A stretch of DNA of 64,000 nt from Maritimibacter harenae (GTDB lineage Bacteria > Pseudomonadota > Alphaproteobacteria > Rhodobacterales > Rhodobacteraceae), in the NCBI RefSeq assembly GCF_009882975.1, contig NZ_WTUX01000017.1, forward strand, positions 200,641-264,640, given 5' to 3'. The notes beneath the pieces were generated by a model that worked only from the letters and a program-made list of their open reading frames with translations, was not told where the DNA came from and did no database searches. This document shows positions 1 through 64,000 of this stretch, in pieces. A program made the translations under genes and the position numbers. The first letter of the stretch is position 1; every line of letters starts with the position of its first letter.

Positions 1-2
1 AC

Positions 3-404
3 GACTTCGACCCGATCGCCATGGAAAGCCTGTCGTTCACCTCCCCCGCGACCGAGGCGCTGTTCTTCACCATCGCCTCGACCTCGATCCCGGCGGGCTT
101 CGGCACCGCCCTGGTGGGCGGCGTCCTTCTGGGCGCGCTGCTCTCGTCGCTCGTGTTCCGCAGCTTCAAGTGGCAGAGCTTCACCTCGCCGCGCGAAACC
201 GGCCGCTACGCTGCCGGGGCCGCGCTGATGGGCGTGGGCGGCGTACTGGCCGGGGGCTGCACCGTGGGCGCCGGCCTGTCCGGCGTGCCGACGCTGTCGC
301 TTGCCGCGATCCTTGCGCTGGCGTCCATCGCGGGCGGCGCGCTGGCCGCACGCTGGGCGATCGGGGATCGTAGTGGCGCGGGCGTTCCCGTCGCCGCCGA
401 GTGA
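3..404 (+). CDS. YeeE/YedE-family (sulfur transport) membrane protein, C-terminal part
   Basis: The reading frame is open to the left edge of the window, so this is the C-terminal part of a larger protein; the ATG at 21 is probably internal. At least three hydrophobic helices are visible. The motif GGCTVGAGLSG is the cysteine-containing glycine-rich motif of YeeE/YedE (DUF395) proteins, inner-membrane proteins linked to uptake of thiosulfate or other sulfur compounds. The substrate cannot be decided from this fragment. The protein ends in a short polar tail (GVPVAAE). Family assignment is fairly safe; the specific role is inferred. Confidence 0.75.
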   Translation, partial: DFDPIAMESLSFTSPATEALFFTIASTSIPAGFGTALVGGVLLGALLSSLVFRSFKWQSFTSPRETGRYAAGAALMGVGGVLAGGCTVGAGLSGVPTLSLAAILALASIAGGALAARWAIGDRSGAGVPVAAE

Positions 405-515
405 CGGGACGACGCCGGGTCTTCGCCGGGCGGAGGGACAAGTCAGGACATGCGACAAGGGCCGGGTATCATCCCGGCCCTTCGTCTTTCGGGGAAACGG
501 GAACTGCGGAATTCC

Positions 516-560
516 AGGATTCTAGGATTCTAGGATTCTAGGATTCTAGGATTCTAGGAA
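516..560. repeat. 8-bp tandem repeat (AGGATTCT x5)
   Basis: Five perfect head-to-tail copies of AGGATTCT (516-555) followed by a partial copy (AGGA). The array lies between the 3' ends of the YeeE-like gene and the DUF3422 gene, which converge here. It is AT-rich against a GC-rich background and contains CTAG at every junction. The same octamer recurs in inverted form at 4781-4802. Confidence 0.95.
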
Positions 561-624
561 AGCGGAACGCCAGGCACCGCCCCGCGTCAACGCCCGACCG
601 CCGACCCGCGCCCGGCCGGCGCCG

Positions 625-1911
625 TCACCGCCGGACCAGCCGCCGGCGCACAGCGCGCCCGGCGAGCCAGACGACCAGAACCACGGGGATCACCAGCCCC
701 GCCGTCCACACCGCCTTGTCGATGTGCAGCGCATAGGCGATCGGCGCGGTGAGGTAGGACAGAAGGCTCACGGCGTAATAGCTGATCGCCACCACCGACA
801 GCCCCTCGACCGTCTCCTGCAGGCGCAGCTGCAGGTCCGCGCGCCGATCCATGCTCTCGAGCAGCGCCTGGTTCTGGGCCGAGCGGTCCACGTCCACCTT
901 CGTGCGCAGAAGATCGCCCGCCCGGATCGCCCGCTCCGCCATGTCACGCAGCTGCCGCTCCATCGCCTTCACGGTGCGCATCGCCGGATCGTAACGGCGG
1001 GTCATGAATTCCCGGAACGTCTGGCGCCCGTCCCAGCGCTCCTCGCGCAGCACGTCGATGCGCTGGTTCACGATCGCCTCGTAGGCCCCCGTCGCGCCGA
1101 ACCGGAACGAGGTCTGGGCGTTCAGCTTCTCGAGCTCCGCCGAGATGTTCAGGAGCTGCTGAAGGCGCGCCTCGGACGTGCCCCCGCTCCCCCCGATGCC
1201 CGAGACGAGTGCGGAGAGTTCGTCCCCGATCTCGCCCAGTCGCCCCTGGATCGACCGTGCGCGCGCGAGCCCCAGCATGGACATCTGCTTGTAGGTCTCG
1301 ATCTCGCAGATCCGCTGCACGATGCGCCCGGTGCGCCGGGGCGAACATTCGGGGCCCGTGAAGACCGCGAAGCGGCTCTGCCCGCCCTCGTCGATCCGGA
1401 AATCTCCCGCGATGATCGCGTCCCGGTCGAGCACGTGGCTCACCGCGACGCTTTCGGGCACGAACCAGTCGTTGACCTTCTGGCGCATCTCGGCGTCGTC
1501 GGGTTTCTCCTCGACCCGGATCAGGACCGAGGTCACCAGAACCCCGGGCGCGTCCGCCAGCCAGTCGTCCGGAAACACGTCCAGCCGCTTGGGATCGAAG
1601 GGGGGCGTCCAGTTGCCTTCGCCGAAGATCGTGTAGGTCACGAACTCGGTATGGCTTTCCCACTTGAGCTTGTACTTGCCCAGGTCGCCGAAGAAATGGT
1701 TCGCCCCGGGCTTGGGGTGCGCCGTGCCGTAGCGGTCGAGGAGCGCGGTCAGATGCGCGACATCGGCCGACCGGTCCCGCCCGGCCGCGTTCTCCGGCTG
1801 CTTGATGGCGAGGTAGACCGCGAAACAGGGCGAGCGGAGCGACGGGAAGGGCCGCGCGTGCAGCTCGTTGGACAGCGCGTAGCGCAGCGGATGATCTTCG
1901 ATGGTGGCCAT
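625..1911 (-). CDS. DUF3422 family membrane protein
   Basis: A 428-residue protein whose N-terminus carries the DUF3422 signature HPLR-x4-NELHARPF (residues 7-22). The middle is mostly soluble and contains long helical, probably coiled-coil, stretches (about residues 215-365). Two hydrophobic helices lie near the C-terminus (about 372-420), followed by a basic RRRLVRR tail, so the bulk of the protein faces one side of the membrane. DUF3422 proteins are widespread in Alphaproteobacteria and have no established function. The start ATG is the conserved one. It converges with the YeeE-like gene across the tandem repeat at 516-560. Confidence 0.85.
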   Translation of the reverse strand: MATIEDHPLRYALSNELHARPFPSLRSPCFAVYLAIKQPENAAGRDRSADVAHLTALLDRYGTAHPKPGANHFFGDLGKYKLKWESHTEFVTYTIFGEGNWTPPFDPKRLDVFPDDWLADAPGVLVTSVLIRVEEKPDDAEMRQKVNDWFVPESVAVSHVLDRDAIIAGDFRIDEGGQSRFAVFTGPECSPRRTGRIVQRICEIETYKQMSMLGLARARSIQGRLGEIGDELSALVSGIGGSGGTSEARLQQLLNISAELEKLNAQTSFRFGATGAYEAIVNQRIDVLREERWDGRQTFREFMTRRYDPAMRTVKAMERQLRDMAERAIRAGDLLRTKVDVDRSAQNQALLESMDRRADLQLRLQETVEGLSVVAISYYAVSLLSYLTAPIAYALHIDKAVWTAGLVIPVVLVVWLAGRAVRRRLVRR

Positions 1912-2023
1912 GTCCGGTCCCGTTCTTCGCGTGTCTTCCCGAGAGGTTACGCGAAGTCAGGGCACCGAAACAGTGGTCGATTGTCGCGCGGGCGGTATTT
2001 CCGGCCCCGCCCGCGCCGGTCGA

Positions 2024-3181
2024 TCAGAGGATGACCACGTCCAGCGGCGGGAAGCCGTTGAAGCCCACCGACGAGTAGGACGAGGTATAGGCGCCCGCGT
2101 TGCGGATGATCGCGCGATCACCGGATTTCAGCGTCACCGGCAGCATCATCGGGCGCTTCTCGTAGAGCACGTCGGCCGAGTCGCAGGACGGGCCGGCCAG
2201 GATGCAGGGGCCGACCGGGTCGCCGTCGCGCGGGGTCGCGATCTGGTAGCGGATCGCCTCGCCCTCGGTTTCGGCCAGGCCCGAGAAGCGGCCGATGTCG
2301 AGATAGACCCAGCGGTGCATGTCGTCGTCCGACTTCTTCGACACGAGCAGCACCTCCGCGATGATCGCGCCGCATTCGGCCACGAGACCCCGGCCCGGCT
2401 CCGCCATCACGCGCGGCACGTCGCCGAAGCGCGCGCCGACGAGTTCCATGACCCGCGCGGCGTAGGTCGAGGGCGCGTCGATCGCCTCGCCGTAGAAGGC
2501 CGGGAAACCGCCACCGATGTTGAGCAGGTCGAGCGCATAGCCCTCGGCCTGCGCCCGGTGCCAGATTTCGGCCACGGCGTCGAGCACGCCGGTCCACATC
2601 TCGGCCCGCTTGGTCTGGGACCCCACGTGGAACGACAGGCCGACGGGCTTGAGGCCCAGCTCGGTCGCGTAGGCCATGAGGTCGATCGCCTTCTCGCCCC
2701 GGCAGCCGAACTTGCGGCTGAGCGGCCAGTCGGCCTGGCTGTTCTCGACGATGACGCGGATGTAGACCTCGGCGCCCGGCGCGTGGGCGGCGATCTTGTC
2801 GAGCTCCTCTTCCGCGTCGGCGGCGAAGAGCGTGACGCCCGCGTGGTGCGCGAAGGCAATGTCGCCCACCTTCTTCACGGTGTTGCCGAACGAGATGTCC
2901 GCCGGGTCCGCGCCCTGGCTCAGGCACAGCTCGATCTCGGCGCGCGAAGCCGCGTCGAAATGCGAACCGATGTTGACCAGACGCTCGATGATCTCGCGCG
3001 TCGGGTTGGCCTTCACGGCATAGTGGATGTGGGCACGGCCCAGCCCCTGCTTGAGCTGGTGATACTGGAATTCGACGCGGTCCACGTCGAGGACGAGCGT
3101 CGGACGGTCCACGACCATCGAGCGGACAGCGGTTTCGATACGGGAAGCAGGCGCGAAGGCGCCCTGTGCAACGTAGGTCAT
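2024..3181 (-). CDS. PLP-dependent fold-III decarboxylase (ornithine/lysine decarboxylase type)
   Basis: A 385-residue alanine-racemase-fold decarboxylase of the eukaryotic-type ornithine/diaminopimelate group, which makes putrescine and/or cadaverine from ornithine or lysine. The PLP lysine is in YAVKANP (about residue 53), with HVGSQ and GGGFP phosphate-binding segments, MAEPGRGLVAE, and the CDSADVL segment carrying the C-terminal active-site cysteine/aspartate. The start chosen at 3181 begins MTYVAQGAF and has GGAG six bases upstream; a longer in-frame extension to 3412 shows no family similarity and is taken as leader. The RBS sits in a perfect hairpin. Ornithine versus lysine preference cannot be read with certainty. 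Confidence 0.88.
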   Translation of the reverse strand: MTYVAQGAFAPASRIETAVRSMVVDRPTLVLDVDRVEFQYHQLKQGLGRAHIHYAVKANPTREIIERLVNIGSHFDAASRAEIELCLSQGADPADISFGNTVKKVGDIAFAHHAGVTLFAADAEEELDKIAAHAPGAEVYIRVIVENSQADWPLSRKFGCRGEKAIDLMAYATELGLKPVGLSFHVGSQTKRAEMWTGVLDAVAEIWHRAQAEGYALDLLNIGGGFPAFYGEAIDAPSTYAARVMELVGARFGDVPRVMAEPGRGLVAECGAIIAEVLLVSKKSDDDMHRWVYLDIGRFSGLAETEGEAIRYQIATPRDGDPVGPCILAGPSCDSADVLYEKRPMMLPVTLKSGDRAIIRNAGAYTSSYSSVGFNGFPPLDVVIL

Positions 3182-3199
3182 GTCTATCTCCAATAGACA
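3181..3199 (-). promoter_or_regulatory. Hairpin presenting the decarboxylase ribosome-binding site in its loop
   Basis: On the minus strand this reads TGTCTAT-TGGAG-ATAGACA: a perfect 7-bp stem with the Shine-Dalgarno GGAG in the five-base loop. The last stem base is the A of the start codon. Such a fold could modulate initiation by exposing or hiding the RBS. The structure is seen directly; regulation by polyamines or other signals is only inference. Confidence 0.6.
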
Positions 3200-3417
3200 G
3201 GGGCGAAGCCCCAAGGTTCCAAGTGGAGACGTTACCGTCGCTGCGTTAACGCGTGCCGGTCCGTCATCGCGGGAAACCCGCTCCTTCGGACTGCCGGTCG
3301 TGGCCAGAGGCGCGTGCGTTGGCGTCTTGAGCGCGCATTTGGGGCAAAGGCCGAGTCGTTGCAAGAGTTTTTGAATCGCCGCGTGTATTTTTTCCCGATC
3401 CGTCCTATGCAACCCGC

Positions 3418-3960
3418 ATGGCCCGGCTGATCCTGTTCAACAAACCCTTCGACGTCCTGTCGCAATTCACCGACGCGAAGTCGCCGACGAAACGCGCGAC
3501 GCTGTCGGATTACATCGACGTGCCAAGGGTTTACCCGGCCGGTCGGCTTGATCGCGACAGCGAGGGGCTGATGATCCTGACGGACGACGGCCGCCTGCAG
3601 GCCCGCATCTCGGATCCACGCGCGAAAACGCCCAAGACCTACCTCGCGCAGGTCGAGGGCGCGCCGGACGAGGCCGACCTCGATCCGCTGCGCCAGGGCC
3701 TTGTCCTGAAGGACGGCCGCACGCGCCCCGCCAAGGCGCGCCTGATCGAGCCGCCGCGACTGTGGCCCCGCACGCCACCGGTGCGATACCGCAAGAGCGT
3801 GCCCGACCGCTGGATCGAGCTCACGATCACCGAGGGGCGCAACCGGCAGGTGCGGCGCATGACGGCGGCCATCGGTTTTCCGACCCTGCGCCTGGTGCGC
3901 TGGCGCGTTGGGGACTGGACACTCGACGGGCTGGAGCCCGGGCAGTGGCACGACGCCTGA
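3418..3960 (+). CDS. rluE: 23S rRNA pseudouridine synthase, RluE type
   Basis: A 180-residue stand-alone pseudouridine synthase of the RsuA/RluB/E/F family. It begins [16 protein letters not shown], characteristic of RluE, which modifies U2457 of E. coli 23S rRNA. The catalytic aspartate lies in [10 protein letters not shown] (about residues 41-50), followed by KTYLAQVEG and the C-terminal [10 protein letters not shown] motif. No N-terminal S4 domain is present, as expected for RluE. It is transcribed divergently from the decarboxylase, leaving a 236-bp region that holds both promoters. Length agrees with the family. Confidence 0.88.
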
Positions 3961-4121
3961 GGGCCCGCATGAACCCTCATGGCGAAATGAACACAATTCG
4001 CCCGGGGGTTGCAGAATCTTGCCCGGATTCCGCCTCCGTATTGCACGGGTCCGCCCGAATTCCTGCCCCGTTCTCCCTATAGGTGTTCCGCGAACCACAC
4101 ATTCAAACGGGAAGTTTTGCC

Positions 4122-4682
4122 GTGTTGCCTTTCGCGAGTGCCATCAAGAAATTCGCCACCGATGAAACCGGGGCCGTCACCGTGGACATGGTCGTCTTCT
4201 GGGGCGGCAGCATCCTGATCGCCAAGACGATCGTGGGGGATGTCGCCGTCGGGGTCATGGACCTGAGCGACACGGTCAACGGCGCGCTGAGCGAAATCGC
4301 CGCCACCGACCTCAGCGTCGACCAGATCAAGGCGCTCGGGGCCACCACGGAACCGGCCGACGATGCCGACAGCGACGCCTCGGACGACGAGGACGGCGCC
4401 GGGAACCCGGGCAACGACAAGGACGTCGGCAACGCCGGCGAAAACCCGAACGGCAAGGGCGGCTGGGGCGACGGCTCGAACGGCCAGGGCGACACGAACG
4501 GGAACGCGGGCAGCGACGACGACGACAGCGGCAGCAGCGGCGCGGGCAATCCCGGCAACGGCAAGAACGTCGGCAACGCCGGGGAAACGCCGAACGGCGA
4601 CAGCAAAAGCAGCTGGGGCGAGGGCACGAAGGGTCGCAGCGACGGCGACAAGGGGAACGGGAAGGGCAACGGCAAGGACTGA
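4122..4682 (+). CDS. Small pilin-like (Flp-type N-terminus) protein with repetitive Asn/Gly/Asp-rich tail
   Basis: A 186-residue protein from the GTG at 4122; an in-frame GTG at 4083 would add 13 residues. The N-terminus has a short basic segment, then DETGAVTVDMVVFWGGS and a hydrophobic helix, resembling the DE-G-AVTVDWVVL start of Rhodobacteraceae Flp/TadE-like pilins. From about residue 80 it is low-complexity, very rich in G, N, D and K. It holds two copies of a unit beginning GAGNPGN and containing VGNAGE-x-PNG. A strong terminator follows. An exported or surface structural role is likely but inferred; no processing or pilus genes are adjacent. Confidence 0.7.
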   Translation: MLPFASAIKKFATDETGAVTVDMVVFWGGSILIAKTIVGDVAVGVMDLSDTVNGALSEIAATDLSVDQIKALGATTEPADDADSDASDDEDGAGNPGNDKDVGNAGENPNGKGGWGDGSNGQGDTNGNAGSDDDDSGSSGAGNPGNGKNVGNAGETPNGDSKSSWGEGTKGRSDGDKGNGKGNGKD

Positions 4683-4714
4683 GCCTGCCCCGCCCGGATC
4701 GGAAGACGACGAAG

Positions 4715-4737
4715 CGCCCCGGCAACGGGGCGTTTTT
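4715..4737 (+). terminator. Rho-independent terminator after the pilin-like gene
   Basis: CGCCCCG-GCAA-CGGGGCG is a perfect 7-bp stem with a GNRA-type tetraloop, followed by TTTTT. It lies 32 bp after the stop codon of the pilin-like gene. Confidence 0.9.
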
Positions 4738-4780
4738 CTTTGCCTGGATGTCGGCGCCCCCCGGACCGCCGCTCTGCTTC

Positions 4781-4802
4781 TCTAGGATTCTAGAATCCTA
4801 GA
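4781..4802. repeat. 22-bp perfect palindrome built from the AGGATTCT octamer
   Basis: Eleven bases TCTAGGATTCT followed by their exact reverse complement, with no spacer. The half site contains the same AGGATTCT unit that is tandemly repeated at 516-555. It lies between the pilin-like gene terminator and the pntB terminator, at a convergent gene boundary. Confidence 0.9.
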
Positions 4803-4886
4803 AAAGTGAAGCCCGCGCGTAGGCCGCCCGCCAGGACCTGCCTGCCGGATACCAGCCACACGGACGCAACACGCCGTCCGAAACGA

Positions 4887-4914
4887 AAAGGGCCCCGCCG
4901 AAGCAGGGCCCTTT
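4887..4914 (-). terminator. Terminator of pntAB
   Basis: AAAGGGCCC and GGGCCCTTT form a 9-bp perfect stem with a 10-base loop; on the minus strand it ends in CCCTTTT. It lies 19 bp beyond the pntB stop and may act in both directions. Confidence 0.8.
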
Positions 4915-4932
4915 CCCGGTTTTCCGTCCGGA

Positions 4933-6408
4933 TCAGTCCAGCAGCGACAGGAGCTGCGTGACCGAGTCCTTGGCGTCGCCGTAGAACATCCGCGTGTTGT
5001 CCTTGTAGAACAGCGGGTTCTCGATGCCGGAGTAGCCGGTCCCCTGCCCGCGCTTGGACACGAACACGTCCTTGGCCTTCCAGACCTCGAGCACCGGCAT
5101 CCCGGCGATCGGCGAGTTCGGGTCTTCCTGCGCCGCCGGGTTCACGATGTCGTTCGAGCCGATGACGATCACGACGTCCGTGTCCGGGAAGTCGTCGTTG
5201 ATCTCTTCCATCTCGAGCACGATGTCGTAGGGCACCTTCGCCTCGGCCAGAAGCACGTTCATGTGGCCCGGCAGACGGCCCGCGACCGGGTGGATCGCGA
5301 AGCGCACTTCCTTGCCCATGCCGCGCAGCTTCTTGGTCAGGTCGCTGACCGCGTTCTGCGCCTGCGCCACGGCCATGCCGTAGCCCGGCACGATGATGAC
5401 GCTGTCGGCATCCTTGAGCGACTGGGCCACGCCTTCGGCGTCGATCGGCTTCTGTTCGCCCTCGATCTCCATCTGCTCACCGGCCGGGCCGCCGAAGCCG
5501 CCCAGGATGACCGAGATGAACGACCGGTTCATCGCCTTGCACATGATATAGGACAGGATGGCACCCGAGGAGCCCACCAGCGCGCCGACCACGATCAGGA
5601 GGTCGTTGCCGAGGCTGAAGCCGATGGCCGCCGCCGCCCAGCCCGAGTACGAGTTGAGCATCGAGACCACGACGGGCATGTCCGCGCCGCCGATCCCCAT
5701 GATCAGGTGGTAGCCGATGAAGAGCGCGGCCACGGTCATGATCGCCAGCGGCAGAAGCTCGCCCGACCCCACGTACCAGAACAGGCCGATGAGCGAGATG
5801 ATCGCGGCCCCGGCATTGAGCACGTGTCCGCCCGGCAGCTTCTTGGCCGCCGAGGTCACCTTGCCGGCGAGCTTGCCGTAGGCGATCACCGAACCGGTGA
5901 AGGTCACCGCACCGATGAAGATGCCCAGGAACAGCTCGACCTTGAGGATGTTCAGCTCGGCCGTCGTCTTGTGCGAGATGAGCTTGCCGAAGGTGCCAAG
6001 CCCCTGCTCACCCAGCCAGGTGTCGAGCCCGGCCTCGTTGAGCGAGGTCGGCGCCACCGCCATGATCTCGGCCACGCGGCCGATCTCGATATGGGCGTTG
6101 TAGCCCACGAAGACGGCCGCAAGACCCACGAGCGAGTGCATCGCGGCCACGAGCTGCGGCATCTCGGTCATCTGCACGCGCTTGGCGACGTAGAAACCGA
6201 TGATGCCCCCGGCCGCGACCAGCACGATCGACAGCAGCCAGAGCCCCGCGCCGGGGCCGATGAGGGTGGCGATGACGGCGAGCGCCATGCCGACGATGCC
6301 GTACCAGACAGCCCGTTTCGCGCTTTCCTGGCCGGAGAGGCCGCCCAGCGACAGGATGAAGAGGACGGCGGCGACCACGTAGGCCGCGGTGGTGAATCCG
6401 TATTCCAT
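4933..6408 (-). CDS. pntB: NAD(P) transhydrogenase subunit beta
   Basis: A 491-residue subunit of the proton-translocating transhydrogenase, which uses the proton gradient to reduce NADP+ with NADH. The first ~300 residues hold about nine hydrophobic helices that form much of the membrane channel (domain II). The C-terminal ~180 residues are the soluble NADP(H)-binding domain III, with [15 protein letters not shown] and later [14 protein letters not shown]. Length is close to that of E. coli PntB (462). It starts 13 bp after pntA, so the two are co-transcribed and complete the enzyme. Confidence 0.96.
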
Positions 6409-6421
6409 GATCCCCTACTCC

Positions 6422-7996
6422 TTAAGATTTCTGGAACATGGCGAGCATGCGCCGGGTGACGAGGAAGCCGCCGAAGATGTTGATCCCGGCCATGAAGACC
6501 GACACGGCCGCCAGCACGACGATGAGGACGGACCCCGATCCGATCTGCATGAGCGCGCCGAGGATGATGATCGACGAAATGGCGTTCGTCACCGCCATGA
6601 GGGGCGTGTGAAGCGAGTGCGAGACGTTCCAGATCACCTGGAAGCCCACGAAGACGGCGAGCACGAAGACGATGAAGTGCTGCATGAAGCTCGCGGGCGC
6701 GAACAGGCCCGCCAGCAGGATGAGCGCCCCGCCGATACCCAGGAGAGTCGCCTGGGTCTTCGTCTCTTTCTTGAAGGCCGCGATTTCCTGCGCCCGCTTT
6801 TCCTCGGGCGTCAGCTCCTTGGGCGGCTCGGGTTTCTTCTGCGCCGCGATCGCCTGTGTCTTTGGCGGTGGTGGCGGGAAGGTGATCTCGCCCTGGTGGG
6901 TCACGGTGGCCCCGCGGATCACGTCGTCATCCATGTTGACGTTGATCTGACCGTCCTTGTCGGGGGTCAGGTCCGTCATCATGTGCCGGATGTTGTTGGC
7001 ATAGAGCGTGGACGACTGCGTGGCCATGCGGCTCGGGAAGTCGGTGTAGCCGATGATCGTCACGCCGTTCGGGGTCACGATCTTCTCGTCCATCTTGGTC
7101 AGCTTGCAGTTGCCGCCCTTCTCGGCGGCAAGGTCCACGATGACCGAGCCCGGCTTCATCGCCTCGACCATGTCCTCGGTCCAGAGCTCCGGGGCCTCCC
7201 GGTTCGGGATCAGCGCCGTGGTGATGACGATGTCCACCTCCGGGGCCAGTTCGCGGAACTTGGCGAGCTGCGCTTCGCGGAACTCGGGCGAAGAGACCGA
7301 GGCGTAACCGCCCGTCGCCGCACCGTCTTCCTGCTCTTCCTCGAAGTCGAGGTAGACGAACTCGGCGCCCATCGACTCGACCTGTTCGGCCACCTCGGGG
7401 CGCACGTCGAACGCATAGGTGATGGCACCCAGCGAGGTCGACGTGCCGATCGCGGCGAGACCGGCGACACCGGCGCCCACGACGAGCACCTTCGCCGGCG
7501 GCACCTTGCCCGCCGCCGTCACCTGCCCGGTGAAGAACCGGCCGAAGTTGTTGCCCGCCTCGATGACCGCGCGATAGCCCGCGATGTTGGCCATCGACGA
7601 CAGCGCGTCCATCTTCTGCGCACGGCTGATGCGCGGCACCATTTCCATGGCGATGACGGTCGCGCCCTTGGACTTGGCGAGCTCCAGGCCCTCTTCGTTC
7701 CCCCCGGGGTTGAAGAAGGTGATGAGCGTCTTGTCCTTCGTCAGGCGCTTCAATTCCGTTTCGGTCGGAATGCGCACCTTGGCGATGATGTCGGCTTCTT
7801 TCCACAGGCTGGCGGCCGTCTTGATGATCTTGACGCCGGCGGCCTCGTAATCCTCGTCGTTGAATCCGGCGGCCTCACCCGCCTTCGACTGGATCAGGCA
7901 TTCGTAGCCCAGTTTCTGCAGCATGCCCGCCGACTCCGGCGTCATGGCGACGCGGTTCTCCCCCGCGATGGTTTCCTTCGGAACACCAATCTTCAC
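6422..7996 (-). CDS. pntA: NAD(P) transhydrogenase subunit alpha
   Basis: A 524-residue alpha subunit starting at the GTG at 7996, giving the family N-terminus [30 protein letters not shown] lies a few bases upstream, and the upstream in-frame extension has no family similarity. Residues 1-~380 form the NAD(H)-binding domain I, with the Rossmann glycines in [15 protein letters not shown]. After a Pro/Lys-rich linker (about 395-430), about four C-terminal helices complete the membrane domain with PntB. Domain I and membrane helices are in one chain, as in E. coli PntA. Expression probably starts from the 360-bp region upstream. Confidence 0.96.
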
Positions 7997-8356
7997 GATG
8001 TTTGTCCTTCTCCCACTCACGCCACGGGTGTCCCCCGTGATCTCCAGATGTTTCCTATATGCTCCATGGACGGAATGCGACCGAAACCATGCAGTTCGCG
8101 ACGACATAAGTGCGCGACCGTGTTGACGTTACGTCACAGCACCGCGTGACCTTGTTTTTCCTCGCTCACCTCGTCCTCGCCGCGCGGTTTCGGCCCGATC
8201 CGGCCAGAATCTGCCGCGCAATTTTGTTTCTTCGAACACGGCATAATGAGGATGAATGTTACGGACGCAACCCCTCGCAGGTGCAGCATTGCCGCGACGT
8301 TGCGATTGCGTCGCGTTCCGCAGCCGGTAGCGTGGCCGAAACAGGGAGGAGACGAC
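7997..8356. other. Intergenic region between pntA and the SDR gene
   Basis: This 360-bp divergent region has no convincing gene. It contains an odd-length perfect inverted repeat TGACGT-T-ACGTCA at 8124-8136, 128 bp upstream of the pntA start, which could be an operator. The sequence is noticeably more AT-rich around 8180-8310 than the flanking genes, as expected for promoters. A strong AGGGAGGAG ribosome-binding site for the SDR lies at its right end. Confidence 0.5.
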
Positions 8357-9115
8357 ATGGATCTGACAGGCAAACATGCGCTCGTCACCGGCGGCGGCAC
8401 CGGCATCGGGCTCGCCATCGCCACCGCGCTGGCCGAGGCCGGGGCCGAGGTCACGATCACCGGGCGCCGGGCGGACGTGCTGGACGAGGCCGCGGCCACC
8501 CACCCGCGCCTCCACGGCGCCGTGATGGACGTGACCGACGAAAGCGCGATCCGCGACGGCGTGGCCGCCGCCCGTGACGCACGCGGCCCGATCACCATCT
8601 GCGTCGCCAACGCCGGCGTCGCCACGGGGCGCAAGCTGTCGCGCACCTCCTACGACTTCTGGCGCCAGATCATGCAGGTCAACCTCGACGGCGTGTTCCT
8701 TACCGTGCGCGAATGCCTGCCCGACATGGAAGGGGCCGACTGGGGCCGCGTGATCGCGATCTCCTCGATCGCCGGGGTGAAGGGGCTGAAGGGCGCAGGC
8801 GCCTACTCGGCCTCGAAACACGGCGTGATCGGGCTCATCCGCTCGCTGTCGGAGGATTACCTGGGCGCGGGGCTCACCTTCAACGCGATCTGCCCGGCCT
8901 ATGTCGACACTGACATCATCACCCGCAACGTCGACGCGATCTCCGAGAAGATCGGCGGCGACCGGGAAGCGGCGCTCGCGATGATGCGCGACGTGAACAA
9001 GCACAAGCGCCTGATCAAGCCCGAGGAAGTGGCGGCGGCCGCCATGTGGCTGGTCGGCCCGGGATCGGAAAGCGTGAACGGCCAGACGATCGAGATCGCG
9101 GGCGGCCAGATGTGA
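8357..9115 (+). CDS. Short-chain dehydrogenase/reductase
   Basis: A 252-residue classical SDR. The cofactor motif TGGGTGIG is at residues 11-18, the structural NAG motif is in VANAGVATG, the catalytic serine is in ISSIAGVKG, and the Tyr/Lys pair is YSASK (about residue 153). GRR after the second strand suggests binding of NADP(H), but this is not decisive. The start at 8357 follows AGGGAGGAG. The C-terminal VNGQTIEIAGGQM is typical of enzymes of the 3-hydroxybutyrate dehydrogenase/3-ketoacyl reductase type. Substrate unknown; it stands alone and converges with the TetR gene. Confidence 0.88.
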   Translation: MDLTGKHALVTGGGTGIGLAIATALAEAGAEVTITGRRADVLDEAAATHPRLHGAVMDVTDESAIRDGVAAARDARGPITICVANAGVATGRKLSRTSYDFWRQIMQVNLDGVFLTVRECLPDMEGADWGRVIAISSIAGVKGLKGAGAYSASKHGVIGLIRSLSEDYLGAGLTFNAICPAYVDTDIITRNVDAISEKIGGDREAALAMMRDVNKHKRLIKPEEVAAAAMWLVGPGSESVNGQTIEIAGGQM

Positions 9116-9134
9116 TCCACCCCTGCGCGGGGCC

Positions 9135-9743
9135 CTAGCTCCGCGCGGGCCGCAACCCCTGCCCGATCAGCGTGGCCAGCCGGTCGAGATCTGCAAGCAG
9201 CACGTCGTAGTCGCGCGCGCTCATCACCACGCCGTGCAGCGCGTCATAGATCGTGGCCGCCGTTTGTTCGGCGCTGCCATAGGCCTCCAGCGACACGATC
9301 CCCTTTCCTTCCGCCCGGGCAAGCCAGTCGGCCAGCACCTCGACGATCCGCGCCTCCCCCGCGGCCGCCACGTCGGCGGCAACGGTGATCTTCGCATCCA
9401 TCAGCTCTTCGCCATGCGGCGAGGTCATGAGCGCGTCGAAGGGCGCGGCTACCTTCACCGCGAACGCGCCGGCGAGCGCGTCCGCCGGGTCGCCGGCCGC
9501 GTCGAGCGCGGCCGTCATCTTGTCGACCGCATCGTCGAAATAGCGCTGCACGAGGGCGGAGAGGATCGCCTCCTTGTTCTTGAACTTGAGGTAGATGGAG
9601 GCCCGCGACATGCCCGCCCGGCGCGCGATATCCTCCATCGAGGCGCGGCGGAACCCGTAGGTCCGGAACGCGTCGAACGCCGCCATCAGGATCGCGGCCT
9701 GTTTGTCATCCGTCTGTCCGGCGCCCACCGTATCACTCTGCAT
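9135..9743 (-). CDS. TetR-family transcriptional regulator
   Basis: A 202-residue regulator from the ATG at 9743 (MQSDTVGAG). The N-terminal helix-turn-helix is clear: the recognition helix lies in DIARRAGMSRASIYLKFKNK (about residues 40-60). The rest is an all-helical ligand-binding region with no recognisable effector. A further in-frame start at 9785 would put coding sequence across the operator-like repeats, so the shorter form is preferred, although no clear RBS precedes it. It is divergent from the iorAB-type genes, with inverted repeats between them, the usual arrangement for a repressor of itself and its neighbour. Confidence 0.88.
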   Translation of the reverse strand: MQSDTVGAGQTDDKQAAILMAAFDAFRTYGFRRASMEDIARRAGMSRASIYLKFKNKEAILSALVQRYFDDAVDKMTAALDAAGDPADALAGAFAVKVAAPFDALMTSPHGEELMDAKITVAADVAAAGEARIVEVLADWLARAEGKGIVSLEAYGSAEQTAATIYDALHGVVMSARDYDVLLADLDRLATLIGQGLRPARS

Positions 9744-9750
9744 GAATGTG

Positions 9751-9814
9751 TTCTGACAAAATTGACAGATAGTGTCAATTGACACACTGACATTCCGAGT
9801 GCATTTTGTCAGAA
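9751..9814. promoter_or_regulatory. Operator-like inverted repeats between the tetR-type gene and iorA
   Basis: Two symmetric elements are visible. A perfect 14-bp palindrome GTGTCAATTGACAC occupies 9772-9785. A perfect 12-bp inverted pair TTCTGACAAAAT (9751-9762) and ATTTTGTCAGAA (9803-9814) brackets it. All copies share TGACA/TGTCA half sites, so the TetR protein may bind several of them. Binding is inferred from position and symmetry. Confidence 0.65.
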
Positions 9815-9844
9815 ATGGCCAGACGCCAGTCAGGGAGACCAGCG

Positions 9845-10309
9845 ATGAGTTACAAGATCACAGTCAACGGCACGTCCTACGACGTGGACCTGCCCGGGGA
9901 GGTGCCGCTCCTGTGGGTCCTGCGCGACGAACTGGGGCTCACGGGAACCAAGTTCGGCTGCGGCGTCGCCGCCTGCGGCGCCTGCACCGTGCAGGTGGAC
10001 GGGATCGCGCAACGCTCCTGCCAACTGCCGCTCGACGCCGTCGAGGGCGCGGTCACGACGATCGAGGGCGTGGGCACGCCCGACAACATGGCCGCGATCC
10101 AGAAGGCCTGGGTCGATCACAACGTGGCGCAATGCGGTTACTGCCAGTCCGGCCAGATCATGCAGGCGGCCGCCCTGCTGGCCGAGAACCCGGACCCGAC
10201 CGACCAGGACATCGACGACGCGATGTACGGCAACCTGTGCCGCTGCGGCACCTACCCGCGCATCCGCGCCGCGATCCATTCCGCGGCCGACGCGATGAAG
10301 GAGGCCTGA
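9845..10309 (+). CDS. iorA: Isoquinoline 1-oxidoreductase-type small [2Fe-2S] subunit
   Basis: A 154-residue iron-sulfur subunit of the xanthine-oxidase family. The plant-type [2Fe-2S] cluster cysteines are in [14 protein letters not shown] (about residues 38-51), and the second cluster uses CGYCQSG and CRCGTY in the C-terminal helical domain. No signal peptide is present; in this group the small subunit is exported together with the Tat-carrying large subunit. The stop codon is two bases from the next start. The physiological substrate (N-heterocycle or aldehyde) cannot be read from the sequence. Confidence 0.88.
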
Positions 10310-10311
10310 TC

Positions 10312-12531
10312 ATGGGCAAGCTCGGAAAGATCACCCGCCGCGTGTTCCTCGTGGGCGCCGTCGCCGTGACCGGTGGCGTGGCCGTGGGGGCCTATGCCGT
10401 CACCCGCGACCCGAAGAACCCGCTCAAGCCCGACGAGGGCGCCTCGCTCAACTCCTACGTGATCATCGACCAGGACGGCGTCACCGTCATCGTGCCGCGC
10501 GCCGAGATGGGGCAAGGCGTGCAGACCTCGCTCGCCGCCCTCGTGGCCGAAGAGCTCGAAGTGCCGATGGACATGGTGCGCGTGGAACACGGCCCCCCCG
10601 CCAAGGCCTATGCCAACAACAAGTTCCTCCTGCCGCGCGGCTACGACGCGGAGCCGCCCATGAAGATGGTCAACACGGTGATGGAGGCGATGCCGCGCAT
10701 GCTTGGCATGCAGATCACCGGCGGCTCCATGAGCACGGTGGACGCCTGGGACAAGAACCGCATCGCCGGGGCCGCGGCGCGCGAGATGCTAATCTCGGCC
10801 GCCGCCGAGCGTCTTGGCGTGGGGCGCGACCAGCTCCGGGCCGAGAACGGGGCGATCGTGGCCACCGACGGCACCCGCCTGCCCTACGCCGAACTGGCCG
10901 AGGCGGCCGCGACCATGACGCCGCCCGACAATCCGCCGCTCAAGGACCCGGCGGACTGGAAGCTGATCGGCAAGCCGCTTCCCAAGCTCGACCAGCCCGC
11001 GAAGGCAACGGGCACCGCTCCCTTCGGGATCGACACGCGGGCCGACGGCATGAAATTCGCCACCGTGAAGATGGCGCCCCGGATCGAGGGCGAGATGGTC
11101 TCCTACGACGCCTCCGAGGCCGAGGGCATGGCCGGGGTCGAGAAGATCATCGACCTGGGCGACGGCGTCGCGGTGGTGGCCAGCAACACCTGGCTCGCCA
11201 TCCAGGCCGCCGAGGCGATCCGCTTCGAATGGGGGCCCGCGCCCTACGGCGCCACGACGGACGAGATCTTTGCGGATCTCGAGGCCGCCTTCGACACCGA
11301 GCCCAACATCACCCCGCATGACCATGGCGAGGTGACGGAAAGCGACGACGACCTCGTCGCCGAGTACCGCGCCCCCTTCCTCAGCCACGCGCCGATGGAG
11401 CCGATGAACGCCACGGCGCTTTACACCGGCGACCGGCTCGAGATCTGGGCCGGCGTCCAGGGGCCGATCATCACGCAGCAGCAGGCCGCCGAGGCGGTCG
11501 GGCTGAAGCAGGACCAGGTCACCCTGCACACCACCATCATGGGCGGCAGCTTCGGCCGGCGCGGCTTCAACGAATACGCCATCTACGCGGCCCGCGTCGC
11601 CAAGGAGATGGAGGGCACGCCCGTCAACGTGACCTGGTCGCGCGAAGAGGACATGCGCCACGACCACTACCGCCCCGGCGCCATCGCGCGCATGCGCGGC
11701 CGGCTCGACGGTGACAGGATCGACACCTTCAAGGCCGACCTGTCGGCGGCCTCGGTGATGCGCGCCACGATGAAGGCCTTCATGGGCATCGACCGGCAGA
11801 CCGCCGACGCGATGATCACCGAGGGCGTGGCCGAACAGCCCTATGGGTTCCCGAACGTGCTGATCCGCGGCTACGTCCCGGAACGCACGCCCCGCGTGGG
11901 CTTCTGGCGCTCGGTGGGCAACTCGCAGAACGCCTTCTTCATGGAGAGCTTCATCGACGAGCTCGCGCACAAGGCCGGCGCCGACCCGCTGGCCTTCCGC
12001 CTCGCCCATATCGAGGGCACGGACGCCGAGACCGCCGAGGTGCTGCGCACGGTGCGCGACATGGCGAACTGGACCGGCGAGACGCCCGAGGGCAAGGGGC
12101 GCGGCGTTGCCGTGACCTATTCCTTCGGCACGCCCGTGGCCGAGATCATCGAGGTCTCCGACCAGGACGGCGCGGTGAAGATCGACAAGGTCTGGATCGC
12201 GGCCGACCTGGGCAAGATCGTCGACCCCGGCAACGTCGAGGCACAGCTCATCTCGGGCGCGATCTACGGCCTGTCGGCCGCCATGCTGGAAGAGATCACC
12301 TTCGAGGACGGCAAGGTCGTCGAGGGCAACTTCTGGGACCATGACGCGCTGCGCATGAACAACACGCCGGACTTCGAGGTCACCGCCCTCGCGCTCGGCG
12401 GCGCGGTCGGCGGCGTGGGCGAACCGGGTACCCCGCCCGCGGCCGCCGCGCTCGCCAACGCGATCTACGACCTGAACGGCACGCGCCTGCGCCGCATGCC
12501 CTTCCGCCACGACATCGACTTCGTCACCTGA
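10312..12531 (+). CDS. iorB: Isoquinoline 1-oxidoreductase-type molybdenum subunit, Tat-exported
   Basis: A 739-residue large subunit of the aldehyde oxidase/isoquinoline 1-oxidoreductase group, which binds a molybdenum pyranopterin (cytosine dinucleotide form in the family). It begins with a Tat signal (TRRVFLVGAVAVTGG), so the enzyme is expected in the periplasm. Family motifs include RAEMGQGVQTSLAALVAEEL (about residues 63-82), GGSFGRRGFNEYAI and, near the C-terminus, the GGVGEPGTPP active-site loop with the catalytic glutamate. It pairs with the [2Fe-2S] subunit just upstream; electrons probably pass to a cytochrome not encoded here. A clear terminator follows. Confidence 0.88.
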   Translation: MGKLGKITRRVFLVGAVAVTGGVAVGAYAVTRDPKNPLKPDEGASLNSYVIIDQDGVTVIVPRAEMGQGVQTSLAALVAEELEVPMDMVRVEHGPPAKAYANNKFLLPRGYDAEPPMKMVNTVMEAMPRMLGMQITGGSMSTVDAWDKNRIAGAAAREMLISAAAERLGVGRDQLRAENGAIVATDGTRLPYAELAEAAATMTPPDNPPLKDPADWKLIGKPLPKLDQPAKATGTAPFGIDTRADGMKFATVKMAPRIEGEMVSYDASEAEGMAGVEKIIDLGDGVAVVASNTWLAIQAAEAIRFEWGPAPYGATTDEIFADLEAAFDTEPNITPHDHGEVTESDDDLVAEYRAPFLSHAPMEPMNATALYTGDRLEIWAGVQGPIITQQQAAEAVGLKQDQVTLHTTIMGGSFGRRGFNEYAIYAARVAKEMEGTPVNVTWSREEDMRHDHYRPGAIARMRGRLDGDRIDTFKADLSAASVMRATMKAFMGIDRQTADAMITEGVAEQPYGFPNVLIRGYVPERTPRVGFWRSVGNSQNAFFMESFIDELAHKAGADPLAFRLAHIEGTDAETAEVLRTVRDMANWTGETPEGKGRGVAVTYSFGTPVAEIIEVSDQDGAVKIDKVWIAADLGKIVDPGNVEAQLISGAIYGLSAAMLEEITFEDGKVVEGNFWDHDALRMNNTPDFEVTALALGGAVGGVGEPGTPPAAAALANAIYDLNGTRLRRMPFRHDIDFVT

Positions 12532-12538
12532 CGAAAGC

Positions 12539-12572
12539 GGGGGCCGGACGCGAAGCCGCCCGGCCCCCTTTC
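12539..12572 (+). terminator. Terminator after iorB
   Basis: GGGGGCCGG and CCGGCCCCC form a 9-bp perfect stem with a 12-base loop, followed by TTTCAT. It starts 7 bp after the stop codon. Immediately beyond is CATCTTGCTCCAAATACG, a sequence related in style to the gene-end elements listed elsewhere. Confidence 0.8.
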
Positions 12573-12605
12573 ATCTTGCTCCAAATACGCTGTCGCGACG
12601 CGGCC

Positions 12606-13289
12606 TCAGGCGCGGCCAAGGGACGGGTAGTCCGATACCAGCATCCGCGCGGCGGGCGCGTCCTCCTCGATCTCGGAGAAACGCGGCAGCGGCGGGTGGA
12701 AGACGTTGTCCGTCTCGTCGTCGTTGACCGTCGACACCTCGCCGATCAGCACGTCGCCGCCCTCGCCCCAGAACGCATGCCAGTCGCCCGGCATCAGGGT
12801 CACGCTTTCGCCGGGGGCGAGCCGGATCACCTCGCCGGCGGCGAAGTCGCGCGCGATGCCGTCGCAGAACACCCGGCCGCCCCGGTCCTCGGCGAAGCCG
12901 CCGTCCGCGTCCGAGCCATGCAGCCGGATCGCCAGCGTCGCGCCGCCCCGGTTGATGATGTCCTCGGCCTTCACGATGTGGCGGTGCATGGGCGAGAGCT
13001 GATCCTGGCGCGAGATCAGGAGCTTCTCGGCATAGCACATGCCCTGCCCGGCCCGCAGGTCCGACAGCCGCCCGTTGCGCAGGGTGAAGAGGAACAGGCC
13101 CATCCGGTCGAAATCGCCCTGCCCGTAATCCGTCACGTCCCAGCCGAGCCGCGACTCCCTGACGCCGCGCGCCGCCTCGGTCTCGAACTCCGCGCGGGAC
13201 CAGTAGGCGAAGGGCGGCAGCACCACGCCGTGACGCGCGAGCATCTCTTCGGCGTGCTCGAGCACCGCGTTGACCCTGGATCGTTTCAT
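12606..13289 (-). CDS. D-lyxose ketol-isomerase-like cupin protein
   Basis: A 227-residue protein resembling D-lyxose isomerases (formerly DUF1498). It begins MKRSRVNAVLEHAEEMLARHGVVLPPFAYW, typical of the family. Cupin metal ligands are plausible at SPMHRHIVKAEDI (two His and Glu) and MPGDWHAFWG (His). The family interconverts D-lyxose and D-xylulose using Mn2+. GGAGGACAGC precedes the start. It lies 32 bp downstream of the PuuD-like gene on the same strand and may share its transcript. Function as a sugar isomerase is inferred from similarity; no sugar transporter is adjacent. Confidence 0.8.
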   Translation of the reverse strand: MKRSRVNAVLEHAEEMLARHGVVLPPFAYWSRAEFETEAARGVRESRLGWDVTDYGQGDFDRMGLFLFTLRNGRLSDLRAGQGMCYAEKLLISRQDQLSPMHRHIVKAEDIINRGGATLAIRLHGSDADGGFAEDRGGRVFCDGIARDFAAGEVIRLAPGESVTLMPGDWHAFWGEGGDVLIGEVSTVNDDETDNVFHPPLPRFSEIEEDAPAARMLVSDYPSLGRA

Positions 13290-13321
13290 GCTGTCCTCCC
13301 GGCCGCCCGGGCCGCGTGTCT

Positions 13322-14101
13322 TCACACTGCCTGCAACACCGGCTGCGGGCGCTTGCCATCCGCCCAGGCCCGCGCGGCGTCGCCGAAGGCCCCGAACAGC
13401 GGACGCGACACCGGGTCCGTCGCCGCGCGGTATTCGGGATGCCACTGCACGGCGAGCGTGAAGCCCGGCGCGTCCTTGACGTAGACCGCCTCGGGCGTGC
13501 CGTCATCGGCGTAGCCGTCGATCACGATGCGTGCCCCGGCGCTCTTGATCCCCTGCCCGTGCAGTGTGTTGGTCATCACCTTCTGCGCCCCCATGAGGCG
13601 GTGGAACACGCCGCCTTCGGTGAAGGTCACGGCGTGGCGGATCGCGAATTTCTCGTCCAGCGTGCCATCGGGCGGCATCCGGTGGTTCATGCGGCCGGGC
13701 AATTCGCGGATCTCGGGATAGAGCGAGCCGCCCATCGCCACGTTGACCTCCTGAAAACCCCGGCAGACGCCCAGGAAGGGCTGGCCCGCCTCGACGCAGG
13801 CGCGCACCAGGGGGAGCGTGATCGCGTCGCGGTTCCGGTCGAAGGCGCCGTGCGCCTCGGTCTCTTCCTCGCCGTATTCCTCGGGATGGACGTTCGGCCG
13901 CCCGCCGGTCAGCAGGAAGCCGTCGAAGGTCTCCATCAGCTCCTCGACCGACACGAAGGCCGGGTCGGCGGGGATGAGGAGCGGCAGGCCGCCCGCCACC
14001 TCGGCCACGGCTTCCGAGTTCATCGTGCCGCCCGCGTGGGCCGGGTAGGTATCACCGATCAGGGTCGGGTTGCCGATGATGCCGATTTTGGGTCGGGTCA
14101 T
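13322..14101 (-). CDS. Gamma-glutamyl-GABA hydrolase-like class I amidotransferase (PuuD type)
   Basis: A 259-residue peptidase C26/GATase-1 protein. The nucleophile cysteine is in FLGVCRGFQEVNVA (about residues 110-123) and the catalytic histidine/glutamate pair is in LAVQWHPEY near the C-terminus. It begins TRPKIGIIGNP. PuuD-type enzymes release GABA from gamma-glutamyl-GABA in putrescine breakdown; the decarboxylase at 2024 could supply putrescine, but no other puu gene is nearby, so the link is weak. It sits between the AidB-like gene upstream (88-bp gap) and the isomerase-like gene downstream. Confidence 0.85.
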   Translation of the reverse strand: MTRPKIGIIGNPTLIGDTYPAHAGGTMNSEAVAEVAGGLPLLIPADPAFVSVEELMETFDGFLLTGGRPNVHPEEYGEEETEAHGAFDRNRDAITLPLVRACVEAGQPFLGVCRGFQEVNVAMGGSLYPEIRELPGRMNHRMPPDGTLDEKFAIRHAVTFTEGGVFHRLMGAQKVMTNTLHGQGIKSAGARIVIDGYADDGTPEAVYVKDAPGFTLAVQWHPEYRAATDPVSRPLFGAFGDAARAWADGKRPQPVLQAV

Positions 14102-14189
14102 GTCTCACCTGTGCGCTTGCCCCCTATCTAGCCCCTGCCGGGCGCGAGGGAAAGGGCGGGGACGCGGCGTCGCCCCGCGGCCCGTGCGG

Positions 14190-15803
14190 TCAGATGCGCG
14201 CGACAATCCCTTCGAAGTCGAGCCCGGTGATCGCCCCCGGCACCACGCCGCGCGCGCCGTCCACCCGCGTGGCGATCCAGCCGTCGGACACCGCGCCGTT
14301 TCCGCCCCGGATCAGGATCGAGGCGGCCAGCAACACGGCAAGCCGTTCGGCGAACCAGCGCGCCTCGCCCTCTTCGGGCAGGCCCGGCCAGCGCTCGAAA
14401 TGCGCTTTCAGAGCTTCGTCGTAGCGCCGGTCCGCCCCCGTCGCGGCCTCGAGCTCGGCGCTTAGCGTTTCGCCCGCCAACGGCTCGCGACCCAGCGTGC
14501 GCAGGATGTCGACGCAGATGACATTGCCGGAGCCTTCCCAGATCGAATTGAGCGGCGCCTCGCGGTAGAGCATCGGCATCGGCGTCTCCTCGACATAGCC
14601 CATGCCGCCCAGGCACTCCATCGCCTCCAGGATCACCGGCCCGCAGCGCTTGTTCGACAGGAACTTGGCCAGTGCCACGCTGATCCGCGCGAAGGCCCGG
14701 TCCTCCTCGCTCTCGCCGTCGAAGGCGCGTGCCGCGCGCATCCCGAGGGCCAGCGCCCCTTCCCATTCGAGCGCGAGGTCGGCCATCACAGCGCGCATCA
14801 GCGGCTGGTCGATCAGGCGCTTCTGGAAGGCCGTGCGCCCCGCGACCCAGTGCTTGGCCTCCACCAGCGCCGCGCGCATGAGGCCCGCGGGCGCCATCGC
14901 GGTGTCGAGCCGCGTGTGGTGCACCATCTCGATGATCGTGGCCACGCCGCGCCCTTCTTCACCAAGCTTGTGGGCGCGTGCGCCATGGTACTCGATTTCG
15001 GACGACGCATTGGCGCGGTTGCCCAGCTTGTCCTTCAGGCGCTGGATCTGGATCGCGTTGCGCCCCGCCTCGGTCCAGCGCGGGACGAGGAAACAGGTCA
15101 GTCCGCCCGGGGCCTGCGCCAGCGTCAGGAACGCGTCCGACATCGGGGCCGAGCAGAACCACTTGTGCCCGGTGAGCCGCCACAGGTCGCCTTCCGGGTC
15201 GGCGCGCGTGGTGTTGGCGCGCACGTCGGAGCCGCCCTGCTTTTCCGTCATGGCCATGCCCATCGTGGCGGAGCGCTTGCGCTCCACCGGCGCGATCGCG
15301 GGGTCGTAGTCCCCGCCCTTGAGCTTCGGGGCCCACGTCGCCTGGAGGTCCGGATCGGCGGCCAGCGCGGGCACGGCAGCGTAGGTCATGGTGAGCGGGC
15401 AGCAGATCCCCGGCTCCACCTGGCTCAGCATGTAGACCATCGCGGCATGGGTCGCGTGCCCGCCCGGCGCACCGTCCCAGGCGATGTTGGCGTAACCCGC
15501 GGCCATGCCCGCTTCCATGATCCGGTGATAGGCCGGATGGAAGCGCACCTCGTCGAGCCGCCGCCCGCCCCGGTCGAAGAGCTTGAGTTCGGGCGGACAG
15601 GCCCGCGCCTCTTCCCCCGCTGCGCGCATGTCGGCACTGCCGAAGGTGGCGCCGGCGGCCGCGGCGGCCTCGCCCCGGGCGCCTGCCGCGAGCGCCGCGT
15701 CGCGCAGGGGCCGGTCGCTGTCCCACAGATCCTGCGCCGGCGGCGGCCCGGGCTGGTTCTCGACCTCGTGGGTGGCGAGCGAAACGCGGGGTTCGATGGT
15801 CAT
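14190..15803 (-). CDS. aidB: AidB-like acyl-CoA dehydrogenase family protein
   Basis: A 537-residue flavoprotein of the AidB branch. Signatures are the N-terminal THEVENQPGPP, the FAD-binding MGMAMTEKQGGSDVRANTTRA (about residues 194-214), KWFCSAPMSDAFL, and LYREAPLNSIWEGSGNV preceded by LEAMECLGGMGYVEE. E. coli AidB (541 residues) is induced by alkylation stress, binds DNA and has isovaleryl-CoA dehydrogenase activity. Length and motif order match across the whole protein. No ada or alkB gene is in this window, so an alkylation-response role is not supported by context. Confidence 0.87.
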   Translation of the reverse strand: MTIEPRVSLATHEVENQPGPPPAQDLWDSDRPLRDAALAAGARGEAAAAAGATFGSADMRAAGEEARACPPELKLFDRGGRRLDEVRFHPAYHRIMEAGMAAGYANIAWDGAPGGHATHAAMVYMLSQVEPGICCPLTMTYAAVPALAADPDLQATWAPKLKGGDYDPAIAPVERKRSATMGMAMTEKQGGSDVRANTTRADPEGDLWRLTGHKWFCSAPMSDAFLTLAQAPGGLTCFLVPRWTEAGRNAIQIQRLKDKLGNRANASSEIEYHGARAHKLGEEGRGVATIIEMVHHTRLDTAMAPAGLMRAALVEAKHWVAGRTAFQKRLIDQPLMRAVMADLALEWEGALALGMRAARAFDGESEEDRAFARISVALAKFLSNKRCGPVILEAMECLGGMGYVEETPMPMLYREAPLNSIWEGSGNVICVDILRTLGREPLAGETLSAELEAATGADRRYDEALKAHFERWPGLPEEGEARWFAERLAVLLAASILIRGGNGAVSDGWIATRVDGARGVVPGAITGLDFEGIVARI

Positions 15804-15977
15804 GGCTGGTCCTCCTCGCCCCGAATCCTAGCGCGCGCGCCCCGGTGACGGGAACCCGTCCCGTCACGGCATCCGCGGGAAATCGCGCGGGCCGTGCGAA
15901 AGGGATTCACACGGCGAATCACCTGTGTCATAGTCGTGTGCAGCGCCCGTCAGAGGCGCATCGAGGCAGAAAGAACG

Positions 15978-16289
15978 GTGAGACCCGTGCAGGCACCCCG
16001 CAAACATACCGGCTTGGGCGGCATGCTCTATTTTCTCGGGCTGATCGCCGCCGGGACCTACTTCACCTTTGCCGCCGTGCAGGGCGATTACGGCCTGTTC
16101 CACCGCGTGCGGATCGAAGCCGAGGCGCGCACGCTGGAGAAGGAGCGCGCGCGGCTGGCCTCCGAGATCGCGACGCTCGAGAACAAGACACACCGGATCT
16201 CGGACGATTACCTCGACCTCGACCTGCTCGACCAGCAGGCGCGCGACGTGCTGGGCATGGTGCGCGCCGACGAGATCGTCCTGCGCTGA
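15978..16289 (+). CDS. ftsB: FtsB/DivIC-like septum formation initiator
   Basis: A 103-residue bitopic protein from the GTG at 15978 (another GTG at 15987 is possible). One hydrophobic helix (MLYFLGLIAAGTYFTFAAV) is followed by a coiled coil rich in E, R and L and by a short C-terminal segment ending DVLGMVRADEIVLR, matching the DivIC/FtsB family that bridges FtsL and FtsQ in the divisome. It immediately precedes pdhA, an arrangement common in Alphaproteobacteria. The longer in-frame extension to 15894 is cysteine-rich and not family-like. Confidence 0.85.
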   Translation: MRPVQAPRKHTGLGGMLYFLGLIAAGTYFTFAAVQGDYGLFHRVRIEAEARTLEKERARLASEIATLENKTHRISDDYLDLDLLDQQARDVLGMVRADEIVLR

Positions 16290-16351
16290 TCCGCGCCCCC
16301 CGTATCGTGATCCGAAAGGCGCCCCGGCGCCCGAAACGTTGCGTCAAATCC

Positions 16352-16379
16352 CCCCTCGCAATCGAGGGCATTTTCGTTT
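16352..16379 (+). terminator. Probable terminator between ftsB and pdhA
   Basis: CCCTCG-CAAT-CGAGGG forms a 6-bp perfect stem followed by the T-rich CATTTTCGTTT. It lies 62 bp after the ftsB stop and upstream of the pdhA operator-like repeat. Confidence 0.55.
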
Positions 16380-16385
16380 ATTAGA

Positions 16386-16403
16386 TAGTTTAATGCTAAA
16401 CTA
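16386..16403. promoter_or_regulatory. AT-rich inverted repeat upstream of pdhA (candidate operator)
   Basis: TAGTTTA-ATGC-TAAACTA: perfect 7-bp arms around a 4-base spacer, 27 bp upstream of the pdhA start. It is almost the only AT-rich patch nearby and overlaps where a promoter -10 element would be expected. A repressor or activator site for the pdh genes is inferred. Confidence 0.55.
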
Positions 16404-16430
16404 CTTTCTGCACTGCGGAGGAGGCAGCCT

Positions 16431-17420
16431 ATGGCGACCGCAAAAAGCGCCAAGAAATCAAACACATCCAAGGAAGAGCTTCTCGAGTATTACCGGGAAA
16501 TGCTGCTCATCCGGCGATTCGAGGAAAAGGCCGGCCAACTCTACGGCATGGGCCTGATCGGCGGCTTCTGTCACCTCTACATCGGCCAGGAAGCGGTGGT
16601 CGTCGGGCTCGAGGCCGCGGCCGAAGACGGCGACAAGCGCGTGACGTCCTACCGCGATCACGGTCACATGCTGGCCTGCGGGATGGACCCCAAGGGCGTC
16701 ATGGCCGAGCTCACGGGACGCGAAGGCGGCTATTCCAAGGGCAAGGGCGGCTCGATGCACATGTTCTCGACCGAGAAGGACTTCTACGGCGGGCACGGCA
16801 TCGTGGGCGCGCAGGTGCCGATCGGCGCGGGCCTTGCCTTCGCCGACAAGTACCTGGGCAACGACCGCGTGACCTTCACCTATTTCGGTGACGGCGCGGC
16901 CAACCAGGGCCAGGTCGCCGAGACCTACAACATGGCCGAACTCTGGGACCTCCCGGTCGTCTTCGTGATCGAGAACAACCAGTACGCCATGGGCACCGCG
17001 GTGAAGCGTTCGACCAAGTCGAAGTCGCTGTGGGAGCGCGGCGCGGCCTACGGCATCGAGGGTGAGGAAGTCGACGGGATGGACGTTCTGGCGGTCAAGG
17101 CGGCCGGCGAGAAGGCTATCAAACACTGCCGCGCGGGCAAGGGCCCCTACATCCTCGAGATGAAGACCTACCGTTACCGTGGCCACTCCATGTCGGACCC
17201 GGCCAAGTACCGGACCCGCGAGGAAGTCCAGAAGATGCGCGACGAGAAGGACCCGATCGAGCATGTCCGCGACCTTCTGCTCCAAGGCAAGCACGCAACC
17301 GAGGACGACCTCAAGGCGGTCGACAAGGAGATCAAGGGGATCGTGAACGAGGCGGCGGATTTCGCCCGCGAAAGCCCGGAGCCGTCGGTCGACGAGCTCT
17401 GGACACATATCTACGCGTAA
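16431..17420 (+). CDS. pdhA: Pyruvate dehydrogenase E1 component, alpha subunit
   Basis: A 329-residue E1 alpha subunit. The thiamine-diphosphate/Mg site is the GDGAANQGQVAETYNMAELW segment followed by VIENNQYAMGT (about residues 145-185). YRYRGHSMSDPAKYRTREEV carries the conserved serine region that is phosphorylated in mitochondrial E1 alpha. The start follows GGAGGAGG. It is the first of three contiguous pdh genes; with PdhB it decarboxylates pyruvate and acetylates the lipoyl arm. No lpd (E3) gene is in the cluster. Confidence 0.96.
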   Translation: MATAKSAKKSNTSKEELLEYYREMLLIRRFEEKAGQLYGMGLIGGFCHLYIGQEAVVVGLEAAAEDGDKRVTSYRDHGHMLACGMDPKGVMAELTGREGGYSKGKGGSMHMFSTEKDFYGGHGIVGAQVPIGAGLAFADKYLGNDRVTFTYFGDGAANQGQVAETYNMAELWDLPVVFVIENNQYAMGTAVKRSTKSKSLWERGAAYGIEGEEVDGMDVLAVKAAGEKAIKHCRAGKGPYILEMKTYRYRGHSMSDPAKYRTREEVQKMRDEKDPIEHVRDLLLQGKHATEDDLKAVDKEIKGIVNEAADFARESPEPSVDELWTHIYA

Positions 17421-17444
17421 GCCCCAAGGGACGGAGACAGGAAG

Positions 17445-18854
17445 ATGGCAACCGAAATTCTCATGCCCGCGCTGAGCCCGACCATGGAAGAGGGCACGCT
17501 GGCCAAGTGGCTCGTCAAGGAAGGCGATGAGGTTTCCTCGGGCGATATCCTTGCCGAGATCGAGACCGACAAGGCGACGATGGAATTCGAAGCCGTGGAC
17601 GAAGGCACGATCGGCAAGATCCTGATCGACGCCGGCACCGAGGCCGTGAAGGTGAACACGCCCATCGCCGTGCTGCTCGAGGAAGGTGAGAGCGCCGACG
17701 ACATCGACACCGCGTCCAAGGCCCCGGCCTCGGACGAGGGGTCGAACGGCGGCGACGGCGGCGGCGCCACGCTCGAGGACACCGACACCGCGAAACCGAT
17801 GTCGACCCAGCCCGCAGCGGCCGTCCCGGAGCCCGAGACGCCGGAGGACCCGGAAATCCCCGAGGGCACCGAGATGAAGACCCAGACGGTCCGCGAAGCC
17901 CTGCGCGACGCGATGGCCGAGGAAATGCGCGGGGACGACGCCGTCTTCGTGATGGGCGAGGAAGTCGCGGAATACGAAGGCGCCTACAAGGTGACCCAGG
18001 GCCTGCTGGACGAATTCGGCTCCAAGCGCGTGATCGACACCCCGATCACCGAGCACGGCTTCGCCGGTCTCGCCACCGGCGCCGCGATGGGCAAGCTGCG
18101 CCCGGTCGTCGAGTTCATGACCTTCAACTTCGCCATGCAGGCGATCGACCAGATCATCAACACGGCCGCCAAGACGCGCTACATGTCCGGCGGCCAGATG
18201 AACGTGCCGGTCGTCTTCCGCGGCCCCAACGGCGCGGCCGCCCGCGTGGCCGCCCAGCACAGCCAGGATTACGCGGCGTGGTACGCCCAGATCCCCGGCC
18301 TGCACGTGGCGATGCCCTACTCCGCCGCAGACGCCAAGGGGCTGCTCAAGACCGCGATCCGCGGCGACACCCCGGTCGTCTTCCTCGAGAACGAGCTGCT
18401 CTACGGTCAGTCGTTCGAGGTGCCGGACATGGACGACTACACCGTCCCCTTCGGCAAGGCGCGCATCTGGCAGAAGGGCGATGACGTGACCATCGTGTCC
18501 TTTGGCATCGGCATGAAATACGCGCTCGAGGCCGCCGAGGTTCTGGCGGGCGAAGGCATCTCGGCCGAAGTCATCGACCTGCGCACCCTGCGCCCGATGG
18601 ACACCAAGACCGTGATCGAGAGCGTGAAGAAGACCAACCGCTGCGTCACCGTGGAAGAGGGCTGGCCGACCCCGTCGATCGGCAGCTGGATTTCGTCGGT
18701 CCTGATGCAGCAGGCGTTCGACTACCTCGACGCCCCGGTCATCAACTGCACCGGCAAGGACGTTCCGATGCCCTACGCGGCCAACCTCGAGAAGCTGGCG
18801 CTCGTCACCACCGACGAGGTGGTCGAGGCGGCCAAGACCGTCACCTACAAGTAA
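17445..18854 (+). CDS. pdhB: Pyruvate dehydrogenase E1 beta subunit with N-terminal lipoyl domain
   Basis: A 469-residue E1 beta. Residues 1-~85 are a lipoyl domain with the lipoylated lysine in [13 protein letters not shown]; an acidic, Ala/Pro-rich linker follows (about 85-140); the rest is the E1 beta fold ([44 protein letters not shown]). E1 beta with its own lipoyl domain is known from several Alphaproteobacteria but absent from E. coli and mitochondria. Its lipoyl domain is nearly identical to that of the next gene. Gaps to its neighbours are 24 and 12 bp. Confidence 0.96.
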
Positions 18855-18866
18855 GGAGAAAGCACG

Positions 18867-20207
18867 ATGCCCACGGAAATCCTGATGCCCGCGCTTTCCC
18901 CGACGATGGAGGAAGGCACGCTGGCCAAGTGGCTGGTGAAAGAGGGCGACACGGTATCGTCCGGCGATCTCCTGGCCGAGATCGAGACCGACAAGGCCAC
19001 GATGGAGTTCGAGGCGGTCGATGAAGGCACCATCGGCAAGATCCTCGTCGACGGCGGCACCGAGGGCGTGAAGGTCAACACGCCCATCGCGGTCCTGCTC
19101 GAAGAGGGCGAAAGCGCCGACGACATCGACACCTCCGGCGGCGGCAAGGGCGCCGACGAGAAGGCACCGACGGAAGCCGAGGCGAGCCCGGCCACCAAGA
19201 CGCCCGAGGCCGGAAAAGGCGGGTCCGAGACCCCTGCCCCCCAAAGCACCGGCCCGATCCCGGCGCCCAAGGACGACAAGGGCGACCGCATCTTCGCCTC
19301 GCCGCTCGCGCGCCGGATCGCCAAGGACAAGGGTCTCGATCTCACCCAGATCAAGGGCTCCGGTCCCAAGGGCCGGATCGTGAAGGCCGACGTCCTGGAC
19401 GCCAAGCCCGAAGCCAAGGCCGCCAAGGCCGAGGCCGCTCCGGCCGCCGCCGAGGGCGCCAAGGCGATGCCCGCCGGCATGGGGGCGGACACGGTGCTCA
19501 AGATGTACGAGGACCGCGAGTTCGAAGAGGTCAAGCTCGACGGGATGCGCAAGACGATCGCCGCCCGCCTGACCGAGGCGAAGCAGACGATCCCGCACTT
19601 CTACCTGCGCCGCGACATCAAGCTCGACGCGCTGCTGAAGTTCCGCTCGCAGCTCAACAAGCAGCTCGAGGGGCGTGGCGTGAAGCTGTCGGTGAACGAC
19701 TTCATCATCAAGGCCTCAGCGCTCGCGCTGCAGGCCGTGCCGGACGCCAACGCCGTCTGGGCCGGCGACCGGGTGCTGAAGCTCAAGCCCTCGGACGTGG
19801 CCGTGGCGGTCGCCATCGAAGGCGGGCTCTTCACGCCGGTGCTCAAGGACGCGGACACGAAGTCGGTCTCCGCCCTGTCGGCCGAGATGAAAGACCTCGC
19901 CGCCCGCGCCCGCGACCGCAAGCTCGCCCCGCATGAATACCAGGGCGGCAGCTTCGCGGTGTCGAACCTGGGCATGTTCGGGATCGACAACTTCGACGCG
20001 GTCATCAACCCGCCGCACGGCGGCATCCTCGCCGTCGGCGCGGGCGTGAAGAAGCCCGTCGTCAACGACGAGGGCGAAATCGAGGTCGCCACGATCATGT
20101 CCGTGACGCTCTCGGTCGATCACCGGGTCATCGACGGCGCGCTCGGGGCGCAGCTGCTGGAGCAGATCGTCCAGAACCTCGAGAACCCGATGGTGATGCT
20201 GGCCTGA
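18867..20207 (+). CDS. pdhC: Dihydrolipoamide acetyltransferase (E2) of pyruvate dehydrogenase
   Basis: A 446-residue E2. It has one lipoyl domain (residues 1-~85), a Pro/Ala/Lys linker, a peripheral subunit-binding domain ([29 protein letters not shown], written here in two parts: [14 protein letters not shown] and KGSGPKGRI, about 140-175), a second linker and the C-terminal catalytic core. The core ends in [15 protein letters not shown], containing the catalytic histidine and aspartate. It transfers acetyl groups to CoA and forms the core of the complex. A strong terminator follows, closing the pdhABC unit. Confidence 0.96.
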
Positions 20208-20230
20208 TCCGGGTCACGGGAAAACGCATG

Positions 20231-20262
20231 AGGGCCGCGCGGGTGACTGCGCGGCCCTTTTC
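20231..20262 (+). terminator. Terminator of the pdhABC operon
   Basis: AGGGCCGCGC and GCGCGGCCCT form a 10-bp perfect stem with an 8-base loop, followed by TTTTC. It lies 23 bp after the pdhC stop. Confidence 0.88.
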
Positions 20263-20299
20263 ATGTCAGCATGGCGGCGCAAGACAAGGGAGGTGAACA

Positions 20300-20617
20300 A
20301 TGGGCCATTTCATCGCGCTGTTCTTCGGCGGCGCCTTCGTCGCGAACATGCTGCCGCACCTGTTGGCCGGCATCCAGGGGCGTTTGTTCCCCTCGCCCTT
20401 CGCCAGCCCCCCGGGGCGCGGCATGTCGCCCCCGGTCGTGAACGTGATCTGGGGATCGGTGAACGGCGTGGCGGGCTGGGCGCTTCTGTGCCCCGTCGGG
20501 GCGCTCGACCCGGGCGCGCTGGCCGACCTGGCCGTGGCCGGGTCGGGCGGCTTCCTCATGGCGCTGATGCTCGCCTGGCACTTCGGGCGCGTCATGGCGG
20601 AGGCGGGCCGGGCCTGA
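20300..20617 (+). CDS. Small membrane protein of unknown function
   Basis: A 105-residue protein with three hydrophobic helices (about residues 3-25, 45-68 and 77-98) and a proline-rich loop after the first. It begins MGHFIALFFGGAFVANMLPH. The start is well supported by GGGAGGTG seven bases upstream. No family was recognised. It follows the pdh terminator and is itself followed by a strong bidirectional hairpin, so it is probably a single-gene unit. Confidence 0.65.
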   Translation: MGHFIALFFGGAFVANMLPHLLAGIQGRLFPSPFASPPGRGMSPPVVNVIWGSVNGVAGWALLCPVGALDPGALADLAVAGSGGFLMALMLAWHFGRVMAEAGRA

Positions 20618-20637
20618 AAAAGCCGGCCCCGAAAAAG

Positions 20638-20671
20638 AAAGGAGCGCGGGGACGGACCCCGACGCTCCTTT
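20638..20671. terminator. Strong bidirectional terminator
   Basis: AAAGGAGCG and CGCTCCTTT form the outer stem and CGGGG/CCCCG the inner stem around ACGGA. On the minus strand it is followed by CTTTTT, serving the 22-residue micro-protein at 20694; on the plus strand it follows the 105-residue membrane protein. Confidence 0.82.
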
Positions 20672-20693
20672 GTCTTTCCAGATGTGTCTGCGC

Positions 20694-20762
20694 TCAGGCC
20701 GCGATGGCCACCGCATACAGCGCCGCGAACCCGAGTACCGTGGCAATCCACATACGAAGCAT
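20694..20762 (-). CDS. 22-residue hydrophobic micro-protein 1
   Basis: ATG to TGA gives 22 residues: MLRMWIATVLGF followed by ten more Ala/Val/Tyr-rich residues. It is a single short transmembrane-type helix after a basic start. AAGGGA lies eight bases upstream of the ATG, and a strong terminator begins 23 bp after the stop, so it has the layout of a separate expressed unit. No family was recognised. A second protein of exactly the same length and type lies 241 bp upstream on the same strand. Confidence 0.55.
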   Translation of the reverse strand: MLRMWIATVLGFAALYAVAIAA

Positions 20763-20946
20763 TGTTCTGTCCCTTGTTGTCCTGTTGGTGGCCATACCTT
20801 TGATTAAAATGATCCGCGTGTCATGTCGTCTGGGTCCGGGTGCGCGATGTTTTGCCTATGGGACCCGAACCCTCGGATGTCGCGCCCGCTGCGCGAGATA
20901 GCCAAGCGACCTCAAGGCCTTGCCTCCGGCCCGGGACGGAGCCGGC

Positions 20947-20982
20947 AAAAAAATGACCCGCGCGGCGGGCCGCACGGGTCAT
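20947..20982 (-). terminator. Terminator of micro-protein 2
   Basis: ATGACCCG and CGGGTCAT form an 8-bp perfect stem; on the minus strand it ends in a run of seven T. It lies 20 bp beyond the stop of the micro-protein at 21003. Confidence 0.85.
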
Positions 20983-21002
20983 CGTCTGTGGTGTCTGTCG
21001 GG

Positions 21003-21071
21003 TCACGCGATCAGGGCAAGGGTGCTGCCTGCGGCAAGCCAGCCGAGCGCGATGAAGGCAAAGTGTTTCAT
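21003..21071 (-). CDS. 22-residue hydrophobic micro-protein 2
   Basis: ATG to TGA gives 22 residues beginning MKHFAFIALGWLAAG and ending in a hydrophobic Leu/Ala stretch. GGGAGACG provides a good RBS seven bases from the start, and a terminator with seven T follows. The architecture (Lys start, one helix, own RBS, own terminator) matches that of micro-protein 1. It is upstream of micro-protein 1 and downstream of cysE, separated from both by terminators. Function unknown; an inner-membrane regulator or assembly factor is one possibility. Confidence 0.6.
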   Translation of the reverse strand: MKHFAFIALGWLAAGSTLALIA

Positions 21072-21179
21072 GGTCGTCTCCCAGGCGTTTCGAGTGCCCG
21101 ATCCTGTCGGGCTGTTGCCTAAGAAACGGTAAACGCGGCGCGAAAGTTCCACGCCGCGCACGCTAAATGTTGATAAAAT

Positions 21180-21210
21180 GAAAGCGGCCACCACTAACAG
21201 AGCCGCTTTC
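21180..21210 (-). terminator. Terminator of cysE
   Basis: GAAAGCGGC and GCCGCTTTC form a 9-bp perfect stem with a 13-base loop; on the minus strand it is followed by ATTTTAT. It lies 6 bp beyond the cysE stop. Confidence 0.82.
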
Positions 21211-21216
21211 GGGGGA

Positions 21217-22032
21217 TCACTGCGCGTCGCGCGTGCCCAGGAGCTGGTTCATGGACACGGACGGATGCGCGCAGCCCGCCTCGCCCACGACCTTGGCGGG
21301 CACGCCCGCGACGGTCTTGGCCGGCGGCACGTCCGACAACACGACCGAGCCGGCCGCGATGCGCGAGCAGCAGCCCACGGTGATGTTGCCCAGCACCTTG
21401 GCGCCGGCCCCGATCAGCACCTCGTCGGCGATCTTGGGGTGACGATCCTCTTCCTCCTTGCCGGTGCCGCCCAGCGTCACCGAGTGGAGCATCGAAACAT
21501 TGTCGCCCACGACCGCCGTCTCGCCGATCACGATGGAATGGGCATGGTCGATCATGATCCCCTTGCCCATGCGCGCGGCCGGGTGGATGTCGATGCCGTA
21601 GACCTCGGAGCAGCGCATCTGGAGGAAATAGGACAGATCCTTGCGCCCCTTCTTCCACAGCCAGTGCGCCAGCCGGTGGGCCTGCATGCCCTGGAAGCCC
21701 TTGAAATAAAGGATCGGCTGCAGCATCCGGTGGGTGGCCGGGTCACGCTCGATCACGGCGTTGAGGTCGGCGCGCGCGGCTTCGGCCAGGCTGGGGTCGT
21801 CCGCCAGCGCCTCGTCCGCGACTTCGCGCAGCACCATCATCGACATCTCGTTCGAGCTCAGCTTGGCCGCGATGCGGTAGCTCAGCGCGCTTTCAAGCGA
21901 CTTGTGATGCAGGATACAGGCATGGATCAGCCCGCCCATCAGCGGATCCTTCGCAACCGCTTCGTGGGCTTCCGAGGTGATCCGGTCCCACACCGGGTCG
22001 ATCGCGCGGGGTTTGACTTTGGTCTCGGCCAT
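21217..22032 (-). CDS. cysE: Serine O-acetyltransferase
   Basis: A 271-residue enzyme making O-acetylserine from serine and acetyl-CoA, the first step of cysteine synthesis. The N-terminal helical domain is followed by a left-handed beta-helix of hexapeptide repeats (about residues 150-240) containing GIDIHPAARMGKGIMIDHAH and VGDNVSMLHSVTLGGTGKE. The start at 22032 is preferred over the ATG at 22044 because GGAGG, the RBS, lies inside that 12-base extension. The C-terminal tail, which binds cysteine synthase in homologues, ends here in a less typical LLGTRDAQ. It is a single-gene unit. Confidence 0.94.
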   Translation of the reverse strand: MAETKVKPRAIDPVWDRITSEAHEAVAKDPLMGGLIHACILHHKSLESALSYRIAAKLSSNEMSMMVLREVADEALADDPSLAEAARADLNAVIERDPATHRMLQPILYFKGFQGMQAHRLAHWLWKKGRKDLSYFLQMRCSEVYGIDIHPAARMGKGIMIDHAHSIVIGETAVVGDNVSMLHSVTLGGTGKEEEDRHPKIADEVLIGAGAKVLGNITVGCCSRIAAGSVVLSDVPPAKTVAGVPAKVVGEAGCAHPSVSMNQLLGTRDAQ

Positions 22033-22120
22033 GCGGGCCTCCATGCAAGTTGTGACGCCGTCTTACTGTAGATAGGGTCGAAATTCCAAACGCAAACCTG
22101 TGATGGGAAAGGTCACGCGC

Positions 22121-22459
22121 ATGGATGAGACGCGCATCGCACGCTACCGCGCCGCGCTCGAGACCGCCCTGGCCGAGCTCGACAGCGACGACGACCTGGG
22201 CGCCGAGGGGCAGAAGACCGTCGATCTCGACCAGCAAGCTGTGGGCCGCCTGTCACGCATGGACGCGCTCCAGGGGCAGGCGATGGCCAAGGCGACCGCC
22301 GCCCGGCGCGAAACACAACGGCGCCGGATCGCTGCGGCGTTCGAGCGGATGGACGAGGGCGAATACGGCTACTGCGTCGACTGCGGCGAGGAAATCGCCG
22401 AGAAACGGCTCGACCTCGACCCGGCGGTGCCGACCTGCATTTCCTGCGCGCGTGGATAG
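22121..22459 (+). CDS. DksA/TraR-type C4 zinc-finger protein
   Basis: A 112-residue protein. An N-terminal helical hairpin (coiled coil, about residues 1-75) carries acidic residues at its turn (DSDDDLGAEG). A C4 zinc finger follows, with CVDCGEEI and CISC near the C-terminus. DksA-family proteins act in the RNA polymerase secondary channel and potentiate ppGpp. It is shorter than E. coli DksA (151), so it is called a DksA-like paralogue. AAAGG lies eight bases before the ATG. It converges with the last GTA gene, with only 33 bp between the stops. Confidence 0.82.
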   Translation: MDETRIARYRAALETALAELDSDDDLGAEGQKTVDLDQQAVGRLSRMDALQGQAMAKATAARRETQRRRIAAAFERMDEGEYGYCVDCGEEIAEKRLDLDPAVPTCISCARG

Positions 22460-22492
22460 GGATTTCCGGCCGATTTAGATGTCCGAAGCCGC

Positions 22493-25400
22493 CTAGGACG
22501 GCACGTCGATCCGCGCCGACGGACCCGGGCCGAAGCTCTGCGACAGCTGTGCCACCTCGACCTCGAACGGTGCGATCACTCCGTCGGCGGCCTGCGCTGC
22601 CGCGTCGTAGGTCCAGTGCGGCGCGCTCACCGTCAGCTCCCGCTTCACGGCGCCCCCCTGGCGCACGCGGACGCGGTAGAGCTCCGCCTCCTCGCCCAAG
22701 GGCACGTCCACGCCCTGCCAGCTGTCACCATCCACCCGCGTCCGGCGCACCCAGCTGACCGCCACGTCGCCGCCCGCCCGCGTGGCCCGCAGGTGCACCG
22801 GCGCGTAGGGCCGCAGCCCGACCCCTTGCGTCGTCACCACCGCGTGGTCGTAGGTCGCGTCGTCGATCGGTTCCGAGGCCGGGCCGTAACGGTAGTGGCG
22901 TTCGAGCCCGCGCGCCGACAGCGGCAGGTCGAGCGGCGTGACCGCACCGTCGAGGATGACCACGGTCGCCCCCACCGGCCATTCGTCCGGCATGACCCAT
23001 TCGCTTCCCGCCTGCCCCCGCAGGCGGCCCGAGAGCGCGTAGACGCCCGCCTCGACAAGCTCGGCCTGGGCAAACTGGAACACCTCCCACCCGTCGGGCG
23101 TGCCGAAGCCGATGACGGCCACGTTCTCCCCGTCGAAGAGGCCATCGACCCCGGCCGAGGACAGGGCGCCCCCCAGCATCCGCACGCGCAGCGCAGGACC
23201 GCGGTCGATCAGCCCGGGGCGCGCCCGGGGCAGCACGCTTTCCGTGATCCCGACCCGCGCGCGCGCCGTCACCACCCGGTTCAGGCCGTAGCCGTTGTCG
23301 GTGGTCGAGGAGAACACCGCCACGGGCCCCGGCCAGGGGTCGGCGGTGACGGCCACGCGCGGCAGATGCGCGAGCACGTCGCCGGTGAGCGCCGGGAGGT
23401 CGAGGAAGATCGGATGCACCGGCACCGCAGGGGTGAAGGGGGCGAGCGCCGGGGCACGCTGCGGCGTCTCGGCGGGGGCCAGCACCCCCGGCTCCACGCG
23501 CACGGCCTCGACCATCTGCACCCCGGCCTGCTCCACGTGGTCGATCCGGTAGTGACCGCCCCCCGCCTCGGACGCGATTTCGACGACCTCGCCTGCCTGC
23601 CGTCCCAGCGCGGAGGGCGGCAGCGCGAAACGCGCCCGGTCGCGCGCGACCCGCGCCTCGGCGAGCCAGCGTTCCGCGGTCGCCTGCGCCTCGGCCCCGG
23701 TGAGGACCAGTGGCAGGTCCGAGGTCGAAACCGCCCGCGTTTCCTCGTCCGCGAAGACCGCTTCGGTCGCACGGATGTCATAGGCCGCGTCCGCCTCCGC
23801 ATGGTTGATGCGCACCCGCCCGATCATCTCGGCCTCCGGCGCGCGGGTGAGCTCGAGGTCCCCGTCGATCTCGCCCGTCGCGGCGAGTGTCGCGGGATCG
23901 AGCGTCCCGTCCGGCGCGCCCGAGCGGGTGAAGAATTCAAGCCGCCCGCCCCGCTCGGCCGCCTCGAACCCGTAGGCCAGCATGAGGGGCTGCAGGGCCG
24001 CGCGCGCGTCGGTCACCTGGTCCACGTGATAGCCGCGCAGCAGACCGTGCAAGCGCGTCGTATCGACCCGGGTGACGCCAGAACGGCGGCAGATTTCGGT
24101 CACCACCGCGGCGAGCGACACGTTCGTCGCGCGGCCGTTCAGCCAGTGACCCCGCGCGTAATTCTCCCAGTCGCTCCACGTGTCCCGCAGGCCGGGAAAC
24201 CACGGGAAGGGCCGCGCGTCCCAGGCCCAGGCGTGGGCGCGGGACATGTCGACCATCGTGACCCCGGTGATCGGATGGGTCGGGTTGTGCTCGGGATCGT
24301 CCCAGTACTCGCGCATCGCACGCAGGTACTGCATCTGCATGTAATCGTCGCGCCGCCCGTTCGATTGGCGCGGCAGCGCGCTCTCCGCGCTCTTGGGGTC
24401 GAGGAAGGCGTTGGGCTGGTTCGCCCCCTTGTCGATCGCCGCGCAGCCGTATTCCGTGAACCAGACAGGCTTCGATCCCGCCTGCCAGGCGGTGGGCGCC
24501 GTCTGCCGCACGCCGCCGATCCGCTCGTGGTGCTCATGCTCCCACCAGGACCGGATGTCCTTGTAGCGAAACACCCACGGCTCCCCGTGCGCGCCGTCGG
24601 TGATCGGCGTGCGCAGCTGGACCGCCCGCGCCTCGGGGGCGTGGTAGTACCAATCGTAGCCCTCGCCCCCGGCCACGTTCGCCTTGAGATAGTCGAGGTC
24701 GTAGATCGCCCCCCAGTGCGCATCCGCATGATCGGGGCCTTCGCGCCAGTCGGCGAGCGGCATGTAGTTGTCGATCCCGATGAAGTCGATCTCGTCATCC
24801 GCCCAGAGCGGGTCGAGGTGGAAGTAGACGTCCCCCGATCCGTCCTGCGGGTGGTACCCGAAATACTCGCTCCAGTCAGCGGCGTATGAGATCTTCACGT
24901 CGGGGCCGAGGACCTGGCGCACGTCGGCGGCAAGGCTGCGCAGCGCCGCGACCGCCGGGAACGTGCCGCCCGTGCCCCGGATCTGTGTCAAGCCGCGCAT
25001 CTCTGAGCCGATCAGGAACGCATCCACCCCACCGGCGGCCGCGCAAAGGGCGGCGTAGTGGAGGATGAAGCGCCGGTAGGACCATTCGTCGGGGCCGGAA
25101 TAGCTCACCGTCGCGCCGTCCACCGTGAAATGCTGCGGGCCGGCGGTGCCGAAGAACGCGTCGACCTCGGCATCGGCCGCCGCGGTGCCGTCTGGCGAGC
25201 CGTCCGTGCCCGGCGCTGCCGACAGGGTGATACGCCCGCGCCAGGGCAGCGCCGGCTGGTCCGCCGCCCCGCTCCACGGGTCCGGCAGGCCATTGCCCGC
25301 AAGCTGCTCCATCAGGATGAAAGGATAGAAGGTGACGGCCTGGCCCGCCTGCCGCAGCCGGTCGATCGCCTGCACGACGGATTGGTCCGTGGGCGTGCCG

Positions 25401-26419
25401 CCATAGACCGGCGCGCCGTCCTGCTTCGGCACCTCGCCAGCCTGCGTGCGGGTGAGCCCGGACACGGACCACGGCATCGCGGCACTGTCGCGCGCGCTCT
25501 GCTCCACCCTTGGGTGCAACCCGCAGGCGCCCGCCCGCAGGTCGGTCCCGAACCACGAGACGACCAGCGACACGGCCTCGCAGTTCGGCAGTTCGCCCTC
25601 GAGCATCGACACGGACGCCTCGAAATCCGAGGTCCCCAGCGGCGTGTGCTGGTTGACCGGCATTGCCTCGCCCGGCCGCCCCGAGAAGCGGACGATATCG
25701 GTGGCCAGCGCGTATTCTCCACAGCCCGGGATCAGCGCCACGGCGCGGGTGCCGCGCGCGATCCCGGGCGCCTGGTCGGGCTGCTCCGGGCGCATGACCT
25801 CGAAGTTCAGGACCGGGATACGGTTGCCATAGGCGTTGAGGTCGAGGTTCTCGATGACCACGTAGGCGGTGCCGCGAAACGCGGGCGTGTTCCCGGGGCC
25901 CAGCGCGGCCTCGAGCGCCGGGTCGGGCGCCTGGCTTTCGCTCCCCGGGTAGACGCGCATCGACAGGTGGCCGGGCTTCACTTCGGCCCCGTCCGCCCAG
26001 ACCCGGCCGACCCGCGTGATCTCGCCCTCGCAGAGCGCGATCGCGAGGGTCACGGAATAGGAATACTCGGCCACCGTCGGGCCGGAGGCGGCGAAGCCCT
26101 TGCCCGAGCCGCCGCTTTCAGCCGCGTTCACGTGCCGGTTTTCGCGGATGCGGTCGGCCCAGATCACCTGGCCGCCGACGCGAAACCGCCCGTGGACCCG
26201 GCCGATCGGCGCGCCCTCGGACACGCCGGTGAGGCGCAGGCGACCCAGCTTGCCCGTCTCCACGGCGCGCGAGCCGCCGCCGACGAGCGTGTTGTCGATC
26301 ATGCGCCCGGCGATCGCGCCGACCGCGCGGCCGATCACGACCGACGACAGGCCCAGGACCGAGCCGCCCACGGATGCGCCGACCGCGGCGCCCACGGCGG
26401 AAAGAACGATGGTGGCCAT
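22493..26419 (-). CDS. GTA host-specificity / TIM-barrel-like tail protein (g15)
   Basis: A 1308-residue protein at the distal end of the GTA cluster. An N-terminal glycine-rich hydrophobic segment (residues 1-~40) is followed by tail-hub-like domains. The middle contains a glycoside-hydrolase-like TIM barrel (about 400-800, including IGSEMRGLTQIRG, SYAADWSEYFGYHP and KPVWFTEYGCAAIDKGANQP). The C-terminal half is beta-rich. This matches g15 of the Rhodobacter capsulatus GTA, the megatron/host-specificity component of the base plate. It starts 3 bp after g14. Length is normal for the family. No frameshift is seen. Confidence 0.93.
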   Translation of the reverse strand: MATIVLSAVGAAVGASVGGSVLGLSSVVIGRAVGAIAGRMIDNTLVGGGSRAVETGKLGRLRLTGVSEGAPIGRVHGRFRVGGQVIWADRIRENRHVNAAESGGSGKGFAASGPTVAEYSYSVTLAIALCEGEITRVGRVWADGAEVKPGHLSMRVYPGSESQAPDPALEAALGPGNTPAFRGTAYVVIENLDLNAYGNRIPVLNFEVMRPEQPDQAPGIARGTRAVALIPGCGEYALATDIVRFSGRPGEAMPVNQHTPLGTSDFEASVSMLEGELPNCEAVSLVVSWFGTDLRAGACGLHPRVEQSARDSAAMPWSVSGLTRTQAGEVPKQDGAPVYGGTPTDQSVVQAIDRLRQAGQAVTFYPFILMEQLAGNGLPDPWSGAADQPALPWRGRITLSAAPGTDGSPDGTAAADAEVDAFFGTAGPQHFTVDGATVSYSGPDEWSYRRFILHYAALCAAAGGVDAFLIGSEMRGLTQIRGTGGTFPAVAALRSLAADVRQVLGPDVKISYAADWSEYFGYHPQDGSGDVYFHLDPLWADDEIDFIGIDNYMPLADWREGPDHADAHWGAIYDLDYLKANVAGGEGYDWYYHAPEARAVQLRTPITDGAHGEPWVFRYKDIRSWWEHEHHERIGGVRQTAPTAWQAGSKPVWFTEYGCAAIDKGANQPNAFLDPKSAESALPRQSNGRRDDYMQMQYLRAMREYWDDPEHNPTHPITGVTMVDMSRAHAWAWDARPFPWFPGLRDTWSDWENYARGHWLNGRATNVSLAAVVTEICRRSGVTRVDTTRLHGLLRGYHVDQVTDARAALQPLMLAYGFEAAERGGRLEFFTRSGAPDGTLDPATLAATGEIDGDLELTRAPEAEMIGRVRINHAEADAAYDIRATEAVFADEETRAVSTSDLPLVLTGAEAQATAERWLAEARVARDRARFALPPSALGRQAGEVVEIASEAGGGHYRIDHVEQAGVQMVEAVRVEPGVLAPAETPQRAPALAPFTPAVPVHPIFLDLPALTGDVLAHLPRVAVTADPWPGPVAVFSSTTDNGYGLNRVVTARARVGITESVLPRARPGLIDRGPALRVRMLGGALSSAGVDGLFDGENVAVIGFGTPDGWEVFQFAQAELVEAGVYALSGRLRGQAGSEWVMPDEWPVGATVVILDGAVTPLDLPLSARGLERHYRYGPASEPIDDATYDHAVVTTQGVGLRPYAPVHLRATRAGGDVAVSWVRRTRVDGDSWQGVDVPLGEEAELYRVRVRQGGAVKRELTVSAPHWTYDAAAQAADGVIAPFEVEVAQLSQSFGPGPSARIDVPS

Positions 26420-26422
26420 GTG

Positions 26423-26860
26423 CTACCCCCTTTCGGGAAACCTGAATGCGCCCACGATCCGGCGCCGCCACGGCGCGGAGAGCGAGCTTTCGACAACGCC
26501 GTGACCGGCGTAGGCGTGGATGAAGGTGGGCGCGGCTCCGGTGGCGGCGAGAATGCCCAGGTGCTTGGCCACCGCGCCGGCGCGCATGCGGAAAAGCACC
26601 ACGTCGCCGGGGCGCGCGGCCTCGATGCGCAGCGCGACGAGGTGCGCGGTCGCGGCGCGCAGCAGGACCTCGTCGCGCGCGGGCTCGGACCAGTCGGCGG
26701 TGTAGGCCGGCACCGGGGCCGGCTCGTCCCCGTGAAGCGCGCGCCAGACACCGCGCACGAGCCCGAGGCAATCCGCCCCCGCGCCCCGGCAGGAGGCCTG
26801 GTGGCGATAGGGCGTGCCGAGCCAGGCGCGCGCCTCCGCCACGACCGCTTCGCCCCTCAT
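26423..26860 (-). CDS. GTA NlpC/P60 cell-wall peptidase (g14)
   Basis: A 145-residue NlpC/P60 protein starting at the ATG at 26860, which overlaps the g13 stop in an ATGA junction. The catalytic cysteine is in GADCLGLVRGVW (about residues 28-39) and the histidine is in AKHLGILAATG. In the R. capsulatus GTA the equivalent protein sits in the tail tip and is thought to cut peptidoglycan during DNA delivery. Longer in-frame ORFs upstream are out of context and arginine-rich, so they are excluded. Confidence 0.92.
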   Translation of the reverse strand: MRGEAVVAEARAWLGTPYRHQASCRGAGADCLGLVRGVWRALHGDEPAPVPAYTADWSEPARDEVLLRAATAHLVALRIEAARPGDVVLFRMRAGAVAKHLGILAATGAAPTFIHAYAGHGVVESSLSAPWRRRIVGAFRFPERG

Positions 26861-27744
26861 TTGCCACCCCCGGTGGTATCCACCGTCGTGCCGGTGACGG
26901 GCACGGACAGCAGCCGATCCTCGCCCGGGACATGGGGGAAGCCGCGGAAGTTGACGATGTTGGCGAACCTGTCGCGGCAGGTTTCGAGCCGCTTGTCGCA
27001 CCCGGCCTCGATCCGCACCCGGTCGCCGGGGGCGAGCGGCGCGCGCAGCGCCTGCCACAGCTCCACGTGGCGCCCCGCCGCGCCCGGCGCGTCGTTCTTG
27101 ATCACGCCCGTCAGCCCGGCCGCCTCCCCGTCCAGCACGCGCAGGCGCCCCTTGGCGAACCAGCGTTCCGGCTGCGCGATTTCGCCCTCGAGCGTCAGGC
27201 GCACCTCGTCCTCCACGCGAAGGACCGTGCAGGTCTCGGAAAACCCCGGCTGATCCAGGTCGACGCCGCAGCGCGTGTCACCCAGCACCGCCGAACAGGC
27301 GGACTGGTAGACCCGCCCCTGCGGCTGGTTCAGCGCCTCGGACAGCCCGAGGAGCTCCGCGCGAAACGCGCCGCCCGCCCGCGTGAGTTCGCCCAACGTG
27401 CCATGGAGCTGGAGCACGCGTTCGGCCGGGTCGGCCCAGTTGACCAGCCACGCCTCGACCTCGGCCCCGTCGAAGCGTCCGGCGCGGATGTCCGCCTCGC
27501 TCACCGCCGCGTCCGACAGCGCGCCCAGCGCCTCGCTGTTGTCGATGGCGAGCCCGGTGGTCTGCATGATGGCGTGGGCGGTAAGCCCGGTCTCGGCGCG
27601 GAAGGTCACGCCGTCGAAGGCGAGATCCCGGTCGTGGTCGGTGAACCCGCGCACCCAGCCGTCCCGGCGGCGCAGAAGCCAGCAGCGCGCCAGCGTGGTC
27701 AGCCCGCCCTGGAGGTGGTCGAGGAATGCTTCGCTCATGTGCAT
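26857..27744 (-). CDS. GTA distal tail/hub protein, DUF2163 family (g13)
   Basis: A 295-residue protein beginning MHMSEAFLDHLQGGLTTLARCWLLRR. It matches the DUF2163/BR0599 family found next to tail genes in GTAs and siphophages, with ESGLTAHAIM-like ETGLTAHAIMQTTGLAID near residue 50 and CVxxxW-type cysteine motifs toward the C-terminus (ACSAVLGDTRCGVD; EAGCDKRLETCRDRF). These cysteines bind an Fe-S cluster in the R. capsulatus hub. The ATG at 27744 overlaps the g12 stop (ATGA on reading TGATG) and has GGAGG ten bases upstream; ATG at 27738 is the alternative. Confidence 0.9.
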   Translation of the reverse strand: MHMSEAFLDHLQGGLTTLARCWLLRRRDGWVRGFTDHDRDLAFDGVTFRAETGLTAHAIMQTTGLAIDNSEALGALSDAAVSEADIRAGRFDGAEVEAWLVNWADPAERVLQLHGTLGELTRAGGAFRAELLGLSEALNQPQGRVYQSACSAVLGDTRCGVDLDQPGFSETCTVLRVEDEVRLTLEGEIAQPERWFAKGRLRVLDGEAAGLTGVIKNDAPGAAGRHVELWQALRAPLAPGDRVRIEAGCDKRLETCRDRFANIVNFRGFPHVPGEDRLLSVPVTGTTVDTTGGGK

Positions 27745-28376
27745 CAGACCCGCACCTCCACCACCGGCACGTCGGGCACCTCGCCCGCCTGGAACGAGGC
27801 GACCGATGTCCGGATGCGGTCCGTGTCGAACCGCACCGGCACGTCGAACTCGAAGCCCGCGCTCACGGCCGCGCCCACGGGCGGCGGCGCGGCGAAGGTG
27901 ATCGTTCCGGAGGTCGTGTCGACCTCGTAATCGACGGTCTCGACCTGCGGCACACCGGCGATCGCGACCGTCACGCTGCCCGCGACGGGTTTCACGATCG
28001 GGCGCGCGTAGGTGTTCGTCCCCGAAGCATAGACCTTGACCAGCTGGAAGACGTGTTCGACCCCGTCCCCCTCCCCAAGCGGCTGGTCGAGCGGGTCGAT
28101 TTCCCGCGACGGTTTCGTGGACTTGTAATCGGCCCAGTCCTTCCACCGGAACCCATGAAGCTGCCCCTGCCGCGCCTCGAAGAAGGCGATCAGCGTCTCG
28201 ATATCGTCGAGCGAGCGCATCCCCAGCCCCGCGTCGTAGCGCCGCCGCGAATGGGCCCAGGGGGTGTTGCGTTCCTCGAACCCGTTGGCCAGCGTCACCA
28301 CCTCGGTGCGCCGCTCCGGCCCGCCGACCGAGCCGAAGCTCAGGGTGGGCGGGAATCTCACCTCGTGAAAGGACAT
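27744..28376 (-). CDS. GTA distal tail protein, DUF2460 family (g12)
   Basis: A 210-residue DUF2460 protein, with the family N-terminus FHEVRFPPTLSFGSVGGPERRTEV and the conserved NTPWAHSRRRYDAG segment. The second half is an all-beta domain. In the GTA particle this protein forms the distal tail ring joining the tube to the hub. It lies between the tape-measure gene (11-bp gap) and g13 (overlapping stop/start). Confidence 0.92.
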   Translation of the reverse strand: MSFHEVRFPPTLSFGSVGGPERRTEVVTLANGFEERNTPWAHSRRRYDAGLGMRSLDDIETLIAFFEARQGQLHGFRWKDWADYKSTKPSREIDPLDQPLGEGDGVEHVFQLVKVYASGTNTYARPIVKPVAGSVTVAIAGVPQVETVDYEVDTTSGTITFAAPPPVGAAVSAGFEFDVPVRFDTDRIRTSVASFQAGEVPDVPVVEVRV

Positions 28377-28387
28377 GGGCTTCCTCC

Positions 28388-29050
28388 TCAGCTGTAGCGC
28401 GCGCCGCGCCCGAGGACACGGTTCACCTGCGCGGCAACCTGGCCCTGCGAGCGGCGGAAGCTTTCCGCGTCCGGCGTCGTGATGTTCATGACGATGGTGA
28501 CCGGGTGCCCCCGCCCCTCGGCGCGCACGCCGAGCTTGCCGTCGGGCCCCCGGGTGAGCGGCATGATCGCCTCAGGCCCCGCCTCGCCCATGAGGCCCGT
28601 GGCCCCGCGCATGGGAAAGCTCACCGGCCCGTTCACCACGCCGCCATCGGCGAACGGCATCACCCGTCCCTGCGCGAAGGCGCCGCCATTGGCGTAGGGC
28701 AGGAAGGCGTTCATCACCGACCCCAGCCCCTGCCCGAGCAGCCCGCCCACGTGATCCACCATCGGCGAGACCGCCGCATCGTAGACGGTGTCGAGCATCG
28801 ACCGGCCCAGCGCGCGCATCGCCTCCTCGGCGTTCATGGACCCGTGCACCAGGCCGTCGAGCGACCGGCGCAGCCCCTGCGTCATTCCCGAGGACAGGCC
28901 CGAGGCGTCCGTGCTCACCTTGTCGAAGGTGGCGCCCACCCGCGCGATCTCGGCGGTGAACTGCGCCGTGAGCGCGTTCGCGCCCTGAAGCGTGGCCTCG
29001 AGGGCCGCGACCTGGTCGTCGAACGCCTCGAGGCTGTCGAAATCATCCAT
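28388..29050 (-). CDS. GTA tail tape-measure protein (g11)
   Basis: A 220-residue short tape-measure protein, in line with the short tail of GTA particles. The N-terminal half is helical (LEAFDDQVAALEATLQGANALT); the C-terminal half has the typical GGAFAQGRVMPFADGGVV and GLMGEAGPEAIMPLTRGPDGKLGV motifs of phage tape-measure proteins. AGGAG lies six bases before the ATG chosen at 29050. Three alternative upstream codons give no family similarity. Confidence 0.9.
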   Translation of the reverse strand: MDDFDSLEAFDDQVAALEATLQGANALTAQFTAEIARVGATFDKVSTDASGLSSGMTQGLRRSLDGLVHGSMNAEEAMRALGRSMLDTVYDAAVSPMVDHVGGLLGQGLGSVMNAFLPYANGGAFAQGRVMPFADGGVVNGPVSFPMRGATGLMGEAGPEAIMPLTRGPDGKLGVRAEGRGHPVTIVMNITTPDAESFRRSQGQVAAQVNRVLGRGARYS

Positions 29051-29243
29051 CGTCATCTCCTGTCGTCGTGTCGGGAAAGGCGCGCGCGAGATCGTCGAGT
29101 CGCGCCCGGTCGAGCGCACCCGCCCCGTCGCGCCCCAGCATCAGCGTGAGTTCGGCCGGCGTGAGCGCCCAGAAGTCGCGCGGGGCAAGGCCCAGCCCGC
29201 GCACCCCCAGCCGCATGAGCCCCGGCCAGTCGAAACCGCTCAC
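29043..29243 (-). CDS. GTA small tail-assembly protein (g10.1)
   Basis: A 66-residue protein starting at a GTG (29243) that overlaps the g10 stop in a GTGA junction; its own stop overlaps the g11 start. The sequence DWPGLMRLGVRGLGLAPRDFWALTPAELTLMLG is typical of the small phage tail-assembly chaperone-like proteins placed between g10 and g11 in GTA clusters. It is easily missed because the longer frame running through it is spurious. Confidence 0.85.
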   Translation of the reverse strand: MSGFDWPGLMRLGVRGLGLAPRDFWALTPAELTLMLGRDGAGALDRARLDDLARAFPDTTTGDDDG

Positions 29244-29557
29244 GCGCCCGCCTCCGGCAGGGTGAAGGCACGCACGATAAGCTGCCCCGCCACCCGGGCC
29301 GCCTCCATGGGGCCGCCGGCGATCTCGGCGCCGGCAAGGTCCACGCCCTCGTGACCGCCGCCACGCAACCCCGCCACCAGCACCGCGATCACGTCGCGTG
29401 CCGAGAAGCGGCCCGTTTCGAAGCGCCCCACGAGGTCCATCAGGCTGTCGGCCTCCAGCCGCGCCTCGAGCTCGGCCAGTGCGCCCAGCGTGAGCTTGAG
29501 CACCCGGCGCTCGCCATCCACGGTCAGCGCCACTTCTCCGGTCCAGGGATTGGCCAT
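29240..29557 (-). CDS. GTA tail-assembly protein gp10 family (g10)
   Basis: A 105-residue protein beginning MANPWTGEVALTVDGERRVLKLTLG, with the ALAELEARLEADSLMDLVGRFE segment of the GTA-gp10 family. By analogy with phage lambda gpG and its frameshift product, g10 and g10.1 are thought to chaperone the tape measure during tail assembly. It starts two bases after the major tail protein gene ends. Confidence 0.9.
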   Translation of the reverse strand: MANPWTGEVALTVDGERRVLKLTLGALAELEARLEADSLMDLVGRFETGRFSARDVIAVLVAGLRGGGHEGVDLAGAEIAGGPMEAARVAGQLIVRAFTLPEAGA

Positions 29558-29559
29558 GA

Positions 29560-29973
29560 TCAGAGCGCCGTGAAACCAAGTTCACCGGCCGAGGCCATCG
29601 ACATCTCGAAGGTGGCCTCCCCGTTGTGGGTGCCGGCATACTCGATCGCGGTGATCATGAAGCGGCCCTGCAGGATGCCGAAATCCGGCACGATCACCTG
29701 GAACTCCGGCAACTCGCCGTCGAAGAAGATCTGGCGTGCACGCGCGTCGGTGGCTGCATCCTTGAAGATGCCCGAACCCGAGAGCGCGGCGGATTTGACG
29801 CCCGCGCCCCCCAGAAGCTCGCGCCACCCCCCGGCGCTGTCGAGCGAGGTGACATCCACGCTCTCGGCATTGAGGCTGAGCCGCGTAGCGCGCAGGCCCG
29901 CGAGGGTGGAAAAGTTGCCCGTGTCGTCCATGTCGAGCTTGATGAGAAGGTCTTTGCCGGTCTGTGCGGTCAT
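29560..29973 (-). CDS. GTA major tail tube protein (g9)
   Basis: A 137-residue phage major tail protein of the TP901-1-like/GTA family. It begins TAQTGKDLLIKLDMDDTGNFSTLAGLRATR, contains VDVTSLDSAGGWRELLGGAGVKSAALSGSGIF, and ends with a beta-rich tube domain. Its hexamers are expected to stack into the tail tube. It lies 23 bp after g8, a slightly larger gap than most in the cluster, with room for a local RBS. Confidence 0.93.
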   Translation of the reverse strand: MTAQTGKDLLIKLDMDDTGNFSTLAGLRATRLSLNAESVDVTSLDSAGGWRELLGGAGVKSAALSGSGIFKDAATDARARQIFFDGELPEFQVIVPDFGILQGRFMITAIEYAGTHNGEATFEMSMASAGELGFTAL

Positions 29974-29996
29974 GGCAGGTCTCCGTGATCTGGGGT

Positions 29997-30407
29997 TCAG
30001 CTGTCTTCGATCCGGGCGCGAAAGCGCAGGTCGATGCGCCGCATGTCGGCGTCCTGCACCCGGCGGGCCCGGGCGCGGTGGAAATCGAGCGACACGAGCG
30101 TGCCGCGGGCGAGCGTCAGCGGGGCATCGACGAGGGCATCGGATACGGCCACGGCGGCCTCCTTCGCGGTGGAAAAGCCGCCCGCGTCCGAGATCACGCT
30201 CACGGTCACATCGTGGCGCGCGCCCATCCCGGTCATGTCCGAGGCGTCGCGCACATCCTCGGGGCCAAGCGCGACATAGGTGCCGCCAGTGACCCCGGCG
30301 GGCACCGCGTCGAAGATCGCGTCTCCGACGAGCGCGGCCAGCGTCGGGTCGGCGGTGAGCGCCTCGTAGATCGCCTGTTGCAGGGCGAGCGCGGGTCCAT
30401 AGCTCAT
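29997..30407 (-). CDS. GTA tail terminator, DUF3168 family (g8)
   Basis: A 136-residue DUF3168 protein: LALQQAIYEALTADPTLAALVGDAIFDAVPAG at the N-terminus and a C-terminal RIDLRFRARIED strand. DUF3168 proteins cap the head-proximal end of the tail tube. The start overlaps the g7 stop by 4 bp (ATGA). Confidence 0.9.
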   Translation of the reverse strand: MSYGPALALQQAIYEALTADPTLAALVGDAIFDAVPAGVTGGTYVALGPEDVRDASDMTGMGARHDVTVSVISDAGGFSTAKEAAVAVSDALVDAPLTLARGTLVSLDFHRARARRVQDADMRRIDLRFRARIEDS

Positions 30408-30742
30408 GCCGACACCTCCTCGTGCGCGAAACAGGTCAGGTAGCGCCCTGCGCTGTCGGCCTCCGCCACCGCGAGAATGCGGAAGACCCGGGCACCTGCG
30501 CGGAACCGCTGGTCGGGGCGCGGGCGCGACGGCGCGCCATGCGGCGCGGCGCGCACCGTGATCTTCCAGGGCACCCGCGAGGCCGTCGTCGCCTCGACTG
30601 CGCGTTCGCGCCCGGTGCCCGCCCTGAGTTCGGCCCAGTGTTCACCCAGCGCGACCCAGGTGCGGCGGTGCCCCCCGGCCCCGTCCGCGATGTCCTCGGG
30701 CGCCTCCAGCGTCAGCTTGCGGTTCAGGTTCGGCCGTTTCAT
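30404..30742 (-). CDS. GTA head-tail adaptor / stopper (g7)
   Basis: A 112-residue head-tail joining protein beginning MKRPNLNRKLTLEAPEDIADGAGGHRRTWVALGEHWAEL, the layout of the phage SPP1 gp16/HK97 gp7-like stopper family. The ATG at 30742 overlaps the g6 stop. A longer in-frame ORF extends upstream but runs through g6 in another frame and is rejected. Confidence 0.9.
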   Translation of the reverse strand: MKRPNLNRKLTLEAPEDIADGAGGHRRTWVALGEHWAELRAGTGRERAVEATTASRVPWKITVRAAPHGAPSRPRPDQRFRAGARVFRILAVAEADSAGRYLTCFAHEEVSA

Positions 30743-31332
30743 GCGCGCCCTCCCCCGAAAAGCCGCAGGTCGCGGTAGGTTTCGGTCAGGGCCGCCACGC
30801 TGTCGGGGAGCTTCGACGACCCCGGCATCGCGCGCGCCTCGTAATACTGCGCAGCCAGCAGGAACACGGCATGGGCCAGGTCCGGGGGCACGTCTTCCCA
30901 GCCGGACGCGAAGCCGGCCTCGAACACCATCTCCGCGCGCCCGTTCACCGGGATCTGCGGCAGGCAGAAGCCGGTCGACACGATCCGCGGACGATGGGTG
31001 TCGGGGATCAGCGTGTAGCGGGCCGGGTCGATCGCCTCGGTCACGCCCAGCCGGTCGACGATGGTGAGCGACGTGACCGCGCTCACCGGCGCGATCGGCA
31101 GGACCTGCGCCGACAGGTCGCGCCAGGCCCCCACGCTCCACTGGAACCCGCGGGCGAGGATCGCCTTGGACGTGCGCGCCTCGATCGCGGCAATGGCGGC
31201 ACGCAGATGGGCCTCCAGCACGCCGTCCTGCACGTCGTCGTCGGCAAACCCCGTGCCGAGCCGCAGGTGGTCCTTGAACGCCTGGACCGGCAGGACACCG
31301 CTGGCGATCGTCGTCTGCTCGACTAACATCAT
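30739..31332 (-). CDS. GTA head-tail connector (g6)
   Basis: A 197-residue gp6-like connector. The helical N-terminus (VQAFKDHLRLGTGFADDDVQDGVLEAHLRAAIAAIEARTSKAIL) and the segment MVFEAGFASGWEDVPPDLAHAVFLLAAQYYEAR fit the phage gp6-like adaptor family, which sits below the portal. It is the first gene after the 154-bp gap downstream of the capsid gene, suggesting a separate RBS or processing point there. Confidence 0.9.
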   Translation of the reverse strand: MMLVEQTTIASGVLPVQAFKDHLRLGTGFADDDVQDGVLEAHLRAAIAAIEARTSKAILARGFQWSVGAWRDLSAQVLPIAPVSAVTSLTIVDRLGVTEAIDPARYTLIPDTHRPRIVSTGFCLPQIPVNGRAEMVFEAGFASGWEDVPPDLAHAVFLLAAQYYEARAMPGSSKLPDSVAALTETYRDLRLFGGGRA

Positions 31333-31452
31333 GGATCAACTCCGAAATTCCGGCCCCTCGCGTACCTGGTGCGGGCGCGCGCCTCCCCAGTCGCCCGGAC
31401 GGGAGGGGACACAACCAAGCGACACCGGGACACGGCGCGCACCCGTCGCCGC

Positions 31453-31470
31453 GCCGGCCCGGGGGCCGGC
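31453..31470 (-). other. GC-rich hairpin downstream of the capsid gene
   Basis: GCCGGCC-CGGG-GGCCGGC, a perfect 7-bp stem with a 4-base loop, begins 16 bp beyond the stop of the capsid gene inside the largest gap of the GTA operon. No T-run follows on the minus strand, so it is more likely to protect the upstream mRNA end or slow polymerase than to terminate fully. Confidence 0.45.
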
Positions 31471-31486
31471 ACGACATCCCGCTCGA

Positions 31487-32686
31487 TCAGGAGATCGAGA
31501 ACTTCAGAAGCTTGATCGCCGCGAAATCGCTCACGTCGCCGCCGACGCGCTTGGTCGCGTAGAACAGCACGTGCGGCTTGGCCGAGAACGGGTCGCGCAG
31601 GATGCGGGTGTCGGGGCGTTCGGCCACGGTGTAGCCCGCCTGGAAATCCCCGAAGGCCACGGGCGTGGTGCCCGAGCCGATGTCCGGCATGTCCTCGACG
31701 ATGAGCACCGGGTACCCCGCAAGCCGCGCGGGCGTGTCCGCGGTCAGCCCGTCGGACCACAGGAAGCGCCCGTCGGCGTCCTTGAGTTTGCGCATGGCCC
31801 CCGCGGTGCGCGAGTTCATCACGAAGCTCGCGCCGGCGCGGTACTCGGCATCGAGCGCGTAGACCAGGTCGAACAGGCAGTCGACCGGGTTCAGCGCGTC
31901 GAAATCGCCGTCCGCGCCGGTGGGCACGTAGCCGATGTTGCCCCAGCTCCAGCTCGCGTCCGCGACCGCCGGATGGGTGAGGAACCCCGTGGGCTTGTCG
32001 ACCCCGTCGCCCGACACGAAGGCGGCGGCCTCGGCCCGGGCGAACTTGTCGGCGATCCGGCCCGCGAGCCAGCTTTCGATGTCGAAGGCGGCATCGTCCA
32101 GCAGGCGTTGCGACGCCTTGGGCAGCGCCGACAGCTCATGCAGCGGGATGGTGATCCGCTCGATTGTCGGGGTGGCCGTTTCGGTCGCCGGATCGGTCTC
32201 GGTCGCCCAGCCGGAGCCAAGGTCCCCGTGGTCGATCAGCACATCGTAGGAGGTCGCCTCCACGTTCACCACGTTGGCCACGGCCCGGAGCGACGCGTTG
32301 GAGCGCAGCACGCTCTGGATCACGTCCGCCGTCTTGGGATCGACCAGGTAGCCCCCGTCACCGGCGACCGCCGTGGAGATGCTCTTTTCCTCGATGACGA
32401 TGCCGCGCAGGGCGTCTTCGTCGCCCGAGCGCAGGTAGGCCTCGAACGCCTTCTGGTGCGGGGCTTCGGGGTCCGCGGTGGTGGCCAGCGCCGGGCGCGC
32501 GGGCGAGAGGGATTTACGATCCAGCATGGTCAGTCGCTCTTCCTGTTGTTGAAGTCGGGAATAAATGTCGTCGTTGAACGAATTGATATCGCTCACGAAA
32601 CGGGTCAGGGCGGATTTGACCTCCGCGGTGGGATCCGCACCCGCGGGCGCGTCCGACGGCCCATGAGCCTTGGTCTCTTTCGTCAT
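31487..32686 (-). CDS. GTA major capsid protein, HK97 fold (g5)
   Basis: A 399-residue HK97-type capsid protein. Residues 1-~110 form a helical scaffold-like region (delta domain) removed in homologues by the g4 protease; the mature part begins near GIVIEEKSISTAVAGDGGYLV. Conserved strands include IDHGDLGSGWATETDPATETATPTI, SWLAGRIADKFARAEAAAFVSGDG and the C-terminal FYATKRVGGDVSDFAAIKLLKFS. The ATG at 32686 has AAGGA seven bases upstream. The capsid encloses about 4 kb of random host DNA in the R. capsulatus GTA. Confidence 0.95.
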   Translation of the reverse strand: MTKETKAHGPSDAPAGADPTAEVKSALTRFVSDINSFNDDIYSRLQQQEERLTMLDRKSLSPARPALATTADPEAPHQKAFEAYLRSGDEDALRGIVIEEKSISTAVAGDGGYLVDPKTADVIQSVLRSNASLRAVANVVNVEATSYDVLIDHGDLGSGWATETDPATETATPTIERITIPLHELSALPKASQRLLDDAAFDIESWLAGRIADKFARAEAAAFVSGDGVDKPTGFLTHPAVADASWSWGNIGYVPTGADGDFDALNPVDCLFDLVYALDAEYRAGASFVMNSRTAGAMRKLKDADGRFLWSDGLTADTPARLAGYPVLIVEDMPDIGSGTTPVAFGDFQAGYTVAERPDTRILRDPFSAKPHVLFYATKRVGGDVSDFAAIKLLKFSIS

Positions 32687-32702
32687 CACGTGATCCTTTT
32701 CA

Positions 32703-33290
32703 TCAGAGGGTCGGATCGCCGCCCGAACCGTGCCGGGGCAGCATCAGGCGGGCATCCTCGATGATGCGCGCCAACTGGCGGAGCCCGGTCGCCGCGGGCC
32801 CGTCACCCTTGGCCCCGATCCGCGCACTGGGCAGCATGGGAAAGGTCACGAGCGACACCTCCCACAGTTCCAGTTCCTGCAAGAGCCGCCGGCCCTTGTC
32901 GGTCTTCGTGGCGCGCAGGGTCCGATACCCGATCGACAGCCCGTCGATGGCCCCGGCCCGGATCAGCCGCGCGGCCTCGCGCCCGGTGTCCACGTCGGTG
33001 AGGATCCGGCCCTTCACGTAAAGCCCGCGCGCATCCTCGCGCACGTCGTCCCACACACCGATGGGCCGGACCGGGTCGTGCTGCCACAGCATCTTCACCC
33101 GCCCCCCGTTCGCCGCCAGCGCCGCGAGGCTCTTGGCATAGGCCCCCGGGGCGACCACGTCGCCGCCGCGATCGGGCTTGCCGAACAAGCTGGCGTAACC
33201 GGCGATCTCGATCCCGTCGTCGACGGTGCGCGTGTCCCCGATCGCCGCGAACTTGTGTTCGAGCCCGGTGAGCGTGCGTTCCTCATCCAT
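32703..33290 (-). CDS. GTA prohead protease, HK97 family (g4)
   Basis: A 195-residue U35-type protease. EIAGYASLFGKPDRGGDVVAPGAY (about 29-52), the catalytic histidine in KMLWQHDPVRPIG and the serine in AIDGLSIGYRTLR fit the family; a downstream acidic residue in the ELELWEVSLVTFPM strand completes the site. It processes the g5 precursor during capsid maturation. It overlaps the g3 stop by 8 bp and lies 16 bp before g5. Confidence 0.93.
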   Translation of the reverse strand: MDEERTLTGLEHKFAAIGDTRTVDDGIEIAGYASLFGKPDRGGDVVAPGAYAKSLAALAANGGRVKMLWQHDPVRPIGVWDDVREDARGLYVKGRILTDVDTGREAARLIRAGAIDGLSIGYRTLRATKTDKGRRLLQELELWEVSLVTFPMLPSARIGAKGDGPAATGLRQLARIIEDARLMLPRHGSGGDPTL

Positions 33291-34479
33291 TCTGCGTCTC
33301 CTCGGTGTCGGGGGTCAGGGGCGGCAGGCCCAGAAGGGCGCGCTTCTCGTCGTCGGTCAGGAAATCGGCCGCGGTGACGCGCGCCCATTGCTGGTCGCGC
33401 TCGGCGGCAAGCGCGGGCACCTGGTCCAGATCGGGCTTCAGCGTGACCGTCTCACCGGCGAACCCGGACAGCCAATGCGCCAGCGTCGCCGCGACCCGGC
33501 TGGCCAGCGGCAGCACCGTCAGGCGATAGAACGCGCGGTTGGCCTCCTGGTAATTCGCGTAGGTCGCGTCGCCAGGGATGCCCAGAAGCATCGGCGGCAC
33601 GCCGAAGGCCGTCGCGATCTCGCGCGCCGCGGCCTCCTTGGTTTTCTGGAACTCCATGTCCGAGGGCGAGAACCCCATCGGCTTCCAGTCGAGCCCGCCC
33701 TCGAGCAGCATCGGCCGGCCCGCGTTGCGCGCGCCCACGTGATGCGCCTCCATCTCGTTCAGCAGCCGGTCGTACTGGTCGGGCGTCAGCGTGCCCTGAC
33801 CCTCGCCACCGGAATAGACGATCGCGCCCGAGGGCCGCGCGGCATTGTCCAGCAGCGCCTTCGACCAGGCCGTCGCGGCGCTGTGAACGTCGAGCGCGGT
33901 GGCCGCCGCCTGCATGGGCGAGAGACCGTAGTGGTCGTCCTGCGGATGGAAGGTGCGCACGTGGCAGATGGGCGACAGCCCCTCGCCGACATGGAAGCGG
34001 TGGCGTTTCGCCCCCACGGTGTAGTCATAGGCCACCGGCCACCCGTCCGGGCCCGGCACCAGGCTCATCCGGTCCGAGCGCAGGACGTGCAGTTCCAGCG
34101 GCACGCCGGCGTCGCCCCCCACCGCCTCGACATAGCCATTGCCGGACAGAAGCACCTGGCCGAAGAGCGCCTCGAACAGGTCCGCCCGCCCCTGCGCCGG
34201 GTTGGGACGCGTGACGAGGTCGAGGATTGGGTGCGCGTCGAAGCGCTGGCGGCTGTCCTGGAGCACCAGCGGCAGGGCCGCCGCGGCCTCGGCGATGAGC
34301 TTTACGGCCCTGAACCCCACCGGGTTCGCGGCGAAGCCGTTGCGCGTCAGGTTCACCGTGTCGCGCGGCCCCCAGACCACGCGGCCGGACCCGCGGTAGG
34401 CGATCACCGGGCCGGTCGCCGAGCTCTTTGTCTCGTCGGCCGTGTCGCTTGCGCGTTTCAGGAAATCCAGTACCGCCAT
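33283..34479 (-). CDS. GTA portal protein (g3)
   Basis: A 398-residue HK97-type portal protein. It begins MAVLDFLKRASDTADETKSS; the family segment NPVGFRAVKLIAEAAAALPL and NPAQGRADLFEALFGQVLLSGNGYVE (about 45-115) and the C-terminal AFGVPPMLLGIPGDATYANYQEANRAFYRLTVLPL are clear. The start at 34479 has GAGGAG upstream. The 173 bp between it and g2 hold no gene. In some clusters a small g3.5 lies next to the portal gene; here g3 and g4 overlap, so g3.5 is absent. Confidence 0.94.
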   Translation of the reverse strand: MAVLDFLKRASDTADETKSSATGPVIAYRGSGRVVWGPRDTVNLTRNGFAANPVGFRAVKLIAEAAAALPLVLQDSRQRFDAHPILDLVTRPNPAQGRADLFEALFGQVLLSGNGYVEAVGGDAGVPLELHVLRSDRMSLVPGPDGWPVAYDYTVGAKRHRFHVGEGLSPICHVRTFHPQDDHYGLSPMQAAATALDVHSAATAWSKALLDNAARPSGAIVYSGGEGQGTLTPDQYDRLLNEMEAHHVGARNAGRPMLLEGGLDWKPMGFSPSDMEFQKTKEAAAREIATAFGVPPMLLGIPGDATYANYQEANRAFYRLTVLPLASRVAATLAHWLSGFAGETVTLKPDLDQVPALAAERDQQWARVTAADFLTDDEKRALLGLPPLTPDTEETQNG

Positions 34480-34652
34480 TCTGTCACGCTCCTCGTGTGT
34501 CACCGGGAAACCCGGCCGCCCGTCCCGTGTCCGCACGCCGGGGCGCACGGGGGGCACGGTCGGTTTTTCGATTTCGGATCAGGGCCTTGCCTTCGGGCGC
34601 CGCCGGTCACCTCCGACGCTTTGCACCCTCGCAGGCAGGGTTAAATTTTCCT

Positions 34653-36038
34653 TTAAGGCAGCGTACGCACCTGCGGACGCCGAATGTCGCGGGCCGGCAG
34701 GATCATCAGGTCGTGGATCGCCCAGACCAGCGCGTCGAGCCGGTCGGGGCTGCCCGCCCCCTCGTAGCCGCGGATCGTCATCTGGCACATCTGGTCCTCC
34801 AGCGCGCCCAGGCCCCGCAGATGCGACACGCGGCCCTGCTCGTAGAGCGCCGCCACCGGTTCGGCCCGCGCGGCCTTGCCCTTCGCCGCGCGCACGGCGC
34901 GGTAGGGCACCAGCGCGTCGATCTGTCGGATCACGCTCTCCACCAGGTCGCCGCCCTGGTTCACCTCGGCCACCAGCCGGTCGGCCCCGTGCCGGGCGAC
35001 CGCGTCCAGCGCAGCGCGCGCCCAGTCGGTTGGCTTGGCGGCCGAAACGCTCGCGTCCTCCAGCACCACCGCGCGCCATTGCGCCGGGGGCCCCTCGGTC
35101 AGCGCGCCCGCCACCACGATCCCGCATTCGTCCGACCCCGCGTGCCCCGTCACAGGCGGGTCGACCGCCACGACGACGCGCGTGAACGCAGGCGGCGCGT
35201 CGGTGCGCACGGCCTCCAGCCCCGCGGTGGTCCAGAGCGCCCCCTCCCGGTCCTCCAGCAGCAACCCCTCGAGCTCCTGGCGCCCGGTCCGCGTACCGCC
35301 GTAGCGCGCCTCCACCTCCTCTAGAAACCCGGGGGCGAGGTTCGCCCGGTTGGCCGCCGTCGCCGCGTGCGTCGACACCGTGGAGCGCGCACCCAGGATG
35401 GTGCGCAGGATCGCCACGTCTCGCGGCGTGGTCGTGACCACCTGGCGCGGATCGTCGCCCAGCCGCAGCGCGAACTGCAGCATGTCCCAGGCCACGTCGG
35501 CCTTCTTCCACTTGGCCAGCTCGTCCACCCAGGCCGCATCGAACTGCGGCCCGCGCAATGCTTCGGGCTCGGAGGCCGAAAAGGTCTGCGCCTCGGCCCC
35601 GTTGGGCCAGACCAGGCGCCGGCGGGTGGCCAGCCATTCGGGCCTTCGGTCGGGCGGCGAGCACGCCAGAATGCCGCTTTCGCCGAACACCATCACGTCG
35701 CGCGCCTGGTCGTATGTCTCGGCCACCAGCGCCACGCGCCGGGACCGCCCGGGATCAGAGGGCCGCGCGCCCTCGACACGGCCCCGCACCCACTCGGCGC
35801 CTGCACGCGTCTTGCCCGCCCCGCGCCCGCCGAGGATCACCCAGCTGCGCCACGCGCCCTCCGGCGGAAGCTGATGGTCCAGCGCCCAGAACTCGAACAA
35901 GAAGGGCAACGCCGCCAACGTCGCGTCGTCGAGGCCCTGCAGGACCTCAGTCCGGGTCGCTTTCGGCAGCGAGGCGATCCAACCGGCATTCAAGCGCCTG
36001 CCGCGCGTCGTCGAGGTCGAAGTCCTGGGTTTCGTCAT
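34653..36038 (-). CDS. GTA terminase large subunit (g2)
   Basis: A 461-residue packaging ATPase/nuclease. The Walker A motif is VILGGRGAGKTRAGAEW (about residues 70-86), the DEAD-like Walker B region is FDAAWVDELAKW, and the RNase H-like nuclease begins VVVAVDPPVTGHAGSDECGIVV (about 290-310). The ATG at 36038 has GAGGG upstream but lies 92 bp inside g1; a TTG at 35993 would shorten the protein by 15 residues. GTA terminases package DNA nonspecifically by a headful mechanism. Confidence 0.94.
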   Translation of the reverse strand: MTKPRTSTSTTRGRRLNAGWIASLPKATRTEVLQGLDDATLAALPFLFEFWALDHQLPPEGAWRSWVILGGRGAGKTRAGAEWVRGRVEGARPSDPGRSRRVALVAETYDQARDVMVFGESGILACSPPDRRPEWLATRRRLVWPNGAEAQTFSASEPEALRGPQFDAAWVDELAKWKKADVAWDMLQFALRLGDDPRQVVTTTPRDVAILRTILGARSTVSTHAATAANRANLAPGFLEEVEARYGGTRTGRQELEGLLLEDREGALWTTAGLEAVRTDAPPAFTRVVVAVDPPVTGHAGSDECGIVVAGALTEGPPAQWRAVVLEDASVSAAKPTDWARAALDAVARHGADRLVAEVNQGGDLVESVIRQIDALVPYRAVRAAKGKAARAEPVAALYEQGRVSHLRGLGALEDQMCQMTIRGYEGAGSPDRLDALVWAIHDLMILPARDIRRPQVRTLP

Positions 36039-36261
36039 CACCACCCTCTTTCAGGCACAAGGCATCCACGCGGCGGCGTTCTTCGAACAGGACCTGCATT
36101 GCCTTGCGCAGGTCCGACGCGCTGTCCTTCGCGGCGCGCGCCGTGTCGACCTCGCCCGCTTCAACCGCCCCGATCAGGGCGTTGAGCGCCCGCAGGGCCC
36201 GCTCGAAATGGTCGATCGCGATCCGGTGGATCGCCATGTCGTCCGTCGGCTCGTCCATCAT
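35947..36261 (-). CDS. GTA terminase small subunit (g1)
   Basis: A 104-residue, mostly helical protein from the ATG at 36261. It has a long helix ERALRALNALIGAVEAGEVDTARAAKDSASDLRKAMQVLFEERRRVDAL and an acidic C-terminus (DDETQDFDLDDARQALE, ESDPD). It occupies the first position of the cluster, where g1 of R. capsulatus encodes the small terminase, and shows the same helix-plus-acidic-tail layout. It overlaps g2 by 92 bp in another frame. Start choice among 36261, 36258 and 36285 is uncertain. Confidence 0.82.
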   Translation of the reverse strand: MMDEPTDDMAIHRIAIDHFERALRALNALIGAVEAGEVDTARAAKDSASDLRKAMQVLFEERRRVDALCLKEGGDDETQDFDLDDARQALECRLDRLAAESDPD

Positions 36262-36597
36262 GTTTCCGCCCGTTCTGCCCGCCACCCCGGCACCGCACCG
36301 AGGCCGGTCGTCATCATCCGAAGACTGTCCGAAAGGACGTCAACGGCGTGCCAAGCGGGCGTCCGCTGCATTAGGCGCCCGGGTGATTCTCCCATGATCC
36401 GCCGCTAAGCCCGTGAAACCGGTCGGTTTTCCCGAAACCATCGGCGAAAAGCCGCGATTGCGGGCCAAACAGCGCTCAGAGCCCGACAAACGGGCCGGCT
36501 TTCCCTTCCCATGACGGTGCGCCTGCTATAGTTTCCCAAAGACTTCCGGGACTTGGCCCGGGCAGGAACTGACATCGCACCGGGCAAAACACAGGCC
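36262..36597. promoter_or_regulatory. Divergent region between the GTA operon and the PilM/PilP-like gene
   Basis: This 336-bp stretch has no gene and should contain the GTA operon promoter on the minus strand, where the GTA activator GafA would act in Rhodobacter. On the plus strand TATAGT at 36527-36532 is a good -10 candidate for the gene starting at 36598, without a convincing -35. Several short GC hairpins are present but no clear symmetric operator was seen. Confidence 0.45.
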
Positions 36598-39429
36598 ATG
36601 AAGCCAAATTTCGCGCTCGACCTAACGCATGACGGGATCAGCCTTCTGTTCCGCGACAGGGGCGGCTGGGCGCGTGTCGGATCGGTCGCGCTGGACGATC
36701 CGAAGATGACGGATCATCTCAAGCAGCTGCGCGAGCTCGCCGAGGAGCTGGGCGATGGCACCGTGCGCACCAAGCTCGTGATCCCCGACAGCCAGATCCT
36801 CTACACCACGCTCGAGGCCCCCGGGCCCGACGACGTCGCCCGCGAGGTGCAGATTCGCGTGGCACTGGAGGGGATGACCCCCTACCCGGTGTCCGATCTT
36901 GTCTTCGACTGGCGCGCCGAGGGGGACGTGGCCCGCGTAGCCGTGCTCGCCAACGAGACGATGGAAGAGGCAGAAGGGTTCGCCAACCAGTTCGGCTTCA
37001 ACCCGGTCAGCTTCGCCGCCCGCCCGACGAGCGGCCAGTTTTCCGGCGAACCGTTCTTCGGCAAGACCCGGTCGGCCGCGCGCATCCTCGGCTCGAACGA
37101 AAAGGTGGTGCCGGACGCGACCCCGGTGCCGCGCAATCCCCGCCAGCTCGACCTGCCGGGCGCCCCCGTGGCCGAAAGCGCGCCGCCCGAGCCGCCGCAG
37201 CCGGCCCCCGGCCCGATGGAGCCGCCCGCGCAAGCGGAGGCCGAGGTCGACCCGGCACCGGCGGCACCCGAGACGGAAAAGCCGGCGACCCCGCCGGAGC
37301 CTTCCGAGCCCAAGACAGAGAAACCCGCCGCCTCGCCGAAACCGGCGCAGCCCAAGGCCCCGGCGGCTTCGCGCAAGGCCCGTGCATCGTCCGAGGCCCC
37401 GGTGCTCGCCCCCTTCCCGCCGACGCCGGACGACCCGGCCGAGGGCGCCACCCCGACCTATCGCCCGGTCACGCGGACCGAACCGGGGACCACGCCCCCA
37501 CCGCCCAAGCGGCCCAACGGCGCGGCCCCGCTCCGGGCCGACAATTCAGCCCCCGACGCCTCTGATGCGCCTCCCGCGCCCAAGGCCGCGCCTGCGCCTG
37601 CGGTCGACGCCCCGGCCTTTTCCTCGCGCCGGAGCGAACCGGCCACGGCGGAAGAGACGCCGCAGGTGACTCCGGAACCGGCCGCACCGGCACCCGAACC
37701 CGAAGCCCCCAAGGCCAAGGTCGCGGCGCCCGCCGCCCCGCAACCGGAGACCCCGGCCCAGCCGGAGGCCAAGACCGAGACGCCCAAGAAAACGCCGCCG
37801 GTCATCGACGACACCGGCCCCGGCCCCCGCATCCTGAGCGGAGAAGCCGAAACCCGCCGCCAGGCGATGGCCCGCGCCCTTGGCGCGTCGAACGACCAGC
37901 CGGAGAAGGCCAACGGGCTCCTGTCGCGCGTCACCACGGGGCTCGGCGGCATCAGCGCCGCCACCAACGGCCGGTTCAAGCGGCTGCGCACGAAGGAAGA
38001 GACGGAAGGTGCGCCCGCGCTCGACGCGGCCCCGGTTCCACCGAAACCTGCGAAAGAGCCCAAACCGGCGAAGGAGCCCAAGCCGGAAAAGGCGGCCAAG
38101 ACCGACAAGCCCGCCGGACGCTTCAAGCGCAAGCCCAAGACCGAGGAGCCCGATCCTCGCGCCAAGGAAGCCGAGGCGCTCACGGTCTTTGGCGCGCGCC
38201 AGGCGCAGGCCTACGACCGTGGCCGTCCCCGCTACCTCGGCCTGATCCTGACGCTGGTGCTGCTTCTGCTGATGGCCGCCGCGGCGCTCTGGTCCACCGT
38301 ATTCCTGGGCGACGAAGAGGTCGCGCTCTTCAACCCCGGTACCCCCGACGACATCGTCACCGAAGAGGCCCCCGCAGCCGAGCCCGCCCCCGAGGAGACG
38401 CCGGAGCCCGAAACCGCGAGCGTCCTTTCGGTCGAAGAGGCCGAGGCACAATATGCCGTGACCGGCGTCTACCAGCGCGCGCCGGAAGCGCTTGGCGAGC
38501 CCGAAACGGCGGCGGGCGACGAAGTCTACGTTGCCTCGATCGACCCCACGGTCGAAGCCACGGATGCCGTCGCGCTGCCTGCGACCCCGCGTCTTGCCGC
38601 GCCCACGGACACCGCCATTCCGCCGCCGCCGCCCGGCACGACATTCGACCTCAACGATGAGGGTCTCGTGGTCGCGACGCCGGATGGTGCCGTGTCACCC
38701 ACCGGCGTGATCGTCACCCGGGGACGCCCGCCCGTGGTGCCCGCGCCACGCCCCGCCAACCTCGTGCCCGAACAGGCCGAAACGCAGGACGACGCCGCGC
38801 TCGATCTGCCGCGCCTCGACCCGCGGGAGCGGCCCGAGAACCTGAACGAGCTGGCTGAACGCGCACGGCTCGGCGGCCAGACCCGCGAAGAGTTGGCCGC
38901 GCTGCGTCCACCCAAGCGGCCCGAGGACCTCGCCGCCAGCATCGCGGAAGAAGAGGAAGCCGACTTGGCCGAAGCCGAGGCCCTCAACGACTCGATCGAG
39001 GACGCGGTGGCCGAGATCGCCATCGTCGACCCGACCGAGCTCGCCGTCGAAGCCTCGCGGCGCCCCGAAGACAAGCCGTCGAACTTCTCCGCCGTGGTCG
39101 CAGCCGCGCGCGAGCAGGAGGACAACTCGGACGGCAGCCAGGTCGTCGCGGCGGCCGCACGGCCCCAGCCGAGCATTCCCACGGCCGCCTCGGTCGCACG
39201 CACGGCCACGATGAAGAACGCGCTCAACCTGCGCGACCTCAACCTGATCGGCATCTACGGCTCGTCCGCCTCGCGCCGCGCGCTCGTGCGCATGGGCAAC
39301 GGGCGCTACGTGAAGGTCTCGGTCGGGGACCGGCTGGACGGTGGCCGCGTCGTCGCCATAGACGACAGCCGCCTGGTCTACCAGAAAGGCAACCGCCAGC
39401 TCGCGCTCGAGGTTCTGCCGCTCGGCTGA
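36598..39429 (+). CDS. Large bitopic protein with PilM/GspL-like N-terminus and PilP/GspC-like C-terminus
   Basis: A 943-residue protein. Residues 1-~150 (MKPNFALDLTHDGISLLFRD; KLVIPDSQILYTT; VRFALEG-like QIRVALEGMTPYPVSDLVFDW) resemble the actin-like fold of PilM/GspL. Residues ~170-540 are a Pro/Ala/Glu/Lys-rich linker. A single transmembrane helix (LILTLVLLLLMAAAALWSTV) lies near 545-570. A second acidic linker leads to a ~65-residue C-terminal domain (LIGIYGSSASRRALVRMGNG, VGDRLDGGRVVAIDDSRLVYQ) resembling PilP/GspC homology regions. The layout suggests a cytoplasmic domain coupled through the membrane to a periplasmic one. It is divergent from the GTA operon. Start at 36598 gives the conserved N-terminus. 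Confidence 0.7.
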   Translation: MKPNFALDLTHDGISLLFRDRGGWARVGSVALDDPKMTDHLKQLRELAEELGDGTVRTKLVIPDSQILYTTLEAPGPDDVAREVQIRVALEGMTPYPVSDLVFDWRAEGDVARVAVLANETMEEAEGFANQFGFNPVSFAARPTSGQFSGEPFFGKTRSAARILGSNEKVVPDATPVPRNPRQLDLPGAPVAESAPPEPPQPAPGPMEPPAQAEAEVDPAPAAPETEKPATPPEPSEPKTEKPAASPKPAQPKAPAASRKARASSEAPVLAPFPPTPDDPAEGATPTYRPVTRTEPGTTPPPPKRPNGAAPLRADNSAPDASDAPPAPKAAPAPAVDAPAFSSRRSEPATAEETPQVTPEPAAPAPEPEAPKAKVAAPAAPQPETPAQPEAKTETPKKTPPVIDDTGPGPRILSGEAETRRQAMARALGASNDQPEKANGLLSRVTTGLGGISAATNGRFKRLRTKEETEGAPALDAAPVPPKPAKEPKPAKEPKPEKAAKTDKPAGRFKRKPKTEEPDPRAKEAEALTVFGARQAQAYDRGRPRYLGLILTLVLLLLMAAAALWSTVFLGDEEVALFNPGTPDDIVTEEAPAAEPAPEETPEPETASVLSVEEAEAQYAVTGVYQRAPEALGEPETAAGDEVYVASIDPTVEATDAVALPATPRLAAPTDTAIPPPPPGTTFDLNDEGLVVATPDGAVSPTGVIVTRGRPPVVPAPRPANLVPEQAETQDDAALDLPRLDPRERPENLNELAERARLGGQTREELAALRPPKRPEDLAASIAEEEEADLAEAEALNDSIEDAVAEIAIVDPTELAVEASRRPEDKPSNFSAVVAAAREQEDNSDGSQVVAAAARPQPSIPTAASVARTATMKNALNLRDLNLIGIYGSSASRRALVRMGNGRYVKVSVGDRLDGGRVVAIDDSRLVYQKGNRQLALEVLPLG

Positions 39430-39559
39430 GGCACGCTGACCGCCAGTCAAGGGACTTCCGGGACCCGATCGGCGAAAGGCCCACGCGATCCCGCATTTGC
39501 CCCCCGATCACGCCGAAGCTCCATTGCCATTCCCCGGCGCCGTTGCGAATATCGGGATC

Positions 39560-41467
39560 ATGGAAACGTTCCTGCTCAATGCGACCATCTATCTCGGCGC
39601 GGCGGTCATCGCCGTGCCGATCGCCGCGCGCCTCGGGCTGGGCTCGGTGCTGGGCTACCTCGTCGCCGGCCTCCTGATCGGTCCGATCACCGGAATCGAC
39701 GGCGGCGGGACCGAGGGGCTGATGCACTTCGCCGAGTTCGGCGTCGTCATGATGCTTTTCCTCATCGGGCTGGAGCTGGACCCGGGCGCCCTGTGGGACA
39801 TGCGCCACAGGCTGATGGGACTGGGCGGCCTCCAGGTGCTTCTGACCACCGGCGTCGTGACCGGTGGCGTCATGCTCATGGGCGAAAGCTGGCAGGTCGC
39901 ACTCGCCGTGGGCCTGATGCTTGCCTTAAGTTCGACGGCTATCGTTCTGCAAACGCTCACGGAAAAGGGCTTGATGCAATCGGCCGGCGGGCGCTCCAGC
40001 TTCTCGGTCCTGCTCACCCAGGACATCGCGGTCATCCCGATGCTCCTGATCGTGCCCTTCCTGGCCACCGGCGCGGCCCACCACGGCGGCGAGGATCACG
40101 GCGCGGTCTCCATCGTCGAGGGTCTGCCGGGCTGGGCCGTGGCGCTCGTCACGTTGGGCGCGGTCGCGATCATCGTGCTGGGCGGCCGTTACCTCGCCCG
40201 CCCGCTCTTCCGCTTCATCGAAAGCGCACGCCTGCGCGAAATGTACACCGCCGTCGCGTTGCTGATCGTCGTGGGCATCGCGACGCTGATGAACATGGTC
40301 GGCCTCTCGCCCGCCCTGGGCGCCTTCCTCGCCGGCGTGATGCTCGCCAACTCCGAGTTCCGCCATGAACTCGAGACCGACATCGAGCCCTTCAAGGGCC
40401 TGCTCCTCGGGCTCTTCTTCATCACCGTGGGCGCGGGCATGGACGTGGCCGGTTTCATCGCCGACCCGATCCGCCTGATCGCGCTCGCCGCCCTCCTGAT
40501 GGTCGCCAAGGCCACGATCCTCGCTGGGCTCGGCTACCTGTTCGGGCTCAGGCGGCGCAACCTGTGGCTTTTCACCCTGGGCCTCGCCCAGGCCGGCGAA
40601 TTCGGCTTCCTGCTCGTCACCTTTTCGCTCCAGCAAGGCGTCATCGGCAATGCCATCGCGCAGGACGTGCTGACCGTCATCGCGCTCTCGATGCTGCTCA
40701 CCCCCCTCGCCTTCATCGGGTACGAGTTCTACTCGCGCCGCTCCGCCGAGCGTGCCGAGACCCACGAAGAGGACGAGATCGAGGAACAGACCAGCAGCGT
40801 GATCATCGTCGGCATCGGCCGCTTCGGCCAGGTGGTGAACCGGCTTGTGCGTTCGGTCGGGTTCAAGACGACCGTGCTCGACAACAACCTCCAGACCGTC
40901 CAGATGATGCGCAAGTTCGGGGTGAAGGGCTTCTTTGGCGACCCGACGCGCCCCGACCTGCTCAAAGCCGCCGGTCTCGACACGGCCAAAGTGCTCGTCG
41001 TCGCGGTCAACAACCCCGAGGCCTGCACCAAGATCGTGGCCCATGCCCGCGCAAAGCGTCCGGACCTCCACATCATCGCGCGCGCCCGCGACCGCACCCA
41101 TGTCTACGGGCTCTACCAGGCGGGCGCGAACGACATCGTGCGCGAGATGTTCGACTCCTCGCTGCGCGTCGGGCGTTACGTGCTGGAGAACATCGGCCTG
41201 TCCGAGTTCGAGGCGAACGAAGCGGAGCGCATGTTCTACAAGCACGACCGCCACATGATCCGCGAACTCGCGAATTACTGGGATCCCAACCTGCGCGCCG
41301 ACGAGAACGAGGCCTACCGCGAACGCGCCATCGCGCTCGACCGTGACATGGAAAGCGCCATGCTGACCCAGCTCCTCGCCTCCGACCAGGACCCCAAGCC
41401 CAGCCGGGACGACGACAAGGAAGACGATGACGGCGACGGCGGGCCGGAGGCCCGCAAGGCCTCCTAA
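39560..41467 (+). CDS. CPA2-type cation:proton antiporter with TrkA-N domain (KefB/KefC-like)
   Basis: A 635-residue protein. Residues 1-~390 hold about twelve transmembrane helices of the CPA2 antiporter fold, with [14 protein letters not shown] and [15 protein letters not shown] in the expected places. A cytoplasmic TrkA-N Rossmann domain follows ([21 protein letters not shown] from about residue 413; [13 protein letters not shown]). The C-terminus is acidic ([12 protein letters not shown]). The family exchanges K+ (or Na+) for protons and is gated by nucleotides or glutathione adducts. The ATG at 39560 begins directly at the first helix. Its stop overlaps that of cobT on the other strand by 3 bp. 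Confidence 0.9.
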
Positions 41468-42480
41468 CCGTCGGAAACGCCGGCTTCCGCGAAGGTGGCC
41501 ATGCCGGAATGGGTGGCCACGGCGCCCTTGAGCACGCCGATGGCCAGCGCCGCGCCGGAGCCTTCGCCCAGCCGCATGCCAAGCGACAGAAGCGGGTCCT
41601 TGCCCAGCTCCGCCAGCACCTGCGCATGCGCGGCTTCCGCCGACACGTGCCCGGCGACCGCGTGGTCGAGCGCTCCGGGCGCGACCTTTTCAAGGCAGGC
41701 GGCCGCGACCGAACAGATGAAACCGTCAAGGATCACCGGGATGCGCTCGACCCGCGCCCGCGCGATCGCGCCGGCCATCGCGGCCACTTCCCGGCCGCCC
41801 AGGCATCGCAGCGCCTCGAGCCCGTCGCGCCCCGCGCCGGCGTTGGCCTCGAGCCCCTCGGCCACCACGAGCGCCTTCACCGCGAGCCCGGCCTCGTCCA
41901 CGCCGGTGCCGCGTCCGACCCAATCGCCCGGCGTGCCGCCGAAAAGCGCATGGGCGATCGCGGCGGCAGAGGTGGTGTTGCCGATGCCCATCTCGCCTGT
42001 GACGAACAGGTCGGCCCGGGGGTTCACCGCCTCCCAGCCGACCGAAAGCGCCTCGATCACCTCGTCCTCGCGCATCGCGGGGCCCTGGGTGAAATCGGCG
42101 GTGGGCCGGTCGAGCGACAGCGCGTGCACGTCCATCTTCGCCCCGAACGCCTCGGCGAGCTGGTTGATCGCCGCGCCCCCCGCTTCGAAATTCGCGACCA
42201 TCTGCGCGGTCACGTCGGCGGGAAACGCCGAGACGCCACGCGCGGTCACGCCGTGATTGCCGGCGAAGACCACCACCTGCGGCGCCTCGATCCGAGGCCG
42301 CGCGTCACCGCGCCAGCCCGCGCACCAGATCGCCAGCTCCTCGAGCCGCCCAAGCGCCCCCGGCGGCTTGGTCAGCGCGCCGTTGCGCGCCCAGGCCGCG
42401 TCTGTCGCGGCCGCGTCCGGCGCGGGGAGATCCTGAAGGATCGCCCGGAACTCCTCGAGCGTGGCGAAGGGGGTGGTCAT
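41464..42480 (-). CDS. cobT: Nicotinate-nucleotide-dimethylbenzimidazole phosphoribosyltransferase
   Basis: A 338-residue CobT that activates dimethylbenzimidazole to alpha-ribazole phosphate for cobalamin. Recognisable parts are [59 protein letters not shown] and [17 protein letters not shown]. The glutamate in the C-terminal half that acts as base is in the expected [11 protein letters not shown] segment. AGGAGACG precedes the ATG at 42480. It is divergent from cobS, with a 72-bp region between the starts; the two enzymes act in consecutive steps. A longer in-frame ORF upstream is antisense to cobS and rejected. Confidence 0.95.
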
Positions 42481-42552
42481 GGGGCGTCTCCTGTTGATCC
42501 GGTCTGCGCGAAGGCTTACCGAGATTGTGTCTTTGAGAACAGGACGAAAGTC

Positions 42553-43308
42553 ATGGCCCGCACCGACCCAATCGCACAGCCGGGCGACATCGCCGTCGCG
42601 CTCGCCCTCCTGACCCGCCTGCCCGTCTCCGCCGACCATGCGCGCGGGGCGCACGCCTCCTGGGCGTGGCCGTTGGCCGGGCTCGCGGTGGGGCTTGGCG
42701 CGGCGGTGGTGGGCGGCCTCGGCCTGTGGCTCGGCCTGCCCGCCGCGCTGACGGCGGTCGCCATCCTGCTTACGCAGGTGATGCTGACCGGCGGGCTGCA
42801 CGAGGATGGGTTGGCCGATATCGCGGACGGCTTCTGGGGCGGGCACGAAAAGGCGCGCAGGCTCGAAATCATGAAGGACAGCCGCGTGGGCAGTTATGGC
42901 GTCATCGCGCTGTGCCTGTCGCTGCTCGCCCGCTGGGCGGCTCTCACGGCGCTCCTGTCGGTGGGCGGCATCGCCTGGGCGCTGATCGCCGTGGGCCTGC
43001 TGTCGCGCGCGCCGATGCCGGTGCTCATGGCCGCGATGCCCAACGCACGGGGACAGGGCCTGTCCGCGCAGGTGGGCCAGCCCGGGCAGCCGACAGCGAC
43101 CCTTGCCGTGATCATCGCGATCCTCGGGGCCTTCTTCTGCCTGGGCGCCGGCGCGCTCGCCCCGATCCTGTGGGCGACGCTCGCGACCATCGCGCTGGCC
43201 GGGATCGCCAAGGCCAAGATCGGCGGGCAGACCGGCGACGTGCTGGGGGCGAGCCAGCAACTGGCCGAGATCGCCGCACTCGCCGCGCTCACGGCCACTC
43301 TGGCATGA
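42553..43308 (+). CDS. cobS: Adenosylcobinamide-GDP ribazoletransferase
   Basis: A 251-residue inner-membrane enzyme joining adenosylcobinamide-GDP and alpha-ribazole. The cytoplasmic motif [38 protein letters not shown] (shown as [16 protein letters not shown] and KDSRVGSYG) is diagnostic; six or so hydrophobic helices surround it. AGGA lies eight bases before the start. It ends just before a hairpin that serves carD on the opposite strand. Confidence 0.95.
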
Positions 43309-43336
43309 AAAAACCGCCGTCCCGGAAGGACGGCGG
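43308..43336 (-). terminator. Terminator of carD
   Basis: CCGCCGTCC and GGACGGCGG form a 9-bp perfect stem with a 5-base loop; on the minus strand it ends in TTTTTT. It lies 26 bp beyond the carD stop and abuts the cobS stop, where it may also help in the other direction. Confidence 0.85.
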
Positions 43337-43362
43337 CCTTGAATTCTAACGGCGGGGGCCGA

Positions 43363-43872
43363 TCAGGCGGCGCGCGAGGTCAGGACGTCGTCGACCTTCG
43401 CCTGTGCCGCGGCCTCGTCGCCCCCGGACACGGCAGCCACTTCGCGGGTCAGACGCTCCAGCGCCGCTTCGTAAAGCTGACGTTCGGAATAGCTCTGCTC
43501 ACGCTGATCGTCGTTGCGATGCAGGTCGCGCACCACTTCGGCGATCGAGATCAGGTCGCCCGAGTTGATCTTCTGTTCGTATTCCTGCGCCCGGCGCGAC
43601 CACATGGCGCGCTTCACGCGGGCCTTGCCCTTGAGCGTGTCCATCGCCTTCGACACGACGTCCGGCGACGACAGGCTGCGCATGCCCACTTCGGTTGCCT
43701 TGTTCGTCGGCACCCGCAGCGTCATCTTGTCCTTCTCGAAGGAGATGACGAAGAGTTCCAGCGTCAGCCCGGCGACTTCCTGCTCCTCGATCGAAACGAT
43801 CTGTCCGACCCCGTGTGCGGGGTAGACCACGTACTCATTCGGACGGAAATCAAGCTTCTTGGCTTTGCTCAT
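43363..43872 (-). CDS. carD: CarD-family transcription regulator
   Basis: A 169-residue protein. The N-terminal RNA polymerase-interacting domain (NEYVVYPAHGVGQIVSIEEQEVAG, LELFVISFEKDKMTLRVPTNKA) is followed by a helical DNA-binding domain (KRAMWSRRAQEYEQKINSGDL, ERQLYEAALERL). CarD binds the polymerase beta subunit and stabilises open promoter complexes, affecting rRNA and other promoters. The ATG at 43872 has AAAGGA upstream; the in-frame extension upstream passes through a terminator-like hairpin and is cysteine-rich, so it is not coding. Single gene with its own promoter and terminator. Confidence 0.93.
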   Translation of the reverse strand: MSKAKKLDFRPNEYVVYPAHGVGQIVSIEEQEVAGLTLELFVISFEKDKMTLRVPTNKATEVGMRSLSSPDVVSKAMDTLKGKARVKRAMWSRRAQEYEQKINSGDLISIAEVVRDLHRNDDQREQSYSERQLYEAALERLTREVAAVSGGDEAAAQAKVDDVLTSRAA

Positions 43873-43910
43873 CGGTTTTGTTCCTTTCAGCACCTCGCAG
43901 CCCCAGCGAC

Positions 43911-43952
43911 AAAAAAACGTGCCGTGCGGGGGTCTTGTCCCCCACAACGCAC
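43911..43952 (-). terminator. Terminator-like hairpin in the carD leader (candidate attenuator)
   Basis: On the minus strand, GTGC...GGGGG-ACAAGA-CCCCC...GCAC folds into a hairpin with an internal mismatch and is followed directly by TTTTTTT. It ends 38 bp before the carD start and lies about 75 bp downstream of the predicted transcription start. A terminator inside a 5' leader implies control by read-through. Confidence 0.55.
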
Positions 43953-44032
43953 TGAATTGTCTGCATATCGGGCACGCCCAGAATAACCCCCACTGAGCGC
44001 TGGTCAGGTTCCATTGTTCACAGCGAAGTTCT

Positions 44033-44060
44033 ATATAGCGCAGAATCGCCCGATTTCAAA
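44033..44060 (-). promoter_or_regulatory. Sigma-70-type promoter of carD
   Basis: TTGAAA (44055-44060 on the minus strand) and TATATA (44033-44038) are separated by 16 bp, a good housekeeping promoter in a GC-rich genome. The predicted start near 44026 gives a leader of about 150 nucleotides. Confidence 0.6.
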
Positions 44061-44160
44061 GGGTTCACGGCGAATTCAGGTGAATTGAACCCGAATCCGC
44101 GCCCTTTGACTGTGTCGGCGGCATCGCGAAACGCGCTCGATCCCGCCGTTTTCGCTCGAA

Positions 44161-44496
44161 TCAGCCCTCGCCCGGGGCCTCCGAGAAATACTTCTCGAGC
44201 TTGCCCTCTTCGCCGTCACGCTTTTCGGCGTCCGGCAGCGGATCCTTCTTCTCGATGATCACCGGCCAGAGCTCGGAATACTTGCGGTTGAACTCGACCC
44301 ATTTCTCCGCTTCCGGCTCCGTATCGGGCCGGATGGCGTCGGCCGGGCATTCCGGTTCGCACACGCCGCAATCGATGCACTCATCCGGGTGGATGACCAG
44401 CATGTTTTCCCCTTCGTAGAAGCAGTCCACGGGACAGACCTCCACGCAGTCGGTGTATTTGCAGGCGATGCACTTGTCGTTGACGATATAGGTCAT
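44161..44496 (-). CDS. fdxA: Seven-iron ferredoxin FdxA
   Basis: A 111-residue ferredoxin with two clusters. The N-terminal half carries cysteines at 9, 12, 17, 21 and 25 ([17 protein letters not shown]) and the second half [11 protein letters not shown], fitting the [3Fe-4S]/[4Fe-4S] FdxA family. The C-terminal ~45 residues form the usual charged extension. It lies upstream of carD and downstream of the S4 protein gene on the same strand, an order common in Alphaproteobacteria. Role: low-potential electron carrier; partner unknown. Confidence 0.94.
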
Positions 44497-44546
44497 GGTC
44501 GTTCCAGCAACGGGGTATCAGCGCTGACCTAACGCCTTGTTCCGGC

Positions 44547-44921
44547 TCATTCAAGCCGCGACGGATCGTAAAGACGTGCGTTGCGTCTATCTTTTCCGCT
44601 GGGGCGCCCCTTTCCTTCGAAACCGGGGTTCTTCGGAACGTGCGTTTCTTCCGGCGTCAGGTCGTCGTAGAGCGCCTGCGCCTCGCTCGCCGGGCCGCGC
44701 CGCTCCGACAGGGCGGTGAGGCGCACCACGCGCACGCGCCGGGCCTGCGGGAAGGTCAGCACGTCGCCCGGGCCGATCCCGTGCGACGCCTTGGCCACCT
44801 TCGATCCGTTCACGCGCAGATGCCCCGCGGTGATCAGCCTTGTCGCCAATCCCCGGGTCTTGAAGAACCGCGCATGCCAGAGCCACTTGTCGGCCCGCAT
44901 CGTGGCACGCGGATCGGTCAC
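44547..44921 (-). CDS. hslR: S4-domain RNA-binding protein (Hsp15-like)
   Basis: A 124-residue S4 protein. The motif MRADKWLWHARFFKTRGLATRLITAGHLRVNG (shown here as DKWLWHARFFKTR and AGHLRVNG) is typical of Hsp15/HslR, which in E. coli binds stalled 50S subunits carrying nascent chains. The C-terminal part is basic. The GTG at 44921 overlaps the helicase stop (GTGA) and has AAGGA six bases upstream; ATG at 44900 is the alternative. It is translationally coupled to the helicase, suggesting a shared role in RNA or ribosome handling. Confidence 0.87.
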   Translation of the reverse strand: MTDPRATMRADKWLWHARFFKTRGLATRLITAGHLRVNGSKVAKASHGIGPGDVLTFPQARRVRVVRLTALSERRGPASEAQALYDDLTPEETHVPKNPGFEGKGRPSGKDRRNARLYDPSRLE

Positions 44922-47647
44922 TTCTTGTCCTTGAGCCCCATGAGCGCCTGGGCGAAGGGGTTGTCGGGGTCGATCGCCTTTTCCTTCTTCGGCGGCTTCG
45001 ACGAGAAGGACTTGGCCTTGCCCCCGCCACCGTCGCGGCGCGGCCCCTTGCCCTTGGCGCCCTTGGGCTTGCCGCCCTTCGGCTGGCCCTGCCCCTTGCG
45101 CGGGGCGCCGCCCTTCCGGCCGAACCCGGCCCAGGTGAAGGTGTAGAAAACCTCGACCTCCGGCTCGGCAGGCACGTCCGCATCCGGCGTCGCCTCGACC
45201 TCGGAGGCGCCCTCGCTCTCCGGGGCGGGCTGCGGGGTCTCTTCCCCGTCCGGTGTCGCCTCGGCCTCCGATGTCGGCTTGACCTTGGGCCGCTCGCCGC
45301 GCTCGGCCTTGTAGCCCAGCCCCTGCATCAGGTCGGCGAATTGTTCCAGCGTCATGCCGGTGATCGACAGCATGTCGGGGTTGGCCTCGAACCCGCCCTT
45401 CGTGTCCTGCGCGCGCAGCTGGTCGGCCAGCCGCTCCAGCATGTCGATGCGGATCGCCCGGCTGCCCGCCTTGCGGTAACCCGACAGGGTGTAGACCTCG
45501 TCCCCCACGCCCTCGATCACGGGAATGGTCACCAGCCCCGGCGGCGGCGCCTCGGGGAACTCGTCGAGCCCCTGGTAGAGGCTCCAAAGCACCAGCCTGA
45601 GCCGCGTGGGCGCGGGTTTCAGGAGGAGTGGCATGAAGATCGTGAACTGGCCGAAACGCACGCCGTGCTTGCGCAGGCTGCCGCGCGCGTCCTGGTCCAG
45701 GTCCTTGACCTCGCCGGCCACGAGGTGGCGCGGAATGATGCCCAGCGCCTCGACAAGCCGGAAGGCGAAGCCGCGCGGAAGACCGCTCAGCGCCTCGTCT
45801 TTCTGCATGGCGATCATCGGCTCGAAAAGGGCCGCGACCTTGCGGTCGATGAAATGCTGAAGCCGGCGCGCGACCTTCTCGGCCACCTCGGCCCCGGCCT
45901 CGTCATCGACGAAGGCCTCGACCCGCGGCTTGAGGATGTCGTCGCCCTTCACGAGCTTGCCGACCGCGTTCTCGCCCCACATGAGGCCGCCCTGCTCGGT
46001 GAAGTCGAGCTCGGTATCGGGCGCGTTGTAGAACCGGTCCGCACGCAGGTGGAACTCGGGCGCCAGCGCCGCGAGCGACGCGGTGCGCAGCGTCTTCGCC
46101 TCTTCCGGCGTGCTCGACGCATCCTGGCGGAAACGGAATCCTTCCAGCCGACCGACGAACTCGCCCTCGACGCTCACTTCACCCTTGTCGTTCACCTCGG
46201 CCACAAGGTTCTCCTTCTGCTTCAACCGGCGCAGAAGCACGGATGTGCGCCGGTCGACAAATCTCTTGGTCAGCGCCGCGTGCAACGCGTCCGACAGGCG
46301 GTCTTCTACCGCACGGGTTTCGCCGCGCCAATGGTCAACGTCGGCCAGCCACCCGTTTCTTTGGGCGACATAGGTCCACGTGCGGATATACGCCAATCTT
46401 TTCGACAACGCGTCGATATCGCCATCGGTTCGATCGATCCGCTTGACCTGGCGTGCGAACCAGTCTTCGCGCACCTTTCCATGTTCATGCAGATCCGTGA
46501 ACAGCGAATGCAGCAGGTTGGCATGTTCCGTGTGGCTGATGCCGCGGAAATCCGGCACCCGGCACACGTCCCAAAGAAGCTGCACCGCCCGCGCATCCGA
46601 GGCACGCGCCCGGATCACCGGGTCGTCGGCCAGGTCCTTGAGCGCGACCAGGTCGTCGGCCTCGCGCGCCTTCACGAGCCACTCGTCCTCGACCCCGGCT
46701 TCGAGCGAGTCGATCAGCGCGTCGACGGATCCGAACCGCAGGTCCGAATTGCGCCAGTTGAGCTTGCGGATCGGTGTGAAGGAATGGCTGGTGATCGCCT
46801 CGACCACTTCTGGCTCGAGCGGCGGCGCCTCGCCGGTCACGCCGAAGGTGCCGTCGGTCATGTAACGTCCGGCCCGCCCCGCGATCTGGGCCAGCTCGTT
46901 GGGCGCGAGCCTGCGCATCCGCCGGCCGTCGAACTTGGACAGGGCGGAGAAGGCCACGTGGTTCACGTCGAGGTTCAGCCCCATGCCGATCGCATCCGTG
47001 GCCACGAGGTAGTCGACATCCCCGTTCTGGTACATCGACACCTGCGCGTTGCGCGTGCGCGGGCTGAGCGCCCCCATCACCACGGCCACGCCCCCCTTCT
47101 GGCGGCGCATGAGCTCGGCGATGGCATAGAGATTGTCGACCGAGAACCCGACGATGGCCGAACGGCCGGGCATCCGGCTGATCTTCTTCGAGCCCGAATA
47201 CATCAGCTGCGAAAACCGTTCGCGCCGCATGAACTGCACCTTGGGAACGAGCGCCGCGATCGCGCCGCGCATCGTGTCCGAGCCCATGAAGAGCGTCTCG
47301 TGCAGACCGCGCGCACGCAGGAGCCGGTCGGTGAAGACATGGCCGCGTTCCGGATCGGCGCAGAGCTGGATCTCGTCGATCGCCACGAAATCGGCGCCCA
47401 GACCCTCGGGCATCGCCTCGACCGTGCAGACCCAGTACTGCGTGCGCTCCGGCACGATCCGCTCTTCGCCGGTGACGAGCGCCACCACCGACGGTCCGCG
47501 CAGCGCGACGATCCGGTCGTAGACCTCGCGCGCGAGCAGCCGCAAAGGCAGGCCGATCACGCCCGTGCGGTGCGCCAGCATGCGTTCGATGGCATAGTGA
47601 GTCTTGCCCGTGTTCGTCGGGCCGAGAACGGCCGTGATCCCCGGCAT
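44918..47647 (-). CDS. Suv3-like SF2 RNA/DNA helicase with Lys-rich tail
   Basis: A 909-residue helicase. Walker A is LGPTNTGKT (residues 8-16), the Walker B-like DEIQ is at 91-94, and later motifs include VVMGALSPRTRNAQV and QIAGRAGRYMTDGTFGVTG (motif VI). The middle matches mitochondrial Suv3, which works with RNA-degrading enzymes; the region from about 760 onward is acidic, then strongly Lys/Gly/Pro-rich (about 830-900), a probable RNA-binding tail. It overlaps the S4 gene by 4 bp. Bacterial homologues are largely confined to Alphaproteobacteria and are little studied. Confidence 0.88.
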   Translation of the reverse strand: MPGITAVLGPTNTGKTHYAIERMLAHRTGVIGLPLRLLAREVYDRIVALRGPSVVALVTGEERIVPERTQYWVCTVEAMPEGLGADFVAIDEIQLCADPERGHVFTDRLLRARGLHETLFMGSDTMRGAIAALVPKVQFMRRERFSQLMYSGSKKISRMPGRSAIVGFSVDNLYAIAELMRRQKGGVAVVMGALSPRTRNAQVSMYQNGDVDYLVATDAIGMGLNLDVNHVAFSALSKFDGRRMRRLAPNELAQIAGRAGRYMTDGTFGVTGEAPPLEPEVVEAITSHSFTPIRKLNWRNSDLRFGSVDALIDSLEAGVEDEWLVKAREADDLVALKDLADDPVIRARASDARAVQLLWDVCRVPDFRGISHTEHANLLHSLFTDLHEHGKVREDWFARQVKRIDRTDGDIDALSKRLAYIRTWTYVAQRNGWLADVDHWRGETRAVEDRLSDALHAALTKRFVDRRTSVLLRRLKQKENLVAEVNDKGEVSVEGEFVGRLEGFRFRQDASSTPEEAKTLRTASLAALAPEFHLRADRFYNAPDTELDFTEQGGLMWGENAVGKLVKGDDILKPRVEAFVDDEAGAEVAEKVARRLQHFIDRKVAALFEPMIAMQKDEALSGLPRGFAFRLVEALGIIPRHLVAGEVKDLDQDARGSLRKHGVRFGQFTIFMPLLLKPAPTRLRLVLWSLYQGLDEFPEAPPPGLVTIPVIEGVGDEVYTLSGYRKAGSRAIRIDMLERLADQLRAQDTKGGFEANPDMLSITGMTLEQFADLMQGLGYKAERGERPKVKPTSEAEATPDGEETPQPAPESEGASEVEATPDADVPAEPEVEVFYTFTWAGFGRKGGAPRKGQGQPKGGKPKGAKGKGPRRDGGGGKAKSFSSKPPKKEKAIDPDNPFAQALMGLKDKK

Positions 47648-47674
47648 CCGCCCCCCTTGACGCGCGGCTGCGCC

Positions 47675-48208
47675 CTAGATGGATTTCCCCTGAAGCTCCC
47701 GCTCCAGGCGCTCCACGGCCCTAATTAGGGAAGGTCGGTGGGGATGTATAGAGAGCGCCTCGGAATAGGCCCCGAGCGCGTCGCGCTCATGCCCGGTTTC
47801 CTCCAGGATGCGCCCGAGCCCCGACAGCGCCCCGAAATGGCGCGGCTCCAGCTCCAGCGTGCGCGCGATGTCGTGCAGCGCCGGACCGATCAGCCCCGCG
47901 CCGAAATAAGCGGTCGCCCGCGCGTTCCAGCCCTCGGCGAAGTCCGGCGCATTCTCGACCAGCGCGGTGAGATGGGCGATCGCGGCCCTGTAGTCTTCCT
48001 GCGCCGTCGCCTCGCGCCCGCGCTCCAGAAGCAGGTCCATCGCGGGCGAACCCGAATCGGACCACTCGCGCCAGATCTTCTGCTCGATCTGCTCCCAGCT
48101 CGTCTCGTCCGCCGTCTCGAGCGCCGCGAAGAGCTCGTCGAGCCGCTCCTGGTCCGCCGCGAACAGGGGACCGGCGAGAAGGGCGAGGATCAGGGCAAGC
48201 CGTTTCAT
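47675..48208 (-). CDS. Exported tetratricopeptide-repeat protein
   Basis: A 177-residue protein with a signal peptide (MKRLALILALLAGPLFAADQ, probable cleavage after LFA) and TPR-like helices from about residue 70 to 165 (AAIAHLTALVENAPDFAEGWNARATAYF; DIARTLELEPRHFGALSGLG; EALSIHPHRPS). A periplasmic protein-interaction role is likely. It lies upstream of the helicase on the same strand with a 27-bp gap. No catalytic domain is present. Confidence 0.8.
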   Translation of the reverse strand: MKRLALILALLAGPLFAADQERLDELFAALETADETSWEQIEQKIWREWSDSGSPAMDLLLERGREATAQEDYRAAIAHLTALVENAPDFAEGWNARATAYFGAGLIGPALHDIARTLELEPRHFGALSGLGRILEETGHERDALGAYSEALSIHPHRPSLIRAVERLERELQGKSI

Positions 48209-48387
48209 GGCCCCGACCCTAACGCCGCCCGGCCCACGCTGCCATCACCTTCGCGCGACCGGGCCATGACAGGGACATTCCCGCACGTCACATCCCCTGT
48301 TTCCCGGTTTCACCGTCACGCGGCGCTTGCTAAAGTTGACGGGAACGTCAACCAGGGCAATTCCCGCAAGTTCGAAGGATACGAAAT

Positions 48388-48678
48388 ATGAGCGACGTGA
48401 TCGACGCGGCTGTGACCGCGCTGAACGAGAAACTCGAGGGCGAAGAGTTCGATTCGACCGCGAAATTCGTGATCGAGGACGAAGGCGCCGTCATGGTCGA
48501 CGGCAACGGTGCGCGCGCCGGCGACGACGATGCGGAAGTGACCCTGACGGCCTCCGCCGACACCTTCGAGCAGATGATGAACGGCGACCTGAACCCGACC
48601 GCCGCCTTTATGGGCGGCAAGCTCGCCGTCGACGGCGACATGGGCGTCGCGATGAAGCTCGGCGGCATCCTGGGCTGA
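48388..48678 (+). CDS. SCP2 sterol-transfer-family protein
   Basis: A 96-residue stand-alone SCP2 domain. The C-terminal half has the family pattern: DDAEVTLTASADTFEQMMNGDLNPTAAFMGGKLAVDGDMGVAMKL. SCP2 domains bind lipids or acyl-CoAs in a hydrophobic tunnel. Its stop codon overlaps the start of the next gene (TGATG), so it is translationally coupled to a lipase-type hydrolase, which supports a role with lipid ligands. Confidence 0.9.
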   Translation: MSDVIDAAVTALNEKLEGEEFDSTAKFVIEDEGAVMVDGNGARAGDDDAEVTLTASADTFEQMMNGDLNPTAAFMGGKLAVDGDMGVAMKLGGILG

Positions 48679-49622
48679 TGGAAGAGGCCCCGTATTTCGC
48701 CGACATCGCCCGGGGGCCCGAGAGCGGCCGCGCGCTCTGGCTGACCTGTTCGGACGGCATGAAGATCCGGATGGGGCACTGGCCCCGGGCGGCCGGGCGC
48801 GACGCGCGCGGCACCGTGCTCCTGTTTCCCGGACGCACGGAATACGTCGAGAAATACGGGCCCGCCGCCCGGGTCTTCACCGACCAGGGCTTCGACATGA
48901 TCGCGGTGGATTGGCGCGGCCAGGGGATCTCCGAGCGCGCGGCGCCCGACCGGCTCCTCGGCCACGTCGGCGACTTCGCCGACTACCAGGTCGACGTCGA
49001 CCGTGTGATGGAGGCGGTGCGCGAACTGGGCCTGCCCGAACCCTACTACCTCGTCGGCCACTCGATGGGCGGCTGCATCGGCCTGCGCGCCCTGCACCGC
49101 GACCTGCCGGTGAACGCGGCCGTCTTCTCGGCCCCGATGTGGGGGATCAGCCTGTCCGGCCTCATGCGCCCCGTCGCCTGGTCGCTCTCCTGGTTCACCC
49201 ACAGCTTCGGAAACGGCACCCGGCTCGCCCCCGCCACCAGCCGCGACCATTACGTGCAGGTCGCGCCTTTCGAGGACAACCAGCTCACCCGCGACCCGGA
49301 CATGTGGGCCTTCATGCAGCACCAGCTCGAACGCGAACCCGACCTGGCGCTCGGCGGCCCCTCGGTGACCTGGCTCTACCTCGCGCTGCGCGAATGCGCG
49401 GCGCTCGAACGCATGGCGCCGCCCGCGACACCGGTGCTCACCTTCCTGGGCACCAACGAACGCATCGTGGCCACCCCGCCGGTGCAGAAGATCATGGGCG
49501 CATGGTCCAGCGGCGACCTGGTCATGGTGCCCGACGCCGAGCACGAGATCATGATGGAAGTCCCCACGACCCGCGAGATGTTCTTCGAGCGCGCCATCGG
49601 GCATTTCGGCGCGCATCCCTAG
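48678..49622 (+). CDS. Alpha/beta hydrolase, lysophospholipase (PldB-like)
   Basis: A 314-residue alpha/beta hydrolase. The oxyanion region is TVLLFPGRTEYVEKYG, the nucleophile elbow is VGHSMGGCIGLRAL (about residues 125-138) and the acid/histidine are near LGTNERIV and PDAEHEIMME. DWRGQGISERA is typical of the monoacylglycerol lipase/lysophospholipase L2 group. It is coupled to the SCP2 protein. No signal peptide is seen, so a cytoplasmic or membrane-peripheral site is likely. A GC-rich double hairpin element lies just after its stop. Confidence 0.87.
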   Translation: MEEAPYFADIARGPESGRALWLTCSDGMKIRMGHWPRAAGRDARGTVLLFPGRTEYVEKYGPAARVFTDQGFDMIAVDWRGQGISERAAPDRLLGHVGDFADYQVDVDRVMEAVRELGLPEPYYLVGHSMGGCIGLRALHRDLPVNAAVFSAPMWGISLSGLMRPVAWSLSWFTHSFGNGTRLAPATSRDHYVQVAPFEDNQLTRDPDMWAFMQHQLEREPDLALGGPSVTWLYLALRECAALERMAPPATPVLTFLGTNERIVATPPVQKIMGAWSSGDLVMVPDAEHEIMMEVPTTREMFFERAIGHFGAHP

Positions 49623-49636
49623 GATCGCGTCCCGCG

Positions 49637-49717
49637 TCCCTTCTTCGTTTCGGAAATACCTCGGAGGGGGTCCGGGGGAGGCAGAGCCTCCCCCGCCCGG
49701 TCGCCGCGGGCGCAAGC
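49637..49717. repeat. Gene-end repeat element, copy 1
   Basis: CCCTTCTTCGTTTCGGAAATACCTC is represented here by TTCTTCGTTT at 49641-49650 and GAAATACCTC just after, then GGGGGAGGC-AGA-GCCTCCCCC and GCCGCGGGC-GCAA-GCCCGCGGC hairpins. It occupies the convergent boundary between the lysophospholipase and pirin genes. Confidence 0.7.
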
Positions 49718-49730
49718 CCGCGGCGAAACC

Positions 49731-50642
49731 TCAATGCGCGGGGCGGATGAAGGTCCCGTTGCGCAGCTCCTGCACCGCCTGCATCAGCTCTTCGCGCGTG
49801 TTCATCACGATGGGGCCGTGCCAGGCCACCGGCTCCTGGATCGGCGCGCCGGAGATCAGGAGGAACCGAACACCCGCCTCGCCGGCCTGCACCGTCACCT
49901 CTTCACCGCTGCCGAAGCGGACCACGGTGCGGTTGCCCGACAGGTCGCGGATGTTGACCTCTTCGCCCATCACCTCCTTCTCGAGCAGCACGCCCGACGG
50001 TCGAGAGGCGTCCACGAAGGCCGCCGACCCCTGGAAGACATAGGCGAAGGCCCGGCGATAGGTGTCGATCTTGAAGGTCTTCTTCACGCCCGCCGGCACC
50101 GAGACATCGAGGTACTGCGGATCGGCCGCGATCCCGTCCACGGGACCCCGCTTGCCCCAGAACTCGCCGGCCACGACGCGCACCCGGGTGCCGTCGTCGT
50201 CGATCACCTCGGGGATCTCCATCGAGGGGACGTCCTGGTAGCGCGGGTCGGTCATCTTGAGCGAGGACGGCAGGTTGCCCCAGAGCTGGAAGCCGTGCAT
50301 CTGGCCCTTCGCATTCCCGGTGGGCATTTCCTGGTGCATGATGCCGGAGCCCGCGGTCATCCACTGGATGTCCCCCGCGCCCAGCGTGCCCCGGTTGCCC
50401 AGGCTGTCGCCGTGCTCGACCGTGCCTTCCAGCACGTAGGTGATCGTCTCGATCCCCCGGTGCGGGTGCCACGGGAAGCCGCGGATGTAATCCTCCGGCA
50501 CCTCGCCGCGAAAATCGTCGAAGAGCAGGAACGGGTCGAAGGCCTCGGGATCGCCGAAGCCGAAGCCGCGATGCAGTTTCACCCCGGCCCCCTCGAGGGT
50601 CGGTTGCGCCTGGGACGCGGACAGAACGGGTCGAATGGACAT
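49731..50642 (-). CDS. Pirin family protein
   Basis: A 303-residue bicupin. The N-terminal cupin has the pirin metal motif FPWHPHRGIETITYVLEGTVEH (two His early and one His at the end) and GIMHQEMP; the C-terminal cupin has no full metal site. Bacterial pirins include quercetin 2,3-dioxygenases and regulators of pyruvate metabolism; which applies here cannot be read. It converges with the lysophospholipase gene. A single gene with a GGAGAC ribosome-binding site. Confidence 0.92.
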   Translation of the reverse strand: MSIRPVLSASQAQPTLEGAGVKLHRGFGFGDPEAFDPFLLFDDFRGEVPEDYIRGFPWHPHRGIETITYVLEGTVEHGDSLGNRGTLGAGDIQWMTAGSGIMHQEMPTGNAKGQMHGFQLWGNLPSSLKMTDPRYQDVPSMEIPEVIDDDGTRVRVVAGEFWGKRGPVDGIAADPQYLDVSVPAGVKKTFKIDTYRRAFAYVFQGSAAFVDASRPSGVLLEKEVMGEEVNIRDLSGNRTVVRFGSGEEVTVQAGEAGVRFLLISGAPIQEPVAWHGPIVMNTREELMQAVQELRNGTFIRPAH

Positions 50643-50749
50643 GAGCGTCTCCTTTCACCGTTGCATGTAGGGCGGCCGGGGCATCCGGGCAATCTTGGCG
50701 AGCGGCGCCGCGCGGCGCAAGCTCTGTGCGTCAGCGCGCAAATCCGGGG

Positions 50750-51391
50750 TCAGTCGCAGCCGTTCACGCCGGTCCAGCACAGCTGCGGTCCGAACCGCGG
50801 CTCGGTGATGACGGTGTCGATGAAGGTGTTGCGCTTCATGAAACCCCAGCCGTGATCGTAGCCGTCGCGCGCCACGGTCTTCAGCATCGGCGGGATGAAG
50901 GGCGGCGTGTAGTCGACGCTGGTCTCCACCACGATCGCGCGCTCGCCGTAGGCGAGAAGCGGCACCGTCTCGTTCAGCACGCCGGCCCCGTCCGTGTTGT
51001 CGTAGGTGTCCTGCCCGTCGGTCGCCCGCGACCAGTCCACCTTCAGCTCGCGCAAGGCGTTGTCGCCGCACTCGGCGGTGCAATAGACCTGCGTGACGCG
51101 CACCCAGGTCGTGTCGCCCCCCTGGGTGAGATAGGTGAACACCTCCTTCACCCCGTTGAGATAGGCCGTGTCGATCGAGGCGGTCTCACGCGACAGGAGG
51201 TCGGAGACCGCGTAATTGCCCTTGAGCGCCAGGTTGCGGGCCCGGAACACGTCGAAGATCGTGTAGACCGTGAGGAAGCCCCAGATCAGGAGCGGAAGGA
51301 TCAGGATCATCTCGACCGAGAGCGAGGCGTCCTCGTCCCGCACGAAACGGGTCACGGCGCGGCGGAGCGTATGGATCGGCGATACCGGCAT
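50750..51391 (-). CDS. TadE-like pseudopilin/assembly protein 1
   Basis: A 213-residue protein with a basic N-terminus, then DEDASLSVEMILILPLLIWGFLTVYTIFDVFR, the TadE-type segment in which a conserved glutamate precedes a hydrophobic helix. The periplasmic rest contains four cysteines (VYCTAECGD and QLCWTGVNGC). TadE-like proteins are minor pseudopilins or envelope proteins of Tad systems. It is the last gene of a three-gene unit (9-bp gap upstream). No tadZABCD genes are in the window. Confidence 0.82.
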   Translation of the reverse strand: MPVSPIHTLRRAVTRFVRDEDASLSVEMILILPLLIWGFLTVYTIFDVFRARNLALKGNYAVSDLLSRETASIDTAYLNGVKEVFTYLTQGGDTTWVRVTQVYCTAECGDNALRELKVDWSRATDGQDTYDNTDGAGVLNETVPLLAYGERAIVVETSVDYTPPFIPPMLKTVARDGYDHGWGFMKRNTFIDTVITEPRFGPQLCWTGVNGCD

Positions 51392-51400
51392 GCGCCCCTC

Positions 51401-51943
51401 CTATGGCTCGTTCACGAAGGTCGACGCCGCGACCACCGCGTACTGGTTCGACCCGTCCACCGGGACGAGGTCCAGGAGGTAGGGCGACGGCGCGAAGAAC
51501 GGATCGACCTTGGCGCAGGCGCGCACGATCATCAGGTCGTTCGCCGTGCCGAAATTGGTCTCCACGCTCGGCTGGATGTCCGCCGACTTCTCGATGCACG
51601 ACACCATGTCGGCCGGGAAGGTCCAGGTTTCCGTGGAGATCGGCTGAAGCTCGATCATCATCTGGTTCATGCAGTCGGGGATGATCGGCGTGCGGTCGCA
51701 CAATTGCTTGCGCAGGCCGGCGGCGGTCGGATCGGCGACCCATCCCAGCCGCAGCTCGCGCACCGTGGTGTCGAGCGCCTTGTCGAGCATGACGGACCGC
51801 AGAAGCAGCACCGACACCTCGAAGGAGGACAGGAAGAGCGTCATCAGCGCCGGGAACAGGATGACGAATTCGATCGTCGCCGTCCCGTCCTCGCGCCGGA
51901 CCGCCAGCCTCAGCCCGCGTTTGATCTTCGTCCAGATCCGCAT
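51401..51943 (-). CDS. TadE-like pseudopilin/assembly protein 2
   Basis: A 180-residue protein: basic start, then REDGTATIEFVILFPALMTLFLSSFEVSVLLLRS, the classical TadE pattern (G-T-A-x-I-E-F then a helix). The periplasmic part has four or more cysteines (LCDRTPIIPDCMNQ, VSCIEKS, RACAKVD), which could form disulfides. It lies one base after the vWFA/TadG-like gene and nine bases before the next TadE-like gene, so the three form an operon. Confidence 0.85.
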   Translation of the reverse strand: MRIWTKIKRGLRLAVRREDGTATIEFVILFPALMTLFLSSFEVSVLLLRSVMLDKALDTTVRELRLGWVADPTAAGLRKQLCDRTPIIPDCMNQMMIELQPISTETWTFPADMVSCIEKSADIQPSVETNFGTANDLMIVRACAKVDPFFAPSPYLLDLVPVDGSNQYAVVAASTFVNEP

Positions 51944-51944
51944 G

Positions 51945-53729
51945 TCAGTTCACGAGCCTCAGCTTGGAAATCTCGCGCGCGATGGCCGCGAAGGCGTCGG
52001 AAATGTCGAGCCCGTTCACGTCGAAGTAATAGGACGGCGCCGAGGCGCAGTTGCGCATGATGTCGTCCTGGCTGTCGCTCACTTCGAAGCCGATGGCGAA
52101 GACCACCATGCCCTCCGCTTTCACGGCGTCGCAGATCGCGTCGAGATTGTTGTTCTTTTCATAATAATTGAAGGACGCGGCGGCATCGTTCAGGAAGCTC
52201 CACTGGTCGTACCAGGCGGTCGTCTTCTCGCGCCACAGCTCGGTGAAGGTAAGCTGCGTCGCCCCGTCGCCTTCGGCCACCATGTCGCAGCTTTCGACCC
52301 AGTCGTACTGCCACCAGTAGTAGCCGTAATATTCACGCGTCCAGCTGCATTCCTCGTGCTCGCCCTCGCCGTAGGGGTGGTCGAGCCACTGGCCGCCGTC
52401 GGCCCAGTAATAGCGGTCGTTCGCCGCGTCGTAGACCGACCAGTCGTCCGAGGAATTGGCCTTGTAGACGCCCGAGGGGCCGCTGTGGAAACCCTCGCGC
52501 AGGTAGTCCTGCGAGGTGTTTTCCCCGTCCGTCATCAGCACGATGACCTTCTCGATGCCGCGGCGCGAATAATTGTAGGGCCGGCCCTCGAAATCCTCGT
52601 GCACGTCGCCCGAGGCGATCATGCCGCTGATCGCGGGCTGCGCGGCCGGGTCGAGCAGCGCCGCACCCCATTTCATGCCGAGGTCGATCGACGTATTGCC
52701 GCTGGCGCGCAGGCTGTCGATCTTGGTGCGCAGCTCGGCGGCGGTGCGCCCGAACGCCAAAACCTCGCGCCAGGCATCCGTGCTGGTGCCGGAGTAATCG
52801 TTGTAGCAGGGCGAATAGGCGTCCGGGCGCGGCGTGTCGTTGCGCCCGCGCCGCGGGTCGAAATAGCCCGTCAGCTGCACCGGGTCGCCGAAGACCAAGG
52901 GCAGCGGGCGGCCGTTGTTGGCGAAATCGGAGGCCGAGTAGGCCGGGATCCCCACCGTGTCGAAATCATCCTCGTAGAAGGTGACGCAGGTGCTCTCGGT
53001 GTGTTCGGCCGTGTGGTTGAAATAGGACAGCAGGTTGTCGCCCAGCAGCACCTGTTCGGCATAGGGCACCACGTTGATCGAGATGCGCCCTTCCTCGACG
53101 ATGCAGTTCGACGTCTCGTCCGGATCGGACGGGTCGCACAGCATCAGGTTCACGAAACGCTTCGCCGCGCGCTGGAGTTCGTAGAGCTTGGAGTAGCCGG
53201 AGTAGGACGAGCTGCCCATCGACCCGGACACGTCGAGCACCAGCGACACCTCGGTCAGCGACACGGCCTCTTCCGCCGCACCGGACGCGGGCATCCGAAA
53301 CTCGGTCATGTCGGCCATGCGCAGGAACGTGGTCGGCACCGCCAGGTCGAGGTTCGCCCCGACCCTGCGCTCCGTGTAGACGCGCTGCGTTTCGCCATCG
53401 ACCGTCTTCTCGACCCAGCTTTCGTCGATCGTGAGGTCGTCGGCCGAAATGATGTGCCCCAGCCCCGCCTTCGCGAAGTAGTCGAGCACCACCTCCTCGG
53501 ACGAGAGCGGCTGATCGAGCGAGGCGGCGGCGAGCACGGCCCGGTCGAGCGTGTTCTGCACGTGGACCCGGTGCGTTTCGTAGCGCATCACGTCGACGGC
53601 CAGCCCCCCGGCCAGGCACATCATCATGAAAACGGCGAGGCCGAAGATGATGAACCCACCATCCTCGTCGCGCCGGAACCGGCTTGTCTGCGTGTCTGTC
53701 ACATTCCGTTCTGGACCATGATCCAACAT
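51945..53729 (-). CDS. TadG-like protein with von Willebrand factor A domain
   Basis: A 594-residue protein. The N-terminal RRDEDGGFIIFGLAVFMMMCLAGGLAVDVMRYE is the TadG-type helix. A vWFA domain follows, with the MIDAS motif LVLDVSGSMGSSS (about residue 170), the threonine/serine region ASGNTSIDLGMKWG and VIVLMTDGENTSQDY. A large insertion after it has a very aromatic segment between two cysteines (52287-52349). The ATG at 53729 is preferred; the frame is open much further upstream, but that part is antisense to pepF. Adhesion or pilus-related function is inferred. Confidence 0.85.
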   Translation of the reverse strand: MLDHGPERNVTDTQTSRFRRDEDGGFIIFGLAVFMMMCLAGGLAVDVMRYETHRVHVQNTLDRAVLAAASLDQPLSSEEVVLDYFAKAGLGHIISADDLTIDESWVEKTVDGETQRVYTERRVGANLDLAVPTTFLRMADMTEFRMPASGAAEEAVSLTEVSLVLDVSGSMGSSSYSGYSKLYELQRAAKRFVNLMLCDPSDPDETSNCIVEEGRISINVVPYAEQVLLGDNLLSYFNHTAEHTESTCVTFYEDDFDTVGIPAYSASDFANNGRPLPLVFGDPVQLTGYFDPRRGRNDTPRPDAYSPCYNDYSGTSTDAWREVLAFGRTAAELRTKIDSLRASGNTSIDLGMKWGAALLDPAAQPAISGMIASGDVHEDFEGRPYNYSRRGIEKVIVLMTDGENTSQDYLREGFHSGPSGVYKANSSDDWSVYDAANDRYYWADGGQWLDHPYGEGEHEECSWTREYYGYYWWQYDWVESCDMVAEGDGATQLTFTELWREKTTAWYDQWSFLNDAAASFNYYEKNNNLDAICDAVKAEGMVVFAIGFEVSDSQDDIMRNCASAPSYYFDVNGLDISDAFAAIAREISKLRLVN

Positions 53730-54017
53730 CGTTCCTCTCCCGCGCCGAACGGCGCATGCCCGCGCTTTCCACGCGGCGTGCCCCGAAGACTTTTCCACAC
53801 CACGGGCGTGTCGATATTGAGGAAAATATTGGGAAACTCGCACGCGGCGCCCCGATTGGGCCCACAATGCGGCCACAGGTCGGCCTTTATCCTCACGAGT
53901 TAGACCAATTCGCCACAATCCCCGACGGGCACGGCCCGATCCGTCGCGCAGGCCCGGGGTGTTGTGACCCACCGGCCGGCGTCCTATGTCTGACGAAACA
54001 GGAGTGAAGGAGAGATC

Positions 54018-55856
54018 ATGCGCACCCAAATCCGGCCCGCCCCGCTTTTCGATGCCGCCACCGATACCGCCGGAAGCGGCGGCAACCTGGGCGACCTGCC
54101 GGACTGGGATCTGACCGATCTCTACGCCAGCCCCGACGCGCCCGAGGTCACCCGCGACCTCGACCGGCTGAAGACCGCCTGCGCCGATTTCGCGGCCACC
54201 TACGAAGGCAAGCTCGCCGACCTGGACGCCGACGGCATGCTCACCTGCATCAAGGCGCATGAAGAGATCGACCGGCTCGCCGGGCGCCTCATGTCCTACG
54301 CGGGCCTGCGCTACTACCAGGTGACCACCGACGGCGAACGCGCCCAGTTCCTGCAGAACTGCCAGGAAAAGATCACGGACTACACCACGCCGCTCGTGTT
54401 CTTCTCGCTCGAGATCAACCGCATCCCCGACGACCGGCTCGACGCGCTGTTCGAGGCGAACACGGACCTCGCCCGCTACAAGCCGATCTTCGAGCGCCTG
54501 CGCGCGATGCGCCCCTACCAGCTGTCCGACGAGCTCGAGAAGTTCCTGCACGACCAGTCCGCCGTCGGTGCGGCCGCCTGGAACAAGCTCTTCGACGAAA
54601 CGATGGCGCGCCTCACCTTCAAGCCCGAGGACGAGGAGCTGTCGCTCGAGGCCACGCTGAACCTGCTCTCGGAACAGAACCGCGACCGGCGCGAAGCCGC
54701 CGCCCGCGAACTGGCCCGCGTCTTCGGCGAGAACCTGTCGCTCTTCGCACGCGTGCACAACACGCTTGCCAAGGAAAAGGAGATCGAGGACCGCTGGCGC
54801 AAGATGCCCACGGCCCAGACCGCGCGCCACCTGGCGAACCACGTCGAACCCGAGGTGGTCGAGGCGCTGCGCGACGCGGTCGTCGCCGCCTACCCGAAGC
54901 TGTCGCACCGCTACTACGAGCTCAAGCGCAAGTGGCTGGGCCTCGACAAGCTCGAGGTGTGGGACCGCAACGCCCCCCTCCCGATGGAAGACGAGCGCAT
55001 CGTCGACTGGCCCGAGGCGCGCCGCATGGTGCTGGACGCCTACGGGGACTTCGACCCGGAGATGGCGAAGATCGCCGAACCCTTCTTCGACCGCGGCTGG
55101 ATCGACGCGGGCGTGAAACCGGGCAAGGCCCCGGGCGCCTTCGCCCACCCCACGGTCACCGACGTGCACCCCTACGTGCTCCTGAACTACCTGGGCAAAC
55201 CGCGCGACGTGATGACGCTGGCGCATGAGCTGGGCCACGGCGTGCACCAGGTGCTGGCCGCCGACCAGGGCGAACTCCTGGCCGACACGCCGCTCACGCT
55301 GGCCGAGACCGCGAGCGTGTTCGGCGAGATGCTGACCTTCCGCAAGCTCCTGGCCCAGGCCCCGGACGACGCCCAGAAGAAGGTGCTTCTCGCGGGCAAG
55401 GTCGAGGACATGATCAACACGGTCGTGCGCCAGATCGCCTTCTACGACTTCGAGTGCAAGCTGCACGAAGCCCGCCGTACGCAGGGCGAACTGACCACCG
55501 ACCAGATCAACGAGTTGTGGATGAGCGTCCAGGGCGAGAGCCTCGGCCCCGCCTTCAACTTCATGGACGGGTACGAGACCTTCTGGTCCTACATCCCCCA
55601 CTTCGTCCACTCGCCCTTCTACGTCTACGCCTATGCCTTCGGCGACGGGCTCGTGAACGCGCTCTACGCGGTCTACGAGGAGGGCGACCCGGACTTCCAG
55701 AAGAAGTATTTCGACATGCTCAAGGCGGGCGGCTCCAAGCACCACACGGAGCTTCTCAAGCCCTTCGGCCTCGACGCCTCGGACCCGAAGTTCTGGGACA
55801 AGGGGCTGGGCATGATCTCGGGCATGATCGACGAGCTGGAAGCGATGGAAGACTGA
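54018..55856 (+). CDS. pepF: Oligoendopeptidase F (M3 family metallopeptidase)
   Basis: A 612-residue M3B peptidase. The zinc motif is TLAHELGHGVHQ (about residues 402-413), followed by the third ligand glutamate in LAETASVFGEMLTF. The N-terminal two-thirds is helical with PEVVEALRDAVVAAYPKLSHRYYELK. PepF cleaves oligopeptides of about 7-17 residues in the cytoplasm; no signal peptide is present. The start at 54018 follows GAAGGAGAGATC. It is divergent from the TadG-like gene across a 288-bp region. Confidence 0.93.
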   Translation: MRTQIRPAPLFDAATDTAGSGGNLGDLPDWDLTDLYASPDAPEVTRDLDRLKTACADFAATYEGKLADLDADGMLTCIKAHEEIDRLAGRLMSYAGLRYYQVTTDGERAQFLQNCQEKITDYTTPLVFFSLEINRIPDDRLDALFEANTDLARYKPIFERLRAMRPYQLSDELEKFLHDQSAVGAAAWNKLFDETMARLTFKPEDEELSLEATLNLLSEQNRDRREAAARELARVFGENLSLFARVHNTLAKEKEIEDRWRKMPTAQTARHLANHVEPEVVEALRDAVVAAYPKLSHRYYELKRKWLGLDKLEVWDRNAPLPMEDERIVDWPEARRMVLDAYGDFDPEMAKIAEPFFDRGWIDAGVKPGKAPGAFAHPTVTDVHPYVLLNYLGKPRDVMTLAHELGHGVHQVLAADQGELLADTPLTLAETASVFGEMLTFRKLLAQAPDDAQKKVLLAGKVEDMINTVVRQIAFYDFECKLHEARRTQGELTTDQINELWMSVQGESLGPAFNFMDGYETFWSYIPHFVHSPFYVYAYAFGDGLVNALYAVYEEGDPDFQKKYFDMLKAGGSKHHTELLKPFGLDASDPKFWDKGLGMISGMIDELEAMED

Positions 55857-55858
55857 GG

Positions 55859-55945
55859 GCTTCGCCGCGGGCTGCGCCCGCGACGACCCGCCGGAGGGGG
55901 CGCTGCCCCCTCCGGACCTCCCCCGGGATATTTATCGACCGGAGA
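55859..55945. repeat. Gene-end repeat element, copy 2
   Basis: Two hairpins, CGCGGGC-TGC-GCCCGCG (55866-55882) and CCGGAGGGGGC-GCT-GCCCCCTCCGG (55891-55915, 11-bp stem), followed by ATATTTATC. It is in the opposite orientation to copies 1, 3 and 4 and fills the convergent boundary between pepF and the second DksA-like gene. Confidence 0.7.
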
Positions 55946-55975
55946 AGGGAACGGCGCGGGCGCCCGGCCCGACCG

Positions 55976-56245
55976 TCACTTGAGCTGGCTGTCCTTGGAC
56001 CCGCGCCGGTTGATCCCCGGCCGCGCCCGGAACGCCCCGTCCCGCTCTTCCTGGCAATCGATGCAGATCTTCACGCCCGGCAGCGCCTTGCGCCGGGCTT
56101 CCGGGATCGGCTCGCCGCATTCGGCGCACTCCGCCAGGCTCTCCCCCACCGGGGTGCGGCGCGCGCGCATCCGCTCGAGCTCCTCGTTGATCGAGGCGTC
56201 GATCTGTTCATTCACCGCTCCATCGCGGCTCCAGCCACCGGCCAT
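55976..56245 (-). CDS. DksA/TraR-type zinc-finger protein 2
   Basis: An 89-residue protein. The helical N-terminus (VNEQIDASINEELERMRARR) leads to a C4 zinc finger AECAECGEPIPEARRKALPG...CIDCQEERD. It is of the short YbiI/TraR size, lacking the long coiled coil of DksA. GGAAGGGGG precedes the ATG at 56245; ATG at 56272 is an alternative. Divergent from the dipeptidase gene (81-bp gap). A role at RNA polymerase is possible but inferred. Confidence 0.83.
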   Translation of the reverse strand: MAGGWSRDGAVNEQIDASINEELERMRARRTPVGESLAECAECGEPIPEARRKALPGVKICIDCQEERDGAFRARPGINRRGSKDSQLK

Positions 56246-56326
56246 GTTGCCCCCTTCCGCTACGTCGGGCATGTATTCCCCACCTAGGGTGCCATAGCCT
56301 GCGCGCCAAGTCTTCGGGAGGAATGC

Positions 56327-57499
56327 ATGCGTATCGTGAAATGGGGGGCCGGGATCCTGGCCGTCATCGTCGTTCTGGGCCTCGTGGGCTTCATCACCCT
56401 GGCCCCCGGCATCGCCGAGCGCGACATGAACGTGGTCAAGGCGCATGACCCCTACCCCGTCTCGCCCGAGGCGACCGCATTTCACGACAGCCTCGTGATC
56501 GGCGACTGGCATTCCGACACCCTTCTGTGGAAGCGCGACCCGCTGAAACGCGCGGACCGTGGCCACGTGGACGTGCCGCGCCTGATCCAGGGCAACGTCG
56601 CGCTCCAAGTGTTCACGGCGGTGACCAAGTCGCCGGCCGGCCAGAACTACCAGGAGAACTCGGCCGAGGCCTTCGACAACATCACGCTGCTCGCCGTCGG
56701 CCAGCTCTGGCCCATGCGCACCTGGTCGAGCCTCAAGGAACGCGCGATCTACCAGGCCGAGCGTCTCTGGCGCGCCGCAGGCGACAGCGACGGGCGCCTG
56801 CGCGTCATCACCACCGAATCCGACCTCGACGCGGTGCTCGCGCTGCGCGACGCGGGCGAAGACGTGGTGGGCGGCATCCTGGGCCTCGAAGGCGGCCATG
56901 CGCTCGAGGCGGACATCGCCAACCTCGACCGGCTCTGGAACGCGGGCTACCGGGTCATCGGGCTTCAGCATTTCTTCGACAACGCGCTCGGCGGGTCGCT
57001 CCACGGCGAAGGCAACGCCGGCCTCACGGAATTCGGCCGCGAGGTGGTCGAGAACGCGGTGCGCCGCGGCATGATCATCGACCTCGCCCATTCCAGCCCG
57101 CAGGTGGCGCGCGACGTGCTCGACATGACCGACGTCCCGCTGGTGGTCAGCCACACGGGCATCCATTCCCACTGCCCGGTGAAGCGCAATTTCGAGGACG
57201 ACCTGATGCGCGACATCGCGGCCACCGGCGGCGTGATCGGGATCGGCTACTGGGAGGACGTGACCTGCGACGACACGCCCCGGGGGGTTGCCGAAACGAT
57301 CCGCGCCGCGATCGAGACCGTCGGCGAGGACCACGTCTCGCTCGGCTCCGACTACGACGGCACGGTGACCACCGCCTTCGACACCTCGGAACTCGCCGCC
57401 CTCACCCAGGCGATGCTCGACGTCGGCCTCACCGAGGCCCAGATCCGCAAGGTCGCGGGCGAGAACATGATCCGGGTCCTGCGCGCCCGCCTGAACTGA
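56327..57499 (+). CDS. Membrane-anchored M19 dipeptidase
   Basis: A 390-residue renal-dipeptidase family enzyme. Residues 5-28 form a membrane anchor (GAGILAVIVVLGLVGFITLA), so the catalytic domain is expected outside the cytoplasmic membrane. Zinc ligands are visible in IGDWHSDTLLW (His-x-Asp), LGLEGGHALE (bridging Glu), DLAHSSPQVARD and VSHTGIHSHCP (His). The C-terminal LGSDYDGTVTTAFDTSEL and VAGENMIRVLRARL are family-typical. The ATG follows GGGAGGAATGC. Substrate dipeptide unknown. Confidence 0.93.
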   Translation: MRIVKWGAGILAVIVVLGLVGFITLAPGIAERDMNVVKAHDPYPVSPEATAFHDSLVIGDWHSDTLLWKRDPLKRADRGHVDVPRLIQGNVALQVFTAVTKSPAGQNYQENSAEAFDNITLLAVGQLWPMRTWSSLKERAIYQAERLWRAAGDSDGRLRVITTESDLDAVLALRDAGEDVVGGILGLEGGHALEADIANLDRLWNAGYRVIGLQHFFDNALGGSLHGEGNAGLTEFGREVVENAVRRGMIIDLAHSSPQVARDVLDMTDVPLVVSHTGIHSHCPVKRNFEDDLMRDIAATGGVIGIGYWEDVTCDDTPRGVAETIRAAIETVGEDHVSLGSDYDGTVTTAFDTSELAALTQAMLDVGLTEAQIRKVAGENMIRVLRARLN

Positions 57500-57505
57500 C
57501 CCCCC

Positions 57506-57615
57506 GTCCCCTTCTTCGTTTGAGAAATACCTCGGGAGGTCCGGAGGGCTGGCCCTCCGGACGCGGCGCAGCCGCGTGCCCGCGGCGCCGGCCTGCCGCA
57601 GGCAGGACAGCGCAA
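57506..57615. repeat. Gene-end repeat element, copy 3
   Basis: CTTCTTCGTTTGAGAAATACCTC begins near 57511, then GTCCGGAGGGC-TG-GCCCTCCGGAC and further GC-rich inverted repeats (GCGGCGCAGCCGC; GCCTGCCGCAGGC). It fills the convergent boundary between the dipeptidase and DUF4389 genes. Confidence 0.7.
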
Positions 57616-57646
57616 GTCCTGCGGGCTCGGCCCGCGCCCATCGCGA

Positions 57647-57976
57647 TCAGTCCGGGATGCCCCAGCGATCGAAGGGGAACGGCCGGTCCTCGGTCCCGCC
57701 GGTGATGTAGAGCGTCGCGCGCGCCATCCAGTCGGCCAGGTCCTCGCCGAACTCGGCGATGTAGTGGTTCTTCTCGGTGCCGAAGAGCATCCAGAAGAAC
57801 TGGATCACGCCCGCGATGATCACCAGCGCCCGCGCCACCCAGAGCGCGGCCACGAAGAAAAGCATCCACAGCCCGCGCAGCCAGATGTTCTCGGGCAGCT
57901 TGTCCGCCTCGTCCGTCCCCGGCTCCTCGAGCACGGTGGGGTTCACGTCATCCTTTTTTCCGTCGTCCTCGGCCAT
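57647..57976 (-). CDS. DUF4389 family small membrane protein
   Basis: A 109-residue protein: an acidic 28-residue N-terminus, then two hydrophobic stretches (LRGLWMLFFVAALWVARALVIIAGVIQFFWMLF) and a C-terminal NHYIAEFGEDLADWMARATLYITGGTEDRPFPF, which is the DUF4389 signature. Function unknown in the family. It starts 24 bp after the Gfo/Idh/MocA gene and is probably co-transcribed. Confidence 0.85.
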   Translation of the reverse strand: MAEDDGKKDDVNPTVLEEPGTDEADKLPENIWLRGLWMLFFVAALWVARALVIIAGVIQFFWMLFGTEKNHYIAEFGEDLADWMARATLYITGGTEDRPFPFDRWGIPD

Positions 57977-58000
57977 CCGAGTCTCTCCCGTCGATTTGCG

Positions 58001-58990
58001 TCACCAACTGATATCGCGCGCCTGCGAAAACACCATATCAATCATCAATTGGGTGCCGCGGCTGAATTCCAGCGGCACGGGGTATGGCATTTCGCCGCGC
58101 ACCGCGGCCGCGAAGGCTTCGACCTGCAGCACGTACTGGTTCACGCCGGGCCAGCGTTCGACGATCTCCGTGCCGTCGGCCCGGCGCAGGATCACCCGGG
58201 CCTCGCCGAAGAGCCCCGCGTTGAAGGGCGCCGGCAGGCGCAGGGTGGCGTCGGCGCCGTGAAACACCACCTCCTGGCGCGGGGCCAGCCGGGTCGAGGT
58301 CATGCCGGCATAGGTGAACTTGCCCCCCGGCCCCGTCATCACCGCGTCGGCCTGCGCCCAGGTGTCCACCCCGTTCTCCCGGCGGACCCGCGCGTCGAGC
58401 GCCTCGGGCTCGGCGCCCGTCACGTAGCGCACCGACCCATAGGCATAGACGCCGATGTCGCGAATACCGCCCCCGCCGGTCTCCGGCCGGTTGCGGATGT
58501 TCGTTTCGTCGGGGTTGTTGAAGCTGAACGCCACGTCGGCATGGCGCAGTTCGCCGATCGCGCCCGCCTCGACCAGCGCCTTCGCGCGCTGCCACTGGGG
58601 GTGGTGCAGGATCATGAAGGCTTCGGCCGCCAGAAGCCCGCTTTCGTCGCGCGCGGCGATCAGCCGGTCGATCTCGGCCGCCTCCATCGCCACGGGTTTC
58701 TCGCACAGCACGTGCTTGCCGGCCTCCAGCGCCTTGAGCGTCCATTCGAAGTGCAGGTGGTTCGGAAGCGGGATGTAGACCGCGTCGATGTCGTCCGAGG
58801 CCAGGAGCGCCTCGTAGCCATCGAACACCGCGATCTCGCCGGCCATCGCGCGGAACGGGTCCGCCTTGGCCGGTGACGAGGTCGCCAGCGCGGCCAACCG
58901 GTTGCCGGCGGCCGCGTGGATCGCCGGCCCCATGTGTTTGCGGGCGAACTCCGCCGCCCCGAGAATACCCCACCTGAGATCGTCGGCCAT
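58001..58990 (-). CDS. Gfo/Idh/MocA-family oxidoreductase
   Basis: A 329-residue NAD(P)-dependent sugar/cyclitol dehydrogenase-type protein. The Rossmann motif is WGILGAAEFARKHMGPAI (residues 6-23); the family lysine is in HVLCEKPVAMEAAEIDRL (about 90-107); YIPLPNHLHFEWTLKALEAGKH matches the family. The C-terminal half is the beta-sheet substrate domain with GIRDIGVYAYGSVRYVTG. Substrate cannot be read. It is upstream of the DUF4389 gene and downstream of the rpoH terminator. Confidence 0.9.
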   Translation of the reverse strand: MADDLRWGILGAAEFARKHMGPAIHAAAGNRLAALATSSPAKADPFRAMAGEIAVFDGYEALLASDDIDAVYIPLPNHLHFEWTLKALEAGKHVLCEKPVAMEAAEIDRLIAARDESGLLAAEAFMILHHPQWQRAKALVEAGAIGELRHADVAFSFNNPDETNIRNRPETGGGGIRDIGVYAYGSVRYVTGAEPEALDARVRRENGVDTWAQADAVMTGPGGKFTYAGMTSTRLAPRQEVVFHGADATLRLPAPFNAGLFGEARVILRRADGTEIVERWPGVNQYVLQVEAFAAAVRGEMPYPVPLEFSRGTQLMIDMVFSQARDISW

Positions 58991-59007
58991 GCCCCCTCCG
59001 TCACAAC

Positions 59008-59033
59008 AAAAAGCCCGGGCGCTTGGCCCGGGC
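59008..59033 (-). terminator. Terminator of rpoH
   Basis: GCCCGGGC-CAAGC-GCCCGGGC followed by TTTTT on the minus strand: an 8-bp perfect stem, 24 bp beyond the rpoH stop. Confidence 0.9.
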
Positions 59034-59057
59034 GTCCTGTGGTCCGTGTTAGCGCGA

Positions 59058-59954
59058 TCAGGCGGGTTCGGCCAACCCCTTCTCGGCGGCCAGTTCCTTC
59101 ATGCGCTTCTGGAGCTTCTCGAAGGCGCGCACCTCGATCTGGCGGATGCGCTCGCGGCTCACGTCGTACTGGCCGGACAGATCCTCGAGCGTCACCGTCT
59201 CGTCCGAGAGGCGGCGCTGGGTGAGGATGTCCTTCTCACGGTCGTTGAGCACGTCCATCGCCTCGGCCAGCATCTCGCGGCGCACGGTCAGCTCGTCGCG
59301 CTCCTCGTAATCGGTCGCCTGGTCGGCGTCCTCGTCCTCGAGCCAGTCCTGCCACTGCATGGTGGAATCACCGTCGTTGGTGATCGTGGCGTTGAGCGAA
59401 GCGTCGCCGCCCGACATGCGCCGGTTCATCGAGATGACCTCATCTTCGGTGACGTTCAGGTCATGCGCGATCTGCTTCACCTTGTCGGGGTGCAGGTCGC
59501 CGTCCTCGAGCGCGCCGATGCGGGCCTTCGCCTTGCGCAGGTTGAAGAAGAGCTTCTTCTGCGCGGAGGTCGTGCCGAGCTTCACCAGCGACCAGGACCG
59601 CAGGATGTATTCCTGGATCGAGGCGCGGATCCACCACATGGCATAGGTCGCCAGCCGGAAGCCCTTTTCCGGGTCGAAGCGTTTCACGGCCTGCATCAGG
59701 CCCACGTTCGCCTCGGAAATCACCTCCGCCTGCGGCAATCCGTAGCCGCGGTAGCCCATCGCGATCTTGGCGGCGAGCCTGAGGTGGCTCGTCACCAGCT
59801 GATGCGCCGCCTCGGTGTCCTGGTGGTCCACCCAGCGCTTGGCCAGCATGTATTCCTGTTCCGGTTCCAGCATCGGAAAGCGCCGGATTTCCTGCAGATA
59901 GCGGTTCAAACCGCCTTCAGGGGTCGGCGCCGGCAAGGTCTGATAGTTGCTCAT
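59058..59954 (-). CDS. rpoH: RNA polymerase sigma factor RpoH (sigma-32)
   Basis: A 298-residue sigma-70 family factor of the RpoH group. Region 2 includes SHLRLAAKIAMGYRGYGLPQAEVISEANVGLMQAVKRFDP; the RpoH box QKKLFFNLRKAKAR follows; region 4.2 is LEDLSGQYDVSRERIRQIEVRAFEKLQKRM. The ATG at 59954 has GGAG nine bases upstream. It directs the heat-shock and, in Rhodobacteraceae, parts of the oxidative-stress response. Some relatives carry two rpoH genes; only one is in this window. Its upstream region holds a promoter resembling its own recognition sequence. Confidence 0.94.
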   Translation of the reverse strand: MSNYQTLPAPTPEGGLNRYLQEIRRFPMLEPEQEYMLAKRWVDHQDTEAAHQLVTSHLRLAAKIAMGYRGYGLPQAEVISEANVGLMQAVKRFDPEKGFRLATYAMWWIRASIQEYILRSWSLVKLGTTSAQKKLFFNLRKAKARIGALEDGDLHPDKVKQIAHDLNVTEDEVISMNRRMSGGDASLNATITNDGDSTMQWQDWLEDEDADQATDYEERDELTVRREMLAEAMDVLNDREKDILTQRRLSDETVTLEDLSGQYDVSRERIRQIEVRAFEKLQKRMKELAAEKGLAEPA

Positions 59955-60003
59955 CGTGCTCGTCTCCACTGTCGCGCCCCAATGTTTCGGGGTTTAACAT
60001 TCA

Positions 60004-60031
60004 ATTTAGGGCGCTAACATCAACATTCAAG
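60004..60031 (-). promoter_or_regulatory. Candidate rpoH promoter with heat-shock-like elements
   Basis: On the minus strand CTTGAA (60026-60031) is followed after 14 bp by CCCTAAAT (60004-60011), close to the sigma-32 pattern CTTGAA-N13/14-CCCCATnT. TTGAAT with TAAATT at 16 bp could also serve the housekeeping sigma. The predicted start is about 40 bp upstream of the coding region. Confidence 0.5.
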
Positions 60032-60092
60032 GGCTCTCACCCCTGAACCGTTAACGCAGTATGACGCCGCATCCGTCGCTTGTGCAGGGGCC

Positions 60093-61127
60093 TCACGCGC
60101 TTGTGCGGAGTGTTTCGATCAACCCTGCCATGTCATCAGGCAAACGCGCTTCGAAGCGCAGCTGTTCCTTTGTGACCGGGTGGATGAACCCCAACGTGGC
60201 CGCGTGAAGCGCCTGTCTGGCGAAGCTGCGGACGGCCTCGGCCGCCTCGACCCCGAGCGCCTTTTCACTGGGTTTACGGCGCCCCCCATATGTCGGATCA
60301 CCGACCAGCCCATGCCCCACATGCGCCATGTGGACGCGGATCTGGTGCGTGCGCCCGGTCTCGAGCCAGCAATCCACCAGCGCCACCGAGGGCGGCACCC
60401 CGTAGATGTCCACCACCCGCGCCCGGGTCACCGCGTGGCGCCCGCCCGACCAGACAACCGCCTGTTTCTGCCGGTCGGTCTTGTGGCGGGCAAGCTGGGT
60501 CGTGATCTTGACCACGCCCCCCGTCTCGAAGCTCACGCCCCGCACGCCCTTCAGCCGCGGGTCCGCCCGGTCCGGCACGCCGTAGACAAGGGCGCGGTAG
60601 TGGCGCTCCACGCTGTGTTTTTCGAATTGCGCGGCAAGCCCGTGGTGCGCCGCGTCCGACTTGGCCACCACGAGGAGACCCGACGTGTCCTTGTCGATCC
60701 GGTGCACGATGCCCGGCCGCTTCTCGCCCCCGACGCCCGACAGCTCGTCGCCGCAATGGTGCAGGAGCGCGTTGACCAGCGTGCCACCAGGCGTGCCCGG
60801 CGCCGGGTGCACCACCATGCCGGCGGGCTTGTTGACCACGACGAGGTGCGCGTCCTCGTAGACCACCTCGAGCGGGATCGCCTCGGGCGCCATGTGGCTT
60901 TCCTCGGCCGCCGGCACCGTGATCTCGATTACGTCGCCCTCGGCGACCTTCGCCTTGGCATCGCTCAGCACCGCGCCGTCGCGCACCACGGCGCCTTCAG
61001 CGATCAGCCGGGCCAGCCGCGAGCGCGACAGGTTCGCTTCCTCTGGTACATCGCGGGCCAGTGCCTTATCAAGCCGGTTGGGCGGATTGGGCCCGATCGC
61101 GACGACGACAGGGACGGTGATGGACAT
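60093..61127 (-). CDS. rluD: 23S rRNA pseudouridine synthase RluD
   Basis: A 344-residue RluA/RluD-family enzyme. The N-terminal S4 domain (LSRSRLARLIAEGAVVRDG, about 33-51) is followed by the catalytic domain with the aspartate in GIVHRIDKDTSGLLVVAKSD (about 145-164) and a C-terminal LETGRTHQIRVHMAHVGHGLVGDPTYGG. RluD modifies three uridines in helix 69 of 23S rRNA; related RluC/RluA are less likely given the S4 domain and length. Its start overlaps, head to head, the start of the small membrane protein on the plus strand. Confidence 0.92.
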   Translation of the reverse strand: MSITVPVVVAIGPNPPNRLDKALARDVPEEANLSRSRLARLIAEGAVVRDGAVLSDAKAKVAEGDVIEITVPAAEESHMAPEAIPLEVVYEDAHLVVVNKPAGMVVHPAPGTPGGTLVNALLHHCGDELSGVGGEKRPGIVHRIDKDTSGLLVVAKSDAAHHGLAAQFEKHSVERHYRALVYGVPDRADPRLKGVRGVSFETGGVVKITTQLARHKTDRQKQAVVWSGGRHAVTRARVVDIYGVPPSVALVDCWLETGRTHQIRVHMAHVGHGLVGDPTYGGRRKPSEKALGVEAAEAVRSFARQALHAATLGFIHPVTKEQLRFEARLPDDMAGLIETLRTSA

Positions 61128-61431
61128 GGACGAGACTCCCGGCCCGGGCGTTGATACCGGGCTCGTGCGCTACCTGAAATGGCTGGTGACGACACTGACC
61201 GTCACGATGATCGTCGGGCTTGTAGTCCTGATCACGCTGGTTGTCATGCGTTTCAATGCACCCGCCACCGTCGCGATGCCCGAAACCATCACCCTGCCCG
61301 AAGGCGTCTCGGCCCGCGCCGTGACACGCGGACCCGACTGGATCGGCGTGGTGACCGACGACGACCGCTTCCTGGTCTACGCCCCCGACGGCACCACCCT
61401 GCGCCAGAGCGTGGCGATCGCGACCGATTGA
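61120..61431 (+). CDS. Small bitopic membrane protein (DUF6476-like)
   Basis: A 103-residue protein with one transmembrane helix (WLVTTLTVTMIVGLVVLITLVVM, about residues 21-43) and a ~60-residue periplasmic part (ITLPEGVSARAVTRGPDWIGVVTDDDRFLVYAPDG) that looks like a small beta domain. AGGG lies six bases before the ATG at 61120; ATG at 61126 is also possible. Its 5' end overlaps that of rluD on the other strand by 8 bp. Function unknown; the family name is a tentative recognition. Confidence 0.75.
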   Translation: MDMDETPGPGVDTGLVRYLKWLVTTLTVTMIVGLVVLITLVVMRFNAPATVAMPETITLPEGVSARAVTRGPDWIGVVTDDDRFLVYAPDGTTLRQSVAIATD

Positions 61432-61536
61432 CCGCCGGTCAGGACAGGCCCGGCCAAGTGGCCTTGAAGAACCGGGCCCGGACGCATCACGACGGCCCCG
61501 AACGGGGCCCCGGATCACGCGATGTGAGGGAGAGAA

Positions 61537-61613
61537 TGGTACCGCCTCCCCGGCTCGAACGGGGGACCTCTTGATCCACAATCAAGCGCTCTAACCTACT
61601 GAGCTAAGGCGGC
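61537..61613 (-). tRNA. tRNA-His (GTG), alphaproteobacterial type
   Basis: A 77-nt cloverleaf including an encoded CCA. The acceptor stem starts GCCGCCT, the D arm contains AGCTCAGTAGGTTAGAGC, the anticodon stem-loop is CTTGA-TTGTGGA-TCAAG with anticodon GTG (61577-61579), and the T arm contains GTTCGAGCC. There is no G at -1 in the DNA (T instead), the discriminator base 73 is A, and position 1:72 is G:U. These features are those of the derived tRNA-His of many Alphaproteobacteria. Confidence 0.95.
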
Positions 61614-61717
61614 ACTGGAGCGCCGTTTAGCGCTCTGATCCGGGCAATGCAAGAGGCCGGACTTGAAAAACGTCGGGCCCGGGCGTAACTCACGGCCAAC
61701 CTCAGAGGAGCCGCGCC

Positions 61718-61933
61718 ATGGGCATCAATTCCGAAACCGACATCTCCGCCAACCTGCAGATCGGGCCCACCACGCTGGGCATGGTGCGCATCTACATCGA
61801 AGGCACCGGCATCGACCTGCCGATGGACTTCGACCCCGACGAGGCGATCGAGATCGCCGAGGAAATCAAGGCCGCCGCCGAGCAGGCTCGACGCATGGGC
61901 AGCACCGGGAAATCAAAGCGCAAGGGGCGCTAG
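61718..61933 (+). CDS. Small acidic conserved protein (DUF6324-like)
   Basis: A 71-residue protein beginning MGINSETDISANLQIGPTTL and containing GMVRIYIEGTGIDLPMDFDPDEAIEIAEEIKAAAEQAR, then a basic tail. The pattern (short beta strands then an acidic helix) recurs in many Rhodobacteraceae genomes; the family number is recalled, not checked. GAGGAGCC gives a good RBS. Function unknown. It converges with the MmcB-like gene, six bases apart. Confidence 0.65.
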   Translation: MGINSETDISANLQIGPTTLGMVRIYIEGTGIDLPMDFDPDEAIEIAEEIKAAAEQARRMGSTGKSKRKGR

Positions 61934-61939
61934 GCCCCG

Positions 61940-62398
61940 TCACGCTTCCGGCCCGGTCAACGCGGGCACGCCCGGATCCCGGTAGCCCTGCAGGCGCCGC
62001 GCCCCGTCGCGCGCGAACTTGAGCGTCAGCTTCTTTCGCCGCGCAGGCGCCAGCTTCGTTTCCGGCCCCATGCGCAGGATCTCGGCGTCATAGGAGTCGG
62101 CAATGATCAGCCCTGTCTCGGCGGGCAGAAGGTCCTGCGGGAAATCGCCATCCACCGCCCAGAAGAACCGGTCGCAGAACTCCAGGTAGCCCTGCCATTT
62201 CTGGTCCGACAGGTAATCGGCGCGCGACGACTTGCACTCGACCACCCAGATTTCGCCCCCCGGCCCCAACGCGTAGACATCGGTGCGCAGACCGCGCCGC
62301 GGCACGAATTCCTCGAGACAGGCGAAATCGTTGCGCCGCAGGTAGCGCGCCACGCCGCGCGCCAGGAGCTGGCCGGGTTGAAGCTGGGCATCGTCCAT
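61940..62398 (-). CDS. mmcB: MmcB-family DNA repair-associated protein
   Basis: A 152-residue protein with a PD-(D/E)xK-like core: LRTDVYALGPGGEIWVVECKSSRADYLSDQKWQGYLEFCDRFFWAVDGDFP, with the Asp and the E-x-K spaced as in this fold. MmcB of Caulobacter belongs to the damage-inducible set acting with ImuB/DnaE2 in repair or mutagenesis. Start at 62398 (MDDAQLQPG) is preferred to the longer in-frame start at 62464. A role in the SOS response is inferred from the family; no LexA box was identified with confidence in the upstream region. Confidence 0.83.
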   Translation of the reverse strand: MDDAQLQPGQLLARGVARYLRRNDFACLEEFVPRRGLRTDVYALGPGGEIWVVECKSSRADYLSDQKWQGYLEFCDRFFWAVDGDFPQDLLPAETGLIIADSYDAEILRMGPETKLAPARRKKLTLKFARDGARRLQGYRDPGVPALTGPEA

Positions 62399-62504
62399 GG
62401 GCGCAGAATGAACAATTGGTGAACATTTCGCAAGGGGCGGCCAGCGCCCGCCCCGCCGCGACACGCCCCCTTGTGTGATCCGGACATGGGGCCTATTTGC
62501 AGTC

Positions 62505-62712
62505 TTGGCGGTCTGCCCTTCTCGTCAGACGGGAACATTCCAGTGGCCTTAAGCAAATCCGAGGGAGCTGGCTCTGTCCGGATCGTGGTTCGGTTACCCG
62601 GCGCCCACCTGTACATACAGGTCCTCGGGAATGCGCTTCCCAGACGGTTGCAGGCGGTCCCGCCACTTCACAGGCTCCTCCCGATCCTTCGGGGGGAGCC
62701 TTGTGTTTCCAG
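62505..62712 (+). ncRNA. Structured small RNA, possibly 6S RNA (ssrS)
   Basis: About 200 nt with no credible protein but many helices: GTCTG...CAGAC near the 5' end, ATCCG...CGGAT with an inner GAG/CTC stem (about 62557-62583), ACCTGT-ACAT-ACAGGT (62607-62622, flanked by CCCG/CGGG), GGGAA-TGCGC-TTCCC (62627-62641) and a final terminator. A promoter-like TTGTGT...CTATTT precedes it at about 62472-62499. Size, a long irregular fold and the GCCTTAAG and CCCACCTG segments suggest 6S RNA, but this is from memory of family style and not confirmed. The 5' end is approximate. Confidence 0.55.
62669..62711 (+). terminator. Strong terminator of the structured RNA
   Basis: AGGCTCCTCCCG-ATCCTT-CGGGGGGAGCCT forms a 12-bp stem with one G-U pair and a 6-base loop, followed by TGTGTTT. 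It marks the 3' end of the plus-strand RNA, since no plus-strand protein gene ends here. Confidence 0.75.
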
Positions 62713-62786
62713 CACTTGAGAGACGAAAACGCGCCACCCCGGCCCTTCACGGACCCGGATGGCGAAGCGGCTGAAGGCCCGGCAGC

Positions 62787-63098
62787 CTACCGGCCGCGGC
62801 GCGTGGGCGCGACCGCCTCGACGCGGGCCGGGATGCGCGTGGCCACCGGCCGGCGCTTGCCGCCGCGCGGTCCCGCGTCGTCGCCCATGCGCATGATGGC
62901 GATGGCGAACTGCACGCCGGAAAACACGACCGCGTTGCCGAAGAACAGCATCGCGACGGCCATGATGCCCACGTCGGAATGGGTCACGAGATGCCAGAGG
63001 TTGCCCACGTTCATCCACAGGAGCAGCCCCACGAAGACTCCGGCAAGGCCGAAACCGATCAGGACATGGCGGATATACATCGAAACGAGCTTGGGCAT
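62787..63098 (-). CDS. Small two-helix membrane protein
   Basis: A 103-residue protein beginning MPKLVSMYIRHVLIGFGLAG. Two hydrophobic helices (about residues 10-32 and 42-70) are separated by WHLVTHSD; the C-terminal 35 residues are basic and Arg/Pro-rich (GKRRPVATRIPARVEAVAPTRRGR), a probable cytoplasmic tail. AGGAGG precedes the ATG at 63098. No family name was recognised with confidence. It lies downstream of nusB on the same strand, but a gene-end repeat element separates them. Confidence 0.75.
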   Translation of the reverse strand: MPKLVSMYIRHVLIGFGLAGVFVGLLLWMNVGNLWHLVTHSDVGIMAVAMLFFGNAVVFSGVQFAIAIMRMGDDAGPRGGKRRPVATRIPARVEAVAPTRRGR

Positions 63099-63186
63099 GG
63101 CAGCACCTCCTGCCCATGAAGATAGCACTCGTGCGCCGGATTCCAAATGCACGGGTCTCGCACCCTGCCCGAATGGGCGTCGGTCC

Positions 63187-63256
63187 GCCCTTCTTCGTTT
63201 TGAAAATACCTCAGGGGAGTCGCGCCCGCGGCGCGACGGGGACAGCGTCCCCGGCG
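63187..63256. repeat. Gene-end repeat element, copy 4
   Basis: TTCTTCGTTT and GAAAATACCTC (63191-63212) followed by GTCGCGCC-CGC-GGCGCGAC and GGGGAC-AGC-GTCCCC hairpins. It lies just downstream of the nusB stop. Unlike the other copies it is not at a convergent boundary, since the next gene runs the same way as nusB. Confidence 0.7.
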
Positions 63257-63265
63257 GCCCTTGCC

Positions 63266-63742
63266 TCAGAAGGCCTCGGGCCGGGCCTCGCGCGCCATGT
63301 GGTCGAGCACGGCGTTGGTGAACTTGGGCTCCTGGCCATCCGGGAAGAACGCCTTGGCCACATCCACGAACTCCACGATCACCACGCGCGGCGGTGTGTC
63401 CCCGATCATGAGCTCGGCCCCGGCCGCGCGAAAGAGCGCGCGCAGCGTCGGGTCGATGCGCGCGATCGGCCACTTGGCCACCAGGGCACGGTCGGTCATC
63501 TGGTCGATCTTCGCCTGGCTGTCGACGGCGGCCTCGAGCAACGCGCGGAAGAGATCCACGTCGCCCTCCTCGAAGTCGCCTTCCTCGTAGCTCGCCCCGA
63601 ACCGGTGATCCTCGAACTCCTGGCGCACCCGGTCGAGCCCCTGCCCGGCCGCTTCCATCTGGAACAGCGCCTGCACGGCATAGAGCCGCGAGGCGGACCT
63701 CATCCGGCGCTTCAGGTTGTTGGAAATCTCGCGTTCGGTCAT
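63266..63742 (-). CDS. nusB: Transcription antitermination factor NusB
   Basis: A 158-residue all-helical NusB. It begins EREISNNLKRRMRSASRLYAVQALFQME, and has the family RALVAKWPIARIDPTLRALFRAAGAELM and PPRVVIVEFVDVAKAFFPDGQEPKFTNAVLDHMAR. NusB with NusE binds boxA and supports rRNA antitermination. It lies 89 bp downstream of ribH, the usual ribH-nusB pair. Confidence 0.95.
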   Translation of the reverse strand: MTEREISNNLKRRMRSASRLYAVQALFQMEAAGQGLDRVRQEFEDHRFGASYEEGDFEEGDVDLFRALLEAAVDSQAKIDQMTDRALVAKWPIARIDPTLRALFRAAGAELMIGDTPPRVVIVEFVDVAKAFFPDGQEPKFTNAVLDHMAREARPEAF

Positions 63743-63831
63743 GTCACGGAGCCTCGGAGCAGATCAGAGCGCGCTTCTAGTGCAAGCCGGACCGGGGGGA
63801 AACCGGTTTTTGCACCGGACCCCCGAAAGTC

Positions 63832-64000
63832 TCAGGCATTCGGCGGACGGAAGCCGGCGGGCAGCGCGCCGCCCTTCCACTTGCGCGCAAGCGCCACGAG
63901 GTGGAGCGCCGCGGCCGCGGCCCCGCCACCCTTGTTCATCCGGTCGGGATCGGCCCGCACCTCGGCCTGCTCGCGGTTCTCCACCGTCAGGATGCCGTTG
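63832..64000 (-). CDS. ribH: 6,7-dimethyl-8-ribityllumazine synthase, C-terminal part
   Basis: The right window edge cuts this gene; only the last ~55 codons are present. The visible part reads NGILTVENREQAEVRADPDR, then NKGGGAAAAALHLVALARKW, matching the conserved C-terminal helices of lumazine synthase (GILTVEN and KGGEAAxAAL-type). The enzyme makes the riboflavin precursor. Its position directly before nusB agrees with the common ribH-nusB order. Confidence 0.9.
   Translation of the reverse strand, partial: NGILTVENREQAEVRADPDRMNKGGGAAAAALHLVALARKWKGGALPAGFRPPNA

Follow-up and report, generated by a model that had tools for sequence, protein, structure and literature searches.

Does the run of phage-like genes on this contig of Maritimibacter harenae encode a complete gene transfer agent (GTA), and where are its regulation and release encoded? 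The window, by which we mean the whole 64,000-nucleotide stretch analysed, carries on its minus strand, from 36261 to 22493, 16 open genes running from g1 to g15 in the order of the Rhodobacter capsulatus GTA (RcGTA), as read from the open reading frame list and family searches.

Gene content and order of the cluster

An earlier note on this DNA had claimed sixteen genes in RcGTA order, from small terminase to host-specificity protein, with frames open throughout; all sixteen were present on the minus strand, and all were open:

35947..36261, minus: g1, small terminase, 104 aa (ORF; a homologous g1 adjoins g2 in all six intact genus clusters and also in genus genome G002)
34653..36044, minus: g2, large terminase, 463 aa (Pfam Terminase_6N 2.3e-29, Terminase_6C 2.1e-15)
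33283..34479, minus: g3, portal (Phage_portal 1e-90; RcGTA portal Rcc01684, 636 bits)
32703..33290, minus: g4, prohead serine protease (Peptidase_S78 7.6e-31)
31487..32689, minus: g5, major capsid protein (Phage_capsid 1.4e-88; RcGTA capsid Rcc01687, 601 bits)
30739..31332, minus: g6, head-tail connector (TIGR02215 2.2e-45)
30404..30742, minus: g7, head completion (Phage_HCP 2.3e-25)
29997..30407, minus: g8, tail completion gp17-like (Tail_completion_gp17 7.6e-35)
29560..29973, minus: g9, tail tube (Phage_tail_2 1.6e-46; RcGTA tube Rcc01691, 227 bits)
29240..29557, minus: g10, tail assembly protein, GTA-gp10 (Phage_TAC_11 2.2e-26)
29043..29243, minus: g10.1, tail assembly chaperone (Phage_TAC_6 9.4e-23)
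28388..29050, minus: g11, short tape measure, 220 aa (NF058675 RcGTA_tape 326 bits, cut-off 220; no Pfam match)
27744..28376, minus: g12, distal tail protein (TIGR02217 Rcc01695 family, 282 bits, cut-off 137)
26857..27744, minus: g13, baseplate hub (phiJL001_Gp84_N 6.6e-58, BR0599 9.1e-31; RcGTA chain 6tba_7A, 333 bits)
26423..26860, minus: g14, NlpC/P60 peptidase (TIGR02219 185 bits, cut-off 82)
22493..26419, minus: g15, megatron baseplate protein, 1308 aa (NF048004 GTA_megatron 1875 bits, cut-off 800; RcGTA chain 6tba_8A, 1585 bits)

The span 22493-36261 agrees with a g1 start at ATG 36261. Pfam or NCBIfam gave family names for 15 of the 16 genes; g1 had no match in Pfam or PHROGs, and its naming comes from its place, its size and its homology to the g1 of relatives. 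The NCBIfam equivalog cut-offs were exceeded by g11 (RcGTA-type tape measure) and g15 (GTA megatron) alike, and solved RcGTA chains were the best structure matches for five of the six window proteins searched, the sixth, g14, matching cellular NlpC/P60 enzymes and no RcGTA chain. The nearest named loci are those of Maritimibacter. Gene content, order, open frames and family identity are established directly, and judged from its sequence the cluster looks like a functional RcGTA-type GTA.

The description of most junctions as 4-base overlaps or spacings of a few bases fits 12 of the 15. An exact 4-base overlap occurs at four (g6/g7, g7/g8, g10/g10.1 and g13/g14), and eight more range from an 8-base overlap to a 23-base gap; the exceptions are g1/g2, overlapping by 98 bases, and g2/g3 and g5/g6, with gaps of 173 bases (from ATG 34479) and 154 bases, all these lengths depending on start codons, which are choices. 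The expected catalytic residues were all found: GGRGAGKT and FDAAWVDE in the terminase, KMLWQHDP and DGLSIGY in the protease, and the Cys/His segments of NlpC/P60. Every residue of GGRGAGKT, KMLWQHDP and DGLSIGY was at least 97% identical among the loci aligned (74 of 80 for g2, 75 of 80 for g4). In-frame stops in the tblastn rows were seen in g4 at 13 of 75 loci and in g14 at 1 of 75, all within the last 3-9 residues, so that the genes of these relatives simply end slightly earlier.

Neighbours and the region upstream of g1

Features flanking the cluster are as follows:

21217..22044, minus: cysE, serine acetyltransferase, downstream of g15 on the same strand (SATase_N 4.9e-38)
22100..22459, plus: DksA/TraR-like gene, a neighbour and not a GTA gene, between g15 and cysE (zf-dskA_traR 4.2e-10)
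36441..36456, minus: CGCGGSTTTTYGCCGA, a conserved block that may belong to the g1 promoter (found in all seven genus intergenic regions of the alignment)
36522..36537, minus: GGGAAACTATNGCAGG, a conserved block that may be a GafA site or else the -10 of the divergent gene (found in all seven genus regions of the alignment)

An intergenic region of 336 bp, 36262-36597, separates g1 from a divergent gene at 36598, which encodes 943 aa and has no Pfam match. The three nearest neighbours scanned (cysE, the DksA-like gene and this divergent gene) contained no phage family; the cluster thus has host genes on both sides and, among these neighbours, no phage replication or lysogeny genes.

The g1 promoter alignment comprised seven of the eight genus regions, locus L018 being omitted because g1 was not found there by tblastn. 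In the genus intergenic regions, CGCGGSTTTTYGCCGA stands 75-76 bp from an ACTAT block. As a shared GafA motif CGCGGSTTTTYGCCGA was rejected: the endolysin and DUF2793 genes matched it at best with at least 4 of 16 mismatches, and it is not general in the family, since of 71 regions upstream of named loci only 6 contain it with 0-2 mismatches; for these reasons its rank is that of a genus-level block. For the ACTAT block, an extended -10 (TGCTATAGT) serving the divergent gene and a GafA site are equally plausible; the GafY element of Caulobacter is described as containing ACTATG (PMC11150451). A k-mer list of the upstream regions was dominated by neighbouring coding sequence.

Activator, lysis and spike genes

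Regulation and release had been predicted to be encoded elsewhere, and gafA (DUF6456), a GH108 endolysin and a GTA holin were found at other loci of the same genome. The gafA orthologue, whose absence would have counted against a working GTA, is on another contig and has a divergent DUF6477 neighbour. One head-spike-like gene with DUF2793, a domain linked to GhsB, also lies elsewhere in the genome; the sole solved-structure match of its product was a chain of entry 8gtc, with no match to the RcGTA head spike. A tailspike candidate gave a weak beta-helix match. The presence of the gafA, lysis and DUF2793 genes in this genome is likewise established directly. A second GTA was looked for and rejected, since the sole other capsid match (C57:410581, 30% identity) belongs to a prophage-like region.

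DnaA boxes at the gafA promoter

The gafA promoter of M. harenae has two exact DnaA boxes (TGTGGATAA) 30 bp apart, a number reached in none of 200 shuffles of the 8-kb locus, and two such boxes are present in six of the eight genus genomes, M. harenae included. By eye, one perfect box is flanked by the apparent -35 (TTGCCT) and the apparent -10 (TAAGGT) of gafA; the second is 30 or 69 bp upstream of the first. Exact boxes occurred in 12 of 90 family gafA promoters, against 0.15 expected, and none of 1998 shuffled 9-mer draws reached 12; of the 111 further genomes of the family that had a match, this survey took in 90, those omitted being mostly weaker matches. A near-exact CtrA site was found in none of the eight genus promoters, versus 65 of the 90 family promoters.

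A recount anchored on the gafA HTH motif, from which 14 of the 90 family loci were dropped as not anchorable, gave exact DnaA boxes in 6/8 genus and 9/76 family promoters (at most 3 in 2000 shuffled 9-mer draws), and TTAAC-N6-GTAAC with at most one mismatch in 0/8 and 59/76, respectively (shuffles 0.7). The looser CtrA form TTAA-N7-TTAA, also with at most one mismatch, was present in 64/76 family promoters (shuffles 7.2) and in 2/8 of the genus, G003 and G007, which are exactly the two without DnaA boxes. These two genomes encode an extra DnaA-C-like small protein, which we considered as a correlate of the missing boxes and rejected: by eye, both genes adjoin methyltransferase-like, probably phage, genes, and the proteins and the box absence are probably unrelated.

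The exact box also adjoins ccrM, smc, nrdR, nrdJ and dnaB, in the same places in congeners. This survey used the box word alone, and the sites read were 7/7 in M. harenae (outside gafA), 11/11 in G001, 11/11 in G002, 14/14 in G004, 15/15 in G007, 12/17 in G006, 2/17 in G005 and 0/13 in G003. Across the genome the word shows no enrichment (9 copies versus 15 of the reversed word), and no box of type TTWTNCACA was found in 8 kb near M. harenae dnaA; because none lies near dnaA and oriC was not located, it is the gene neighbourhoods that support the identification of the DnaA box.

The TGTGGATAA sites at gafA might instead belong to GafA itself, which is described as binding its own promoter and as having a DnaA-like N-terminal domain (PMC6363796, PMC9638019). 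We regard this as unlikely: the R. capsulatus GafA N-terminus is reported to have shown no more than non-specific binding at the gafA promoter (PMC9638019), the Caulobacter homologue GafY is reported to use an element of the ACTATG type (PMC11150451), and the identical exact box adjoins ccrM, smc and nrdR. In addition, no TTWTNCACA box occurs in the eight genus genomes upstream of g1, the endolysin gene or the DUF2793 gene, the expected GafA targets.

DnaA may have replaced CtrA at Maritimibacter gafA. We give an even chance to the broader proposal that in most of the genus, M. harenae included, gafA left direct CtrA control and joined a DnaA regulon with ccrM, smc, nrdR and others. On the simplest reading, DnaA would repress gafA during growth, and repression would be lifted as DnaA falls in starvation; if true, lysis and gene transfer would be coupled to the completion of chromosome replication. 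There is continuing debate over the timing of GTA production in a subpopulation; the Maritimibacter gafA promoter offers a concrete promoter for that question, with a sequence-level case that DnaA replication control may time bacterial self-killing for DNA spread.

Selection, maintenance and proposed function

Median pairwise dN/dS was below 0.5 in all 16 genes, at 0.08-0.32 for g2-g15 and 0.49 for g1; these values are rough, since comparisons with M. harenae itself show large synonymous differences (pS 0.31-0.74). The least constrained gene is g1, with a largest value of 1.26 among 21 pairs, although it overlaps g2 and variability is a known trait of small terminases in GTAs. A search for inactivating changes in the cluster found none. 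All 16 genes also occur in six of the seven other genus genomes, which together with the dN/dS values points to vertical maintenance under purifying selection, the selection being directly observed. In one of the eight genus genomes, G002, an in-frame deletion of ~11 kb, apparently a single recent event, has removed the central part of the cluster, while the gafA, holin and DUF2793 genes are kept.

That deletion speaks for a reading in which the M. harenae cluster looks complete but is silent, making no particles under any condition, as does P. inhibens, described as hardly expressing its own GTA (PMC12363192). Silence of the M. harenae cluster is nevertheless quite improbable given intact frames, purifying selection on g2-g15 and the presence of the satellite genes. 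A defective siphovirus prophage merely resembling a GTA, the structural modules being all phage-like, is very improbable and was rejected on the GTA equivalogs (short RcGTA-type tape measure and megatron), the three scanned neighbours free of phage families, and the low dN/dS with order kept in 6/7 other genus genomes, while a separate prophage-like region on the same contig carries its own terminase, portal and head genes.

The explanation we judge best, and very probable with its mechanism included, is an RcGTA-type gene transfer agent that is complete and has long been kept. On this view GafA, encoded on another contig, would activate the g1-g15 operon from the region 36262-36597; the products would build a small head and short tail, TerS/TerL would load the head with host DNA, and the separate endolysin/holin pair would lyse the producing cell. 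For expression, assembly, random packaging, release and delivery, we infer by analogy with R. capsulatus. The congener that lacks head-tail genes and retains activator and holin provides a natural comparison.

Comparison with known systems

This kind of system is already known, and the cluster is ordinary for the order. RcGTA (R. capsulatus, rcc01682-rcc01698) is alike in gene order, families, short tape measure and megatron and, as described in PMC9552610, in having gafA and the lysis pair at other loci and cysE1 downstream of the cluster, like cysE here. It is described with 17 genes (PMC6854486). Unlike R. capsulatus, M. harenae has a DksA-like gene separating g15 from cysE, a divergent gene rather than yceG preceding g1 and, by position, nothing on the same strand immediately behind g15, the place of g16 in R. 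capsulatus. Its cluster is one of 16 genes, g3 and g4 overlapping with no gene between them; the missing gene is g3.5.

Maritimibacter alkaliphilus HTCC2654 and other Maritimibacter have the same cluster, the HTCC2654 capsid being 87% identical. A GTA cluster of Maritimibacter has already been published, in a set of producers deduced from protected extracellular DNA (PMC10582014). G001 shares the two exact DnaA boxes at gafA and shows ordinary divergence, with 42-90% identity per gene to the M. harenae cluster. Rhodobacterales gafA promoters are described as CtrA-driven (PMC6363796); the Maritimibacter gafA resembles these in its divergent DUF6477 neighbour and differs in that all eight genus promoters lack TTAAC-N6-GTAAC at up to one mismatch and six carry the paired boxes. 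In this context, the value of M. harenae lies in a full GTA whose activator and lysis genes have been located.

The GTA cluster and its satellite genes

The window spans G000:C57:200641-264640 in a 4.25-Mb draft genome. Its minus strand carries 16 open genes, g1 beginning with the ATG at 36261 and g15 ending with the stop at 22493; 15 of the 16 could be placed in families with Pfam and NCBIfam. The exception, g1, found no family match in Pfam or PHROGs, and was identified from its position and its homologues in relatives. Two NCBIfam equivalogs particular to the RcGTA-type particle scored above their cut-offs: RcGTA_tape (326 bits, cut-off 220) and GTA_megatron (1875 bits, cut-off 800). When solved structures were searched, RcGTA chains were the best match for the capsid, portal, tail tube, hub and megatron; g14 matched cellular NlpC/P60 enzymes alone and no RcGTA chain. 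The nearest named loci to the capsid gene are from Maritimibacter, with 87% identity to M. alkaliphilus HTCC2654. The earlier note had described a complete 16-gene cluster of RcGTA type, and both its observation and its main interpretation hold; judged from sequence, this is a GTA of the RcGTA type, well kept and ordinary. A Maritimibacter GTA cluster is already among the GTA producers listed in PMC10582014, so a system of this kind was known before.

Regulation and release had been predicted to be encoded elsewhere, and gafA and an endolysin/holin pair do lie on another contig, C51; the absence of gafA from the genome, which the note had named as counting against its reading, was not seen.

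Satellite genes elsewhere in the genome
C51:355563, GH108 endolysin with a peptidoglycan-binding domain
C51:356186, GTA holin, overlapping the endolysin gene
C51:586942, gafA (363 aa; C-terminal DUF6456), with a divergent DUF6477 neighbour gene
C67:303486, DUF2793 protein, head-spike candidate
L274 (extracted locus):1156-3462, 769-aa beta-helix protein ~4 kb from lysS, candidate tailspike

The holin has three TMs and overlaps the end of the endolysin gene. The HTH match at the GafA N-terminus is weak and under its cut-off. DUF2793 is presumably connected with GhsB; among solved structures, the DUF2793 protein matches a single chain, from entry 8gtc, which is not RcGTA. The beta-helix protein is a tailspike candidate by position, because the TspA gene adjoins lysS in Rhodobacterales (PMC13420450); here cydAB is located between the two genes. 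A separate prophage-like region close to a contig end (L021, G000:C57:402985-418596) contains terminase, portal, protease, capsid, tape measure and replication-like genes.

Selection, and a deletion in one relative

All 16 genes are present in six intact genus relatives. Purifying selection, a check proposed in the earlier note, was assessed by pairwise Nei-Gojobori dN/dS (21 pairs per gene; 15 for cysE). Medians ranged from 0.08 (g9) to 0.32 (g6) for g2-g15, with cysE at 0.10 for comparison; synonymous differences were large (pS 0.31-0.74 in comparisons involving this genome), which makes these values rough, yet neutral decay of g2-g15 is strongly disfavoured by them. Constraint on g1 is weak (median 0.49, largest pairwise value 1.26), in keeping with the poor conservation described for GTA small terminases (PMC6854486).

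Across the eight genus genomes g5 was found in seven, being missing from G002, a relative whose 20-contig assembly is listed as 100% complete. On its contig C1 the equivalent of window position 35520 (in g2) meets that of 24448 (in g15) within four bases (locus L145, G002:C1:1061410/1061414). This ~11-kb in-frame deletion fuses the TerL N-terminus (residues ~9-176) to the megatron C-terminus (residues ~653-1306) in an open frame of 906 codons, and the 16 kb searched contained no remaining match to g3-g14. Barring an assembly error, the deletion looks recent, since divergence of the remnants is not faster than that of complete genes (dN/dS 0.14-0.26 in G002 pairs versus 0.09-0.31 in intact pairs). 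gafA, the holin and the DUF2793 gene are all retained in G002.

DnaA boxes in the gafA promoter

The part deserving follow-up is an apparent rewiring of gafA. An exact DnaA box, TGTGGATAA, lies 64-74 bp from the gafA start codon in six of the eight genus genomes; a second exact box lies 30 bp upstream in three (this one included) and, inverted, 69 bp upstream in three. The promoters of G003 and G007 have no exact box.

gafA promoters with two exact boxes
L042 (G000:C51), 2557-2760, this genome
L040, L043, L045, L046, L047, further loci

The exact box is not enriched genome-wide here (nine copies in 4.25 Mb versus 15 of the reversed control word), and two of the nine are at gafA; shuffling the 8-kb gafA locus 200 times never yielded as many as two boxes. 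Among 90 other family genomes with a gafA match, an exact box occurred within 260 bp before the gafA start in 12 promoters versus 0.15 expected, a number reached by 0 of 1998 shuffled 9-mer draws.

The published CtrA site at gafA, TTAAC-N6-GTAAC (PMC6363796), was found with at most one mismatch in 65/90 family promoters (shuffles 1.7) and in none of the eight genus promoters. Because some gafA starts had been misplaced, the count was repeated with another anchor, which left 14 of the 90 family loci unanchored: the CtrA site was then present in 59/76 family promoters (shuffles 0.7) versus 0/8 in the genus, and the exact box in 9/76 and 6/8, respectively. A looser CtrA form, TTAA-N7-TTAA (≤1 mismatch), occurred in 64/76 family promoters; within the genus, G003 and G007 have it and the six promoters carrying boxes all lack it. 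A box does not preclude a CtrA site, as 8 of the 12 box-bearing family promoters also retain a CtrA-like one.

By eye, the lower of this genome's two gafA boxes sits between an apparent -35 and -10, which suggests that occupancy of the boxes would be repressive. Losing the CtrA phosphorelay is reported to have had no effect on gafA in Phaeobacter inhibens, the strain examined having an almost silent GTA cluster (PMC12363192); gafA control may therefore vary. The available portions of PMC6363796, PMC9638019, PMC6473078, PMC8116508, PMC11150451 and PMC12363192 mention no DnaA box at gafA, the subscription literature being largely outside this search.

Other words also recur upstream of gafA. Paired words like CACAACCTA and GTGTTGCG are strongly enriched in family loci L181-L270, and CGCAACAC, on either strand, occurs in 46/90 family promoters versus 0.6 expected.

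A candidate DnaA regulon

Five of the other seven exact boxes in this genome adjoin named genes; of the remaining two, one neighbours what by eye resembles a plasmid partition gene and the other falls within an unchecked ORF.

Exact TGTGGATAA sites away from gafA (extracted loci, this genome)
L281, beside smc
L284, beside ccrM
L282, beside nrdR
L280, miaA/AraC gap
L279, ftsZ/bamD gap

The nrdR, ccrM and miaA-AraC sites recur at the same genes in six genomes each (G000, G001, G002, G004, G006, G007), the smc site in six (G000, G001, G002, G004, G005, G007) and the ftsZ-bamD site in three; sites that this genome lacks recur at a class II ribonucleotide reductase (three genomes), uvrC (three) and dnaB (two). 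Per genome, a box would fall within 1.2 kb of any one position by chance 0.5-1.5% of the time, and 25 of the 70 surveyed box loci had no partner in another genome. A DnaA regulon is expected to hold replication and cell-cycle genes; the exact box is read as DnaA's because these genes fit, and the recurrent sites form a candidate regulon.

That GafA rather than DnaA reads the gafA box is made less likely by the promoters at which GafA would be expected to act: the broader box type TTWTNCACA is absent upstream of g1, the endolysin gene and the DUF2793 gene in the eight genus genomes (DUF2793 starts being uncertain). Counting against DnaA itself, no box lies near this genome's own dnaA, and two of the eight genus members have no gafA box. 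Those two genomes alone encode small DnaA C-terminal-domain proteins beside methyltransferase-like genes (L030 in G007, L031 in G003), which are probably of phage origin.

The g1 promoter

The 336-bp region between g1 and its divergent neighbour contains three blocks common to genus members (seven regions aligned, one of the eight genomes being dropped). GGGAAACTATNGCAGG and CGCGGSTTTTYGCCGA occur in 7/7 at a constant spacing of 75-76 bp, and AGAATCA in 5/7. GGGAAACTATNGCAGG is a candidate GafA site, because the Caulobacter GafY element, upstream of the core promoter, has ACTATG (PMC11150451); alternatively, it could serve the divergent gene as an extended -10. That gene (36598-39429, 943 aa) adjoins the cluster in the aligned genus members, and a Pfam search gave no match.

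Comparison with Rhodobacter capsulatus

RcGTA has 17 genes (PMC6854486); in this genome there is no gene between g3 and g4, as the two overlap. Whereas g16 starts three bases after g15 in R. capsulatus (PMC9552610), no counterpart is present here, judged by position, and a DksA/TraR-like gene on the opposite strand separates g15 from cysE. The location of cysE 3' of the cluster is common to both genomes, and in R. capsulatus cysE1 influences the receipt of GTA DNA (PMC9552610).
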